Shown: positions 1-64,000 of the stretch, piece after piece
Position numbering within the stretch: position 1 is the first letter of the stretch
Layout: each line of letters opens with the position of its first letter
Source: Styela clava
Taxonomy: Eukaryota > Chordata > Ascidiacea > Stolidobranchia > Styelidae
Length of the DNA stretch: 64,000 bases
Assembly (NCBI RefSeq): GCF_964204865.1
Contig: NC_135257.1
Span: 8,020,151-8,084,150 of the forward strand
Direction of reading: 5' to 3'
Made by a program: the position numbers and the translations under genes
The notes under the pieces: model-generated
What the model was told of the DNA's origin: nothing
Databases searched by the model: none
Seen by the model: only the letters and a program-made list of their open reading frames with translations

Positions 1-213
1 TTTGTTTGTTTATTGATCCTTATATGAAATGATACATTTAATATTTTTGCATTACCGAAATTAATCAAACATTCTCAACGATCCAGATTGACCGATGATC
101 ATGTGACCTCGTTAATTAGAGTTGAATCTGTAAAATCATATTTAACCTAATGTTAGTAAACTGGTGGAACAAAAGAGATGCCAAACGTCAGAACATATGT
201 AATAAAAAACATT
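1..213 (+). repeat. Edge of a dispersed repeat also found inside the hAT-like element at 7725-8914
   Basis: This stretch aligns along its length with about 8308-8520, sharing landmarks such as atgatcatgtg, cctcgtta and gatgccaaacg with scattered substitutions. The 8308-8520 copy lies inside a non-autonomous hAT-like element, so this is probably part of a second, diverged copy cut by the window edge. Similarity stops at about 213, where a SINE-like sequence begins. Confidence 0.6.
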
Positions 214-475
214 GTGCTAAGCGTTAGAAATACGCTCGCCACTGCACCTCTGATTACTCTGCGTGGGTGCGAAGATTCGAATCCCATGCAAGGATGAATA
301 TGTGCGAGAGGATTGCTGGACTCCTCGCCGCCGTAGGGTGGTTCACGTAACCGCTGGTCGGTTACGGCTTCCTCCACCATCAAGTCCATGCTTCCGAAAA
401 ACAAATAACTAACTAATCCCATATGAATTTCCTCTCCCCCGGGATAAATATGTACATCCTATCCTATCCACGAGA
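214..475 (+). mobile_element. tRNA-derived SINE, copy 1
   Basis: The head resembles a tRNA gene: an A-box-like gctaagcgttag near 216 and a B-box-like gattcgaatccc near 272. It is followed by a GC-richer body (ccgtagggtggttcacgtaacc) and a tail containing aaacaaataactaac. A rearranged second copy on the other strand at 62760-63345 shares B box, body and tail, so this is a family and not a single tRNA gene. No functional cloverleaf is apparent. The element appears to have landed at the end of the older repeat at 1-213. Confidence 0.6.
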
Positions 476-622
476 TAACGAATAATCACCGTTAGATGGC
501 ACCACGCTACCAACAACAAAAACGAGTAAACGTTTGCCCGCGATCTTCAAAATTTCTTCATTCTATGCTATGCTTTTTGGGGACGTTTGTGAAGATTGCT
601 AGAAAGTCAGGCGTAAGCAGTT

Positions 623-2047
623 ATGGATTTAAGCAGCGATATGCTGAATGGTGGCAGCGATGACCCACCCATTCCTCCTATAACCCACAGGTTGGCACAG
701 CTTCGTCCATCACGAGAGTTATTGGAGTACTATCGAAAAAAAATCGCGGATTTTGATGAAGAAAACTGTGAATTGCAGAAAACTCTAGACCAATACAAAA
801 GCACTTACGAAGATCAACATCGTTTGGAAAGTGAATTACATCACAGGGAAAATGAAATTGCCGATCTTCAAAAGGCAGTCAGTGATATGCAAGTTTGCAT
901 AATGCAAGAGAGGGAACAAGTACTTCGCCTATATTCCGAAAATGATCGATTAAAGATTCGGGATGTTGAAAATCAGAAACGTATTCAACATTTACTTGCG
1001 ATTGCTGGGCCGTCTGCTTCAGAAGTTTCCTATTTTCACAAGGATCCTCCAGCCAAAATTATTGTTCCACAAAAACTTCCAAAGCCAAACTTCCCGAATG
1101 AAGAAGGAAGACCGAACAAAGCAAGTTCAGCAATATCAAAAAAATCTCATGCTATAAAAAAGAGTAAATCGGCTGAAGACCAGGCTGTGTCAAGTGATCT
1201 AAGGAAAGATAATCAGACACTCTGTCTTCAAGTCGAGGCACTTCAGGCTCAATTAGAAGAGCAAACAAGACTCTCTCGGGACCAAATCAATTCACTGTTA
1301 GACGACCGCCAAATTTTGCGAGAAGAAGCTGATCTTTGCAGAGAAAGAGATAAGGACCGGTTGCAGCGTGTTGAGATCAAAATGAAAAATGCTCAATCAA
1401 TGTTATACGAAAGCACAAAAGACATGCTGAATTTAAAACTTGAGCAGAGAAATAAAGAGAAAGAATGGATGAGCGAAAAAGATAGGCTTTTACAAGAGCT
1501 GGACATGGCACGAGACCAGCTCGCTTCGAGGCATGGCGAATCTAAAAAATCACAACTTATATCAAAAGCTGCATACCTCGCTGATTACGAGGCACAACAA
1601 CAGATGGAAGCTGAAATTCAAGCACTAAACTCTCAGTTGGAGCAAGCTGCGAAGCTTGCAGACATGTACAGAGAACAATGCATCCAAGCAGAAGACCAAC
1701 TGGCTAGAATAAGGGAGGAGTCAGACGTCCACAAAAATGTTTTTAAAGAGAGAACTGATAAAATGGCACAACGGCTTCAACTCATGACACAACGATATGA
1801 AGCATTAGAGAAGCGCAGATGCTCAGAAGTTGAAGGATTCAAGAATGACATTAAATTGTTGCGTAAGCGTTTGAAGGATGTGGAAAAACAACTATATAAA
1901 GTCACAGTTGGTGGTACAGTCTCAGATGTGGAGGTACTACAAACTGTTCGTACAACTGCAGGACGTTCGAGAGTTATTCAAAATGATCTCAAAAATCTTA
2001 AGGCCAAGTTGTATTCACTAGAAAGTGATTTGCGAAAAATGTACTGA
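623..2047 (+). CDS. CCDC77: Coiled-coil domain-containing protein 77 (CCDC77)
   Basis: Intronless 474-residue ORF, recognised from colinear conserved blocks of vertebrate CCDC77: LHPSKELLEYY-like (here LRPSRELLEYYRKK), SDMQVCIMQERE, VLRLYSENDRL, EVSYFHKDPP, LYESTKDMLNLK, MYREQCIQAEDQLARIREE and RYEALEKRRCSEVEGFK. Length is close to the human protein (about 488 residues). Heptad-rich coiled coil runs through most of residues 70-470, with a charged, less structured linker around 165-195. CCDC77 is a centrosome/cilium-associated protein of unclear biochemical role. The start at 623 is the first ATG of the open frame and matches the short, less conserved N-terminus of the family. The gene is convergent with MND1. 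The lack of introns could mean an ancestral intron-poor gene or a retrocopy, but there is no poly(A) tract to suggest the latter. Confidence 0.93.
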   Translation: MDLSSDMLNGGSDDPPIPPITHRLAQLRPSRELLEYYRKKIADFDEENCELQKTLDQYKSTYEDQHRLESELHHRENEIADLQKAVSDMQVCIMQEREQVLRLYSENDRLKIRDVENQKRIQHLLAIAGPSASEVSYFHKDPPAKIIVPQKLPKPNFPNEEGRPNKASSAISKKSHAIKKSKSAEDQAVSSDLRKDNQTLCLQVEALQAQLEEQTRLSRDQINSLLDDRQILREEADLCRERDKDRLQRVEIKMKNAQSMLYESTKDMLNLKLEQRNKEKEWMSEKDRLLQELDMARDQLASRHGESKKSQLISKAAYLADYEAQQQMEAEIQALNSQLEQAAKLADMYREQCIQAEDQLARIREESDVHKNVFKERTDKMAQRLQLMTQRYEALEKRRCSEVEGFKNDIKLLRKRLKDVEKQLYKVTVGGTVSDVEVLQTVRTTAGRSRVIQNDLKNLKAKLYSLESDLRKMY

Positions 2048-2152
2048 TCAATAGAGATGGATGAACTCAATATGGCACAGCAATATATGTCTGTAACTAC
2101 TGAGCAATCCTATTATGTATTTTCTGATAAATTGCTTGTATAAACGTCCTTT

Positions 2153-2158
2153 AATAAA
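2153..2158 (+). promoter_or_regulatory. Poly(A) signal AATAAA of CCDC77
   Basis: The canonical hexamer lies 105 bases after the CCDC77 stop codon, with more AATAAA copies at about 2185-2195. On the opposite strand the same spot reads ATTAAA and could serve convergent MND1, so the two 3' ends may overlap. Confidence 0.5.
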
Positions 2159-2344
2159 AACAGCAATGAATTATTACCATCAAATAATAAAATAAAACTG
2201 ATACACCATTTATGAAGCAATCTGTTAAAATTTCCTTTTTGTAATAGATACCATATGGCCATTACAATCTGATTAGATGTGCATCGGAACCTTTCGATTT
2301 CCTAATTAAACAACGGACAGATTTTTGCTTATAGTCATGTGTTG

Positions 2345-2463
2345 TGTCAAGTTGCTCATTGATCAGGTTACCATCAATGAAAAACCGCCCTTTTATCCAA
2401 GGTATTAATGAAAATATATCTATCTCCTGTTTGCTGCATCCTTTACAATGCCAATTTCTTCCC
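2345..2463 (-). pseudogene. Decayed duplicate of the MND1 last exon
   Basis: Read on the minus strand, this segment repeats the real terminal exon of MND1 (2495-2646). It keeps an acceptor-like ctgcag, then codons for EEIGIVKDAANR. It then loses the bases for the conserved WTDN motif and hits an in-frame TAG, while DNA similarity continues through the equivalents of the KRKF..DEN and INKQFDIP region. It lies directly 3' of the functional copy in the same orientation, as expected from a local tandem exon duplication followed by decay. It cannot encode a working C-terminus in this form. Confidence 0.8.
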
Positions 2464-2494
2464 CTGCAGTGTCAATTTCGCTAAAATTTGCCTG

Positions 2495-4266
2495 TCATGT
2501 TATATAGTCCAAATCTTCTGGTATATCAAATTGCTTGTTGATGATGTTTTCATCAATGGGAAACTTCCTTTTTATCCATGTTTTCAATGAAAATATATTG
2601 TCTGTCCATCTATTTGCTGCATCCTTTGCGATACCTATTTCTTCTTCTGCAAAAAAATATTTGCAATTTTTTAACTTTTGTTTCAATATAGATGTTTACT
2701 AATAATTATAGCAGATCAGAACTTGGAAGTATGCTTACGCATTTGTTTTATAGTCTCTGGGTCACAATCTTTTAATCGAGCCAATTCCTCTGTCAACGAA
2801 TCCTTATCAGCTTGAAGCGTCGTTAGCTCACTTAGCAAACGTTCTCGTTCATTCTGAAAGTATTTGAAAGAGTTTGCCGAGAATTTTTGTTATCTGTTGA
2901 TGTTAATTTGAAGTATGGTGCCCTCAAGTTAAAATAGAGATAATTTATAATAAAACTCTCACAGATTCCGTACGACTTTTCTTTGCTTTCGCAACCTCAT
3001 CTTTAGTTGATGCAAGTTCTTTCTCTTGTTCATTGTATGTACTTTGCAAATGTTGTAGCTTTCTCTTCCTCACATTCACAGCTTTACTTGGAAACGCCCA
3101 ATAAAAACTGCTTGTTCCCACTTTTTCTGTTTCAACCATATCATCATCAACTAAGCTTTGGAGCACCTCTTTCACACTCATTGGAGCTAAATAAATAATA
3201 AAATAAAAATTATTCCCAGCATTCAAATTTAATTTGGTATCTAACATTACATACTAATTCCTTTAAGCTTTGGTGCTATCTTTTCCATCTCTTTGATATG
3301 GAAGAACTCCTTTTTTTCAAAAAATATATCCAACATTCTTTTTCGTTTCTCTTCATAACTCAAACCTCTTTTCTTTGACTGCAAAAAATATATGGTCATC
3401 AGTTTTTCAGGCAGAGATATACTTCATCATTGTGTTTGAGAACAAAAAATAGGGTGAGAATGCCTAAATTTGCAAGTATCAGGATTCCATTTATTTGGAT
3501 AAAGACGAATCTTCTTGTGTAACTATATAGTGGAATTGTTCCACCAAGAGCAAACAAGTCAATGTGTGCACAAAAATCAGTTTGGTTATGTTTAGTAGCA
3601 AACAAAGTTGATGGTTTGAGTAGTGTATATTCAGGTTTCTTGTTACCCCCATGATAATATGAAAAATGTGAACATGCCTAAAATATTGACACATAATGCC
3701 TGAAGTAAGTTGAACTAACAGTGAACAATGCAATACAGAAACATGTTAAACTATTTTTAAACATTCATATTTGTTCCAATTATCATTCTTGCATGACATA
3801 TCAATTTCTCACAATGATAGATGAGGCTACACACAGGCATACCAATGAGAGAGAGAGAGTCTTGTAGGGCTAGTAGTGGAATACTAATGGAACTTAATTT
3901 CAGGCAATATTTGAAAAATAGAATGAAGAACACCCAATGTTAAATTAAAAACAACAGTTTCATTCTGCCAAAAAAAAAATCTGGTAGTTAACGAAAAGCC
4001 ATTTCTCAGATGTGTTAAATATGCAAACAATTGTTAGAGGCCAGATCTAATTACAGATAGAAGTTGAAGGAAAATGAAAGAATTGAGGCAACAGGGTGTT
4101 AACATGTCATTTATATACCAGTATACCTAAGTGAAAAAAAGGAACACTGCAACAGTAAAATATAGGGAATTCAGATTGCAAAAATTGAGATACCGATTAA
4201 TTTAAAATGTCTATCAACATATTGTAGCAGATACCCCAATATAATTTGGTAAATCAAACTCACCAT
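2495..4266 (-). CDS. MND1: Meiotic nuclear division protein 1 homologue (MND1), five exons
   Basis: MND1 pairs with HOP2/PSMC3IP as a cofactor that helps DMC1 and RAD51 invade homologous DNA in meiosis. Coding exons on the minus strand: 4266-4264 (ATG only), 3378-3255, 3186-2963, 2853-2739 and 2646-2495, all with GT-AG borders and consistent phase. They total 618 bases, giving 205 residues, the same length as human MND1. Diagnostic blocks are [16 protein letters not shown] (winged-helix start), [29 protein letters not shown], a leucine-zipper-like coiled coil around residues 80-145, and [19 protein letters not shown] ending IPEDLDYIT. The initiator ATG sits flush against a GTGAGT donor. It was chosen because exon 2 opens in frame with SKK and has no ATG of its own. 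Confidence 0.9.
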
Positions 4267-4456
4267 AGTTATAGTATGAGTGGTCTATTCGACAGGAACC
4301 TTGAATAACAAAAAATGACGGAATGGTCACGGTCATTGGCAAACGCGACTTGTTCAAAATAATAGCATTTTCACATCTACCTAAGATTGCAGTGCTGCGA
4401 GAATGGCGTTTTGCTATAGAGGACTAGGACATGCATTGGTAACGTTATAAGCGCCC

Positions 4457-4470
4457 GTGTGACGTCACAC
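4457..4470. promoter_or_regulatory. Perfect 14-bp palindrome with a CRE core upstream of MND1
   Basis: gtgtgacgtcacac contains the full CREB/ATF/CREM site TGACGTCA and lies about 190 bases upstream of the MND1 initiator on the minus strand, in the expected promoter zone. Related gtgacgtca-containing repeats occur elsewhere in the window (10231-10238), so the site may have been delivered by a transposable element. Confidence 0.35.
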
Positions 4471-7400
4471 CAGCCATTTTGTGTCCAGAATTCTATCGCT
4501 GTATGATCCCAACTGAGTGATTTAAACCTGCGATCGTTAACAGCTGAATAAAATAAACGATGCTCAATAATTTGGACCAAAGTTTCCCAGCGGCAAAACA
4601 AATGAACATTCTTCTGAAAAATTAAATATTCGCAGATGTTTCTCGGATAACTCAGCTCGGCGGTATGGTCAGCATATACGAAGTTAAGGTTAAAGTCATC
4701 CAACTTCACTCGATGAATCAACACCCAATGAGACCTAAATATTAAACAAAAGATACACATTTTATTATAAAATTCCTGATGTAAGTATCGCTACTTGCAC
4801 AAAACCTATTTTAACATTTTCAACAAGGTGTACATTGCCAAAATAATATTAAAAAAATATACTACATGCTTGGAATGAAGGATAACGGCGTATACCAAGT
4901 TTACAAGAACATCTAATAATCTGGAGTGTATAAAATAATATATTATCTATTTGACTTGAGCTCTTGCCGAGAGGTGTACTAGCATACCGTTTTTCAATAA
5001 TTTTATTTGTCTCCTCTTTCGCGTGAATATTTAACTTTAAATTGAGAAAACGTTTCAAAGTTTTAAAAGCGATATTGTTGCAGGATGGGAAATTATATTT
5101 CGAGCAACTATATCTGTCAGAAAAGTAAGAGGCGAACCGTAAATATAGGCGAACATATATTATGAAAATGAATATTAATATTGGCGCGAAATATATTTTA
5201 TGCTTCGCGCAAAAATACGATTGCTTTTTTGGATGAGTGGCATGAATATTGGGTAAAACTATCAATTTTCAAATATTTATCATGCGTGTAAGACCTAAAA
5301 AAAGTTAGTAACGATTGTGGGCATTCATCGGGATTGACACTTTTCATAGAAACAAACAATCAATTTGAACCCCGTGGTTTATAGGGTTCCCCCGGAAACA
5401 TCAAGGCTAATTTTTCACTGTTGGATATCGATAAAATTACAATTAAGTTTTATCAACGAGAACGTAGAAGACATAATGGCGTCGCTAGATCACCTAGTAA
5501 ATATTTTACATTTTTCGACGCAAAAGAATTGAAATATCCTGCCAATAATAGGTTGATAAGAGCTGCAACACCAGTCGCGGCGGCTGGTTTTTCAATTTTG
5601 TACCCTATAATGTACATGCTTCGATGAAATTGATGAGGCACACAATGTGCCAGCCATGAGATCGTTTACATTCTATAATTTTTGGAGCAACTGTTGCAAC
5701 AGCTCGTTGAATTAAGAAAAATTTTCCCGAGAAAATTCATTCGATCAGTTTCTGGAATGATTAATGTAAAACGCAGGCTTTAAACTTTTGGCATGGTGTG
5801 AACAGGTATCATAATACCGGTTCAAATAGTACCTGATTTAAACGTATGCATTAGGTTAATGACGATTCACACTTGCGAAGGAAAGCGATATGTTTTTTTC
5901 ATACGGAACATTGCGACGTAATTGCGTAACGAAATAATTAGGGAACGTTGTTGTTTAACTCAAGATGGCGCAGTGGACATGCCAAGAATTGGAGAACATT
6001 GAATGAAATAACTTATACAATTTTACTGGTGCACGATAAATTCTATCTAATGACAAAAGCTATCTTTAACCTATGCAAATGTGTCGATGTCATATTAGGT
6101 TAAAACAAGAACAAATCGAAGTTTTTGTTATTTAATTCACAAGCTTTTCAAAAATATTCCACGCTTCTCAATTTTGCCGATTTATGTATGATAATCGCAA
6201 CATTTTATCTCTATCTCATAAATATAATCAGTCTCCTAGATTGTCTCTCAAACAATAAAAAACGTATCTGCATATAATATAAGGTTCGTGAGATATGAGG
6301 TTTCAAAGTTGCACAACTCACACGGGATGATAAGATAACTATCGCAACTTTCACGAAACCGCACGATACAAGTATGATTCCACGAGGCAAACAGGCAAAT
6401 AACAAATAATGAAATTACCCGAATAAAATGCAAAACAGAAAAAAAATCTTCAAACAAATTGACGAACGAGACCTTCTGACGAAGCTAAAACAAACCGACG
6501 CTGCCGCGTTCTTCCCGATTCGCTGGACACAAAATGACGTCTGTTATGCATCATTACACTCGGTGTCGCCACTTGGTTTATAGTCACTTTGATCAATGAC
6601 ATTAAACAACATGATGCGCAACTCCGGCATTTTTGTCCGAAGATCGTATTCGATAGCACGCTCCAATGCACATACTTGACGAGACGAAAACGAGCGGATG
6701 TGTGCTGCTTTCAAGGCGTAGCACGAATACGGTACGTAGTTGCCCATTTGCCGAAATTACATATTTACTTACCCCTTATGGTTTCAAATAGTTCATGCAC
6801 CTCCAGTTAGATTTTTTTAATCAGTGAGGATATATACTCATTGTTGATTGCTGCTCATTGTAACATACTATTACGCATTCACTTTTATTTGCGTATTGAA
6901 TCAAAGTGTTAACAAGTTCACCTAACATTTCACTCATACCGGTCTATATTGTATAGTCTGATTTCTCAAGTATTTGGAGCCACGAATGCTTGTAATTTTC
7001 TGACTAAACCCTTTTATTAGTTGGTTTATATACCAAATTCAGTAAAATATTTTTTAAATAAAACATAAGATATTGGATTTATTAGCTTTTCCATTCTGAA
7101 TCATATAGACTGCTTTATTTATTCTTAACTTCTTCAGATGTGAAAGTTGTGGACAAACCTGTCCAAGCATTGTGAGACTCTTGCAGCACAAGAGGCAATA
7201 GCAGAAATAGTAAGTATATCAATCAAGAAATTAAGCCGACATAAAGCAAAACTTTCAACTATTCGTCTAATCTCAATTTCCTATTATTTATTCACAGGAC
7301 AACTATAGCAGACGGGGATATATCAGAAGTCTGGCGACATATCAGTGACAGTGTGATTCCAAGAAATATAATGCATTTGAAAATAGAAAATTGCAATAGA

Positions 7401-7724
7401 AAAACAACCTATGGAGGCATGCAAAGACATTTGACCCTCCGGTAGAGTTGTGTATGGCCCCCACATCCTGCAGGGCTTGAGAAAAATAACTAAAAATTCC
7501 GAAGCGTAAGATTGCATAAGCGGTCTTATTTGTAAAAGGGCACAAAACACGCCAGACATACTTAAAACAGCTTTGGAAATGAGGATTACGGGTACCTCAC
7601 TGCACCTGTGTTATATTTGGTTCATCAACTTTTGGTAGTACTATAGAAGAAATTCCGGAAGGGGTATAATCATCATTCATGATAAAATACTATCATATAT
7701 TTTTTGAACAACTTCAATCTAGAC
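4471..7724. other. Intergenic, no gene supported
   Basis: Short ORFs on both strands have no recognisable domain and poor coding character. The segment 6544-6747 (minus strand) shares blocks with about 10020-10240 (+), for example tgtgcattggagcg and atcatgttgtttaatgtcattg, so both are likely copies of a dispersed repeat. A possible short exon at about 7137-7190 (C-x2-C then a distant H) is too short to call. Confidence 0.5.
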
Positions 7725-8914
7725 CAGGGATCTCAAACTCGCGGCCCCAGAGAACTTCCAGTGCGGCCCTCGAACGTTTAACAATAATTGTAATAGTATT
7801 TTGGAAGTTTTTTTATTTTTATCTAAATGTAATAGATTTTTCAAACCTTCTAAAGTGAAATTGATTATTCACACAAAAAACAATTTACTGAAAGTAGTTT
7901 TGGAATATTGATTTTTTTTGTCCACATTTTGACCCAATTAAGAATACACATCAAGCTAGCAAAAGAATACTTGAATAAAACACTTGAGTAATTAAATTAA
8001 ACGCAAAGTACATGAAGAAGGTGGCATTTTCGAAGAAAATGGGAGTTGTAACATTTCTGCTCTTCACAAAATTCTGAAGCACATTGTTTAATTTGTCATA
8101 TTTTCATCAAAACAATCAAAAAACACAATAAGCTCAGCAGTCAATATGACAAATTCGAAGACCAACTTCGAACAGAAAATTTCCATGTGTTTGTATATTA
8201 ATATAATTATACAACGACTTAGTTACTAAAAATCAATATCAATAATAATTCAAGCAATCCTATGCCACGCAATGTAGTGCGAAATGTCTTGTCGAAAAAA
8301 TCTGTCATTTGTTTTTTTACTGATCTATACATGAAATGATAAAAGTAACTTTTTTGCATTACTGGAATTAATTAAACATTCGTAAAGATCCAGATAAACC
8401 CATGATCATGTGGCCTCGTTAGTTAGAGTTGGTACTATAAAATCATTTCAGACTGGCCTTAGTATGCTGGTGACACAAAAAAGATGCCAAACGCCAGGAC
8501 AAATGTAATTATTAAAACATTGAGTTTATACTGTAGTATTTTTGTTAATTTTAGGTTCATATATTTAGATTAAGTTATTTTTAGTGTATGTATTATTCTT
8601 TCCTTATTCAAAGCTTGTTCAAAAATGATTTTGATGGTTGTACATAGAATTTTACGATTTTTTATAATAAATACTGTAACTTGCAAATGTTGCAATAATA
8701 GTGGAATGCAAATAATAATATGTAATTGCATTTGAAATTGAAGAAAATAATAAAACTTAATCCAACTGTTTAGTTGCATCACAATATATGTCACAAACTA
8801 AAACTATCTTAAAAATATCTTTTAAGTATACATTATCAAAAACTGTTTGCGGCTCTTTTTACAATTTTCAAAATGCAATGCGGCTCTCAAAAACCCATGA
8901 GTTTGACACCACTG
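7725..8914. mobile_element. Non-autonomous hAT-like DNA transposon, about 1.19 kb
   Basis: The left end begins cagggatctcaaactcgcgg and the right end is its imperfect inverted partner, ending gagtttgacaccactg. This is the CAG-type terminus common to hAT elements. Flanks 7717-7724 (atctagac) and 8915-8922 (atctattc) match at 6 of 8 bases, consistent with an eroded 8-bp target duplication. No transposase ORF is present. The interior at about 8308-8520 is repeated at the start of the window. Confidence 0.7.
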
Positions 8915-10766
8915 ATCTATTCTAGACGATTCAAGCATTGCTTTGGGAAATTATATCACTTCAATTAAATTGAAATAATCTCGCTATATTAAATACAAAA
9001 TCGTTGCTATCATAAAGGTAAACCAAGTCAGCCACTCGAAATATACTGGCCTTCACAAAGCAATGGAGGCCAAATTGAGAGTTCATGAGCTATGAACATT
9101 TGTTCTTTTCTTTGTCTTGAACTTTCCATACTCCACAGCCCCTATTATTTTTTTTTAATTTTAATTACCATGTGATGGTCATACATATCTTGAACTTGTA
9201 TTTTCTGTCATGATGTATTATCTCAATGTGCCAAACTATTAATTAGTGTGCATATTTTGCTTCCAGATGACATAAATGTATTGTCATGTTTATTACCTCA
9301 GCTTGGAGTATTGACAAGAAAAAGGTGCCAGTAAATTAGGTAAAAAAATTTTCAACTCATTGTTATAATCAGAATTCACAATCAATAGGAATTATAAACA
9401 GCCAACAATCAGTGAGAATTATATGCGAAATCCCTCAGAATAAATTTGTCTAAAATCGGAGGAAGGCAAAAAATATAGGTAGTTTCCATCCACACAAGCA
9501 TTTCAAGAAGACTTGCTCGAGCCAAACTAAATGAGCATCGTCAGGTGATCGGTAAGGCTGCAAGTTTAATTCAGCCCTGCAACCTCCTGCATAGAAGATA
9601 ATATTAATTAGTGGGCTATGAGCTAAATTCCTAAATTTAAACAAACCTATCTACGATGCATTATGTACCAGCAATGTTACCTACGATTAACTGAATATGT
9701 AATATGTCTAATAAATTCACCTACAAAAGCAAGTTCGATAGGTGCAAACTTTGTGTTATGGAATTGTATCGCAGCACAGTTTTGTATGACACCCTCTTTA
9801 AATGAAATTTCAATGATTAAGCGCAAACATTAAAATTACTAACTTTGAACTTTGTCATTATCTGCAAAATGTTCCACACAAATCTTCCCGCTATCGCGTT
9901 TGTAATCTTCTCTGATAAAAAAAAAACGTCTATGATGTCCAGAATTGCTCTTTACAGCTTGCCTGTTATTCCAGCTTTCCAAGTAAGCAAAACTTCTTAG
10001 ATATAGAGATTATTTTGTTTCGTTACAGGCGCAAAAAGGCAGGTACTATACGTAAAAAAGACGCCGAGTAGCAAGAGCGAGCGGAAAACGGACGCGAAAG
10101 GCGACGAGAAATATGTGCATTGGAGCGTATCATGAAATACAATGTTTTGCCTGTAGTCTTATGGAGTGACGTCGGAGTTGCCTATCATGTTGTTTAATGT
10201 CATTGCTTTGATAGAGACACCACCTCTGTGTGACGTCATAGTTCCGCATGAGTAAAGAAGTATGACCTTCTCAGCGCTTACCCTTTGCCGCCAAATATTT
10301 TGACCAAAGGTTTTTGTTGCCCCAAGATGCGGGCATTTTAAAGTTATTTTGTAACGCTTCGTATATATATATATATGAGTAGATTAGCACTAAAAATCAC
10401 GCTAGCTTTCGTTCCGATGCGATATTTATGTCACAGACTGCGAACTTGACCTAACACGGCACGGTAACCTGGCACCGGTAACTGCTGAACTGACAGCAGT
10501 AGCAATAATATTATTCAGATATTGCTATTTCATTTTCGGTAATTTTGCTTTCAGGCCCGTACCACAGTATTGTAGACAACTTAGCTCTAATCTATCTACC
10601 GGTACATATAGTTCTAATCGTAGGTACCGTACTTGCACAGGAATCCTTTATTTCAACTTATGTGAAGAGGGAACATAGTTTGGAGAAGCAAACCAAGTAT
10701 TTGTGGTATCGATACGTGAGTATTGTTATATATATATATATTAAGTGATTTAAATATTTTTTTACT
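8915..10766. other. Intergenic with repeat fragments, no gene supported
   Basis: AT-rich DNA. Around 10020-10320 there is a GC-richer repeat fragment carrying two gtgacgtc motifs and blocks shared with 6544-6747. Short TA runs occur at about 10363-10377 and 10728-10741. Nothing with convincing coding structure was found. Confidence 0.5.
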
Positions 10767-13479
10767 ATGCCAGCTGGAACGCATTGTGCAGTGCCGGGAT
10801 GCAGCTACTCCTATGTCAAGTCTAAGAAAGCAGGACAGTCTGTAAAAACACTAATTTCTGTTCTTCGGCCCGATCTGGCAAAGACTCCTCAGGAAAGGAA
10901 ACACCGAGAAGGGTTGTCCAATTTTTTATTGGCGATGAGAGACAGTAGCAGAGGAGATAACATCAAGGCTATGCTGCACAAAGAAACGTAATATACTTAT
11001 CTAGGCATACTAAACATATAAACAAATTTATACGTCCTATAATAGTATAATTGAGTAATTGCTTTCAAAATGTCTGCTGTGTAGATTATCAGAAACCCAG
11101 AATATTTGTTAATTTTTCTTATCGTATATTTATCGTTATAATTTGCTAAGCCTACCAAGCCAACTAATTTGTTTTGCATTTAATTCAAATTTTGCACAAA
11201 ATGACCATAGCTAGCTTTTGACATCTTCATATTGTTATACCAATATACCTTTTTATATTTAGGGCCTTAATATGTGAAGACCATTTCCTGGGAACTGATA
11301 TACTTCGGCATGGAAAAAAAGCTCTTTAAGACTCGGAGCAGTTCCATGCAGAAAAATTCCCAGGAGTTCAGCTGTGTACCAGGAAAAAACAAGAACCTCC
11401 CACTCTCCCGTGAACCACTGCCAGAAAAATTCGGTATCGATCTACTAGGAGTTTGGTCAGTGCCACTTCATACTTGTCGCAATCTATGAAAGGTATGCAT
11501 TTGTAGAAATTTTTTTTGCTTGTTTAGCAAATTTTGATTGAACTTTTTATACAGATAAGTGATCTTTGTATGAGCACCGAGGAAAATTTATTGCAGAGAT
11601 GAGAAAGGATGATTACTGCGTGCCTAGTATAAGGTAGTTGTTTTTAAACAGAAGTTATTAATTATAGTTTGGTTTTCAACTTGCAGAGAACAGGATAACA
11701 TGTTATTTTACAATTATTTTGTTGCTGTGTCATTTGAGTAGTAATTGAGTTTGACAGCATGAATTGTAAGTTCAGAAATTTTTCATTGTAGTGCAAGTTT
11801 GTCGTTAAGGAATATTTTTAGATGGCAGAATAATAAAACTCATACTAGGAGGCTACAGGATTGTACAGAGTAAATAGCTAAGATAAATTGCAAATACAAA
11901 ATCACAAATATACCCATGAGCCATATGACATACCAAATTGTATCTAACATCTTATCAATCTAAAACAAACTGAAATAATTTTACACAATGATGAAAAAAG
12001 AGTTGAGTATTGAGAAGATGGTGCAATGCAAAGTGCTCATTTTTCTGGCTGGAAAGTCAAGATTGCAAAGCTAGGAGTTGACAGATGTGATACTCTAAAT
12101 TCAGTTTTAGGTATGCATTTTCTTTTGACAAGTTCACCTTTGTTTTATTCTGTAACTCAAATTTGTGTTATCCATTTAAGACAAATTAGGCAAATTGGAG
12201 TTGTGTTGCGGTAGTGATCGGCGGGATGGCAGTACATTGGTTCACCCAGTTTTGTCGTGGGGAGGTGACAAGATTAATATCAAAAATATATATTGGTCAA
12301 CATCATGTAGCACAATTGGTATGTTAGTAAAAAATTGCTGTTGACTGTCTCGAGAGCATATATATGATTACAGGATATTTTCAGTGGATGTGTCAATTGG
12401 ATGCCCAATGTGCAGCAGCTGCATGTCAGAACAGTTCAAAAATGACGAGGAAGAACATCATCCAAGTCAGGTCATGTTGCAAGTTGATGATACTGTGCAT
12501 GTGCATGCACTAGACTCAAGAGATTAATTGTATGACTGACTTGTGAATATTTTCACTGGTCACTTTCGCTTCTGAAAGTTCCATCTTGAATACTTGGCAG
12601 CAAATGATTTTTGGTCAGCAGCTTGCCAACTCCAATGCTCACCCCTCTTTGCGTCGGTACCATCCAGATGTGATCCTTTGGACTATGGAACTCTATTGCA
12701 GATCGCCTTCTGCCTATGATCATCTGCGAACAAGTCAGGTGCTGACTCTCCCTTCCCCAAGCACTTTGAATCGTACAGGTAAATGTAATGCTTCTGACAA
12801 TTGTTGGGGTGTACTATGGTGAATTTAAATTAACTTTGATAACCATTTGGCAATGTTGTTTTCTTTCGGTCTATTTAAAAAAAATATTTTGTCTATTATC
12901 TGTCTACTCATTATATCATACATTGGTCAGTGACTCGCGATTGCTGATTTTATTTTTATTTTTGCAGAAATGTCATTCCACCACAATCTGGGATTAACCA
13001 ACTGGCATTGAAAGAAATGGAGAGTGTCATCAAAGACAAGGGTTCATTGATTGGATTTGTTGCTCTCGATGAGATGAAGGGTAAACTCACCTTAATTTTT
13101 ATTTACAATCTTACATCATTGTCAAATATATGAATCTCTGATACAGTTAGAGAAAATCTGGTCTGTCGTAACGGCAAATTGATTGGTTTCGTAGACAAGG
13201 AAATGGCAATAATGACCAGCTTGCTTCACACATTTTAGGTAAGTTGTTACTGTGGTTAAACTACGATAGACTTTTCATGTAACGCAGTATTAATGTTTTA
13301 CATGTTTCTTCAGTATTCCACGAACCGTGAAGCGAGATCTGTCAATTCCTTTGGCGTGGTATGCAACCTGTAACTCCCCAGCTTCCAAGCTTTGTCGGGT
13401 GTTTTGGGAACTTTTAATTGAATGTGAGAGCCGAAGCGAAAAGATCCTCGCTGTAATCGCAGATGGTCACAGTACCAAC
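10767..13479 (+). pseudogene. Broken THAP-domain / P-element-type transposase, 5' part
   Basis: The first exon (10767-about 10989) opens MPAGTHCAVPGCSYSYVKS, a THAP-like zinc-binding start. The next piece, after an acceptor near 11261, supplies ALICEDHF (the C-x2-H pair), and about 11325 supplies GAVP, resembling the AVPTIF end of THAP domains. Between the last two the frame shifts by one base at a run of seven A (11311-11317). Further exon-like pieces follow in P-transposase order: 12047-12115, 12181-12320 and 12384-12527; RRYHPDVILWTMELY and SPSAYDHLR (12651-12740); then GFVALDEMK (with the presumed catalytic Asp), LVCRNGKLIGFVDK, and WYATCNSPASKLCRVFWELL..VIADGHSTN (13357-13479). The reading then stops where a gypsy LTR begins. 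P-type transposases cut and paste DNA, but this copy is dead. Confidence 0.72.
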
Positions 13480-13732
13480 TGTAGAGTCTCGCCTCTATCT
13501 TCGATGTTCTTTATCTTGCACACAAAATAAGAGGCTTTTACTGCTACAATTCAGTATGCACAAAAATAACTGATACAACTTAATAAACAGCGAATAACAC
13601 CATACAATAGAACCAGCACCAGCCACGTCGTCAATGTCCTTCTGCTCCCCTTGACATGTATCCTTGCGCATTTATATCGCGCAGGACTAAATCAATCGTG
13701 CAATTCATGACCATCGAACCATGAACACTACA
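13480..13732 (-). repeat. 3' LTR of the gypsy element
   Basis: On the minus strand it begins TGTAGTGTTC, directly after the polypurine tract, and ends GACTCTACA, the TG...CA termini of an LTR. It is 253 bases long and contains a TATAAAT promoter-like motif and a GATAAAG near its end. The assignment relies on position, termini and the preceding polypurine tract, because no second LTR is available for comparison. Confidence 0.7.
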
Positions 13733-14093
13733 TCCCTCCTTTTGTTACGAGTAGATGGTAAACTAGACTTATTTTATTATAAAGTCTTTAAATCTGGAAG
13801 GCAGTTTTCGTTCTCGCCTTGGACGCTCATAAGCCTGAGTAATTGATTCCTCCGAACTTGGCCTGGTCGCGTCTGGAGCAATTTGCGACTCTTTGGCATT
13901 ATTGCCAATTTTATTCTGGGTGTCTTCTTCGTATTTCTTTACAAATGTTGAATTGCGACGAAATTCTTTTCCCTTCTCATCTCAGACTGTGACTTCCCCT
14001 CCTTCCTTCTTGACGATTTCACACGGATATTCATTGAAGTTTGTCGACATCTTGTCAACTTTCTCTTGCTTAACGAACACCGAATCTCCGACC

Positions 14094-15092
14094 TCAACAT
14101 CTTGTAAAATTGATCTTTCTTCTGTTGTAATCTGAGTACAATTTCCCTTGTAGCTTGTTTCTCCAGTCTCTGTCTCTGTGTTCTTTGCCGATTATGTTGT
14201 ACTTTGGTCTGATTTCTGGAAGCTTTGTTCTCATCTCTCGACCAAACCCCAAATAATATGGCGATACTCCTGTCGTTGTATGCGGTGTAGACCTGTATGC
14301 AAGTAGAAATTTGTTTAATTCAGATTTCCAATCTTTCCCTTCTACTTGGGCTATTCGTATGGCTTTCATTAAACTTCGGTTTTGTCTCTCCACCTCGCCG
14401 TTCGCTTGTGGCCACAATGGAGTAGTAGATTTATGTTGAATTCCATGTTTGCCTAAAAATGATTTGAATTCATTAGATACAAACTGTGGTGCATTGTCAG
14501 TTCTTAACGTAAGTGGAATTCCGTAACGTGAAAATATGGTGCTCAACGCTTCAATTATTTTCTTACTTGTTGTCGACCGCACAATTACAATTTTATAAAA
14601 ACGACTGTAGTAATCTACAATTACCAGTATGTTATCACCAGAAGGCAAAGGTCCTAAAACATCGGCACAACAATCTATCCAAGGTCCACTGGGTGGTCGT
14701 GTTCGCGTCATTGGTTCAGGCGGACTATACGAACTTGTTACCTGACATCCATGACATACTTTACATTTTCGTTCAGCATCACGATCAATGTTTGGCCACC
14801 ACACTTTACTTCGAAGTCGATTTTTCGTCTTCACAATTCCCTGGTGTCCTTCATGTGCAAGCTCTAGAACACGTTTTCTGAGTATTTGTGGAATTACAAT
14901 TCTCGTACCACGTAAAATTAATTGACCATAAATACAAAGTTCATTCTTCACATGCAAAAATGAAGTACCACACTTTGACCAATTCTGTGATTTAATGCAA
15001 TCTCTCACAATTTGCAATTCAGGATCGTTAGCAGATGCCTGCCCAATTTCATGTGGCGTCAAAGCAATCGGGCAACTACTTTGCACAACCAT
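14094..15092 (-). pseudogene. Gypsy integrase region
   Basis: The frame encodes an HHCC zinc-binding integrase N-terminus (HEGHQGIVKTKNRLR..VWWP with CKVCHGC). The DDE catalytic core follows: D in WIDCCADVLGP, D in LRTDNAPQF, and E in QANGEVERQNRS. A C-terminal basic tail ends INFTRC. It is in the same frame as the RT-RNase H region and separated from it only by the TAG at 15129-15131, so the ancestral pol was one continuous ORF. No chromodomain is seen. Confidence 0.85.
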
Positions 15093-15128
15093 TCGTATGA
15101 AGAAATCATATTCCGCTGTTGTATCACG

Positions 15129-16247
15129 CTAGCCAGGCGCATTAAGACGAGATAATACATCAGCAATATTATTCTTACCCGGTCGGTATATTACCTTGAA
15201 GTCATACGCTTGCAATCGCAATACCCATCGTTCAATCCTTGCTGAGGGCTTTGAAGTTTTAGAGTATATGCATTCCAAAGGTTTGTGATCGGTTTCAAGT
15301 TCAAATTTTCTGCCAAAAATATACAAGTTAAATCTCTCACATGCCCACACTATAGCTAAAGCTTCCTTTTCCGTCTGGCTATATCGTCTTTCTACGTCTG
15401 ACATTGTCCTCGAAGCATACGAAATTACACTCCAAATTCCGTCTTGCAGTTGGGTTAAAGCGGATCCTAGTCCTGTCGGTGAAGCATCTGCAATTATTCT
15501 TGTCCTGCAGTCAGATCTGAAATAAGCTAATGTGTTTGCATTAGTTAATGAACGTTTCAATCTTTCGAATGAATTTTCACACTGCTTATCCCAATCAAAT
15601 TTAGAATTTTTCTTAGTCAATGCACGTAAAGGCGCTGCAATCGAAGAAAGGTTTGATATAAACTTTGCACAATATTGAACAAGACCCATAAAAGATTTTA
15701 CTTCTCTGGCATCTTTTGGTCGTCGTGCATTTCTTACTGCCGCCACCTTTTCCTCACAAGGATCAATACCTTGACTTGTGAGCTTATGACCAAAAAACTT
15801 GATCTCAGTAAGTCGAAATTGACATTTCATACCATTCAGCGTTAGACCGGCTTTGTCCAACTTATCAAGAACATCAAATAATCTTTCATCATGTTCCTTC
15901 ACATTCCGCCCATGGATAATGATATCGTCCGCTATGTTTGCGACACCCCGACAGTTCTTCACAACGTCTCTGATTATTTGCTGATACTTTTCTGGTGCAG
16001 ATGATAAACCAAACATAAGTCTTTTGTATCTAAAAATTTCATTATTAGTTACGAACGTTGTGATATATCGGCATTTCTCATCCAGCAATATTTGATGAAA
16101 CCCCCATTTCAGATCTAACTTCGAAAATACGGCGCTTCCGCTCAAGTCGTGGAGTAAGTAGGTCTTCAACAGTCGGTATAGGTTGCCTTTCACGGAGTAT
16201 GGCTTGGTTAGCTCGGCGCATGTCAACACAAATTCTAATATCTCCAT
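15129..16247 (-). pseudogene. Gypsy reverse transcriptase (C-terminal part) and RNase H
   Basis: RT motifs present are SKLDLKWGFHQI, FGLSSAPEKYQ and NIADDIIIHG, where ADD is the catalytic YxDD-type box. FFGHKLTSQGI and YCAKFI follow. RNase H follows with IIADASPTGLGSAL, QTEKEALAIVWACERF and LETDHKPLECI, then a tether ending NIADVLSRLNAPG before the TAG. The upstream RT finger region lies in another frame (16078-16644), so a frameshift near 16100-16250 disables the copy. Confidence 0.87.
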
Positions 16248-16644
16248 CCTTTTTATGATCTACAGTTAAAGGCGAAATCCAGCTACTCCAGGTACCTTCA
16301 GGCGCTTTTTCCATTAAGTCTGCTTTCAGCATTTCATCTATTTTTGCATCTACTTTGTCGCGCAACGCATATGGTATACGGCGCAGAGATTGAGCAATTG
16401 GTTTAACAGTTTTGTCAATATTCAAAGTCAATTTGTAATCTTTTAAAAGGCCAATTCCTTCAAACAACTTTCCATACTTGGAAAATATATCAGAATTTGA
16501 AGTATCAATAGTTTTGGAACTCATTGCATTCACGGGCCCCACTCTTAATACATTAAGTTTTGTTGCAGCTTCTTTTCCTAACAAAGTTTGACAATTGCCT
16601 TTGACAACAACAAAATCAGTCCGACATTTACTTTCATTATTCAA
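16078..16644 (-). pseudogene. Gypsy RT N-terminal part
   Basis: Contains RIPYALRDKVDAKIDEML, WISPLTVDHKKDGDIRICV and DMRRANQAILRERQPIPTV, the fingers region of a Ty3/gypsy RT (residues about 70-160 of this frame). The reading then leaves the true frame after VEDLL and continues as nonsense, overlapping the next RT frame. Confidence 0.8.
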
Positions 16645-16689
16645 AACGAAAACATTAGCAGTAAACGTACCTAAGACCTGAAGTGGTTT

Positions 16690-16845
16690 AGTACTTCATA
16701 AGCGTAGAGTGATGGTATCGAGCATTTTCTCGAATTACACACAATTCTCTCACTCTTCAGCCATTCCCAAGTATTGCTTCCCATGAAATTTCGGCAAGCA
16801 CCCGAATCAATTATTACATTCGACAAATTACCTTTAAAGTAATTA
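16690..16845 (-). pseudogene. Gypsy aspartic protease remnant
   Basis: In the frame between gag and RT the minus strand encodes SNVIIDSGACRNFMGSNTW. The DSGA is the active-site signature of retroviral-type aspartic proteases. The frame is open for only about 50 codons and does not join either neighbour without a shift. Confidence 0.6.
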
Positions 16846-17509
16846 TTCCATCATGGTAGGAATTGTGATCTCTCACGGTGAATGTAAACTCACTATTTTC
16901 GTCATTCGAACAATCAACACAATTCGTATTTGGATTATTTACTAGATTCACCTGGTGCGATTCTGCGTCAGCTTCAATTGCTTTTGCCTGATGATCAACA
17001 GCTTCCATTGCCCTTGCAATTTTTAGCAAATCACTTAATTCGAGATTTTCCTTTTCGAGAAATCTTCGTCGCGTGGAATTGGACCGACAATTATCAATTA
17101 CTTGGTCCCGTATGTGATCATCTTCTTTATCATCGAAGCCACATGTTGTTGCTCTTTGACGCAACCTACAAACAAACTGATCGACCGTTTCATCACTGGC
17201 CTGTTTAATTTGCCTGAATAAATGTCGTTCAAAAGGAATATTGGATTTCGGAGTAAAATATTCATCAAGTAAATTTAAAGTTTCGGAAAATGTTTTCTCT
17301 TCATCGAGTCCCGCTAAAGTATAAAAAATATCTTGTACCTTTACACCAGCGGTGAACAAAAGCAAAGCTTTCTTGGAGCTATCTTCCGTCGTTCCCTTGG
17401 CCGTCAAATATAATTTAAATGAACGTCTCCAACGTTGCCACCGTTGGGAAATACCGTGCGGGTCTCCATCGGAATCAAATGGTTGCATCGTTCCAATGTT
17501 ATTCTGCAT
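16814..17509 (-). pseudogene. Gypsy gag-like ORF
   Basis: 231-residue frame starting MQNNIGTMQPFD. It contains the gag helical region (RWQRWRRSFKLYLTAKGTTE, LLDEYFTPKSNIPFERHLF and ETVDQFVCRLRQRATTCGF) typical of Ty3/gypsy capsid domains. A full CCHC knuckle is not visible; only a C-x2-C (NCVDC) appears near residue 200. It overlaps the protease remnant in a different frame. Confidence 0.8.
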
Positions 17510-17756
17510 GATCTTGGATGGCTATATTCCTATATAGAATAGATCTGTTGTAGAGTTAACACCATATAGTAAGGTAAGCTAATAGTCTATTTGTGTTGGT
17601 TTGGCCGCACGACACGCTGATGAAATCCCTGAAATGGACTTATTTCAACTAAAATTTTTGATTTGCTGCCAATGCCCTTGACTGTGGTAACAGGATTTTC
17701 AATAGCTAATTTTTTTTAATACAGAGTGATTTGAGAAAATCTTCTTTATTTTCAGA

Positions 17757-18391
17757 TGAAAAACCAATCTTGCAACTGATGTGCTGAGCTGGAACGTCTG
17801 CCAATGTTTAAAAATCATGAATGAGACGAATGGAACTGCCAAATTTGTTTTGATGTTTGCAAAGTAAGTCTGTCATTTTTTAGAAGAAAAAAAATTCCCT
17901 ATTTTTATGTCAGTTATGCATGTATCGTCCATTCAGATGGTATGAAATTGTCAACTGTTCCTGTAATTGCCCATAACGATGCGTCGACGATGATAGACTG
18001 TCTTGGTTGAAGAATGACTTCATAGGTTCACTGTTGGAGTGGGAAGTGAGTTGTATTTTTTGTATGGTTTTATTCAATATGATCACAATCTCTAAAAAGA
18101 TCTACAACCATAGCATTTGAAGATTATATTGTATTTACATTGCCATAACATTGGAAATGAGAGATGTCATTTTGGGGTTGGCTAGTGGTATTTTCATGTA
18201 TTATTTATTCTTAGAAACAATTATAGAATGAGCATGGTGGTGATGAAAAGAGTTTTCTGGCTCGCCCAACCTTAGAGGGACTAAAATTCACCACACACAA
18301 TTTCATAGAGATGTGCAAATACTTTCTGGCAAATGGTTTGGAATATGTGTCTAGCATTGAATTGACTAGAGTATTTTCAATAGATAATTAA
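17757..18391 (+). pseudogene. P-element-type transposase, 3' part beyond the gypsy insertion
   Basis: Three exon-like pieces in P-transposase order: about 17773-17867 (LATDVLSWNVCQCLKIM, NGTAKFVLMFAK), 17937-18046 (YEIVNCSCNCP, stop, then DDRLSWLKNDFIGSLLEWE) and 18218-18391 (GDEKSFLARPTLEGLKF, EMCKYFLANGLEYV). Donor-like GTAAGT and GTGAGT and acceptor-like AG borders flank them. In-frame stops confirm decay. The last piece lies inside the 1,156-bp duplication and recurs at 19374-19547. Confidence 0.6.
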
Positions 18392-19233
18392 ATTCAGTAA
18401 GACTCACTAAAGTTTTTGTAAGTTTGGTTTGTTGTAGCCTGTTTCGAACTCTTTGTCAAATTTGAATTATGGTCTAAATTTATTGGGCTTCACAGCCTGC
18501 TCGGAAAAATATTATTGCTGTTTTATAATAGCTTGGCAATCAAATAACAAGTTTGGCTGGCAGAAGATTGAAGTGGATGATGCAGTTTATTGCCTTAATA
18601 GACTGATGTATTTGAGACTTTGTATTTTAGTCGAATCAAATTTAATTGGGTGCTTTTTGTTTGGTACCTAAGAGAAACACTGAGATAACCTGGCCCACAC
18701 AATAATTTAACAATAGACTCAATCAAGTACCTCAAGCTTTTTATTTAAGCAGGTACTTAAAAAAACTAATTGAAAATATGACTGCTGCTGATTCTTGCCA
18801 AATCTGGTCTAGTACCTCTAGAACAGACACCAGACCCCGGGGCCCTCTTTTTGTTTTTGAATAATTTGTAAAACAACTTTTTTGCATATGCATGTGGAAG
18901 CACTCTTATAAATAAACTCGTTACATATCTTGCTATCTTGATACTTTATTTGTGTCCATTGCAATAGGGTAGCATGTCATTGACATTGGTAGCAAAGTTT
19001 TGAGACTCTTCTAACTTATTTTCAATTCCTGCAAAGTCTATAAGATGTGGCTGTTTAGCACATTCCTGCGCTACTTTTTGGTAAGCCTCTTCTAATAGTA
19101 ACAAGTATGCTTGAGTTGGATACTTTAGCTTTCCCTCCGGGAACTGCAGTAATGGGATTGTTGAATGGGAGGGTCTTTCTGCACAGAGGGAGTCCAGGGC
19201 TTTTGCTGATTCTGCAAATTTAATATACCCCCT
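18095..19233 (+). repeat. Tandem duplication, copy 1 (period 1,156 bp)
   Basis: Nearly identical to 19251-20389 at a constant offset of 1,156 bases, with only about three substitutions seen on reading (for example gatgtcatt versus gatgttatt). It contains the last exon piece of the P-type transposase on the plus strand and a transposase-like fragment on the minus strand. Junction DNA ctacaaccagaccccctac repeats the ctacaacca that begins each unit. Confidence 0.9.
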
Positions 19234-20781
19234 ACAACCAGACCCCCTACAAAAGATCTACAACCATAGCATTTGAAGATTATATTGTATTTACATTGCC
19301 ATAACATTGGAAATGAGAGATGTTATTTTGGGGTTGGCTAGTGGTATTTTCATGTATTATTTATTCTTAGAAACAATTATAGAATGAGCATGGTGGTGAT
19401 GAAAAGAGTTTTCTGGCTCGCCCAACCTTAGAGGGACTAAAATTCACCACACACAATTTCATAGAGATGTGCAAATACTTTCTGGCAAATGGTTTGGAAT
19501 ATGTGTCTAGCATTGAATTGACTAGAGTATTTTCAATAGATAATTAAATTCAGTAAGACTCACTAAAGTTTTTGTAAGTTTGGTTTGTTGTAGCCTGTTT
19601 CGAACTCTTTGTCAAATTTGAATTATGGTCTAAATTTATTGGGCTTCACAGCCTGCTCGGAAAAATATTATTGCTGTTTTATAATAGCTTGGCAATCAAA
19701 TAACAAGTTTGGCTGGCAGAAGATTGAAGTGGATGATGCAGTTTATTGCCTTAATAGACTGATGTATTTGAGACTTTGTATTTTAGTCGAATCAAATTTA
19801 ATTGGGTGCTTTTTGTTTGGTACCTAAGAGAAACACTGAGATAACCTGGCCCACACAATAATTTAACAATAGACTCAATCAAGTACCTCAAGCTTTTTAT
19901 TTAAGCAGGTACTTAAAAAAACTAATTGAAAATATGACTGCTGCTGATTCTTGCCAAATCTGGTCTAGTACCTCTAGAACAGACACCAGACCCCGGGGCC
20001 CTCTTTTTGTTTTTGAATAATTTGTAAAACAACTTTTTTGCATATGCATGTGGAAGCACTCTTATAAATAAACTCGTTACATATCTTGCTATCTTGATAC
20101 TTTATTTGTGTTCATTGCAATAGGGTAGCATGTCATTGACATTGGTAGCAAAGTTTTGAGACTCTTCTAACTTATTTTCAATTCCTGCAAAGTCTATAAG
20201 ATGTGGCTGTTTAGCACATTCCTGCGCTACTTTTTGATAAGCCTCTTCTAATAGTAACAAGTATGCTTGAGTTGGATACTTTAGCTTTCCCTCCGGGAAC
20301 TGCAGTAATGGGATTGTTGAATGGGAGGGTCTTTCTGCACAGAGGGAGTCCAGGGCTTTTGCTGATTCTGCAAATTTAATATACCCCCTTTTCAGGGTAT
20401 ATCCTGCAATGTACTCAATTATAAATTTTTCAGGGCGGCAAATGTTACATTGTCATCCAGTGGCTTGAGAATGTAGTTGGTTATTTCCAACATGGCTTTC
20501 GCTGTAAAAATTTTCTCCGTATGCCCAGCGAACATCTTTGGCGAGAGGTGTGAGCATTGAGAGAATTTTAGCATGACTTGGTAAGCTCCTTTCTCTCTGG
20601 CAAAGACTTGCATGAGGGCAAGCCTTCAAATGTTAGCTGTAAGTCGGATCTCTTGATCATCGGAAACTTCAGTAGTTCTTCTATTTTTTACTTGTGTTGA
20701 TGCTTTCGAATGAGGAAATTCTTCGATTTTATCGAAATCCTCAAAAAGGAACTCAACAATTCCATGTATCTCGTTAGTAGC
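18958..20781 (-). pseudogene. Transposase-like fragment of unresolved family, partly duplicated
   Basis: Minus-strand pieces read MATNEIHGIVEFLFEDFDKI (from about 20781), then MQVFAREKGAYQVMLKFSQC and MFAGHTEKIFTAKAMLEI (20613-20419). In a shifted frame follow EYIAGYTLKRGYIKFAESA, LDSLCAERPSHSTIPLLQ and GKLKYPTQAYLLLLEEAYQK, ending near 20105. The last block recurs near 18958-19230. The EYIAGY and LKYP features resemble C-terminal regions of DNA transposases such as P-type elements, but I cannot fix the family. Stops and frame changes show it is broken. Confidence 0.45.
19251..20389 (+). repeat. Tandem duplication, copy 2 (period 1,156 bp)
   Basis: Second copy of the unit at 18095. It continues past 20389 into unique flanking DNA that extends the minus-strand fragment, whereas copy 1 is cut at that point, so copy 2 retains the original downstream context. 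The high identity implies a recent event or an assembly artefact. Confidence 0.9.
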
Positions 20782-20830
20782 CATAATACAGCTAAATAAC
20801 AGTAAGTAAGATAACTTATAAGTTACTGAG

Positions 20831-21340
20831 TAATGAACTAGATCTAGGCTGGGTATGTGAAAAATAATTAATTACAGAGATTGTGCAAATTGTAAATCTA
20901 AACGTGGTGATGCTTTTGACTTTTAATTAATCAACACTCCTTTTTTCTCACCAATTAGGCTATGTGGCTGATTTCAGACAGATAACCGTTTTAGCATCGA
21001 TTTAGTTTGAGAATAAATGGTAAGATAGCAGTCCAATAAAAATAGAGTAAAATACAGTGGTTTTCAATCGCAGAGGCCAATACAATATTGATAGTAGACA
21101 GTAGAGAAACATATTTAATAATTCTGAATGCAAACTACCGAATCATGACCCTGAACTGATGGATTGGCTAGATGCGAACTTTTTATTTTTTTATTTTAAC
21201 GGATCAGGATGACAAGATACGAACCCGCGACATTTTAACACCAAACGGCCAACGCTGAAATAGATCGCGCTGAGAAAAACATCGCATTTCCTACTTCCGT
21301 ACCTCTTTACTCATGTGGAACGACCTTTGAACCCGATAGT
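20831..21340 (+). repeat. Tandem duplication of about 510 bp, copy 1
   Basis: Aligned with 21345-21850 at an offset of 514 bases, from taatgaacta through acctttgaacccgatagt, with a handful of substitutions and small indels. Each copy carries a minus-strand tRNA-like segment (about 21190-21290 here): cgttggccgtttggtg then gcgggttcgtatc, resembling A and B boxes. The duplicated unit therefore includes a SINE-like piece. Confidence 0.85.
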
Positions 21341-21344
21341 AAAG

Positions 21345-21850
21345 TAATGAACTAGAGCTAGGCTGGGTATGTGAAAAATAATTAATTACAGAGATTGTGC
21401 AAATTGAAAATCTAAACGTGGTAATGCTTTTGACTTTAATTAATCAACACTCCCTTTTTCTCACCAATTAGGCTATGTGGCTGATTTCAGACAGATAACG
21501 GTTTTAGCATCGATTTAGTATGAGAATAAATGGTAAGATAGCAGTCCAATAAAAATAGAGTAAAATACAGTGGTTTTCAATCGCAGAGGCCAATACAATA
21601 TTGATAGTAAACAGTAGAGAAGCATATTTAATAATTCTGAATGCAAACTACCGAATCATGACCCTGAACTGATGGATTGGCTAGATACGAACTTTTTATT
21701 TTATTTTAACGGATCAGGATGACAAGATACGAACCCGCGACATCTTAACACCAAACGGCCAACGCTGAAATAGATCGCGCTGAGAAAAACATCGCAGTTT
21801 CTACTTCCGTACCTCTTTACTCATGTGGAACGACCTTTGAACCCGATAGT
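21345..21850 (+). repeat. Tandem duplication of about 510 bp, copy 2
   Basis: Second unit of the pair starting at 20831, slightly shorter through indels in a T-run (ttttttattttttt versus ttttttatttt). The minus-strand SINE-like segment is at about 21700-21790. This copy is more diverged from its partner than the 1,156-bp pair, so the event is probably older. Confidence 0.85.
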
Positions 21851-22440
21851 GAATTCTCTCATTCTCTGTGGTTTTGCGCGAATTTAAATAAATTAAATCA
21901 TAAAAAGGTCATTTAAATTCACGAAACAATCATCTTTGCATACAAATTTCAAAATAAAAACAGTTTTCATAAAAACTTTTGCAAAATATATTCCCGCAAG
22001 TTGGCTAATCCTAAATCAGCATCCCGTGAAAACGAGCAGGCAATGGATGCCTTTCCGCGATTTCCTTGCTTACTTCCTCAATATTGACTAAGCTGTCAAC
22101 GGTGACGTTAGAAAAAAAGCTCTGGTTTAGATGCATTGATCAAAATCAGTCTCGAAAATAGAGGATATGTATGTTTATCCCGGGAAAGAGGAAGGCTTCA
22201 GTCTCGTCAATGACATTGGAGTATGAAAAAATTAATATTGATTACAAAGCCAATGTTAGCGGCAGTTGGTTAAATAATTATATTAAAAATGGTGGATTTG
22301 AACATTCAAACCAGTTTGTAAGCGCCAACTCTCTAAATTATTCTCAAAATACGCATTAAAAATTAGGGAGAATTTTCTGGGGTCAAGGGTCGGAGAAACA
22401 TCTACAGCCATTAGCCAAAAGGTCCATCAATTTTTTTTTA
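21851..22440. other. Intergenic, no gene supported
   Basis: A 62-codon ORF at 22171-22359 (+) begins with a real ATG but has no recognisable domain. No repeat structure was seen between the 510-bp duplication and the start of the foldback element. Confidence 0.4.
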
Positions 22441-22610
22441 TCATCGCAGGCTACCGGTACCGATAGTGTATTGTGGTACTATAATAGAAGATGATGCTAG
22501 CCTATTTGAATTTCTCCCCCAAAGCAAGACTGATGCGTGTTAATGTTTGGTAATTAGGGACAAGTTCCAATAATAAGAAATTTGGTTTCCATTCTCAAAA
22601 CACCACTGTC

Positions 22611-22670
22611 ATGCCAGCCAAATACCAGCCAAATTTCAAACTCATATTCCCGAATTTCATATTAAAGTGT
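22611..22670 (+). repeat. Outer unique part of the left inverted arm
   Basis: Begins atgccagccaaataccagcc and matches the reverse complement of 42751-42810 at about 45 of 60 positions with no gap. It lies outside the left satellite array. The weaker match outward (caaaacaccactgtc against ttgaggccaccgca) suggests the repeat extends somewhat further left. Confidence 0.7.
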
Positions 22671-22779
22671 TTCCTGGTCTAACAAAATGTACTTTCGGAC
22701 TTTCAACGAAAACTAATACTTTGGGACATCACGCTATCGGAGGATTTATATTCAGATGTTGATTTAGGAATATTACTGC

Positions 22780-25700
22780 AACTTATTATAATGACATGAT
22801 AGGGAAATATTCAAAATTTGAAAAAAAAGTTCAATTGTGTGAAAATTGAATTTTTTCATTAAAAATAGAATTATTTCAAATCTTTCCGGTCTCGGAGGAA
22901 AAGATTTGAATATACCATTGGGTAGAGGATTAACATAAGAACATATTCCGACAAAAAAATTTGAGTGATTTTCGAACTTTTTGAGGTTCGAAAATCTTTC
23001 AAGTATGCGAAAATTGAATTTTTTCATAAAAAATCGAATTATTTTAAATCTTTCCGGTCTCGAGGGCGAAGATTTGAATATACCATTGGATAGGGGACTA
23101 ACATAAGAACATATTCCAACAAAAAAATTGTGGTGACATCCCACGAGTTTTCGAATTTTTTGAGGTTCGAAACTGTTCAAATACACAAAAATTGAACTTT
23201 ATCATAAAAAATCGAATTATTTCGAATCTTTCCGGTCTTGGGGGCAAAGATTTGAATTTACCATTGGATAGAGGACTAACATAAAAATATATTCCAACAA
23301 AAAAATTGTGGTGACATCCGACGAGTTTTTGAACTTCTTGAGGTTCGAAAATGTTCAAGTATAAAAAAAATTTACTTTTTCACAAAATATCGAATTATTT
23401 CGAATCTTTCCGGTCTCGGGGGCAAAGATTTGAATATACCATTGGATAGTAGACTAATATAGGAACATATTCCAATAAAAAAATTGTGGTGACATCCCCG
23501 ACTTTTTGAACTTTTTGAGGTTCGAAAATGTTCAAGTATGAAAAAATTGAACTTTTTCACAAAATATCGAATTATTTCGAATCTTTCCGGTTTCGGGGGC
23601 AAAGATTTGAATTTACCATTGGATAGAGGACTAACATAAAAACATATTTCAACAAAAAAATTGTGGTGACATCCGAAGAGTTTTCGAACTTTTTGAGGTT
23701 CGAAACTGTTCAAATACACAAAAATTGAACTTTTTCATAAAAAATCGATATATTTCGAATCTTTTCGGCCTTGGGGGCAAAGATATGAATTTACCATTGG
23801 ATAGGGGACTAACATAATAATATATTCCAACAAAAAAATTGTGGTGACATCCCACGAGTTTTTGAACTTTTTGAGGTTCGAAAATGTACAAGTATGAAAA
23901 AATTTAACTTTTTCACAAAATATCGAATTATTTCGAATCTTTCCGGTCTTGGGGGCAAAGATTTGAATATACCATTGGATAGATGACTAATATAGGAACA
24001 CATTCCAACAAAAAAATTGTGGTGACATCCGACGAGTTTTCGAACTTTTTGAGGTTCGAAAATGTACAAGTATGAAAAAATTGAACTTTTTCACAAAATA
24101 TCGAATTATTTCGAATCTTTCCGGTCTCGGGGGCAAAGATTTGAATATACCATTGGATAGAAGACTAATATAGGAACATATTCCAACTAAAAAATTGTGG
24201 TGACATCCGACGAGTTTTTGAACTTTTTGAGGTTCGAAAATGTACAAGTATGAAAAAATTGAACTTTTTCACAAAATATCGAATTATTTCGAATCTTTCC
24301 GGTATCGGGGGCAAAGATTTGAATATACCATTGGATAGAAGACTAACATAGGAACATATTCCAACGAAAAAATTGTGGTGACATCCGACGAGTTTTCGAA
24401 CTTTTTGAGGTTCGAAAATGTACAAGTATGAAAAAATTGAACTTTTTCACAAAATATCGAATTATTTCGAATCTTTCCGGTCTCGGGGGCAAAGATTTGA
24501 ATATACCATTGGATAGAAGACTAATATAGGAACATATTCCAACAAAAAAATTGTGGTGACATCCGACGAGTTTTCGAACTTTTTGAGGTTCGAAAATGTA
24601 CAAGTATGAAAAAATTGAACTTTTTCACAAAATATCGAATTATTTCGAATCTTTCCGGTCTCGGGGGCAAAGATTTGAATATACCATTGGATAGAAGACT
24701 AATATAGGAACATATTCCAACAAAAAAATTGTGGTAACATCCGACGAGTTTTCGAACTTTTTGAGGTTCGAAAATGTTCAAGTATGAAAAAATTGAACTT
24801 TTTCACAAAATATCGAATTATTTCGAATCTTTCCGGTCTCGGGGGCAAAGATTTGAATATACCATTGGATAGAAGACTAATATAGGAACATATTCCAACA
24901 AAAAAATTGTGGTAACATCCGACGAGTTTTCGAACTTTTTGAGGTTCGAAAATGTACAAGTATGAAAAAATTGAACTTTTTCACAAAATATCGAATTATT
25001 TCGAATCTTTCCGGTCTCGGGGGCAAAGATTTGAATATACCATTGGATAGAAGACTAATATAGGAACATATTCCAACAAAAAAATTGTGGTGACATCCGA
25101 CGAGTTTTCGAACTTTTTGAGGTTCGAAAATGTTCAAGTATGAAAAAATTGAACTTTTTCACAAAATATCGAAATATTTCGAATTTTTCCGGTCTTGGGG
25201 GCAAAGATTTGAATATACCATTGGATAGAAGACTAATATAGGAACATATTCCAACGAAAAAATTGTGGTGACATCCGACGAGTTTTCGAACTTTTTGAGG
25301 TTCGAAAATGTACAAGTATGAAAAAATTGAACTTTTTCACAAAATATCGAATTATTTCGAATCTTTCCGGTCTCGGGGGCAAAGATTTGAATATACCATT
25401 GGATAGAAGACTAATATAGGAACATATTCCAACAAAAAAATTGTGGTGACATCTCACGAGTTTTCGAACTTTTTGAGGTTCGAAAATGTTCAAGTATGAA
25501 AAAATTGAACTTTTTCACAAAATATCGAATTATTTCGAATCTTTCCGGTCTCGGGGACAAAGATTTGAATATACCATTGGATAGAAGACTAATATAGGAA
25601 CATATTCCAACTAAAAAATTGTGGTGACATCCGACGAGTTTTTGAACTTTTTGAGGTTCGAAAATGTTCAAGTATGAAAAAATTGAACTTTTTCACAAAA

Positions 25701-28700
25701 TATCGAATTATTTCGAATCTTTCCGGTCTCGGGGGCAAATATTTGAATATACCATTGGATAGAAGACTAATATAGGAACATATTCCAACGAAAAAATTGT
25801 GGTGACATCCGACGAGTTTTCGAACTTTTTGAGGTTCGAAAATGTACAAGTATGAAAAAATTGAACTTTTTCACAAAATATCGAATTATTTCGAATCTTT
25901 CCGGTCTCGGGGGCAAAGATTTGAATATACCATTGGATAGAAGACTAATATAGGAACATATTCCAACTAAAAAATTGTGGTGACATCCGACGAGTTTTCG
26001 AACTTTTTGAGGTTCGAAAATGTACAAGTATGAAAAAATTGAAAATTTTCACAAAATATCGAATTATTTCGAATCTTTCCGGTCTCGGGGGCAAAGATTT
26101 GAATATACCATTGGATAGAAGACTAATATAGGAACATATTCCAACAAAAAAATTGTGGTGACATCCGACGAGTTTTCGAACTTTTTGAGGTTCGAAAATG
26201 TACAAGTATGAAAAAATTGAACTTTTTCACAAAATATCGAATTATTTCGAATCTTTCCGGTCTCGGGGGCAAAGATTTGAATATACCATTGGATAGAAGA
26301 CTAATATAGGAACATATTCCAACAAAAAAATTGTGGTGACATCCGACGAGTTTTCGAACTTTTTGAGGTTCGAAAATGTACAAGTATGAAAAAATTGAAC
26401 TTTTTCACAAAATATCGAATTATTTCGAATCTTTCCGGTCTCGGGGGCAAAGATTTAAATATACCATTGGATAGAGGACTAACATAAAAACATATTCCAA
26501 CGAAAAAATTGTGGTGACATCCGAAGAGTTTTCGAACTTTTTGAGGTTCGAAAATGTACAAGTATGAAAAAATTGAACTTTTTCACAAAATATCGAATTA
26601 TTTCGAATCTTTCCGGTCTCGGGGGCAAAGATTTGAATATACCATTGGATAGAAGACGAATATAGGAACATATTCCAACAAAAAAATTGTGGTGACATCC
26701 GACGAGTTTTCGAACTTTTTGAGGTTCGAAAATGTACAAGTATGAAAAAATTGAACTTTTTCACAAAATATCGAATTATTTCGAATCTTCCCGGTCTCGG
26801 GGGCAAAGATTTAAATATACCATTGGATAGAGGACTAACATAAAAACATATTCCAACGAAAAAATTGTGGTGACATCCGACGAGTTTTCGAACTTTTTGA
26901 GGTTCGAAAATGTACAAGTATGAAAAAATTGAACTTTTTCACAAAATATCGAATTATTTCGAATCTTTCCGGTCTCGGGGGCAAAGATTTGAATATACCA
27001 TTGGATAGAAGACTAATATAGGAACATATTCCAACAAAAAAATTGTGGTGACATCCGACGAGTTTTCGAACTTTTTGAGGTTCGAAAATGTTCAAGTATG
27101 AAAAAATTGAACTTTTTCACAAAATATCGAAATATTTCGAATCTTTCCGGTATTGGGGGCAAAGATTTGAATATACCATTGGATAGAAGACTAATATAGG
27201 AACATATTCCAACGAAAAAATTGTGGTGACATCCGACGAGTTTTCGAACTTTTTGAGGTTCGAAAATGTACAAGTATGAAAAAATTGAACTTTTTCACAA
27301 AATATCGAATTATTTCGAATCTTTCCGGTCTCGGGGGCAAATATTTGAATATACCATTGGATAGAAGACTAATATAGGAACATATTCCAACAAAAAAATT
27401 GTGGTGACATCCGACGAGTTTTCGAACTTTTTGAGGTTCGAAAATGTTCAAGTATGAAAAAATTGAACTTTTTCACAAAATATCGAATTATTTCGAATCT
27501 TTCCGGTCTCGGGGGCAAAGATTTGAATATACCATTGGATAGAAGACTAATATAGGAACATATTCCAACAAAAAAATTGTGGTGACATCCGACGAGTTTT
27601 CGAACTTTTTGAGGTTCGAAAATGTTCAAGTATGAAAAAATTGAACTTTTTCACAAAATATCGAAATATTTCGAATCTTTCCGGTCTTGGGGGCAAAGAT
27701 TTGAATATACCATTGGATAGAAGACTAATATAGGAACATATTCCAACGAAAAAATTGTGGTGACATCCGACGAGTTTTCGAACTTTTTGAGGTTCGAAAA
27801 TGTACAAGTATGAAAAAATTGAACTTTTTCACAAAATATCGAATTATTTCGAATCTTTCCGGTCTCGGGGGCAAATATTTGAATATACCATTGGATAGAA
27901 GACTAATATAGGAACATATTCCAACAAAAAAATTGTGGTGACATCCGACGAGTTTTCGAACTTTTTGAGGTTCGAAAATGTTCAAGTATGAAAAAATTGA
28001 ACTTTTTCACAAAATATCGAATTATTTCGAATCTTTCCGGTCTCGGGGGCAAAGATTTGAATATACCATTGGATAGAAGACTAATATAGGAACATATTCC
28101 AACTAAAAAATTGTGGTGACATCCGACGAGTTTTCGAACTTTTTGAGGTTCGAAAATGTACAAGTATGAAAAAATTGAACTTTTTCACAAAATATCGAAT
28201 TATTTCGAATCTTTCCGGTCTCGGGGGCAAAGATTTGAATATACCATTGGATAGAAGACTAATATAGGAACATATTCCAACTAAAAAATTGTGGTGACAT
28301 CCGACGAGTTTTCGAACTTTTTGAGGTTCGAAAATGTACAAGTATGAAAAAATTGAACTTTTTCACAAAATATCGAATTATTTCGAATCTTTCCGGTCTC
28401 GGGGGCAAAGATTTGAATATACCATTGGATAGAAGACTAATATAGGAACATATTCCAACAAAAAAATTGTGGTGACATCCGACGAGTTTTCGAACTTTTT
28501 GAGGTTCGAAAATGTACAAGTATGAAAAAATTGAACTTTTTCACAAAATATCGAATTATTTCGAATCTTTCCGGTCTCGGGGGCAAAGATTTGAATATAC
28601 CATTGGATAGAAGACTAATATAGGAACATATTCCAACAAAAAAATTGTGGTGACATCCGACGAGTTTTCGAACTTTTTGAGGTTCGAAAATGTACAAGTA

Positions 28701-29960
28701 TGAAAAAATTGAACTTTTTCACAAAATATCGAATTATTTCGAATCTTTCCGTTCTCGGGGGCAAAGATTTGAATATACCATTGGATAGAAGACTAATATA
28801 GGAACATATTCCAACTAAAAAATTGTGGTGACATCCGACGAGTTTTCGAACTTTTTGAGGTTCGAAAATGTTCAAGTATGAAAAAATTGAACTTTTTCAC
28901 AAAATATCGAATTATTTCGAATCTTTCCGGTCTCGGGGGCAAAGATTTGAATATACCATTGGATAGAAGACTAATATAGGAACATATTCCAACTAAAAAA
29001 TTGTGGTGACATCCGACGAGTTTTCGAACTTTTTGAGGTTCGAAAATGTACAAGTATGAAAAAATTGAACTTTTTCACAAAATATCGAATTATTTCGAAT
29101 CTTTCCGGTCTCGGGGGCAAATATTTGAATATACCATTGGATAGAAGACTAATATAGGAACATATTCCAACGAAAAAATTGTGGTGACATCCGACGAGTT
29201 TTCGAACTTTTTGAGGTTCGAAAATGTACAAGTATGAAAAAATTGAACTTTTTCACAAAATATCGAATTATTTCGAATCTTTCCGGTCTCGGGGGCAAAG
29301 ATTTGAATATACCATTGGATAGAAGACTAATATAGGAACATATTCCAACAAAAAAATTGTGGTGACATCCGACGAGTTTTCGAACTTTTTGAGGTTCGAA
29401 ACTGTTCAAATACACAAAAATTAAACTTTTTTCATAAAAAATCGAATTATTTCGAATCTTTCCGGTCTCGGGGGCAAAGATTTGAATATACCATTGGATA
29501 GAGGACTAACATAAAAACATATTCCAACGAAAAAATTGTGGTGACATCCGAAGAGTTTTAGAACTTTTTGAGGTTCGAAAATGTTCAAATACACAAAAAT
29601 TGAACTTTTTCATGAAAAATCTAATTATTTCGAATCTTTCCCGTCTTGGGGGCAAAAGTTTGAAAACACCATTGGATAGAGGACTAATAAAAGAATTTAT
29701 TTCAACAAAAAAAAATTGTAGTGACATTCGACGAGTTTTTACACTTTTTGAGGTTCGAAAGTGGTCAATTTCGCTAAAACTGAACTTTTCACTCGAAAAA
29801 TCGATTTATTTTGAATCTTTCCGGTCTCGGAGGTAAAAATTTGAAAATACATTGGATACTGACTAATGAAACAACTTATTCCAACAAAAAAATTGTAGTG
29901 ACACCATTGAAGTTTTTGAACGTTTGAGGTTCAATTATTGGCAAATTTTTCATAATTGAA
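22780..29960 (-). repeat. Left satellite array, about 40 units of 178 bp
   Basis: Constant 178-base spacing of identical landmarks (ccattggatag, tccggtctcggggg and gtggtgacatccgac) over about 7.2 kb. Units from about 24.0 to 29.3 kb are highly homogeneous, while units at both edges (22.8-23.9 and 29.4-29.95 kb) are diverged. Each unit holds the inverted repeat ttttcgaac-8 nt-gttcgaaaa and a shorter dyad tcgaa-ttat-ttcga. Because 178 is not a multiple of three, the overlapping 86-codon ORFs it generates are by-products of homogenisation, not a gene. Confidence 0.97.
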
Positions 29961-31347
29961 AATTTTGATGAGATAATTTTTCCGACTATTTTCAAATTTT
30001 GCGGACCCGGATGAAAAAAATTGAAGTTATCTATTAGTGATTCAAAAATTAATTTATTTTATGAAATTATAAGTAGAGGTTACGCGAGGCTAACTACTTA
30101 TTCTTTTTCAATGCCTTTGCGCTAGTGGATTCATATGCATATGATGCAAGGATGCTGACTTAAGCTGGAATAAAAATACCATACTATACAATTCAAGAGT
30201 GCTGCTGCACACCAGCACAAATGTATTTCTGTAACGTTTTCTCTGACCCAAACCAGAATTCCGCAGATAAGCAGTTTACTACAATCCTTGTGTTTTGGAT
30301 TTTTGCGCATGGGAACCAGAAAACGTTGGTTTTTCAAGACGAAAATTTGTCTATTTCGAGTCCTGGCAATTAACTGTCACCTTCCGCTGAAGGTCTTAGA
30401 CCACCTCACCTAAAGTTGAATTTTAAATGAGGTACGATAGCAATAAAAGTAAAAACAAGCGTGATTTTCTTTAAACATAATCATTTTGACAACCAAATAT
30501 TAAATTATTTGGAGACAAAAGTGAAAGCCTTCTAAAGAAAAATGCAAACTTGAAGCACTGAAAATTTCAAAACAATCGATACAGTAGTTTAAGAGAGAAG
30601 TAAGTAGGAAATACCAACAACGTCATCGCACACACAATAAAACGAAAATATTTTTAATAAATTAAATTTTAAAGCAATTGGTTCAGTAATAAATATGCAA
30701 GAGAGCCATGATCTGGTATATGGACACGGATCGCTTGAATAAAATTAGTAGATTCGAAAGTAAATACAAGTTTTAATCGATGAAAATTTCACAGTAATTA
30801 GTCGGGTAATTGAAGAGAAAAGCGATTTTTTATAACGATATGAGGAAAAATTCCAAAATTCCGATATATATAATAACAAAACGATCCATACATAGGTCCA
30901 CTCCGTGTCCAAAAACACTTTTCAGTTTTCTTACCGTACCACTATTATAAGTAATATCCGAGTATCGCGCAGATTGGAAACCGCAATCACGCTTGTCGAA
31001 ATGAAAACGGTATTTCCATGAAAAATAAAAAAAATACGGAAATTTCGGATGAAATATCAGATATTATACGATTCATAAAAAAGTTAACAAAGTTACTGAA
31101 TGAAATTTTTGAATACGGTAACCACAAGAAGAAAAAGACTAACAATAGCATAATAAGAAAGCAATTCCATATGCCCATTTCGTGTCCAATAAGCAATCAC
31201 GTGGACGATTGAAACGGCGTGTTTATAAAAAGGTCCATGATTAATTAGAATAGAATAGGTAACAATTGCAAAAAGATTGTTTCATGCATTTCTAAGCAAA
31301 TACAAATATTAGACCAAAAAGAAAATGATTCTAAACCATAGAAAAAA

Positions 31348-31568
31348 CGGCACTCCAGAAGGATGTGAACCAAGATGGCGGGCACGGAAACGTAGTATGT
31401 GTACCAGGTTTAGGCCGTGATTCCAAGTACAAATACTATAGGAATCACCGAACTCGTTACAGAACTGAAATAAGGAAAATTGGAATAAAATTATTGCCTA
31501 ACGCTAACCTGGTACAAATACTACGTTCCAGTGTTCGCCATCTTGGTTCACATACTTCTGAAGCGCCG
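31348..31568. mobile_element. Palindromic MITE-like element, about 221 bp
   Basis: The left arm, cggcactccagaagg then atgtgaaccaagatggcg and aacgtagtat, recurs inverted at the right end, giving imperfect terminal inverted repeats of about 60 bases around a short centre. A-runs at both edges hide any target duplication. No coding capacity. It lies just downstream of the large transposase ORF. Confidence 0.65.
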
Positions 31569-31752
31569 AAAAAAACTGGGGAGTGAATCTGACTCCGGTT
31601 GCTATATAAAATACGCTACACTGTGAAATTTTACCGGTTGATACAAAACGTAATCCTCTGGATAAAACGTATATTTTGAAACAAAATAATATATTATTGT
31701 GAAACTTTGCCAGCTGTTGATCTAACTTTGTAACTTGCTTATCTACCTCGTC

Positions 31753-31758
31753 TTTATT
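31753..31758 (-). promoter_or_regulatory. Poly(A) signal of the large transposase ORF
   Basis: AATAAA on the minus strand lies 9 bases past the ORF stop codon, indicating a compact, self-contained transcription unit for the ORF. Confidence 0.5.
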
Positions 31759-31767
31759 CTTCACTTA

Positions 31768-34700
31768 TCATGTTTTACAGTTTCTATCCTTCATAAAATC
31801 GTTGAAGGTACATGGCGGAATATGGAACAAAGCTTCCGATGACTCTTTGTAACTGATTCCCTGTCTTCTAGCATTAAATATTATAATTCCTTCCAAAATC
31901 ATAACTCTATCTATATATTCTGTTATAGTTCTAGTTTTTTTGATAAATATGTGCCCAAGTTCTGTTTGTGGTCCAATGATGGTCGAATTGTGAATAGGAA
32001 CTGGCGAAGTGAAACGAGATAGTTCATGTTTCCCATTCAGTCGCTTCCTAATGGTGCGTCTGCAGAATTTAAAAAACAAATAAGGACGAAGGTTGTTCAA
32101 TGTGACCTCATCCACCGCAGCAGAATCTTTTAGATAAGTTTTTGTATCTTCGTTACATCCTTTTATAAACAAACAATGTCTCAAATATGTACAGTCAGTT
32201 TGGGATTTTTCGTATGTCAGTTGAGCAGTGGTGGTCAAAATATATATTATTTCTCCAAGCAATTTCTCATTGATTTTTTCCCATTCGAGGTCGAATTTTA
32301 TTTCATACGAATCTTCAACGTTGGCAATAGTGACGACCACCGGAGGAAGCTCACCAGGCAACCGACGGCGAAGAACAGACGAATTTTCTTTTCTGGTCAC
32401 AGAGTCACCAGTAGCTGTAAGGCGTGCGCGCGCGAAAAAGTATAAATATCCGTTTTCGCCAATATCCCGAACTGCGTTTGAGTAAGAAGCCAACGAAATC
32501 TGTTCGTCGTCGCATTTAATAAAATTGTTGTTAATGAAGTTATAGGCCAGGTAATGGCCGGATCGTGTATCCATTCCTAGGTGTAGAAGTACACTGTCCA
32601 AATTGTACGTTGTCTCATTTAGCTCAAATTTAATACTCGGAAGAATAATCTTGGAACATTTATGATCCGAATATTCGTACCTTGCAAGCCAAATAATCAA
32701 ATATTTTGGCATATCTTCAAAATGAACTTTTTCTGAAATGCATTGGTTTTGACAAGACGGACAGACCATATCGGAAGGCATGCACTGAAAGTGTTTGATA
32801 TAGTCAGTAATACAGCATCCATCAGTCAAATCTTCATACATATTTGAAATGATGCATGTCTCTTTAGTACATTGTCCAATTGAAGCCCAGTCACAATTAT
32901 TGCACGTCCTATGTGATCTTACTGACACTTCGTGATTGTATCCATGATTTTTTAAAGCGGCTAATAGGCCTGATTGAAGTAGGAACTCCTGTGCATCTTG
33001 TTGTACACCAAACCTCCAGCCAAGGCACGCACATATCATACGAATACACTTTTCAACAGCTTCATGATTTATTGAAACTAAGTCCACCAGGTTGCGATAC
33101 ACATTCATGATGTTGACAATGACTGGAGATCCTCCTACTTGAGATTTTCTCATAGAATACAGGTTGCGAGTCGTGAAATAAATGGACTGGATTACAGCAT
33201 TGAACCAACAATTTTGAGAAAAATTTGGTAACCCCTGGAAGAGTAATCCGTGAAAAGAGTCCTCCAACTTATTTTTTAGGCTAGTATCCATTTTAATCGA
33301 ACTAACACATAACTCATAAAGAATTTTTCTTCGGTACAGAATGGGATCAGTCGGATGCTTTTGTTTATTAGAGCAGATCATATTGACTGCCATACACATG
33401 TATACTCCACAACTCATTTGGTCTACCTGAGGGAGCATAACCAATTGATCGAATCTGACATCTTCTATATTTTCAAATTGTTTTAGGAAGGGCATGAAGT
33501 GAATATTTATTTTGCTTTTTAATTCGTCATTATTACCGTCAGCCGAATCAATCAATGTCAGAGAACCGGAAGACGAGCACATATGCAGGACAGTAAAATG
33601 ATTTTCATATAATATTGGATAAAATGTATGCTCACGGAGAATCTTGTTATTGGAAGGTGTAGTTAATTCCTGTTTCAAATTAGTGAAGTTTTTTATTTTT
33701 TTTCCAGATAAAATATGGTTAGTGAACAAAGCATCACAAGAACCATAAATATTATTTTCTTGTAGTTCGTTGTAACTGCGAGTCAATTGCTGAATGAACG
33801 CGCAAGCAACATTATCGGTCAGCCATCCGCGATTATGATAAGGATTATTTGAATGCTTTTTTAGGGCACCATGTATTCGTTCTTCCGGTGCTTCGTTAAC
33901 TGACATCAAATCAGCAAATGTTACAGTCATTCCACTCTCTAGTGTAAGAGCAGGGTGATTGATGGAATTTTCTGCGTAGCTCATATCTGCCCAAACTTCA
34001 GAGCAAAATATATCAACTCTAGATTGCGAATCAGTAACTCTTGCCAAATTTGCTGAAATGCCAAGTCGTGCAAGCGGGGTTTGGTTGACGTTAATTTGCG
34101 GTGGAACTATCTTTTTGGCAGCCGAATAAGTTGTGTAAAATCCTTTATCGCGACGTTTTCGTTTTTTGAAAGTTGATTCGGGGAATTTAATGCTCTTGCC
34201 TTTTCCTTTCTGTGATTTAGCGTGGATAATAGAATCTGCGTACTGCTTTTGTGTTATTTGTAATTCCTGAGCATACGTTTTGGTAAACTGATATAAATCA
34301 GAGAACCTTTTATGTTTGAAAAATACGCGCTTCATCTGTCCAAAATGCTGTTCTATGATTCCCTGAGTTTCGTTGTTACTAAAAATGGTTTGAAACGAAC
34401 AATCTTTCAAATCATTATACTTGTCGCGATAATTGTCATAAGCCTTTGAATTTTGACCAGTAGCATGTCTTTCCAAATTGCCAAGCATCAATTGAGACGT
34501 AGATGGTATGCGACTGAGAATGTTATTTAAAAACGCCCGAAAAAATTTTTCTGAATAGTAAATGTTGCCTTCCGCAAGTTTCTCATTGTTGCTATGAACT
34601 TTGTACAATCTTGATTTTCGAAATGTATCGTATTTAAATTTGTATCTTAGATAAAATGGGGATTTTCTTTCTTGTTTTTTGTCGACTTTTTTAGAAGACA

Positions 34701-36927
34701 GAAAAAAATTGTCCCCACTCCCGACTTCTTCTACCATCAAATGTTCATTTTGGTTTTGATTTTCGTTCAAAACAATTCCATTCATCAAACTCTTGAAATG
34801 TTTTATTACAACTTGCGAAGATTGCTGACAAGTTGTAACCACCAGCATACTGAACACTATATCATCTAGTTCTTGTAGACTTTCACATTTGAAGCATAGG
34901 GTAATCCAATGCATCGCTAAAACCGTGTGGCGTTGGTAATATTTGAGGCACATGATTTTCGCTGCATGCATCGAATGGCTCAAACAGTTGTGTACAATAG
35001 TTCGTTCTGCATCTTCTATTGTGGCAATTCCAGTAACAATTCGATAGCATCTTTGATAGTATTCCAATCGCGTTTCGCGGCAAAAAGCTTTCAAAACTGC
35101 TATCCAGAGAGCCATTGAGCCATCTATTATCATCATGATTGGCTTTTTATCAAAATTCACGTGTCTGATGGCGTCAAAAACAAATCTCTCTAAAAAATGT
35201 CCAATATTCATGGCGCCATGTTCATTCGCTACAAACGTCGCAATTGGCAAAGCTAGCTTTCCTTTGGTCGGATTCCGTATAAGTAGTGTGTACACTTGAA
35301 AATCTTTTGTGTCAGACTTTCGTTTCATCACACTTCCAGTTGCATCAAGATATGTAACATCGTTTCTGCAGGTTTGCTTGTACATTTCAAGCTGTTCGTC
35401 CGAATATAGGGTAACACTTGGTGGATGAACTGTAAATTGCCTCAACAAATGGTCGCCTTCTGACTCCATTTCATTTTTCAGATGTTCTAAATTTTTAATC
35501 CAATCGTTGCTGTTTGTTTCGGCATATTTTATATTCCTAAGAGTCGATTTACTCGGCACATTTGTGAAAGAGCCTAGATATCTTTCCTCTGATGTCATTT
35601 TATTGTAAAGTTGCCGCTGGAAGCACTCTGACGATTTGTACTCCATTTCTTTATGCATGCCATCCCGCAAATTTCCTCTCACGTATCTCCGGCGAATACA
35701 TTTCGACTTGTGGACTCGATAGCCGATGATGTCAACTGTGCACTCTATGGTATCTTTTCGGGAAAATATTAAAATTTTTCCTTCAACTTGACAGTTGCAG
35801 CATTTTCTGTGACCGCAATATAAATTAATCTTTCCTTTATAGGCTTCCCCAATTAGAGCACTATCCAAGCTGCGTAGATAGTGATTGGCAACGTAGGGAA
35901 CGCATTCATTGTAAATTTGCCGGAAATGTTTAAGAAATATTTCTGTATAATCTGTGTTCTTGAAGCGGTGCTTAGATCGATGCTCTGAAAGTCGTTTCCA
36001 TTCCTCAAACGTGATTTGAAATTTTCCTTGTCTTTTAATGTAAGTTTTTCTTTTCAACGATTTAATTACTTTTTTATTATACTTTCCCAAACGGTACAGG
36101 GATTTGAAAGATGGAATGCGTTTGCATGAAATATCTTTTGAACAATTTTGAACTGAGTTTACAAATCGTGACTTCCGTGCGCGACCTTTGCCTGTCTTTC
36201 GTACAATTATAACGCTATCCGCTGAATCTGATTGGTCAGATGAGATATTAATCATAGACTTTTCATTTCCATGTATTTCTTCTTTAATTTGTTTTGGCGA
36301 AATCAACTCACAGCAATTTCCATTCCCATTTTTGGTATGAAAATATATTTTACTGGTACTACCTGTTATTTCTACTTTCACTCCTTCGCATAAAAACTTT
36401 TGATCCTCCCACGCCCCTTCTGGCGACGAGTCAAACAAGCAAGACGGATGAAACCAATTAAAACAACTTTCGCACTCAACCATAAACTCGCCTGAATATG
36501 GTCTTTTGCAAATACAATATAAAACAGTTTCGTCATTCAATTCGCTATTTTCAGTTTTTTCTTCCGGAAAATCATTATAATTGTTTTCTTCATCTGGTTT
36601 ATATCTAGTCAAGTTTTTCATAACTTGGTTTATTTTATGCCTGCTTGCTGTATCATGGCGTTGGTGTAACATAGTTTTGGCCATCTTGTAAAAACCCTGA
36701 GATTTATTATGTATTTTCGTGGTACATATTTCCTTTTGCCCGACACTTTTTTTTGAATTGATGCATTTTTCAATATCGTTCAAATTATTTTCGTAAAAGA
36801 TCTTGAGACAAGAGATGCGTGTGGATGCTGACCTTTTAATCCAACATCCACAAGACTTCAAAAAGTCTTCTCTTTGACCGTCTGATTCAAACTCATTTAA
36901 ATTTTTCAAAATAAAAAACTCTGACAT
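31768..36927 (-). CDS. Fusion protein: PHD-like finger, MULE-type DDE transposase, Ulp1/SENP protease, USP deubiquitinase
   Basis: Uninterrupted 1,719-residue ORF starting at an ATG. Residues 138-180 form a PHD-like finger (C138, C140, C152, C155, H160, C163, C180; the eighth ligand is missing). Residues about 520-870 match a Mutator-like transposase: D528 in TYLDATG, D602 in MMIIDGS, C648/H651/H654 in HNCLSHSMH, E853 in NNETQGIIEQHFGQ. Basic KKRKRR follows at 921-926, possibly a nuclear localisation signal. Residues 1105-1180 match C48 SUMO proteases: H1110, D1127, Q1167 and C1173 in SCGVYMC. Residues 1230-1500 match a USP: C1240 in GLPNFSQNCWFNA, QQDAQEF at 1309, C1342/C1345 with C1389/C1392, H1458 in RSGHYLAY and D1473/D1474. 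The C-terminal 220 residues are unrecognised. The likely role is mobilising the flanking element while removing SUMO and ubiquitin from itself or host factors; that role is inference. Confidence 0.88.
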   Translation of the reverse strand: MSEFFILKNLNEFESDGQREDFLKSCGCWIKRSASTRISCLKIFYENNLNDIEKCINSKKSVGQKEICTTKIHNKSQGFYKMAKTMLHQRHDTASRHKINQVMKNLTRYKPDEENNYNDFPEEKTENSELNDETVLYCICKRPYSGEFMVECESCFNWFHPSCLFDSSPEGAWEDQKFLCEGVKVEITGSTSKIYFHTKNGNGNCCELISPKQIKEEIHGNEKSMINISSDQSDSADSVIIVRKTGKGRARKSRFVNSVQNCSKDISCKRIPSFKSLYRLGKYNKKVIKSLKRKTYIKRQGKFQITFEEWKRLSEHRSKHRFKNTDYTEIFLKHFRQIYNECVPYVANHYLRSLDSALIGEAYKGKINLYCGHRKCCNCQVEGKILIFSRKDTIECTVDIIGYRVHKSKCIRRRYVRGNLRDGMHKEMEYKSSECFQRQLYNKMTSEERYLGSFTNVPSKSTLRNIKYAETNSNDWIKNLEHLKNEMESEGDHLLRQFTVHPPSVTLYSDEQLEMYKQTCRNDVTYLDATGSVMKRKSDTKDFQVYTLLIRNPTKGKLALPIATFVANEHGAMNIGHFLERFVFDAIRHVNFDKKPIMMIIDGSMALWIAVLKAFCRETRLEYYQRCYRIVTGIATIEDAERTIVHNCLSHSMHAAKIMCLKYYQRHTVLAMHWITLCFKCESLQELDDIVFSMLVVTTCQQSSQVVIKHFKSLMNGIVLNENQNQNEHLMVEEVGSGDNFFLSSKKVDKKQERKSPFYLRYKFKYDTFRKSRLYKVHSNNEKLAEGNIYYSEKFFRAFLNNILSRIPSTSQLMLGNLERHATGQNSKAYDNYRDKYNDLKDCSFQTIFSNNETQGIIEQHFGQMKRVFFKHKRFSDLYQFTKTYAQELQITQKQYADSIIHAKSQKGKGKSIKFPESTFKKRKRRDKGFYTTYSAAKKIVPPQINVNQTPLARLGISANLARVTDSQSRVDIFCSEVWADMSYAENSINHPALTLESGMTVTFADLMSVNEAPEERIHGALKKHSNNPYHNRGWLTDNVACAFIQQLTRSYNELQENNIYGSCDALFTNHILSGKKIKNFTNLKQELTTPSNNKILREHTFYPILYENHFTVLHMCSSSGSLTLIDSADGNNDELKSKINIHFMPFLKQFENIEDVRFDQLVMLPQVDQMSCGVYMCMAVNMICSNKQKHPTDPILYRRKILYELCVSSIKMDTSLKNKLEDSFHGLLFQGLPNFSQNCWFNAVIQSIYFTTRNLYSMRKSQVGGSPVIVNIMNVYRNLVDLVSINHEAVEKCIRMICACLGWRFGVQQDAQEFLLQSGLLAALKNHGYNHEVSVRSHRTCNNCDWASIGQCTKETCIISNMYEDLTDGCCITDYIKHFQCMPSDMVCPSCQNQCISEKVHFEDMPKYLIIWLARYEYSDHKCSKIILPSIKFELNETTYNLDSVLLHLGMDTRSGHYLAYNFINNNFIKCDDEQISLASYSNAVRDIGENGYLYFFARARLTATGDSVTRKENSSVLRRRLPGELPPVVVTIANVEDSYEIKFDLEWEKINEKLLGEIIYILTTTAQLTYEKSQTDCTYLRHCLFIKGCNEDTKTYLKDSAAVDEVTLNNLRPYLFFKFCRRTIRKRLNGKHELSRFTSPVPIHNSTIIGPQTELGHIFIKKTRTITEYIDRVMILEGIIIFNARRQGISYKESSEALFHIPPCTFNDFMKDRNCKT

Positions 36928-38129
36928 TCTGGTGATAATTTTTTGCCTATTGGTGAAATACCTGATTACGCGGTTCTTTCTTCCTTTTGAAATATTGCTC
37001 GCTTTGTTTGCACGGTGCTCTTTAAAGCCTATAACATATAACTAGCTGTCACCAATGCTAAACTTTATCGCCTTTCTTGTATTTGTAGTAAGTAAATTGG
37101 TTGAAATAATCTCAAAATTACACGTCACATCAAAAACAAAATCTGATCCCATTCATTAACTATGCTACGCACACGGTTAATCCGCTAACACTGGGTGCTC
37201 ATGAAGTCTTAAATGCAAGAATTAACACGGATTGAAATAAACAAACCTGGTTAGGATTTATAAAGAACTGACTCCATTACAAGTTACAACGAGACCTCAT
37301 GAACACCCTGTAAGTTCATTAACACGATCCCCTGAGGATAAACTTGGGAGGGATAGGACATGAACCATATATTCTGTAGTTCGCATATAGTACAAGTTTG
37401 CCCAAATCAAGGTCGATTCAATCGATTAGTTGTGGATTCAGCAGGTTCGCGAGAACCCGTTCTTGAAATATCGCGGTAATCTGCGAGCCCGTTCATGGTA
37501 TGTCTTTTTTGTGCGTTAAACAAAAATGGATTATACACCGACAATCCATTTTTTACTTATTAGTTGCTCTATCATCAATGCTGGCCACAAGACCTAATAA
37601 AATTCTCAAAATATTAACCTAAAATTCTCAAATATATATACCTTTCATTTCTCTCATGAAAACTTCAAAATTCCAATATATCTTATCCACAGAAGTATAC
37701 CTATGATTTGTTTCATCAATGATTCACTGAAATGAGAATGCAATTACAATTTATCATATAGCCTAGTCAATATCTAGTGAGGTATTCAAGATCATAACAT
37801 CATTCTGACGAGTGTATTTGTAAACTGCGATCAGCTGAATTTATAAAGGCTTTTTTCGAGCTTGCTAAACCCCCAAAACGAGCTAATATTTAGAACCATT
37901 CTGGAATATATACTGCTGAAATTTCAATTGCTACTCACCTTTGACATCTAGTTGTTGGCCAACACTGGAATAAAAAAGAAGTTAATGCGATGCATTGGAA
38001 TACATTCACTCCAATGCGAAACCACGACATACTACACCAGACTATATTGTGACGTAATAATGAAGATTTCAAGACGACAGTTAAAGAAACCGACGGAGGG
38101 CGACTATAGAGTCTAGTTTTAGCACGAAG
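36928..38129. other. Right inner spacer and presumed promoter of the giant element
   Basis: Holds the presumed promoter of the large minus-strand ORF. At 37189-37310 a short inverted pair (ctgggtgctcatgaagtct against agacctcatgaacaccctg) marks a possible 120-bp hAT-like MITE, but no matching 8-bp flanks were found. No gene supported. Confidence 0.4.
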
Positions 38130-41100
38130 CATCCAATGGTATATTCAAATCAAATCCCCCGAAACCAGAAAGATTCGAAATAACTCTATATTTTGTGAAA
38201 AAGATCTTCTATCAGTCCTCTATCCAATGGTATATTCAAATCTTTGCCCCCAGGACCGGAAAGATTTGGAATAATTCAATATTTCATGAAAAAGTTCAAT
38301 TTTTGTGTATTTGAACATTTTCGAACCTCAAAAAGTTCGAAAACTCTTCAGATGTCACCACAATCTTTTTGTTGGAATATGTTCCTATATTAGTCTTCTA
38401 TTCAATGGTATATTCAAATCTTTGCCCCCAAGACCGGAAAGATTCGGAATAATTCGATATTTCATGAAAAAGTTCAATTTTTGTGTAATTGAACATTTTC
38501 GAACCTCAAAAAGTTCGAAAACTCGTCAGATGTCACCACAATTTTTTTGTTGGGATATGTTCCTATATTAGTCTTCTATCCAATGGTATATTCAAATCTT
38601 TGCCCCCAAGACCGGAAAGATTCGGAATAATTCGATATTTCATGAAAAAGTTCAATTTTTGTGTAATTGAACATTTTCGAACCTCAAAAAGTTCGAAAAC
38701 TCGTCAGATGTCACCACAATTTTTTTGTTGGGATATGTTCCTATATTAGTCTTCTATCCAATGGTATATTCAAATCTTTGCCCCCAAGACCGGAAAGATT
38801 CGAAATAATTCGATTTTTTGTGGAAAAGTTCAATTTTCGCATACTTGAACAATTTCGAACATCAAAAAGTTCGTAAACTCTTCGGATGTCACCACAATTT
38901 TTTTGTTGGGATATGTTCCTATATTAGTCTTCTATCCAATGGTATATTCAAATCTTTGCCCCCAAGACCGGAAAAATTCGAAATAATTCGATTTTTTGTG
39001 GAAAAGTTCAATTTTCGCATACTTGAACAATTTCGAACATCAAAAAGTTCGGAAACTCTTCGGATGTCACAACAATTTTTTTGTTGGAATATGTTCCTAT
39101 ATTAGTCTTCTATCCAATGGTATATTCAAATCTTTGCCCCCAAGACCGGAAAGATTCGGAATAATTCGATTTTTCATGAAAAAGTTCAATTTTTGTGTAA
39201 TTGAACATTTTCGAACCTCAAAAAGTTCGAAAACTCGTCGGATGTCACCACAATTTTTTTGTTGGAATATGTTCCTATATTAGTCTTCTATCCAATGGTA
39301 TATTCAAATCATTGCCCCCAAGACCGGAAAGATTCGAAATAATTCGATTTTTGTGGAAAAGTTCAATTTTCGCATACTTGAACAATTTCGAACATCAAAA
39401 AGTTCGGAAACTCTTCGGATGTCACCACAATTTTTTTGTTGGAATATGTTCCTATATTAGTCTTCTATTCAATGGTATATTCAAATCTTTGCCCCCAAGA
39501 CCGGAAAGATTCGGAATAATTCGATATTTCATGAAAAAGTTCAATTTTTGTTTAATTGAACATTTTCGAACCTCAAAAAGTTCGAAAACTCGCCAGATGT
39601 CACCACAATTTTTCTGTTGGAATATGTTTCTATATTAGTCTTCTATCCAATGGTATATTCAAATCTTTGCCCCCAAGACCGGAAAGATTCGGAATAATTC
39701 GATTTTTCATGAAAAAGTTCAATTTTTGTGTAATTGAACATTTTCGAACCTCAAAAAGTTCGAAAACTCGTCGGATGTCACCACAATTTTTTTGTTGGAA
39801 TATGTTCCTATATTAGTATTCTATTCAATGGTATATTCAAATCTTTGCCCCCAAGACCGGAAAGATTCGGAATAATTCGATATTTCATGAAAAAGTTCAA
39901 TTTTTGTGTAATTGAACATTTTCGAACCTCAAAAAGTTCGAAAACTCGTCAGATGTCACCACAATTTTTTTGTTGGGATATGTTCCTATATTAGTCTTCT
40001 ATCCAATGGTATATTCAAATCTTTGCCCCCAAGACCGGAAAGATTCGGAATAATTCGATATTTCATGAAAAAGTTCAATTTTTGTGTAGTTGAACATTTT
40101 CGAACCTCAAAAAGTTCGAAAACTCGTCAGATGTCACCACAATTTTTTTGTTGGAATATGTTTCTATATTAGTCTTCTATCCAATGGTATATTCAAATCT
40201 TTGCCCCCAAGACCGGAAAGATTCGAAATAATTCGATTTTTTGTGGAAAAGTTCAATTTTCGCATACTTGAACAATTTCGAACATCAAAAAGTTCGGAAA
40301 CTCTTCGGATGTCACCACAATTTTTTTGTTGGGATATGTTCCTATATTAGTCTTCTATCCAATGGTATATTCAAATCTTTGCCCCCAAGACCGGAAAAAT
40401 TCGAAATAATTCGATTTTTTGTGGAAAAGTTCAATTTTCGCATACTTGAACAATTTCGAACATCAAAAAGTTCGGAAACTCTTCGGATGTCACAACAATT
40501 TTTTTGTTGGAATATGTTCCTATATTAGTCTTCTATTCAATGGTATATTCAAATCTTTGCCCCCAAGACCGGAAAGATTCGGAATAATTCGATATTTCAT
40601 GAAAAAGTTCAATTTTTGTTTAATTGAACATTTTCGAACCTCAAAAAGTTCGAAAACTCGTCAGATGTCACCACAATTTTTTTGTTGGAATATGTTTCTA
40701 TATTAGTCTTCTATCCAATGGTATATTCAAATCTTTGCCCCCAAGACCGGAAAGATTCGGAATAATTCGATTTTTCATGGAAAAGTTCAATTTTTGTGTA
40801 ATTGAACATTTTCGAACCTCAAAAAGTTCGAAAACTCGTCGGATGTCACCACAATTTTTTTGTTGGAATATGTTCCTATATTAGTCTTCTATTCAATGGT
40901 ATATTCAAATCTTTGCCCCCAAGACCGGAAAGATTCGGAATAATTCAATATTTCATGAAAAAGTTCAATTTTTGTGTAATTGAACATTTTCGAACCTCAA
41001 AAAGTTCGAAAACTCGTCAGATGTCACCACATTTTTTTTGTTGGAATATGTTCCTATATTAGTTTTCTATCCAATGGTATATTCAAATCATTGCCCCCAA

Positions 41101-42725
41101 GAACGGAAAGATTCGAAATAATTCGATTTTTTGTGGAAAAGTTCAATTTTCGCATACTTGAACAATTTCGAACATCAAAAAGTTCGGAAACTCTTCGGAT
41201 GTCACCACAATTTTTTTGTTGGCATATGTTCCTATATTAGTCTTCTATCCAATGGTATATTCAAATCTTTGCCCCCAAGACCGGAAAAATTCGAAATAAT
41301 TCGATTTTTTGTGGAAAAGTTCAATTTTCGCATAATTGAACAATTTCGAACATCAAAAAGTTCGGAAACTCTTCGGATGTCACCACAATTTTTTTGTTGG
41401 GATATGTTCCTATATTAGTCTTCTATCCAATGGTATATTCAAATCTTTGCCCCCAAGACCGGAAAAATTCGAAATAATTCGATTTTTTGTGGAAAAGTTC
41501 AATTTTCGCATACTTGAACAATTTCGAACATCAAAAAGTTCGGAAACTCTTCGGATGTCACCACAATTTTTTTGTTGGGATATGTTCCTATATTAGTCTT
41601 CTATCCAATGGTATATTCAAATCTTTGCCCCCAAGACCGGAAAAATTCGAAATAATTCGATTTTTTGTGGAAAAGTTCAATTTTCGCATACTTGAACAAT
41701 TTCGAACATCAAAAAGTTCGGAAACTCTTCGGATGTCACCACAATTTTTTTGTTGGAATATGTTCCTATATTAGTCTTCTATTCAATGGTATATTCAAAT
41801 CTTTGCCCCCAAGACCGGAAAGATTCGGAATAATTCGATATTTCATGAAAAAGTTCAATTTTTGTGTAATTGAACATTTTCGAACCTCAAAAAGTTCGAA
41901 AACTCGTCAGATGTCACCACAATTTTTTTGTTGGGATATGTTCCTATATTAGTCTTCTATCCAATGGTATATTCAAATCTTTGCCCCCAAGACCGGAAAG
42001 ATTCGGAATAATTCGATATTTCATGAAAAAGTTCAATTTTTGTGTAGTTGAACATTTTCGAACCTCAAAAAGTTCGAAAACTCGTGAGATGTCACCACAA
42101 TTTTTTTGTTGGAATATGTTTCTATATTAGTCTTCTATCCAATGGTATATTCAAATCTTTGCCCCCAAGACCGGAAAGATTCGAAATAATTCGATTTTTT
42201 GTGGAAAAGTTCAATTTTCGCATACTTGAACATTTTCGAACCTCAAAAAGTTCGGAAACTCGTCGGATGTCACCACAATTTTTTTGTTGGAATGTGTTCC
42301 TATATTAGTCATCTATCCAATGGTATATTCAAATCTTTGCCCCCAGGACCGGAAAGATTCGGAATAATTCGATTTTTCATGAAAAAGTTAAATTTTTGTG
42401 TATTTGAACATTTTCGAATCTCAAAAAGTTCGAAAACTCTCCGGATGTCACTACAATTTTTTTGTTGGAATATATTTTTATGTTAGTCCTCTATCCAATG
42501 GTATATTCAAATCTTTGCCCCCAAGATCGGAAAGATTCGAAATAATTCGATTTTTCCTGAAAAAGTTTAATTTTTGTGTATTTGAACATTTTCGAACCTC
42601 AAAAAGTTCGAAAACTCGTGGGATGTCACTTTAATTTTTTTGTTTGAATAAGTTCTATTAGTAGTCTTCTATCCAATGGTGTTTTCGAATTTTTTCCCCT
42701 GTGACCGAAAAGATTCGAAATAGTC
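38130..42725 (+). repeat. Right satellite array, about 26 units of 178 bp, opposite orientation
   Basis: The same 178-base unit as the left array, reverse-complemented (ctatccaatgg, ctttgcccccaagaccgg and gatgtcaccacaa recur every 178 bases). Two unit subtypes alternate: one with gtgtaattgaac and catgaaaaag, the other with gcatacttgaac and tgtggaaaag. The second also occurs in the outermost left units. Edge units (38.1-38.3 and 42.3-42.7 kb) are diverged. It is about 2.6 kb shorter than the left arm. Confidence 0.97.
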
Positions 42726-42750
42726 AATTATTTCGTATAAAATCACGGCC

Positions 42751-42810
42751 ACACTTCGATATGACATTCGGTACAACTTTTTCAAGATTTGGCTGGAATT
42801 TTGCTGGCAT
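42751..42810 (-). repeat. Outer unique part of the right inverted arm
   Basis: Reverse complement begins atgccagcaaaattccagcc and matches 22611-22670 at about 45 of 60 positions without gaps. It lies just outside the right satellite array, so the two arms share more than the satellite itself. Confidence 0.7.
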
Positions 42811-42900
42811 TGCGGTGGCCTCAAAACCCGTGTCTTGATAACTACAGCAGTGCTGGGAAGAAACCCCAAAAGACATACCGGTACCAGTACCGTACCCGGA

Positions 42901-43227
42901 CTCAGTTGCCAGTCTTTCGGGGCTTAGTTTAGCATACAGACAGAACAACTTTACCCTACAGACATAATTCTGTAATTGAAATGATCTAATACAGAAATAC
43001 TAAAATCTAAACAAAATTACTCAAACGATTAAATTTTTTTTATTTTAATGGCTAAAAGTTCAGACTTAGACTATCCGGTATCTATTTTTCATTCAATAAT
43101 TGAAAATTAAAAACTGTAACACTGATCTAAAACAATCAGTTATAGTATTATATTGCAATATCTGAGTATTGTTTCCTTTGATATCATTTTTAACTCACAG
43201 AAATAATATTTTTATTTGAGCAACCGG
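42901..43227. other. Right flank of the giant element and 5' region of VKORC1
   Basis: AT-rich sequence without recognisable coding or repeat structure. It should include the promoter and 5' UTR of VKORC1, but no TATA box or other clear element stands out. Confidence 0.4.
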
Positions 43228-44129
43228 ATGATGGCTTCAAAATCAACAAAACAAGCTGGATTTTGGGTTGTAGTTTCTGGCTTGTTCTTGTCTTTGAGCG
43301 GATTAACTTTGTCAATCTATGCAAATTATGTTAGCAAAGCAAAGCAATCTTCTACTGATTATGAAGCATTTTGTGATATCAGCGAGAGCATAAGTTGCTC
43401 AAAGATATTCACTTCTGAGTAAGTATTGTGAATTATCGAAAGCGAATAGAATCACTTCTGGTTATTGCTGTATTGTCAGTTAAAAGAAAAATATACCCTT
43501 CTTACTTTCTGTGCAAGTCTACTGGGGTCCAAGTATTGCAGATCGTGTGCAAATTGTTAAATTTTCATTTCTCATTGATAGAAAGTGTTTGGTAATTCAA
43601 AGCTGTATGTTATAGATCAGTATATGTAATGAAAATCAGGGTAATTTAATATGATAATTTTGTTTAAAAAAGTTTCGGTGTTGACATTTTCAACTTGATT
43701 CTACTCTTTTCATCAGATATGGCGCTGGCTTTGGGTTTCTTCATCATATTGTTGGGAAAGATAGTCCACTTAACATATCGAATTCAATTTTCGGGATCCT
43801 TTTCTACAGCTTACAAATAGTTGGTATGATACTTTATCTAGGTTTGAAGTTTTTCTCAGTATGCTTATTTCGAATAATGTTCTATTACATTTTATGCAGG
43901 AATCTTCCAAAACAACAGGCTCTTGAACAAAATTTTGCTATGGTTATCAGTCGTAACGGTCTTGATGTGCATTTATCTTGGATATGTTCTTGCTTACATC
44001 TTACATGATTTTTGTGTTGTATGTGTCACAACTTATGTCATCAATTTCTGTCTTTTGATACTCAATTCCTATCAAAACCAACAGTATAATCATCAGCGGC
44101 CCAGAAAAGAAAGAAGGAAAATAGATTAA
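43228..44129 (+). CDS. VKORC1: Vitamin K epoxide reductase complex subunit 1 (VKORC1 or VKORC1L1), three exons
   Basis: VKORC1 is an ER membrane enzyme that reduces vitamin K epoxide to support gamma-carboxylation of glutamate residues. Coding exons are 43228-43418, 43717-43823 and 43900-44129, with GTAAGT and GTATGA donors and AG acceptors, giving 175 residues. Conserved features: loop cysteines C49 and C57 ([15 protein letters not shown]), [28 protein letters not shown], redox centre C138-V-V-C141, and TTYVIN, equivalent to the TYA anticoagulant-binding motif of human VKORC1. Four hydrophobic spans fit the four-helix fold, and the basic RPRKERRK tail suits ER retention. Length fits VKORC1L1 (176) better than VKORC1 (163), so the paralogue is unresolved. 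A second ATG at 43231 is equally possible; the frame upstream lacks an ATG. Confidence 0.93.
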
Positions 44130-44643
44130 AAAAAATTTTCAGTACATTTCATGCGTAATTCCTGGCAATCTTCATTAACCCCTTTATGCACTTGCTGATT
44201 ACATATATATTTTTATTGTGCTATAGAATTTTAATTGCCAACCCATTCCAGTATACTCAAGTTCATGACCATATGTGATAATAGGATTGATATTAATATA
44301 CAGGCGCACATAGAACATAGGAAATTTATGATTTAATTATCGCATGTATGACAAATTCATTATGTTTTAATAATTTACCATGTGCGACAATAATGCGGGT
44401 TTTCAAAGTATGAATTTCTTTAGCAATTATTTAAATGATGGGTATTTTTTACAAACACTTTTCCATAAGTAGCAAGCATAATACTATATACCTGGATCAA
44501 ACTATTTTGTTTTTCTCCATTCCACTGTCTTCAAAGAAAATTTTATTTAAAATTGAACATTCTCTGAGATATGTTTCAATGGAGTATTACATTTGTAGCA
44601 GAGTAATAGGCTTTTTATAGTATAAATTTCCTCCACTGATCTT

Positions 44644-44669
44644 AATAAATTATTTTGTATTGTAATAAA
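44644..44669 (+). promoter_or_regulatory. Candidate poly(A) signals of VKORC1
   Basis: Two AATAAA hexamers, at 44644-44649 and 44664-44669, lie about 520 bases after the VKORC1 stop. They are the first strong pair in the 3' region, which otherwise holds AT-rich UTR-like DNA from 44130. Confidence 0.4.
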
Positions 44670-44689
44670 CAACTCTGTTGGCTGTTGCA

Positions 44690-44938
44690 CTAAAAGAACC
44701 GAAAATCAAGCATACATTTTATTCTTCCCATATTTAATATAGCTGTTGAATTCTTAATGAATTGCTCGCAAATGATTTTTGTTTGTTCTGCGGTAAAATA
44801 AGAACGCGTTAATAGGTCTTTAAAAAGATGTTCCGATGATGGCAAAACAACATGTGCGGCGCTGTGTCTCATTAGCCTTTCTTTGCATGTCATACTTTCA
44901 GCAATCGTCGACCATTCACTTTGGTCAAGAATAATCAA
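44690..44938 (-). CDS. Possible terminal exon of an unknown gene
   Basis: An open frame of about 82 codons with protein-like composition (SEWSTIAESMTCKERLMRHS, VVLPSSEHLFKDLL, FTAEQTKIICEQFIKN). It has no ATG: the frame is preceded by a TGA 12 bases upstream, and the first sense codons follow an AAAAG that could be a weak acceptor. If real, it is a last coding exon of a minus-strand gene convergent with VKORC1, with upstream exons not found. I do not recognise the family, and chance cannot be excluded. Confidence 0.25.
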   Translation of the reverse strand: MIILDQSEWSTIAESMTCKERLMRHSAAHVVLPSSEHLFKDLLTRSYFTAEQTKIICEQFIKNSTAILNMGRIKCMLDFRFF

Positions 44939-46183
44939 CTTTTCATTTCAATGCGCCGTTAACTATTTTACTGAAAGTGAATTCGTCGCGAATTTAAATT
45001 CCTGTGATATCTGCGCATAACGCTTCTCTACTTTTAGCGGTGATTTATTAACATACTATTACCAGTTTGTTAATGCATGCTATTATTTTTGGCAACAGGG
45101 TTAAATTGGTTTATCGTTGTTTCAAGCAAGAAAATAAGCATTTGTTTTTTTCGCTTATTCAGCAATCGTATTTCAAATATTTCCCTATGCGTAAGTCTTC
45201 ACTTCGCGGGGTGCCCTTGCGTTTTAGAGTTTCAAAGTGATGCCGATGATAGAGAAACACCGACACATGTGGCTCTTTGTCGCCCGACCCCCTTGACAGA
45301 CATTCGTTTATTTAGTTTTTGTATGTCCAATTTCAACCTTTTAGTAATCGCCGATTATTGCCCCATTGTCACCGGTTAAATAAAATGCCACACATGATTT
45401 TAATTGAAATAACGCAAAAAATGTAAAATAAGAATAGAATGAAATATTAGCAATCATGAAACATGAAGAAATAGCATAAATTAATGATATTTGCCAAATG
45501 CCAATGGTTCATAAACTATTTTTTAGGGGGGCGTCACAAAATATCAATCCATTTCCAAAATGAATATATATTTGATGTTCCCGTATTTATAACTTCATAA
45601 AACGATTACAATCGTTCAATAACAAGCTCATGTATCGTACTGATTGAGAACGACGAGTCTTGGACGGGTTTGCTACCCAAAAATCTCGAAGCCTGGACAT
45701 TATTCTGTAATATTTTTTTATCGAAGATTGAACATTATTTTGCAATGCTTTGTTTTCGAAGATTGAATATTATTTTATGACACTTTTTCTTCGATGCTTC
45801 TTCGATGCTGCCACATTTGGCAATCCTTTGTTAATAAACCATACATTTCCAATAATTCATTTTGTCTGTTATTTGCTCATGAACCTGGTGCCATCGCTTG
45901 ATAAAAATGCACTACATAACTAAAATTCGTAGTTAGCGATAAACAACGATAACGTATGTGATTAAAAGTATGGATGCGTTGAATGTGGCGAGGCGAGAGC
46001 GCGCTTGTGATATCGTTGAATGTGGCGAGGCGAGAGCGCGCTTGTGGAATAGTTTTGACGGCAATAGTGTGATACGTCCGTTGCTATTTTTATCAAATGA
46101 AAGGTAGTACAATTTTATTTAAAAATGTTTAGTGAAGATTGTGACTTCCGTAACCCCCCGCTGGCAGCTGCCGCGTAACAGCG
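44939..46183. other. Intergenic with repeat fragments
   Basis: No gene supported. A GC-richer segment at about 45200-45300 has no matching partner in the window. At 45977-46046 a GC-rich 37-base unit (cgttgaatgtggcgaggcg...) occurs twice in tandem. Confidence 0.4.
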
Positions 46184-47392
46184 ATCACGAATCGTAAACA
46201 TGATTAACCCTTTCCATGCGATTTTTATTTTTTATTAAATAATCGTATTTGCTACGCCGACTTTATGCATTTGTACCCCCACAACTAATCGATCGACTAA
46301 CGAAAAAGTAATGATCCTCTGCTGCCCACTGACGGCTCGTTGGAAAGCTTATTTAAAGAGCTTGCAATTGGCGATTAAAAAATGTTTTTTTTAAAAGGGG
46401 TGGTCTGAGTCACAAACCGGATAGAAAAAGGGCATTTTTTTCTTCTTGGGTGTTAAAACTTCAAACCGTGATAAAAAATAGAAATATTTGCTAAATCCTT
46501 TACTGTTACCGCTTCTTGGTTGGCAAACAATAGCATAATATTGCTGTAGCAATTTCGTTATCTAACTCAAAATACTTTGGTAGATGGAAGGGATAATATG
46601 TCTTCTATTACCACCCAAAAAACACCGAAATTTGCATAAATTTCAAAAACACTCCCTCGTTCCGCCGCAAATAAAATTCCCATGGTAAACGAAAGCGAGA
46701 TTTACCGTCGCTTATGTTAATCTCGAAGAAGACTTCTTATCAATAAACTAAAACCCGGAAAAACTAGACCAACAGTTTGCGACCGATTGCTAAATAAAAC
46801 AGTGGAGTACATCAACGTACCCGCCGCAATCTAGCGAGTTTTGTCGTGGGTACCTATACGTGCCCACCGCACGGAAAGGGTTAATAAAGTCGGACGCTGC
46901 GCGAAAGTATCGTAACATTATTAAAAAAAACGATTCCAAACGGGGGGTTACGACCCATGTAACCCCTTCTCCTGGCTGCGCCCCTGGGTATACGTATATT
47001 AAGAATGCTACTAAATAATGTGGGTATCCTAAGACCCGTTTGTCCATCTGCGGTTGTCAGAGAAATGGAACCCCATACCGGTATTCATCGGAGTTCCGTT
47101 TTGGAATTTGTAATGGTATATTTTTTTAAGTGCATTTGATCATATTTTCGCGCCACTTTGATTTCAAAACGCTTATAAAGAATTAATAAAATGATTTTTC
47201 AAAACTTATCTAATGGAACAGTCAGTCAGCGTATAATGGGCGGCAAAAACGTAAGTTGAAAAATTTTGGTACTACATTTGTCCAAAAGTGTTGTATGGTA
47301 CTCGGAGAATATAAATTTAAGTATATATCTCTGAATCGGATTCAATATGCGCTGTTTGGTCACTTCATAATTTGACTCTAATTACCAATGTC
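46184..47392 (+). repeat. 532-bp dispersed repeat, copy A (split by a piggyBac-type MITE)
   Basis: Aligned with copy B at 47779-48733 from atcacgaatcgtaaacatg to aattaccaatgtc. Removing the 673-base insert plus its 4-base duplication leaves exactly 532 bases, the same as copy B after removal of its own insert. The two copies differ by a few substitutions. The repeat has no ORF and its family is unknown. Confidence 0.88.
46208..46880. mobile_element. piggyBac-type MITE, 673 bp
   Basis: Terminal inverted repeats CCCTTTCCATGCG (left) and CCCTTTCCGTGCG (right, inverted) match at 12 of 13 bases. The element is flanked by TTAA at 46204-46207 and 46881-46884. Copy B of the host repeat shows the empty site with a single TTAA. 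TTAA duplication and CCC-starting termini are hallmarks of piggyBac elements. No transposase is encoded. Confidence 0.92.
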
Positions 47393-47778
47393 GTACATCG
47401 TCAACCTGAATCCATGCGTGAAGACACTCTAAAAAACTAATCATTTTTTCTCATTTATGTGGATCCTTTTGTTGTTGTTGTTGTTGTTGTACCTATTTTT
47501 CCACCCGTTATTGTAAGAAAATCGCTTTGAAATTTTCAGTGGTATAAGACTGTATTTTTCACGAGAAGGCGTTTATTTATTCCTAAATTTCCTATACATG
47601 CTAGGAGGTCTGGGGCGCCATTCGCTAAACTTCGTGTTTAATCTGTAAATGCGGCAGATATCCCACAGCTAAGTTAACGGCAATAGACTACATACACGCT
47701 TACCCGAGTAAAGCCTTTTGATACTATGCCAATTTTTACAAAGTATGCTAACGTCTCAACGAGCCTATTTTAATTTGA

Positions 47779-48733
47779 ATCACGAATCGTAAACATGATT
47801 AATAAAGTCGGACGCTGCGCGAAAGTATCGTAACATTATTAAAAAAAACGATTCCAAACGGGGGGTTACGACTAGGGCTGGGCATTTTTGAATACCTTGT
47901 GATTTCAGAATCGAATCGAATAATATTTTTCGAATCGAATCGAATCTCGAATACTTGAAAATATATAATTGTAAGCGATTTTATTATAGTAATTGGTCCT
48001 CTCAACAAATGAATTACCGAAGACATAGAATAAATCACCCAGATAGATTACTGAGCGCTCACACAGAATAACAAACACGTTTTATCAATAACTCACTACA
48101 GAAAATAGTCATATGTTAGAATTTCATTGAAAAGATATGACTCCAATGAAAATAAAATTGGGGAATTCACCTCGATTTTTTAGCGGAAAGATAAAAACAA
48201 GATGGCGACGATTCGAAATTTAGCTCTGAATCGATTCGAATAATTTACTATTCGATTCGAATATTCGATTCGAAATGCCCAGCCCTAGTTACGACCCATG
48301 TAACCCCTTCTCCTGGCTGCGCCCCTGGGTATACGTATATTAAGAATGCTACTAAATAATGTGGGTATCCTAAGACCCGTTTGTCCATCTGCGGTTGTCA
48401 GAGAAATGGAACCCCATACCGGTATTCATCGGAGTTCCGCTTTGGAATTTGTAATGGTATATTTTTTTGAGTGCATTTGATCATATTTTCGCTCCACTTT
48501 GATTTCAAAACGCTTATAAAGAATTGATAAAATGATTTTTCAAAACTTATCTAATGGAACAGTCAGTCAGCGTATAATGGGCGGCAAAAACGTAGGTTAA
48601 AAAATTTTGGTACTACATTTGTCCAAAAGTGTTGTGTGGTACTCGGAGAATATAAATTTAAGTATATATCTCTGAATCGGATTCAATATGCGCTGTTTGG
48701 TCACTTCATAATTTGACTCTAATTACCAATGTC
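47779..48733 (+). repeat. 532-bp dispersed repeat, copy B (split by a hAT-type MITE)
   Basis: Direct-orientation partner of 46184-47392, separated from it by 386 bases of unrelated sequence. It contains a 415-base insert with an 8-base duplication; without these it is 532 bases long. It preserves the uninterrupted TTAA site where copy A carries its own insertion. Confidence 0.88.
47873..48287. mobile_element. hAT-type MITE, 415 bp
   Basis: Perfect 15-base terminal inverted repeats (TAGGGCTGGGCATTT and its complement) are flanked by identical 8-base target duplications gttacgac at 47865-47872 and 48288-48295. Copy A of the host repeat shows the empty site. Subterminal regions carry multiple gaatcgaat/attcgattc motifs, which hAT transposases often bind. 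No coding capacity. Confidence 0.93.
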
Positions 48734-50366
48734 ATGTCAGTGTCAGAATGAGTAATAAATAAATCGAAATGTCTTTGGTTGATTTCCTCATTGTAAATAA
48801 AATCCGACGGTGTGATGTGCTGTAGTATACTAGGTGCAATGTTTCATATAAAATGCCTGTCCATCTGTTTTTCCTGAGTTCTTTGCGAAGCAAGTATGTA
48901 AAATTGGAATCTTGGGTAGCCCGTGCAGCAATGCCAAAGTAGTCTTTATTATCCGAATGCTATTATTTCGTTGTCCATCATTTAGAATGTTGATTGTTTC
49001 TCATTTTTGTATTCCATTTGTTTCCACTAACCAAGTTGTTATCCTCAGCGCTATTACTTTTTGTTCAGTTTACAATTCTAGTATTTCACCTGTTTACCCT
49101 TCCATGCCTCTAGCTAAGACTTAAAACGAAGTCCACGACTAGATCCATAAAAGGATCGAAACCTCGCATTATACCCGTAACAGATCGTCCACCATTTAAC
49201 TTTAAATCCAATCTTTTATCCATAAACTTCTTTAATTCCAGTGGATGGGCTTTGCTGATGTTGATATTACGCGATACAGATTACAGATACCGAAACATAC
49301 AAGGCGTAGTCTTTTCAAGCTGACACGTCCGCACCCGACGACGGTCGGAGGCAAAACATGAAGTCCCAGGTAGTTAAGTTGTATATTTGAGATTTAGACG
49401 ATATTGCGGCGATATATTTTGACGTGTGTGGATGTGGAAAAGGGAGGATGTTAAAAGACCTAACAAACAACATGGCGCGCGTTTTTGTTTGCATATTTGA
49501 TTTTTCGTTTGCATGCCATCTCACCGAAGATTATTTACCCAAATTGCTTATGTTTTCCATTTTGAAAATCCTTACCAGTCATCCTGCAGTCATAAACCTT
49601 CTCGCATAATTCATTCTGAGCTCAACATTTTCAACTGTCGGTAATAAAGTGCCACCAGAGTCCAGACAATTTTTCCAAAAATTATTTATTTAGTTCAATG
49701 CAACAAATCTAATGCATTTAAGTCGGACCTGGATAGGTAAGTGCCTATAATGTAATACTCCATACGAAAACATTTGACCAAATGGTGCAGTAGCACTATT
49801 CAGCAATTTTGCAATACCTATATAGTTCAGTCATAATGACACGTGATTGAATAAAACGCACCCCGATTTAGCTATGATCCATAAAGCATGCACATAAACT
49901 ATCTTGTATTGTATGATGCAAAAATTCTGTTGGGTAATATAAATAAACTGATCACACAATCTGGTTTTTGTTTTAACGTGGCATCAGCGCCGAACGCTTC
50001 ATCGCCCGCGTGTTTTTTAATAATACAGAGTTGTGGATTTCGATCATACTTAAATTTTCCTTTCATTAATTTCACATAGCAGATAATGTTCGAATATCAA
50101 ATAATCCAAATGCCAAGTCCATTTATTGGGTTGCCATTGGTTTCTATTAAGAGAATAAAAGTAATTTAAACGGAGTGAGATTTTATACATTATGTATTCA
50201 TATATATATATATATATTGTTTAGACATAAATGAGTTGTTGCTGAATATATCAAAAGAAACCTCAACTTTTAACCTATTCACTCGATCAATAATACCTAC
50301 AGTCTACAGTCTTAATAAAGACAAAAAATAAAATATAAATCTTGTGTTAAAGTTTAACTTTCTAGA
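48734..50366. other. Intergenic, no gene supported
   Basis: The 48740-49130 interval contains stop-riddled minus-strand frames that hint at an old mobile-element ORF, but no family can be named. The rest is AT-rich. A minus-strand AATAAA at 50122-50127 could end the secreted-protein gene to the right. A TA run lies at about 50200-50217. Confidence 0.4.
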
Positions 50367-51453
50367 TCAGAAGTTGGAAATCATCCTGGTTGAGGAGAAG
50401 ATCAGGGCAACATTCAAAACAATCAGATATTTGGAGATGGAGGCGATCTCGAATCCCGACGTGGTTGTTTGTTCTTCGCTTGAACCTTGGGTTGTACCAG
50501 AAGGATTAGCAGCGTTCGTTGCCTGGTTGGCTTGTGTTGCACCTATAATAGAATTTGATTAAATATATACTGTTGTTGCTTACATTTAATATCATCATCA
50601 TGTAAAATTTTTCTATATATATAACATGAAATTTTTGGGTTCTAGCCTTTACCGGTACATCAGTTATGAATTTTCATTACTTATTATAATGAAATAAATG
50701 TGCGGGATTCGAGCAACAAAAAAGTTTATGGCTCACTTAACTCGATAGATTCCCGCGCGTGGCGCCCAACTAGATGCAGCTTTAATCGGAGAATAAACTA
50801 TATACAGTATTCGCCAATTTGAAAAAGCATCAATTGAAAATACTTTCGGCTAAACAATGAGCATCAAATAAATTGGTCTTATAATACGACTCACCTGTTT
50901 GAGTTGCATCGCCATTGTTTGAATTTGTGCCAGCAGTTGCTGCCATTGCCGCAGACATTGTCTCAGAGTTCGTGGAATTGTTTGTCACCGTAGCGGTAGC
51001 GATGGTTGTTTGCCCAATAACGTATGAGAATGCAAGAGAGAAAACTACAAATAAATAAATAAAAGTCCTTAATTATCTGTATCGAACGAAATTAGTATTT
51101 TGCGAAAAAAGACTATGGGTATAAATCTTTGAAATACGCTGAAAACAAATATACATATATATTACATAGGTCATGACGACAATTCTTAAATGCGCTATGT
51201 GCATGATAATAAAATGTAGTGTATAAAAACTGACGTAATTTTAAAAGCCTCAGCTTTAATTACCCAAATTTTTAGATACTTCGAAAAGTGTATGATTTGA
51301 ATGACGTTGCCAAAAATTGCAATGTCACCTCGACTTACTTTTTGTTCCCGTGTATCAATTTTCTAAGATGTTGCCATAATTTATTATTTTTATTTATGTA
51401 TATATGGATAAACACTCACCGACAGAAACGATGATAAGTTTGCAGGAAGCCAT
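50367..51453 (-). CDS. Small secreted or GPI-anchored Thr/Ser/Asn-rich protein, three exons
   Basis: Assembled from splice signals. Exon 1 is 51453-51420 (MASCKLIIVSV; donor GTGAGT), exon 2 is 51044-50895 (acceptor TTTGTAG, donor GTGAGT) and exon 3 is 50542-50367 (acceptor ATTATAG). Phases agree and 360 bases encode 119 residues. Residues 1-22 form a signal peptide (hydrophobic IIVSVVFSLAFSYVIG). Residues 23-90 are rich in T, S, N, A and Q, with N-glycosylation sequons at N33/N34 and no cysteine, suggesting an O-glycosylated mucin-like stalk. Residues 98-110 are hydrophobic (KYLIVLNVALIF) after a small-residue SG, as in GPI-anchor signals, although an eight-residue tail follows. No family is recognised. 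Three consistent junctions plus a signal peptide make chance unlikely. Confidence 0.68.
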
Positions 51454-51700
51454 TTCTTTTTCTTTTCAAATAGTAATTTGCAAACGTAGTTAAGAAACAA
51501 ATAAATAACTGCAAATATAGTACAAAGAAGAAGGTGGATCGTTTGAATAATAAATGCACATCTTTGAAGTTCTCGCATTTGCTTTCATTATGATGATATG
51601 TATCTTTCATATTTATTGCTTTTGCGGTTATCACAAATGCGTTGTATAGTATGGCAATTCTATGACAAATGCTAAGAAACAGACCTCTCAAAATCAAACT

Positions 51701-51711
51701 CTCTTTTTATA
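51701..51711 (-). promoter_or_regulatory. Candidate TATA box for the secreted-protein gene
   Basis: On the minus strand the sequence reads TATAAAAAGAG, about 250 bases upstream of the ATG at 51453. This would place transcription start near 51680 and give a 5' UTR of roughly 225 bases. Support is positional only. Confidence 0.3.
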
Positions 51712-54700
51712 CAGTATAGCCCATAGCCCGCCATAGAGTAAGCTAACGTCGATCGGGGCCATATATCCATCCCTATTCCTGACTATTTGTCGCGCAAAGT
51801 ATTTTGTTACGAGTTCGCGAAGACACTCACTCGTATATATAACGATTTTAATAAAATATTTATGTCGATGATCCGAGGAAATTCCACTTAATCTTTGACA
51901 GCGTGGTGTTAAAACGCACGATGCAATACTACGATTCCCGCAGGAAGAGTAATTAAACAAGTTTATTGCAGGGTTAATCATTTGTCGATCACATGCTTTC
52001 AATTTCCGTATTTAGATAATTAACGTCAACTCGATAAAAGTTTTTTATGCTAGAACGTAACGTATATATATATGACTCTGTATTCCATTTTTTTAAAACA
52101 TTCCACGAAAAAGTGAGTTGTGTTAATTTCAAATGAAACAAGCTTATCAGAGAGTTTGCCTTATCAAAATTTGACGAAGCTTAGTGAACTGTATTTTTTA
52201 CAAGTAAGATTTATCTACTTCTCGTTGTATTGAATGTGATTTGTCGTTATAATAATATACCAGTATATGTTTTTGTTTTTACTTTAATATAATTAAATAA
52301 TAAATAAAAATATACATATGCTTTATTTTAGGCGATTCGGCGATTGGAACGCGTTAATTCGCAAGAAAGAACGCAAAGTACCATTTACAACTACATTCAG
52401 AATTTTCAACTATTTCATTTAGGAAAATATAAACTTAATGTGATATAGTGATAGAATCCATTTAATTATAGTCATATCAGAAAAAATTTCGACGGTAGAT
52501 GGAGCCATAGCATTGTATAATTGTGGTGTTTTACAGCAATTTTGGCAAAGCAATGAGCAGGTAATGAAATGGATATCTAGACACCGAATTATAACACATT
52601 GCGAGCAATCTTTTATCCCAACAAGAAACTGGTAAAGTAAAGAACCCAATAAATTGAAATATATTGGTAAAAATATTCAATTAGATTTTTCTGAAGAATA
52701 CGAGGGGTCGAAACTACGTAAACTGCGACTCAAATTTTCTACCCAGCAATTACACTTAAATTTTGAATAAAATAACTTAACCAGTATTGTCATTGATCAG
52801 CGAAAATGTAGCAACCTGTTGAATAAAATTATAAATAATTTAGTGCCCCATGATACAGGGAACGATACTATTCCGAAAGCTCCAATTAAAAATGAATATT
52901 TTAGATGAAATATCAGCCATGAAAATTTACATTTTGCGTTTGGCCGTATGAGGTCGCCTTAAAACCTAAATAATGAGTTGATTACCGACCCGTTTCCTTT
53001 TTATTGCCTCATTACGAATTTATGAGTAGCTTAGTATTTTTATTCTCTACTGCGGAAATGCTAATGTTAAATCCCCCAGTACGCATTACCAATAATTAGC
53101 ACATGATTTACTTTGAATAATTGAGTGTGAAGAGACCAGCTGATACCTGAGGGTTAATTAAACGATTACTCCTGATTTTACAAAAAGGTTTTATGCATTA
53201 CCGATATATACCATTTTAGAATACAGCAGCATGAGCTAATGGGACATGAAAAAATACTATACAAATATTAATTTCAAATCGCTCAATATTCAAGAAAGCT
53301 TTCAACTTTTCAAATCCGAATTTTCAGCCTATCTTAGTTCTTTAACACATTACAGGTATATTATCTCAGCGTCGAATCTAGTTTTACTTGTCTAGATTTC
53401 TAGCGCTTATTCTGTATCTTATTTTATAATAAAACACCTGATTAGTGAGAAAATATACATGTTAACAAACTATACCCTTGATGTATTCCATAACATACAG
53501 CGATGTTTTTCAATTGATGAGTAGGCTATCCACTTAATTGATCAAATAGTTTTATTCAAATGTATTTTCGTAATTACGTATCGAACTTTTTAATTAAAAT
53601 GGAACCCGATCGACTCATTTTCCAATATAATTGACGAATTCCTTATTACCAATTGAACTGATAACAAATTTGCTACTCTGTGTCGAAAGTAAGGCAATTT
53701 TAACATTATTTAGTTATCTTAAGGAAAAAACCGATAATACATAAATTACTTACAATTTCCCTTCAGTATCAGTCGTGATACATACAGTAGATTTTGATAT
53801 AGCATTATAAATATAGTTATCGTATAATGAAAAAGTAACAAGTGACATCCTTTTAATTCACGGCCTTGTACTAGAATGCTTCTAGAATGCAGTTATTTTT
53901 TTCCTATGAACTACAAGACAATGCTCAACCGATATATACCAGGCGCGTCGCGCAACCATTTTTTTTTTAATATTTTTCAAAATATTTTTGTATCCATGAC
54001 AAAATCTATACTGAATAATATACAAATTACCGCATCCTGGAATAAGTTTAACTAAGCAATATGTTCTGTTCTATTTTAACATCAACGACCTCGACCACGC
54101 CCGTTTCGGTATTAGGTTCAAACTTGCCACGCGTAGATTGCGGCCGCACGAGCCAAGGTATGAAAGATAGCCATGGTATGGTAGAATGATCAATTTCGTT
54201 GTCAACGACGACCGTTTTAAAGTTGACAAAATAGAAAATTGTGGAAAGCATCAGATTCCTCAGTATGCTTTTTTGGTTTGGCTATTGTACTGCCAGTATA
54301 TATAATTTGGAATTTTTGGTCTTTATTCAATACATGAGGACCCTTTCAAAAGCGCATGAGCAAATATCAAAAATGAATAATTTGTCTACACCTGAACACA
54401 TTGTTCCTTAAACGTCAATTTCGCTTTCATTCACATAGAAAATTGATAACAATTCTATCAGTTTGTTCAATGGTTTGGCGCCAAAATATGCGAGCGTTCC
54501 TCCCGACTTTTGTGCGGTTTTGCATATCAGAGCAGACAATATCAAGATCTTCGTTGTTTCTCTAAAGTCTATTTACCCATCACAATGAAGCCGCAGACGC
54601 GTATCGAATGTATAGCAAAAAGATTTTTGTTCGTAAATTGAGTGTCCAAGAATCACTTATCAAGATAATAAAACGGAGGGAAATATTTCTTCAATGTCAA

Positions 54701-57700
54701 TTTTAACAATACTATTATTTCGTTTTGCCGCAGTCGCGAAAAACGTGGTTCGAACATTATATCGCATAATGAACATTTCTTCCTATTTATATATATATAT
54801 CCTAAATTTTATCACTATGGAAATGTTATGTGCGACTGCACTAGTTATGCGTACCGTTCAGACATGATGTTCTCAACGCAAATATAGCAATGTTTGTGTT
54901 TGCTGATGGCTGTATTAACCTACTTTTACCTAGGTTACTTCCTACTCTGTTTACATGCCAAAATGTTACCATGCACTTCAGTACAACTTATATATTTATT
55001 CTAATGTCTAGTTCATAACACGGTAGTTTATATTTTTCAAAGTCAAAAGTCTATGAAGAGAAGGTTAACGAGCATTAAACTATGCACTCTTACCCATTAT
55101 CTCGAAATAAAAACGAGAAATAAAATTCATTTAGTATGAACAATCATGAATGAAACTTACGCTATCCTTATTTCGCGAGTTCACGGGAATATTCAGCAGC
55201 GATCAGTCAAATCGTAGATATGAAATTGCTATGTCGGTTTCAAAAAGGCACTTGTGTGCAAGTTTTGAGAATATATAATATAGTATGAACATTGATTCCT
55301 CTTCTTCTCTTTTTTGAATTTGAATTACGAATAAAACATCATAAATAAAAAACAGGTATCGGCTTTTTCTTCCCGGCGTAAAATTGGCAATCCGCTACTA
55401 AACTGGCGCGTAGTTGAATTTTATCCGCAAATAAGGACGTCTCCGGCGAGCAAGGCGTGTCACCTCAACTGTCAACGTAAATGATAACATCACACGTCAA
55501 TCTTCTTGCCTCATCAAAACACCGGAAGGTGACGCACGCGTCCAGTCAGAGAAATGATGCAAATCGCGCTTTCAAGACACGCAAAAACGTCGGCCGTATG
55601 TTGGAAAAGCTATTTAGGTATATCCCACGCACACACTGCAATGGTCTAGCTCTAGAATATGACGTCATGAGGGGCAAGCAAAAACGTGTCACGCCGTGAC
55701 TGCATTGGAAAGGGTCTGATTAAGCAATTCAGGATGCACTGCTGACTGTACCATGTTACTCAGCCCTATTTGCAGTAGTCAGACGATTGATCGGCAAAAT
55801 GTGACACAAATTCCAAACATGTCGTGTCTGTTTTCCTGTTGCCAGGAGTAATATCATTGGCCCAAATACGCTCCATGCTTTGCCTACGTTGCCTACTAAA
55901 TGCTACGTTTTCATTGTAACGTCAATACACAAAAAATAAAATTTATATTCTCTGCATTTTGAAAATATTTCACAATCAACATTTTCTTTGCCTCGTTTAC
56001 AACTACACTTTTCTAAATTTGTGCTGCTAATTGTTTTTGATAATTTAACTGTTTATTACGAACAATGTCACGAACTATAACAAAAAGACTATACTGAATT
56101 CAAAAGCATAATTTTTCTACCTTTGCCACATACAATCAAGGTGTCTCATCATTATCTAGCAAAAACGTTTGGCCTTCATTTTTTCACGGCTAACCGACGG
56201 GGAACCTACACGCGCTTTTTATTGGGAGTTGTCAGTCAAATATCGACAGCAATCTGCTATTTCAAAATTAGAAATAATCGATAAAAACTCGACTGCTTGT
56301 CAGAACAAATACAAACCAGGTGTGTCATTGTCAATGCTTAATTCATTTACTAGTATAGAATCATTTTTACAGAACTATTCATAGCGAGAATCATGTAAAC
56401 TGATTTTATATCCGGCATAATCATTACTAATGTCACAGTTTATTTTGTAAACATTAACAGAGAGGATTTTACTTAGAATAATGGCTTTTTTCATTTTATT
56501 TAAATCAAAATGATTAAAATTTCCGTAAATAAAATAATTACAAAATTTAACTCTGGCTCTGAATCAATTTTAATACAAAAAGATGAAATAGCTCACGTAT
56601 GCAGAAATCTGTATCTTCTACTCATACCCGAATGTTACTTTTTCAGAAGAAATCATTATTGTACCATGTTTAAACGATGGCGAAAATCAGTACGTTTCAT
56701 CCCAAACTTTATTTGTCACGTGTTATCAAGAATTATGCGGGATGTTGATGTTTTTCAATCACGAGTAAAAAGTTTAGTCGAGACAGTCATTCGGTTACTC
56801 ATGCCTGGCGGAAACTATGTGCCATAAAATTGGTATTCAGCATTGCTGCTCTGACAGTGAGTAAAACTCACATCATGGATTCCATAAACGTCTCTGTTAG
56901 TCAATTTGAAAGTTTCGCAAATGCAAACTGAAGATAAAATCACATGCTATGTTTTGGAGAATACTCAAATCTAAATTTTTCTCGATTGCAAAAATATCCA
57001 GTTTACCCATGTTATGTTTTAAATGTTAAAACTTATACTTCAACCAAATGTTTTCGAAAGTTTTGTAATAGTGTATAATTTTATCTAAACCCCCATATGG
57101 GAACATCTAATTATGTGAGCTACCGTTTTAGTTACATGACACATATCACGAATTTCCGGTGAAACCACATGGAGACGGCAATGCAGTTTGGTAAATTGAA
57201 TATAACGGGTAACGGCCCGTGCTGTGGCAAGATAAAATAATACGTAAACAGCTAAAAACAAAATGTTTGAACGTTTGAACTTTACTGCATATAATACATA
57301 AATGAATTGCGCAATAAATGCCACCATTGCGACAAGATAGTTTCAAACACATTGATTTCTGAGATATATACAATACAAAAAACTTGCCAATCTTTTTATC
57401 TGTTTATCCAAAAGTTATTCAATAAATTCTGAAAGTACTCTGAAACAGAATAATTAAGATACATTTTTAATTTTACACAAATATTGATCATAGTGATATT
57501 CCTATCTTCTAATTTTAGTTTTTCTTTCCTTTTAGTATTCACTTTCGAAATGGTACGTCAAATTTGTCAGTGAGGCCAATGCCAACAAAGCGTTAGCAGT
57601 AACCAATAGCAATGAACAACAGATCATATCACCTGGAAATCCCAAAAAAACACTTGAACTGTAAAATATTTCTTTTGCGCTAAACAGTACCAAAGAATAC

Positions 57701-60700
57701 TCCGTCAAAAACTGTCAACTGTTTCGTTGGACCACTCTCTCTCTCTCTCTCTCTAATTAAGTGAGAACATTTCGGCGGGAACCTAAATCTGGTTTGTCTC
57801 AACATACAGACGTTGCCACATTTTGTGCACCCACTCCCTTTTTCTTTCATTTGCGTGGCGCATAATTATGAGGAAATACAGGTTTTTTATGATGACGCTG
57901 ATTCTGAGCATGAAACGTCAATAGCAAAAGCCGGAAGATACTCCGTCGAACATTACACGGCGCTTATCTTGGGCCATTCATGCACCGTACGTCGGAAGCG
58001 CGTCTCACACGTGCCCAATTATCCAATTTCTATTGATAAAATGTCCCCCGACTAGTTAATTTATGAATATAACACTAAAACCATTATATAATGCATTTTA
58101 TCACAATATCACCTATAATGAAGGGTGTGTCGACTCTGTAACCTATAGTTTTGTATCTTCTTTGTTATAAAAACTCATAAAATTGATTCGGACTCACGTT
58201 TGATTTGCCGCCACGCGACAAAGACGATAATTAGGTGTGTATGTCGCCAAGGACACACCTGCAGGTTTTTATTATGTATTAACGATCAATAAACGAAATA
58301 TTTTTTTAAATATTTTTTTTTTCGGTAGTTAAGTTAGGGATAGTAGATTGTGGATACAGTATATCGACACCAAGCCAGTCAATATACAAAACCCAGAAAA
58401 ATTGATGAACGTTAGGAAATATCAAGACGCTCTTTTCTCCTATCTATCTGCTTGAAAATTGAATAAATTAATGGGATTATTTACTCTGTAATAGACAAAA
58501 AAAATCAAAAGTATATTATTCTGAATACCAATCAAGTTAACCAGATGTTCCCAACTTTTTCAACTTTCTGTAATACAAATCGCGACGCATTGCAAAGTCA
58601 TCACATAATAAATACCCGATAGTCAGTGGCACTTTAAACGAAAAGCGTATTAACCAAAAATCTTTTATTCGACATCTTTTGTGCAGCTCTAAACGCGAGC
58701 GGATAAGGAAGTAATTATTGGGAAACTGATTGAGCACACTGGAACTACTGACATAAACCATACAGCCATTTTGGATATTTTACACTGAACAATTATTCAT
58801 CTTGCCCTCAGAAAATAGCCGAATTGCATGAATTAATACCATTTTGGCGCTTTACAGATAACCTAGGCAAACACTATACCCTAGTTTCACCATTCGAGTC
58901 GAGAATTCGCGAGTCCTATCTTTCACGTTTTGGTTCCAAAACTACACGGGGGTACTATATCACTATGTTAAATGAATAATGAATTGAACTCCGCATTTTG
59001 GAGTTTTTAAACATGTTGCTAAACAGCACCTAAAAGTGCGTAACTTGAAGTGATTCGTCAAACCGATGTTAAGTATTAATTAGTTCATATGGTTAATCAG
59101 TTGAAAAAATGAACTAATATAATATGTAACATTTATTTTACTATGCTTGCTCCAAAATTTTCATTCATACACTTATGTATTCCTGAATATTTGATAAATT
59201 GCTCATAATCATAACAGTGACTGATTTTGATTGAAGAGATTGGGCAACTTGACTGTGTGTATCATATTGCAACCAAATCATTTGATTTGAAATCTTTTTA
59301 CCGTATAGTCATAGTGAGACCGAATCCGTTCCTTCACTATATCGTTTTACATTGGATGGTACCCAATAAAAAATGCCCATATCATATACGAAAAACTAAG
59401 AGAAATTTAATTTCCTCCATCTTATATAATATTTATCCCCCGCACATAGTATGTGTAGTCGCGGTGACGTGCGCAGTATAATAAACAACTTTACATGCTG
59501 TTATTACGTTAAACTAGATTCTCTTCCTGTGATAATCACTATCCGATATCTATTATGTATAAGGTTGAACATTATACATTCGGAAACGTACGATATGGTA
59601 AATAACAATTTAGCTGAAAGAAAAAAAACATCCCATTAAAATATTGGGCCCAATTACGTCAATTTTGAATGATATATATGCATAAATATTTATAAATAGG
59701 TATTGGGCGTACTGCGGTTTAACAGGTTTGATTTATGTTTATGAAACTGTCACGCTGCAGAGTGCGCAGGTAAACCAATGATATTATTTTCCCCAACCTG
59801 ATGATTTTAACAACGAATTGATTATCGTACACATACATTATATCCATTTTACATTATGTTACAAAACTAGTTTCCTACTATTCTATTCCAAACATTAACT
59901 GCAGAAAATATTTTCAGAAATTAATCGCAATCTATGAAAGAGTTACAATGACGATTTAAATTATTGGTAAGCATTGTTGTGCCGGTACAGTAACTTACTC
60001 CTATCGAAACGCCTATACGAAAATAAATTAGGGAAATGAAGATTTAGTCCTGGTGTTATCAGATCACGCTCTGTTCTATTTGTGGAATTCTTCGATTCCA
60101 CGAATTTATAGGAAAGAACTGGTCATGCGCGAATGGAATCACCCACTAAGGCGAAACTGGGATTCATCAATTACACCAGTTGCGGTTCGTTCCAAATATA
60201 TAAACAGTTTTTACAACGAATTATCAAGCGCATACGCATGCTGAAAGGCTAATCTATGCCTATACACGTCATGGTCATTAGCAATCATGTGATTTTTTTT
60301 TAACTTACCACCAATCTCGTTGCTCATGATAAAACAACAACCTGCATGAGAAATGTGTTTTGTGTATTCAATTACAAGGTATATCAAACGTGTATTTCAA
60401 GCTCGAACGAAGTCATTTACATTTCAGGGTAATTTTTTGAAATATAATTTACGTCAATATTTGTTGCGCAAGTCCATGGCTTAAATGCAATTTTAATTTT
60501 GTGAATATCTACCATAACGCTCAAAAGTTTCTGAACTAAAATATTAGACTCGTTAGGAAACTGGATAACAAGATCAAACACGCCAAAAAAGAAAATGGTG
60601 ATGAATGACTTTCGCGCGTGATTTGTAAAGCCACAATCATATTCGTGTATATGTAAAGAGTATAAGGCTCACGCGGATATAAAGAACTTATAGTGCCCAT

Positions 60701-62759
60701 CAAAACTGTTTGATCCCCTGTAGTTCAGCCTTGTCTTCGAATGTAAAAAATTATGTAAGATTTTCAGATCAAATTCGACATGGTCAATTTGTGTGTGGCA
60801 AAGAGCGCGATGGGAACAAACTTACTGGTGTTACACGTACTTAAACATTGTTTTGATGTCGTTTGCTGTACAAGCAGGAGAACTGGTTTTGTGATTTCAA
60901 GAATTCTTATGACGACTATTTCTCGCAGTGTTTATTCAAATTGAATCACCCATTTACGTATTTCGTTTACGTCATGTCCCAAACTTTCGCTTGAATTTTT
61001 GATCAGCATCATTTCCCGGAAGTTTGAAAATTGTAGACTAAAAGTAACTACTGCCTTTTTGAAATGAATATAGCCTACTTGCTAATGGCAAAAAAAGTTT
61101 TCTAATTTTGTATAAACTTATGCCTTTGTATTCAAGATATTGCAGGTGATTTAATGTAAACGTCTTATTACGTGTTTTTTTGTTATGTATATGAGATATA
61201 TTTGAATGGAATAATACTTTTGGAGCCTGAATTTTTTAATGGAGTTTGACTGGTTTCAATTACTATGTTTCGCGTTACCAGGAGGAGAAACAAAAGCTTG
61301 TATTTATTGAATAATTGATGATCCCCCACAAAAACACATAAGCTATCATATTTCAAGTTGTTTGGTTCACAAAAACGTAATCCGTTCTAATCTTCCAATT
61401 TTTAAATGATTTCAGGGTGAGACGAAGTTTTTTTTTCAAGTTCTACATATAAACACATACCTTTTATGTTTTTGTGCCAAATCATGATCAAAGCTGAAAG
61501 TGTTAGAATTTGCTCATATTATGCGAAATTTTTATTTGCCCTTATTCGAATGTATACTCGGAAGTAAGGATTGGTAGATTCGACCAAACGCATATCGGTT
61601 ATACATTTCTGTGTGCGCGTTTGATATATTTTTGTTAATTGTTTTTAGTTGGGTTACAAAATTATAAAAAAGAATATAGTATTACATTATTTACTTGTAT
61701 ATTTATGTCGTAATGCCATGGCATTGCGGTCGGTCAGGGCAACCGCTTCCCGACTACCGGTATGATTCTATTTGTTTGCTTTGCAAACACGTTATTTCTA
61801 TTGCCCAAACTCTAGTTATTTCAATCCTTTTTATGTACCTATTATTCTCTGGCTTGTGGTATTTTGCAAAATATACGATCAATCATCAAAAAGCCATCGA
61901 ATTTAACTTGGTAATATTTTTAAAATGAATCGACCGATCTCGTTTTTATTGCAGCAGTTGTTGCTTTTAGGCCTTTGTTCCATAAACACAATAAAAACAA
62001 CACACCCATTTCGACTCCATTTAGAAAATTATACGATTATCAGGGCATATTTGAGTAAACTTGGATAAGGGACGATTTTGGCTCAATGATGAATTGGATT
62101 GTTTTGATTTCCATTATATTTTGAGATTGTAGTAAAACAATGGAGCGTTGTTCAACACGATGTCAAATGAATAAAAATAAACATTACCGGTAAAAATAGT
62201 TACTTCTTCTATCAGAAGCAAGCCCAGACTCGTATTCGATAACGTTTATTCAATTGTGGTGATAAGAAAACAAAAATCTAACCGTTAAAAAGTTGCTGGT
62301 CTTTTTATGACCTTTTTCAAAAGATGATCAATTTAAATGAAAACAAAGCAGAAGCTAAGCTAAGTAAGAAAACATTATAATCATAACAGGCTGTCAGGTT
62401 GAAATCAAAAATACTTAGTCAGTTATCCGCAAAGCACGAGTACCCATAATAGAGGAGAGATCATCTGAAACTGCGCCTAAAATAACGGGCATTCATGCTC
62501 GTTCTCTATTTTAATGGTGAGACGGTCGTATGAAAAAAACATATATATGTACTGTTCATTTTGACTTCCGCTACAATAATAGCATCCCGTGATGCCTTTA
62601 TAACTTCATCTGCTTCATTGTAATTTTTTACCTGTTCCTCCAAAGGGAGGAAAGTCGAATAACAATATTGAATGGGCATCGGGTTGGGTCCATTCCTTGT
62701 TTTACCTCTTCTATATTGACACACCCTTTGCAAGTTAGGGAGTCTCATTTCCATCCTGG
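51712..62759. other. 11-kb gene-poor AT-rich region
   Basis: No coding structure or long repeat that I can defend. Small ORFs with real ATGs exist (for example 54048-54251 on minus, 56510-56827 on plus), but they have no recognisable domains. Noted features: a 16-base T/A-rich run near 58307-58322, a (CT)n run near 57737-57753, a full CRE TGACGTCA at 55660-55667 in a locally CpG-richer segment (55380-55700), and an 8-bp hairpin aggtgtgt...acacacct at about 58232-58260. The stretch could hold distal regulatory DNA of a gene outside the window. Confidence 0.4.
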
Positions 62760-63345
62760 GGGAGACAGAAGCCAGTACGACTGCTTAATCATACCACGGC
62801 CTCTCGTCCGTCTACCAGCCCATTTCGGGCATTGAATTAGTCAGCCAGTTATTTGTTTTAGATACATGAACTTAATGACGGAAGACGAAACCGGCCAGCG
62901 GCTTCGTGAACGAGGCGCACTTCTCACCACTCCAGTTCATCATGCGGAATTATATCTACTTAAAACTGAAACCTAACCTCAAATCTATATCCATAAGGAA
63001 AATGTTCCAACTTACCCAAAGTTTGTCACCATCCAGGGCAGCCCTGTCACTACAGCCAACATGCCTTGTGGCAGCCAAATTTGACCCACCATTGGTTTTC
63101 AAGTTGCTGCCATGGTACCCGCTTCACGCCATTGGTTTGTGGCAGCTGCCATGGCTTGACCACAGCGGCCGTGGTTTGGAAATCCCACCATGGTTTTGCG
63201 GCAGCTTCAGACGCTACAAAATACTTAAAACTGCACTTGTCGTGAACCACCATGCGGCTGGTGAAGCAATACCCTCGCACATAACTTATCCCCCAAGAGA
63301 AATCGAACCCCAAGTATATTCACGTTACGCATAGTCCTATCCCTT
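62760..63345 (-). mobile_element. tRNA-derived SINE, copy 2, split by a hAT-like insertion
   Basis: On the minus strand the order is a B-box-like ggttcgattt near 63308, ttatgtgcgagggtattgc, ggtggttcacga, then after an interruption gttcacgaagccgctggccgg, a tail cattaagttcatg with aaacaaataactgg, and ctcccccaggat. Each block matches copy 1 (214-475) in order. The tail also carries about 70 extra bases. Copy 1 lacks the 328-base interruption at 62912-63239, which supports a later insertion here. Confidence 0.65.
62912..63239. mobile_element. hAT-like insertion inside the SINE, 328 bp
   Basis: Flanked by identical 8-base direct repeats tcgtgaac at 62904-62911 and 63240-63247, the size typical of hAT target duplications. 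Ends are weakly inverted (gaggcgcactt against caagtgcagtt, 7 of 12 positions). The interior carries degenerate repeats of a ccattggttt...ggcagctgccatgg motif. A 142-codon ORF running across it is not credible as a gene because it crosses the SINE junctions. Confidence 0.6.
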
Positions 63346-63740
63346 CTTATTGTACCCAAAGTCCCACGTACTTCTTATCAGAATACAATCCAGGTTATGC
63401 CATTTAGTCACTGCAGATAAGACGAAACAAACAGAGGTTGAATATTGCACAGTGATGAAAGCAGACAATAAAATTCTAAGGATCACAAAAGATCTTAACA
63501 ATAATGTACAATAAAGCAATGGAGTACCGAAAAGATGATGAATGCTGGTCAAAGATTGTGAAATAACTATACGGGTACAATCTTAAGACGAAAACATGGT
63601 TTCGGAAAGAAAGTCATAACTGTTTTGCAACAAAAACTAAAATATGATAGAATTGTTGTATGCCAACAGAGAAAACGATAAACACAAAACGTATGATAAG
63701 TAAAATAGATTGCAAGGTTGTTGGGACATTTGAAAGATAA
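63346..63740. other. Intergenic, no gene supported
   Basis: Unique AT-rich sequence between the SINE copy and the signal-peptide ORF. No recognisable features. Confidence 0.4.
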
Positions 63741-63962
63741 ATGAAATTGTCCACTTCATCATTTTTTCTTTGTTTTCTTCTTTTTCTTTTGTCCACCAGA
63801 TGCACCAACAACAATATGACCGCTCTGTTAAATGAATATATATATGGGTGTAACATAAAAATGGCGAATGATCGAAGTGTATATGGTTCTCCTACATCAA
63901 CTGATTGTAAATATTCTTATACTTGGGAAATGTCCTTGCTAGATTTAAACAAAGTAATATGA
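63741..63962 (+). CDS. Short ORF with a strong signal peptide, possible first exon
   Basis: Starts with a real ATG and encodes MKLSTSSFFLCFLLFLLSTR, a textbook signal peptide with a likely cleavage near residues 19-22. About 50 residues with two further cysteine-containing segments (YGCNIKM and TDCKYSY) follow before a stop. It could be a complete secreted peptide of 73 residues or a first exon whose continuation lies beyond the window. No family is recognised. Hydrophobic starts also arise by chance in T-rich DNA, so confidence is low. Confidence 0.28.
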   Translation: MKLSTSSFFLCFLLFLLSTRCTNNNMTALLNEYIYGCNIKMANDRSVYGSPTSTDCKYSYTWEMSLLDLNKVI

Positions 63963-64000
63963 TTGTTCCGTCAACGGCTTCATTACAAAACTTCAATTCA

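Follow-up and report, generated by a model that had tools for sequence, protein, structure and literature searches.

A putative MULE-type transposase chain with predicted SUMO- and ubiquitin-protease modules in a Rehavkus-like transposon of Styela clava

The window, a 64,000-nucleotide stretch of Styela clava DNA (NC_135257.1, positions 8,020,151 to 8,084,150), contains a DNA transposon of 20,218 bp at 22602-42819 that encloses one open reading frame. This frame starts with ATG and encodes 1,719 amino acids on the minus strand (31768-36927); an earlier sequence-only reading had reported it as continuous over 1,719 codons and gave no strand. From the N terminus, the predicted chain comprises a PHD finger (residues 134-185; 36373-36528), a cluster of invariant Cys and His residues that is a candidate zinc-binding and DNA-binding domain (residues 365-410; 35698-35835), a MULE-type DDE core (residues 500-900; 34228-35430), a C48 protease of the Ulp1/SENP type (residues 1035-1191; 33355-33825), a USP-type deubiquitinase (residues 1232-1498; 32434-33234), and a conserved C-terminal domain (residues 1505-1719; 31771-32415), all on the minus strand. 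The PHD finger, the Cys/His cluster, the C-terminal domain and the arrays that flank the ORF are additions to the sequence-only reading, which had joined a MULE-type transposase, an Ulp1/SENP-type protease and a USP-type protease in a single chain; profiles, motifs and relatives with the same module order support that arrangement. Each of the remaining five frames of 31768-36927 carries 77-137 stops, with a longest open stretch of 103 codons, and a chance ORF was rejected on this basis. NCBIfam profiles returned chance-level matches only.

To place the protein among its relatives, we searched a protein database and the genome itself. None of 2,436 candidates passed a full-length protein database search. 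A search with the DDE region recovered four proteins, P0001-P0004, the first three with 39-43% identity over that region, and a profile search added the fragment P0005. P0001 and P0002 carry a UCH domain, the USP of P0003 is truncated at its end, and P0004, a short protein, has no C48/USP part. Two scans of viral contigs gave 6 and 198 pattern stretches and no relatives. The animal's own genome (376.6 Mb) held at least 46 matches, of which four are further members of the window's family and many are more distant; 27 of 249 candidates were scored, which makes the copy numbers lower bounds. We fetched 23 of these loci, 10 kb each, and grouped them by frames and DNA similarity into family A, that of the window (L009-L012), family B (L013/L014), family C (L018/L019), family D (L015, L016, L020-L023) and family G (L024-L030). 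L031 stands separate from the families, and L017 is a broken copy outside the grouping.

The sequence-only reading had suggested looking for other copies with all three modules, and the order PHD-DDE-C48-USP recurs in at least six further diverged lineages across the genome and the protein database. Both proteases are present in at least seven lineages: the window, families C, D and G, L031, P0002, and P0001 and P0003 taken together. Protein length is 1719-2074 aa in the window, P0001, P0002 and L018. In family B the chain (PHD, DDE, C48) stops right after C48, and nowhere in its two fetched loci did a USP match fall below E 0.13. Because the other complete lineages carry a USP, loss of this module in family B is the simplest reading, with the caveat that our trees are unrooted. 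A lone capture in the window was rejected in light of the relatives in the genome and the database. The same order recurs in other copies, on other contigs and in database proteins, and the remaining frames are filled with stops; an artifact of assembly or annotation, in which adjacent genes or an unrelated long ORF merely resemble one protein, was therefore rejected as having a negligible chance of being correct.

The DDE core is assigned from invariant motifs, from context, and from weak profile matches in relatives, and should be read as a putative nuclease on those grounds. Among 15 aligned proteins, with rows that fall short of a site left out, D528 is invariant in 14 of 14 and D602, C648 and H651 in 15 of 15; these rows are partly dependent, as L024 and L025 are near-identical and L027-L029 are close. 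Of the catalytic set originally proposed, D528, D602 and the C648-x2-H651 pair hold, and E853 does not. Position 853 is Glu in 1 of 14 proteins and Arg, Leu or Lys in the others, on which grounds it was rejected as the catalytic acid. The conserved third acid is E859, a Glu in all 14 proteins that have that motif; the tail of P0004 differs there. The Pfam MULE profile did not match the window's protein, either whole or cut out. Below the cut-off, it weakly matched P0004 (E 0.041), two of three DDE slices of relatives (E 0.015 and 0.054), and one of ten members of sequence set A6 (E 0.026), the last amid chance-level families. Whole proteins of other families gave no match to C48 or MULE at E <= 0.1 (0 of 5). 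Compared with solved structures, the DDE part yielded no match in one search and three chance-level matches in another.

The C48 module drew no Pfam match when the whole window protein was searched. Cut out, it scored 20.8 and 21.7 bits against PF02902, for which the gathering score is 20.7. A profile built from 11 family members (set A5) retrieved SENP2 at E 2.6e-8, followed by SENP1, SENP5 and Ulp1. When the A5 members were searched alone, 6 of the 11 matched PF02902 at E <= 1 (best 2.2e-9) and the other five were unmatched; the C48 slices of P0001-P0003 gave no PF02902 match (0 of 3). The proposed catalytic residues are invariant in the aligned proteins that reach each site, with H1110 and D1127 in 14 of 14 and Q1167 and C1173 in 13 of 13.

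The USP module matched UCH (PF00443) over residues 1232-1498 at E 1.1e-18 in the whole protein and E 3.2e-21 when cut out. A profile from four family members retrieved USP36 (E 1.9e-17), with USP12 and USP46 as further solved-structure matches. C1240 is conserved in 12 of 12 aligned relatives, H1458 and D1473 in 11 of 11, and the first Cys of each of the two CxxC zinc pairs in 12 of 12, in keeping with the catalytic and metal-binding set first proposed; these counts leave out stray letters of L013 and P0005, both of which lack a USP at that place. The second zinc pair of the L031 USP is irregular. The profile searches that the sequence-only reading had advised thus came out clearly for UCH, close to the cut-off for C48, where the family profile led to SENP2, and weakly for MULE, in relatives only. 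Judged by profiles and conserved residues, the C48 and USP parts are real protease domains, and both are very likely to be enzymatically active.

Pfam placed the PHD finger at residues 138-181 in the whole protein, and PF00628 matched the cut-out piece at E 2.7e-6. The finger scored above the PF00628 cut-off in the window, P0002, L013 and L031, and was detected below it in P0001, P0003, P0004, L018, L020 and L025. The solved chains closest to it are those of SHL, EBS, DIDO1 and Spp1, whose PHD fingers are H3K4me3 readers, and the window's finger is probably a reader of the histone H3 tail. In the Cys/His cluster (371-410), C371, H373, C376, C377, C379, H406 and C410 are invariant in an alignment of five sequences and again in one of eight (the window and seven loci). 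Pfam searches of the cluster gave chance-level matches and no convincing family; it is probably a zinc domain that binds the element ends. The C-terminal domain aligns in P0002 and seven ORFs of the same genome at 18-35% identity, and it too (31771-32415) returned no convincing Pfam family. As a separate observation, the final Cys expected of a C4HC3 finger seems to be missing from the PHD finger (36373-36528), where an invariant H197 downstream might substitute for it.

The borders of the element were defined by comparison with its siblings. An exact 8-mer, CTCAAAAC, occurs at 22594-22601 and again at 42820-42827, where it forms the left and right target-site duplications. Inside the left copy lies an outer terminal domain (22602-22830, plus strand) that begins with ACCACTGTCATGCCAGCC and matches L009:391-619 at 96.5% over 229 bp, the similarity starting at one shared base. 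Next comes an array in which a 178-bp unit is repeated about 39 times (22969-29932, plus strand), as called by TRF. On the other side of the ORF, TRF and repeat matching identified the 178-bp repeat again, in inverted orientation and in about 25 copies (38210-42722, minus strand), and the two arrays match as inverted sequences at approximately 91-92%. The right outer terminal domain (42735-42819, minus strand) is identical to a sibling right end, L036:4856-4940, at 85 of 85 bp. The outermost left part and the right end match as inverted sequences, at 73.5% identity over 68 bp. The sibling that runs from L009:391 to L036:4940 measures 14,550 bp, has equal termini, and is flanked by a perfect 9-bp duplication, TATCGTCGG. 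Only for the window element (8 bp) and L009+L036 (9 bp) did the available sequence extend to both ends. Two earlier candidates were discarded: the 9-mer AATTATTTC as a target duplication, as it belongs to the repeat unit, and the first TRF borders as the element ends, as the outer domains lie beyond the arrays. When the two copies are oriented by their ORFs, their termini are swapped, meaning that with respect to the ends the core faces opposite ways in the two; this suggests that flip-flop recombination between the inverted arrays turned the core.

Inverted repeats flank the ORF on both sides in 11 of the 23 loci, seven of which have TRF arrays in both arms. Within the fetched 10 kb, the other 12 loci comprise five with one array and seven without. 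An array of about 180 bp was absent from the fetched 10 kb of L024-L029 (family G) and L031 and present in L030. The repeat units measure 178 bp in family A, 185 bp in B, 186 bp in C, 196 bp in D (also 200 bp, and 219 bp in one arm) and 195 bp in G. No clear similarity was found between the units of different families, whose scores exceeded the best of 30 shuffles by no more than 3; the exception is a weak similarity between the units of D and G (44 and 48 against 25-26). Unit lengths of approximately 178-200 bp in five families lie near the nucleosome repeat length. In all six family D loci (L015, L016, L020-L023), further tandem arrays of 126/251 bp lie where the ORF begins, at its 5' end, in addition to the outer ones.

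We then considered how the modules have evolved. Selection was estimated by the NG86 method with our own script on six pairs drawn from four family G ORFs; between families, synonymous sites are mostly saturated. Within family G, dN/dS was 0.11-0.15 for the DDE core, 0.15-0.29 for C48, 0.22-0.41 for the USP and 0.24-0.39 for the C-terminal domain. The upper 95% codon-bootstrap bounds were at most 0.43 for C48, 0.70 for the USP and 0.84 for the C-terminal domain, all below 1. The C48 and USP modules of this family thus evolve faster than the DDE core, and purifying selection acts on both proteases in G, the one testable family. A comparison of dN/dS among copies had been put forward as a check, and for C48 and the USP of family G it gave values below 1.

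These values bear on the idea that the protease domains are passengers, that is, captured pieces of host genes without a selected function. Capture of gene pieces is frequent in plant transposons, according to the part of PMC13317346 that treats them, and family B, which lacks the USP, would suit such a history. Against it stand the invariant catalytic residues of the complete domains, the dN/dS below 1 in family G, and module trees that are largely concordant, and we consider the passenger reading highly improbable. The trees were built for four parts (Zn+DDE, C48, USP and the C-terminal domain) and are unrooted, with no host USP or SENP outgroup. The group of G, D and L031 is split from the window, L018 and the P proteins with support of 1.00, 0.99 and 1.00, and 0.50 for the C-terminal domain. 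P0001 and P0003 pair in all three trees that contain both, and the window pairs with L018 in three of four. Conflicts occur where C48 places L018 with L013 (0.88) and where the USP pairs L025 with L029 (0.86). This large measure of agreement points to modules that were inherited together, and hence to an old fusion. As far as alignments and trees can tell, the three-module design is old and selected, a family trait rather than a chance fusion.

A different role for C48 would be maturation, in which it cuts the long chain into the transposase and other products. The proteins are very long (1719-2074 aa), C48-like folds act as processing proteases in some viruses, and 1 of the 11 A5 members weakly matches a Pfam family of this viral kind (E 0.0086). 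The best solved relatives are SENP2 and SENP1, which speaks against self-processing, as does the linker between the DDE core and C48: its dN/dS is 0.30-0.46 in four pairs, among the least constrained parts, and no clear common cut motif was apparent by inspection. We regard self-processing as improbable.

Evidence of recent movement comes from closer copies. Between the window and its broken siblings L009, L011 and L010, dS is 0.011-0.030 and dN/dS 0.56-0.58. Three pairs of near-identical ORFs on different contigs differ at 3 of 5,559, 5 of 3,867 and 15 of 5,853 bases; the second is that of family B (L013:3034-6900 and L014:3049-6915). Such pairs fit recent movement; known without their element ends, they may alternatively reflect segmental duplication. 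The sequence-only reading had taken the absence of stops to imply recent activity or selection, and both find support, the former in the sibling with its own target duplication at dS 0.011 from the window, the latter in the dN/dS below 1 of both family G proteases.

Taken together, the locus is almost certainly a Rehavkus-like transposon of the MuDR superfamily with foldback-type termini, present as a young copy whose ORF is intact, Rehavkus having been compared by description. The features listed for Rehavkus in the relevant part of PMC6446971 are a PHD finger, one ORF, a 9-bp target-site duplication and a mini-satellite near the terminal inverted repeat, and an excerpt of PMC10218199 describes Rehavkus-1_TC as 9.5 kb long, its inverted termini containing tandem repeats of 164 bp. 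Rehavkus was reassigned to MuDR by Repbase, as stated in a passage of PMC4455052. The present elements share the PHD finger, the single ORF, the 9-bp duplication (in the sibling) and tandem repeats at the ends; they differ in size, at 20.2 kb for the window element and 14.55 kb for the sibling compared with 9.5 kb for Rehavkus-1_TC. The portions of these descriptions available to us do not mention C48 or USP modules, and the main text of a 2026 arthropod MULE survey with a Rehavkus-rooted tree contains no Ulp1, ubiquitin or PHD (PMC13359780).

Plant Vandal/Kaonashi (KIU) MULEs are a further point of comparison. They share the superfamily and an Ulp1-type domain and, in the excerpt of PMC13317346, escape silencing; what the Ulp1 domain itself contributes is called unknown there. 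Their Ulp1 domain is described, in the same excerpt, in a VANC-type gene, one of three, whereas here it lies in the transposase chain together with a USP and a PHD finger; that excerpt mentions no USP. The foldback elements FB, Tetris and Tm1, and the P-superfamily look-alike Galileo, have long inverted termini in common with the present elements, to judge from partial descriptions. Tandem repeats build the termini of Tetris, for which no coding copy was found (part of PMC4079207), and those of Galileo (PMC3169594 and Galileo literature, in part). In contrast to Tetris so described, a coding copy is present here, and it encodes a PHD-DDE-C48-USP protein. The Phantom elements, MULEs found in animals, also belong to the MuDR superfamily, and in their aphid copies a mini-satellite follows the ORF; they differ in having no zinc finger, or FLYWCH or SWIM, and no PHD (both from part of PMC6446971). 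The sequence-only reading knew of no described element that combines these modules. Within the open-licence PMC literature, the scope to which this support is confined, we likewise found none with a transposase, C48 and a USP in one chain.

Our preferred explanation, to which we assign a probability of roughly 55%, is that the protein is the modular transposase of a Rehavkus-like element whose proteases act locally at the element's own chromatin. The PHD finger would read the histone H3 tail and the Cys/His cluster would bind the element ends, while the DDE nuclease would move the element, leaving target duplications of 8-9 bp. Where the transposase binds the element's chromatin, the SENP-like and USP-like proteases would remove SUMO, and ubiquitin on SUMO or histones, with silencing factors or the transposase itself as their substrates. 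The sequence-only reading had proposed a similar role, in which a transposon would free its own transpososome or host silencing proteins of both modifiers, and this proposal is plausible. Provided that the host has a piRNA-type SUMO pathway, SUMO-dependent silencing of the piRNA/SetDB1 type and degradation of the transposase would both be delayed. The USP would be helpful and not strictly required, as family B exists without one. For piRNA silencing in Drosophila, a link has been described between Su(var)2-10, a SUMO ligase, and Piwi and SetDB1 (excerpt of PMC7272611). By analogy with this link and with the plant Ulp1 elements that escape silencing, removal of SUMO and ubiquitin at the element would be the most likely role. 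Two observations weigh against this explanation: C48 and the USP change more rapidly than the DDE core, and family B, without a USP, still has two near-identical copies.

Alternatively, the proteases may protect the transposase rather than act on chromatin silencing, by clearing SUMO and SUMO-ubiquitin hybrid chains from the transposase or synaptic complex and so blocking SUMO-targeted ubiquitin ligases and the proteasome. At least seven lineages combine the two protease kinds within a single chain, which would suit removal of mixed chains, and the solved-structure matches of the USP profile are general USPs (USP36, USP12 and USP46). The PHD finger, which suggests work at chromatin as well, tells against self-protection as the sole role, and we consider this alternative unlikely. 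Taken jointly, anti-silencing or self-protection offers a quite likely account of the proteases, and chromatin as the first target stands at slightly under an even chance.

The preferred reading, of proteases acting at the element's own chromatin, can be extended to the arrays, whose unit length might be maintained close to the nucleosome repeat. Dozens of phased nucleosomes on them might then serve as a docking platform for a built-in anti-silencing machine of histone reader, SUMO protease and deubiquitinase that erases marks in cis, an extension that we put forward tentatively and hold to be doubtful. Provided that both proteases are active, the stripping of SUMO and ubiquitin would be a long-kept transposon weapon fused to the enzyme that finds the element. 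Should this be true, SUMO-dependent silencing would become testable as a direct battlefield between transposon and host, a view at which the plant MULEs carrying Ulp1 likewise hint. The copies within this one genome provide natural comparisons, between families with and without a USP and between near-identical copies.

Other features of the window lie outside the element. On the minus strand at 14094-17521, frames for reverse transcriptase, RNase H and integrase mark a retrotransposon that is Ty3/gypsy-like by domain order. Positions 18092-19233 and 19247-20389 form a direct duplication of 1,143 bp with 99.65% identity, placed nearly head to tail. A 476-codon frame on the plus strand at 617-2047 looks coiled-coil-like by eye, has no Pfam match, and is perhaps a host exon.
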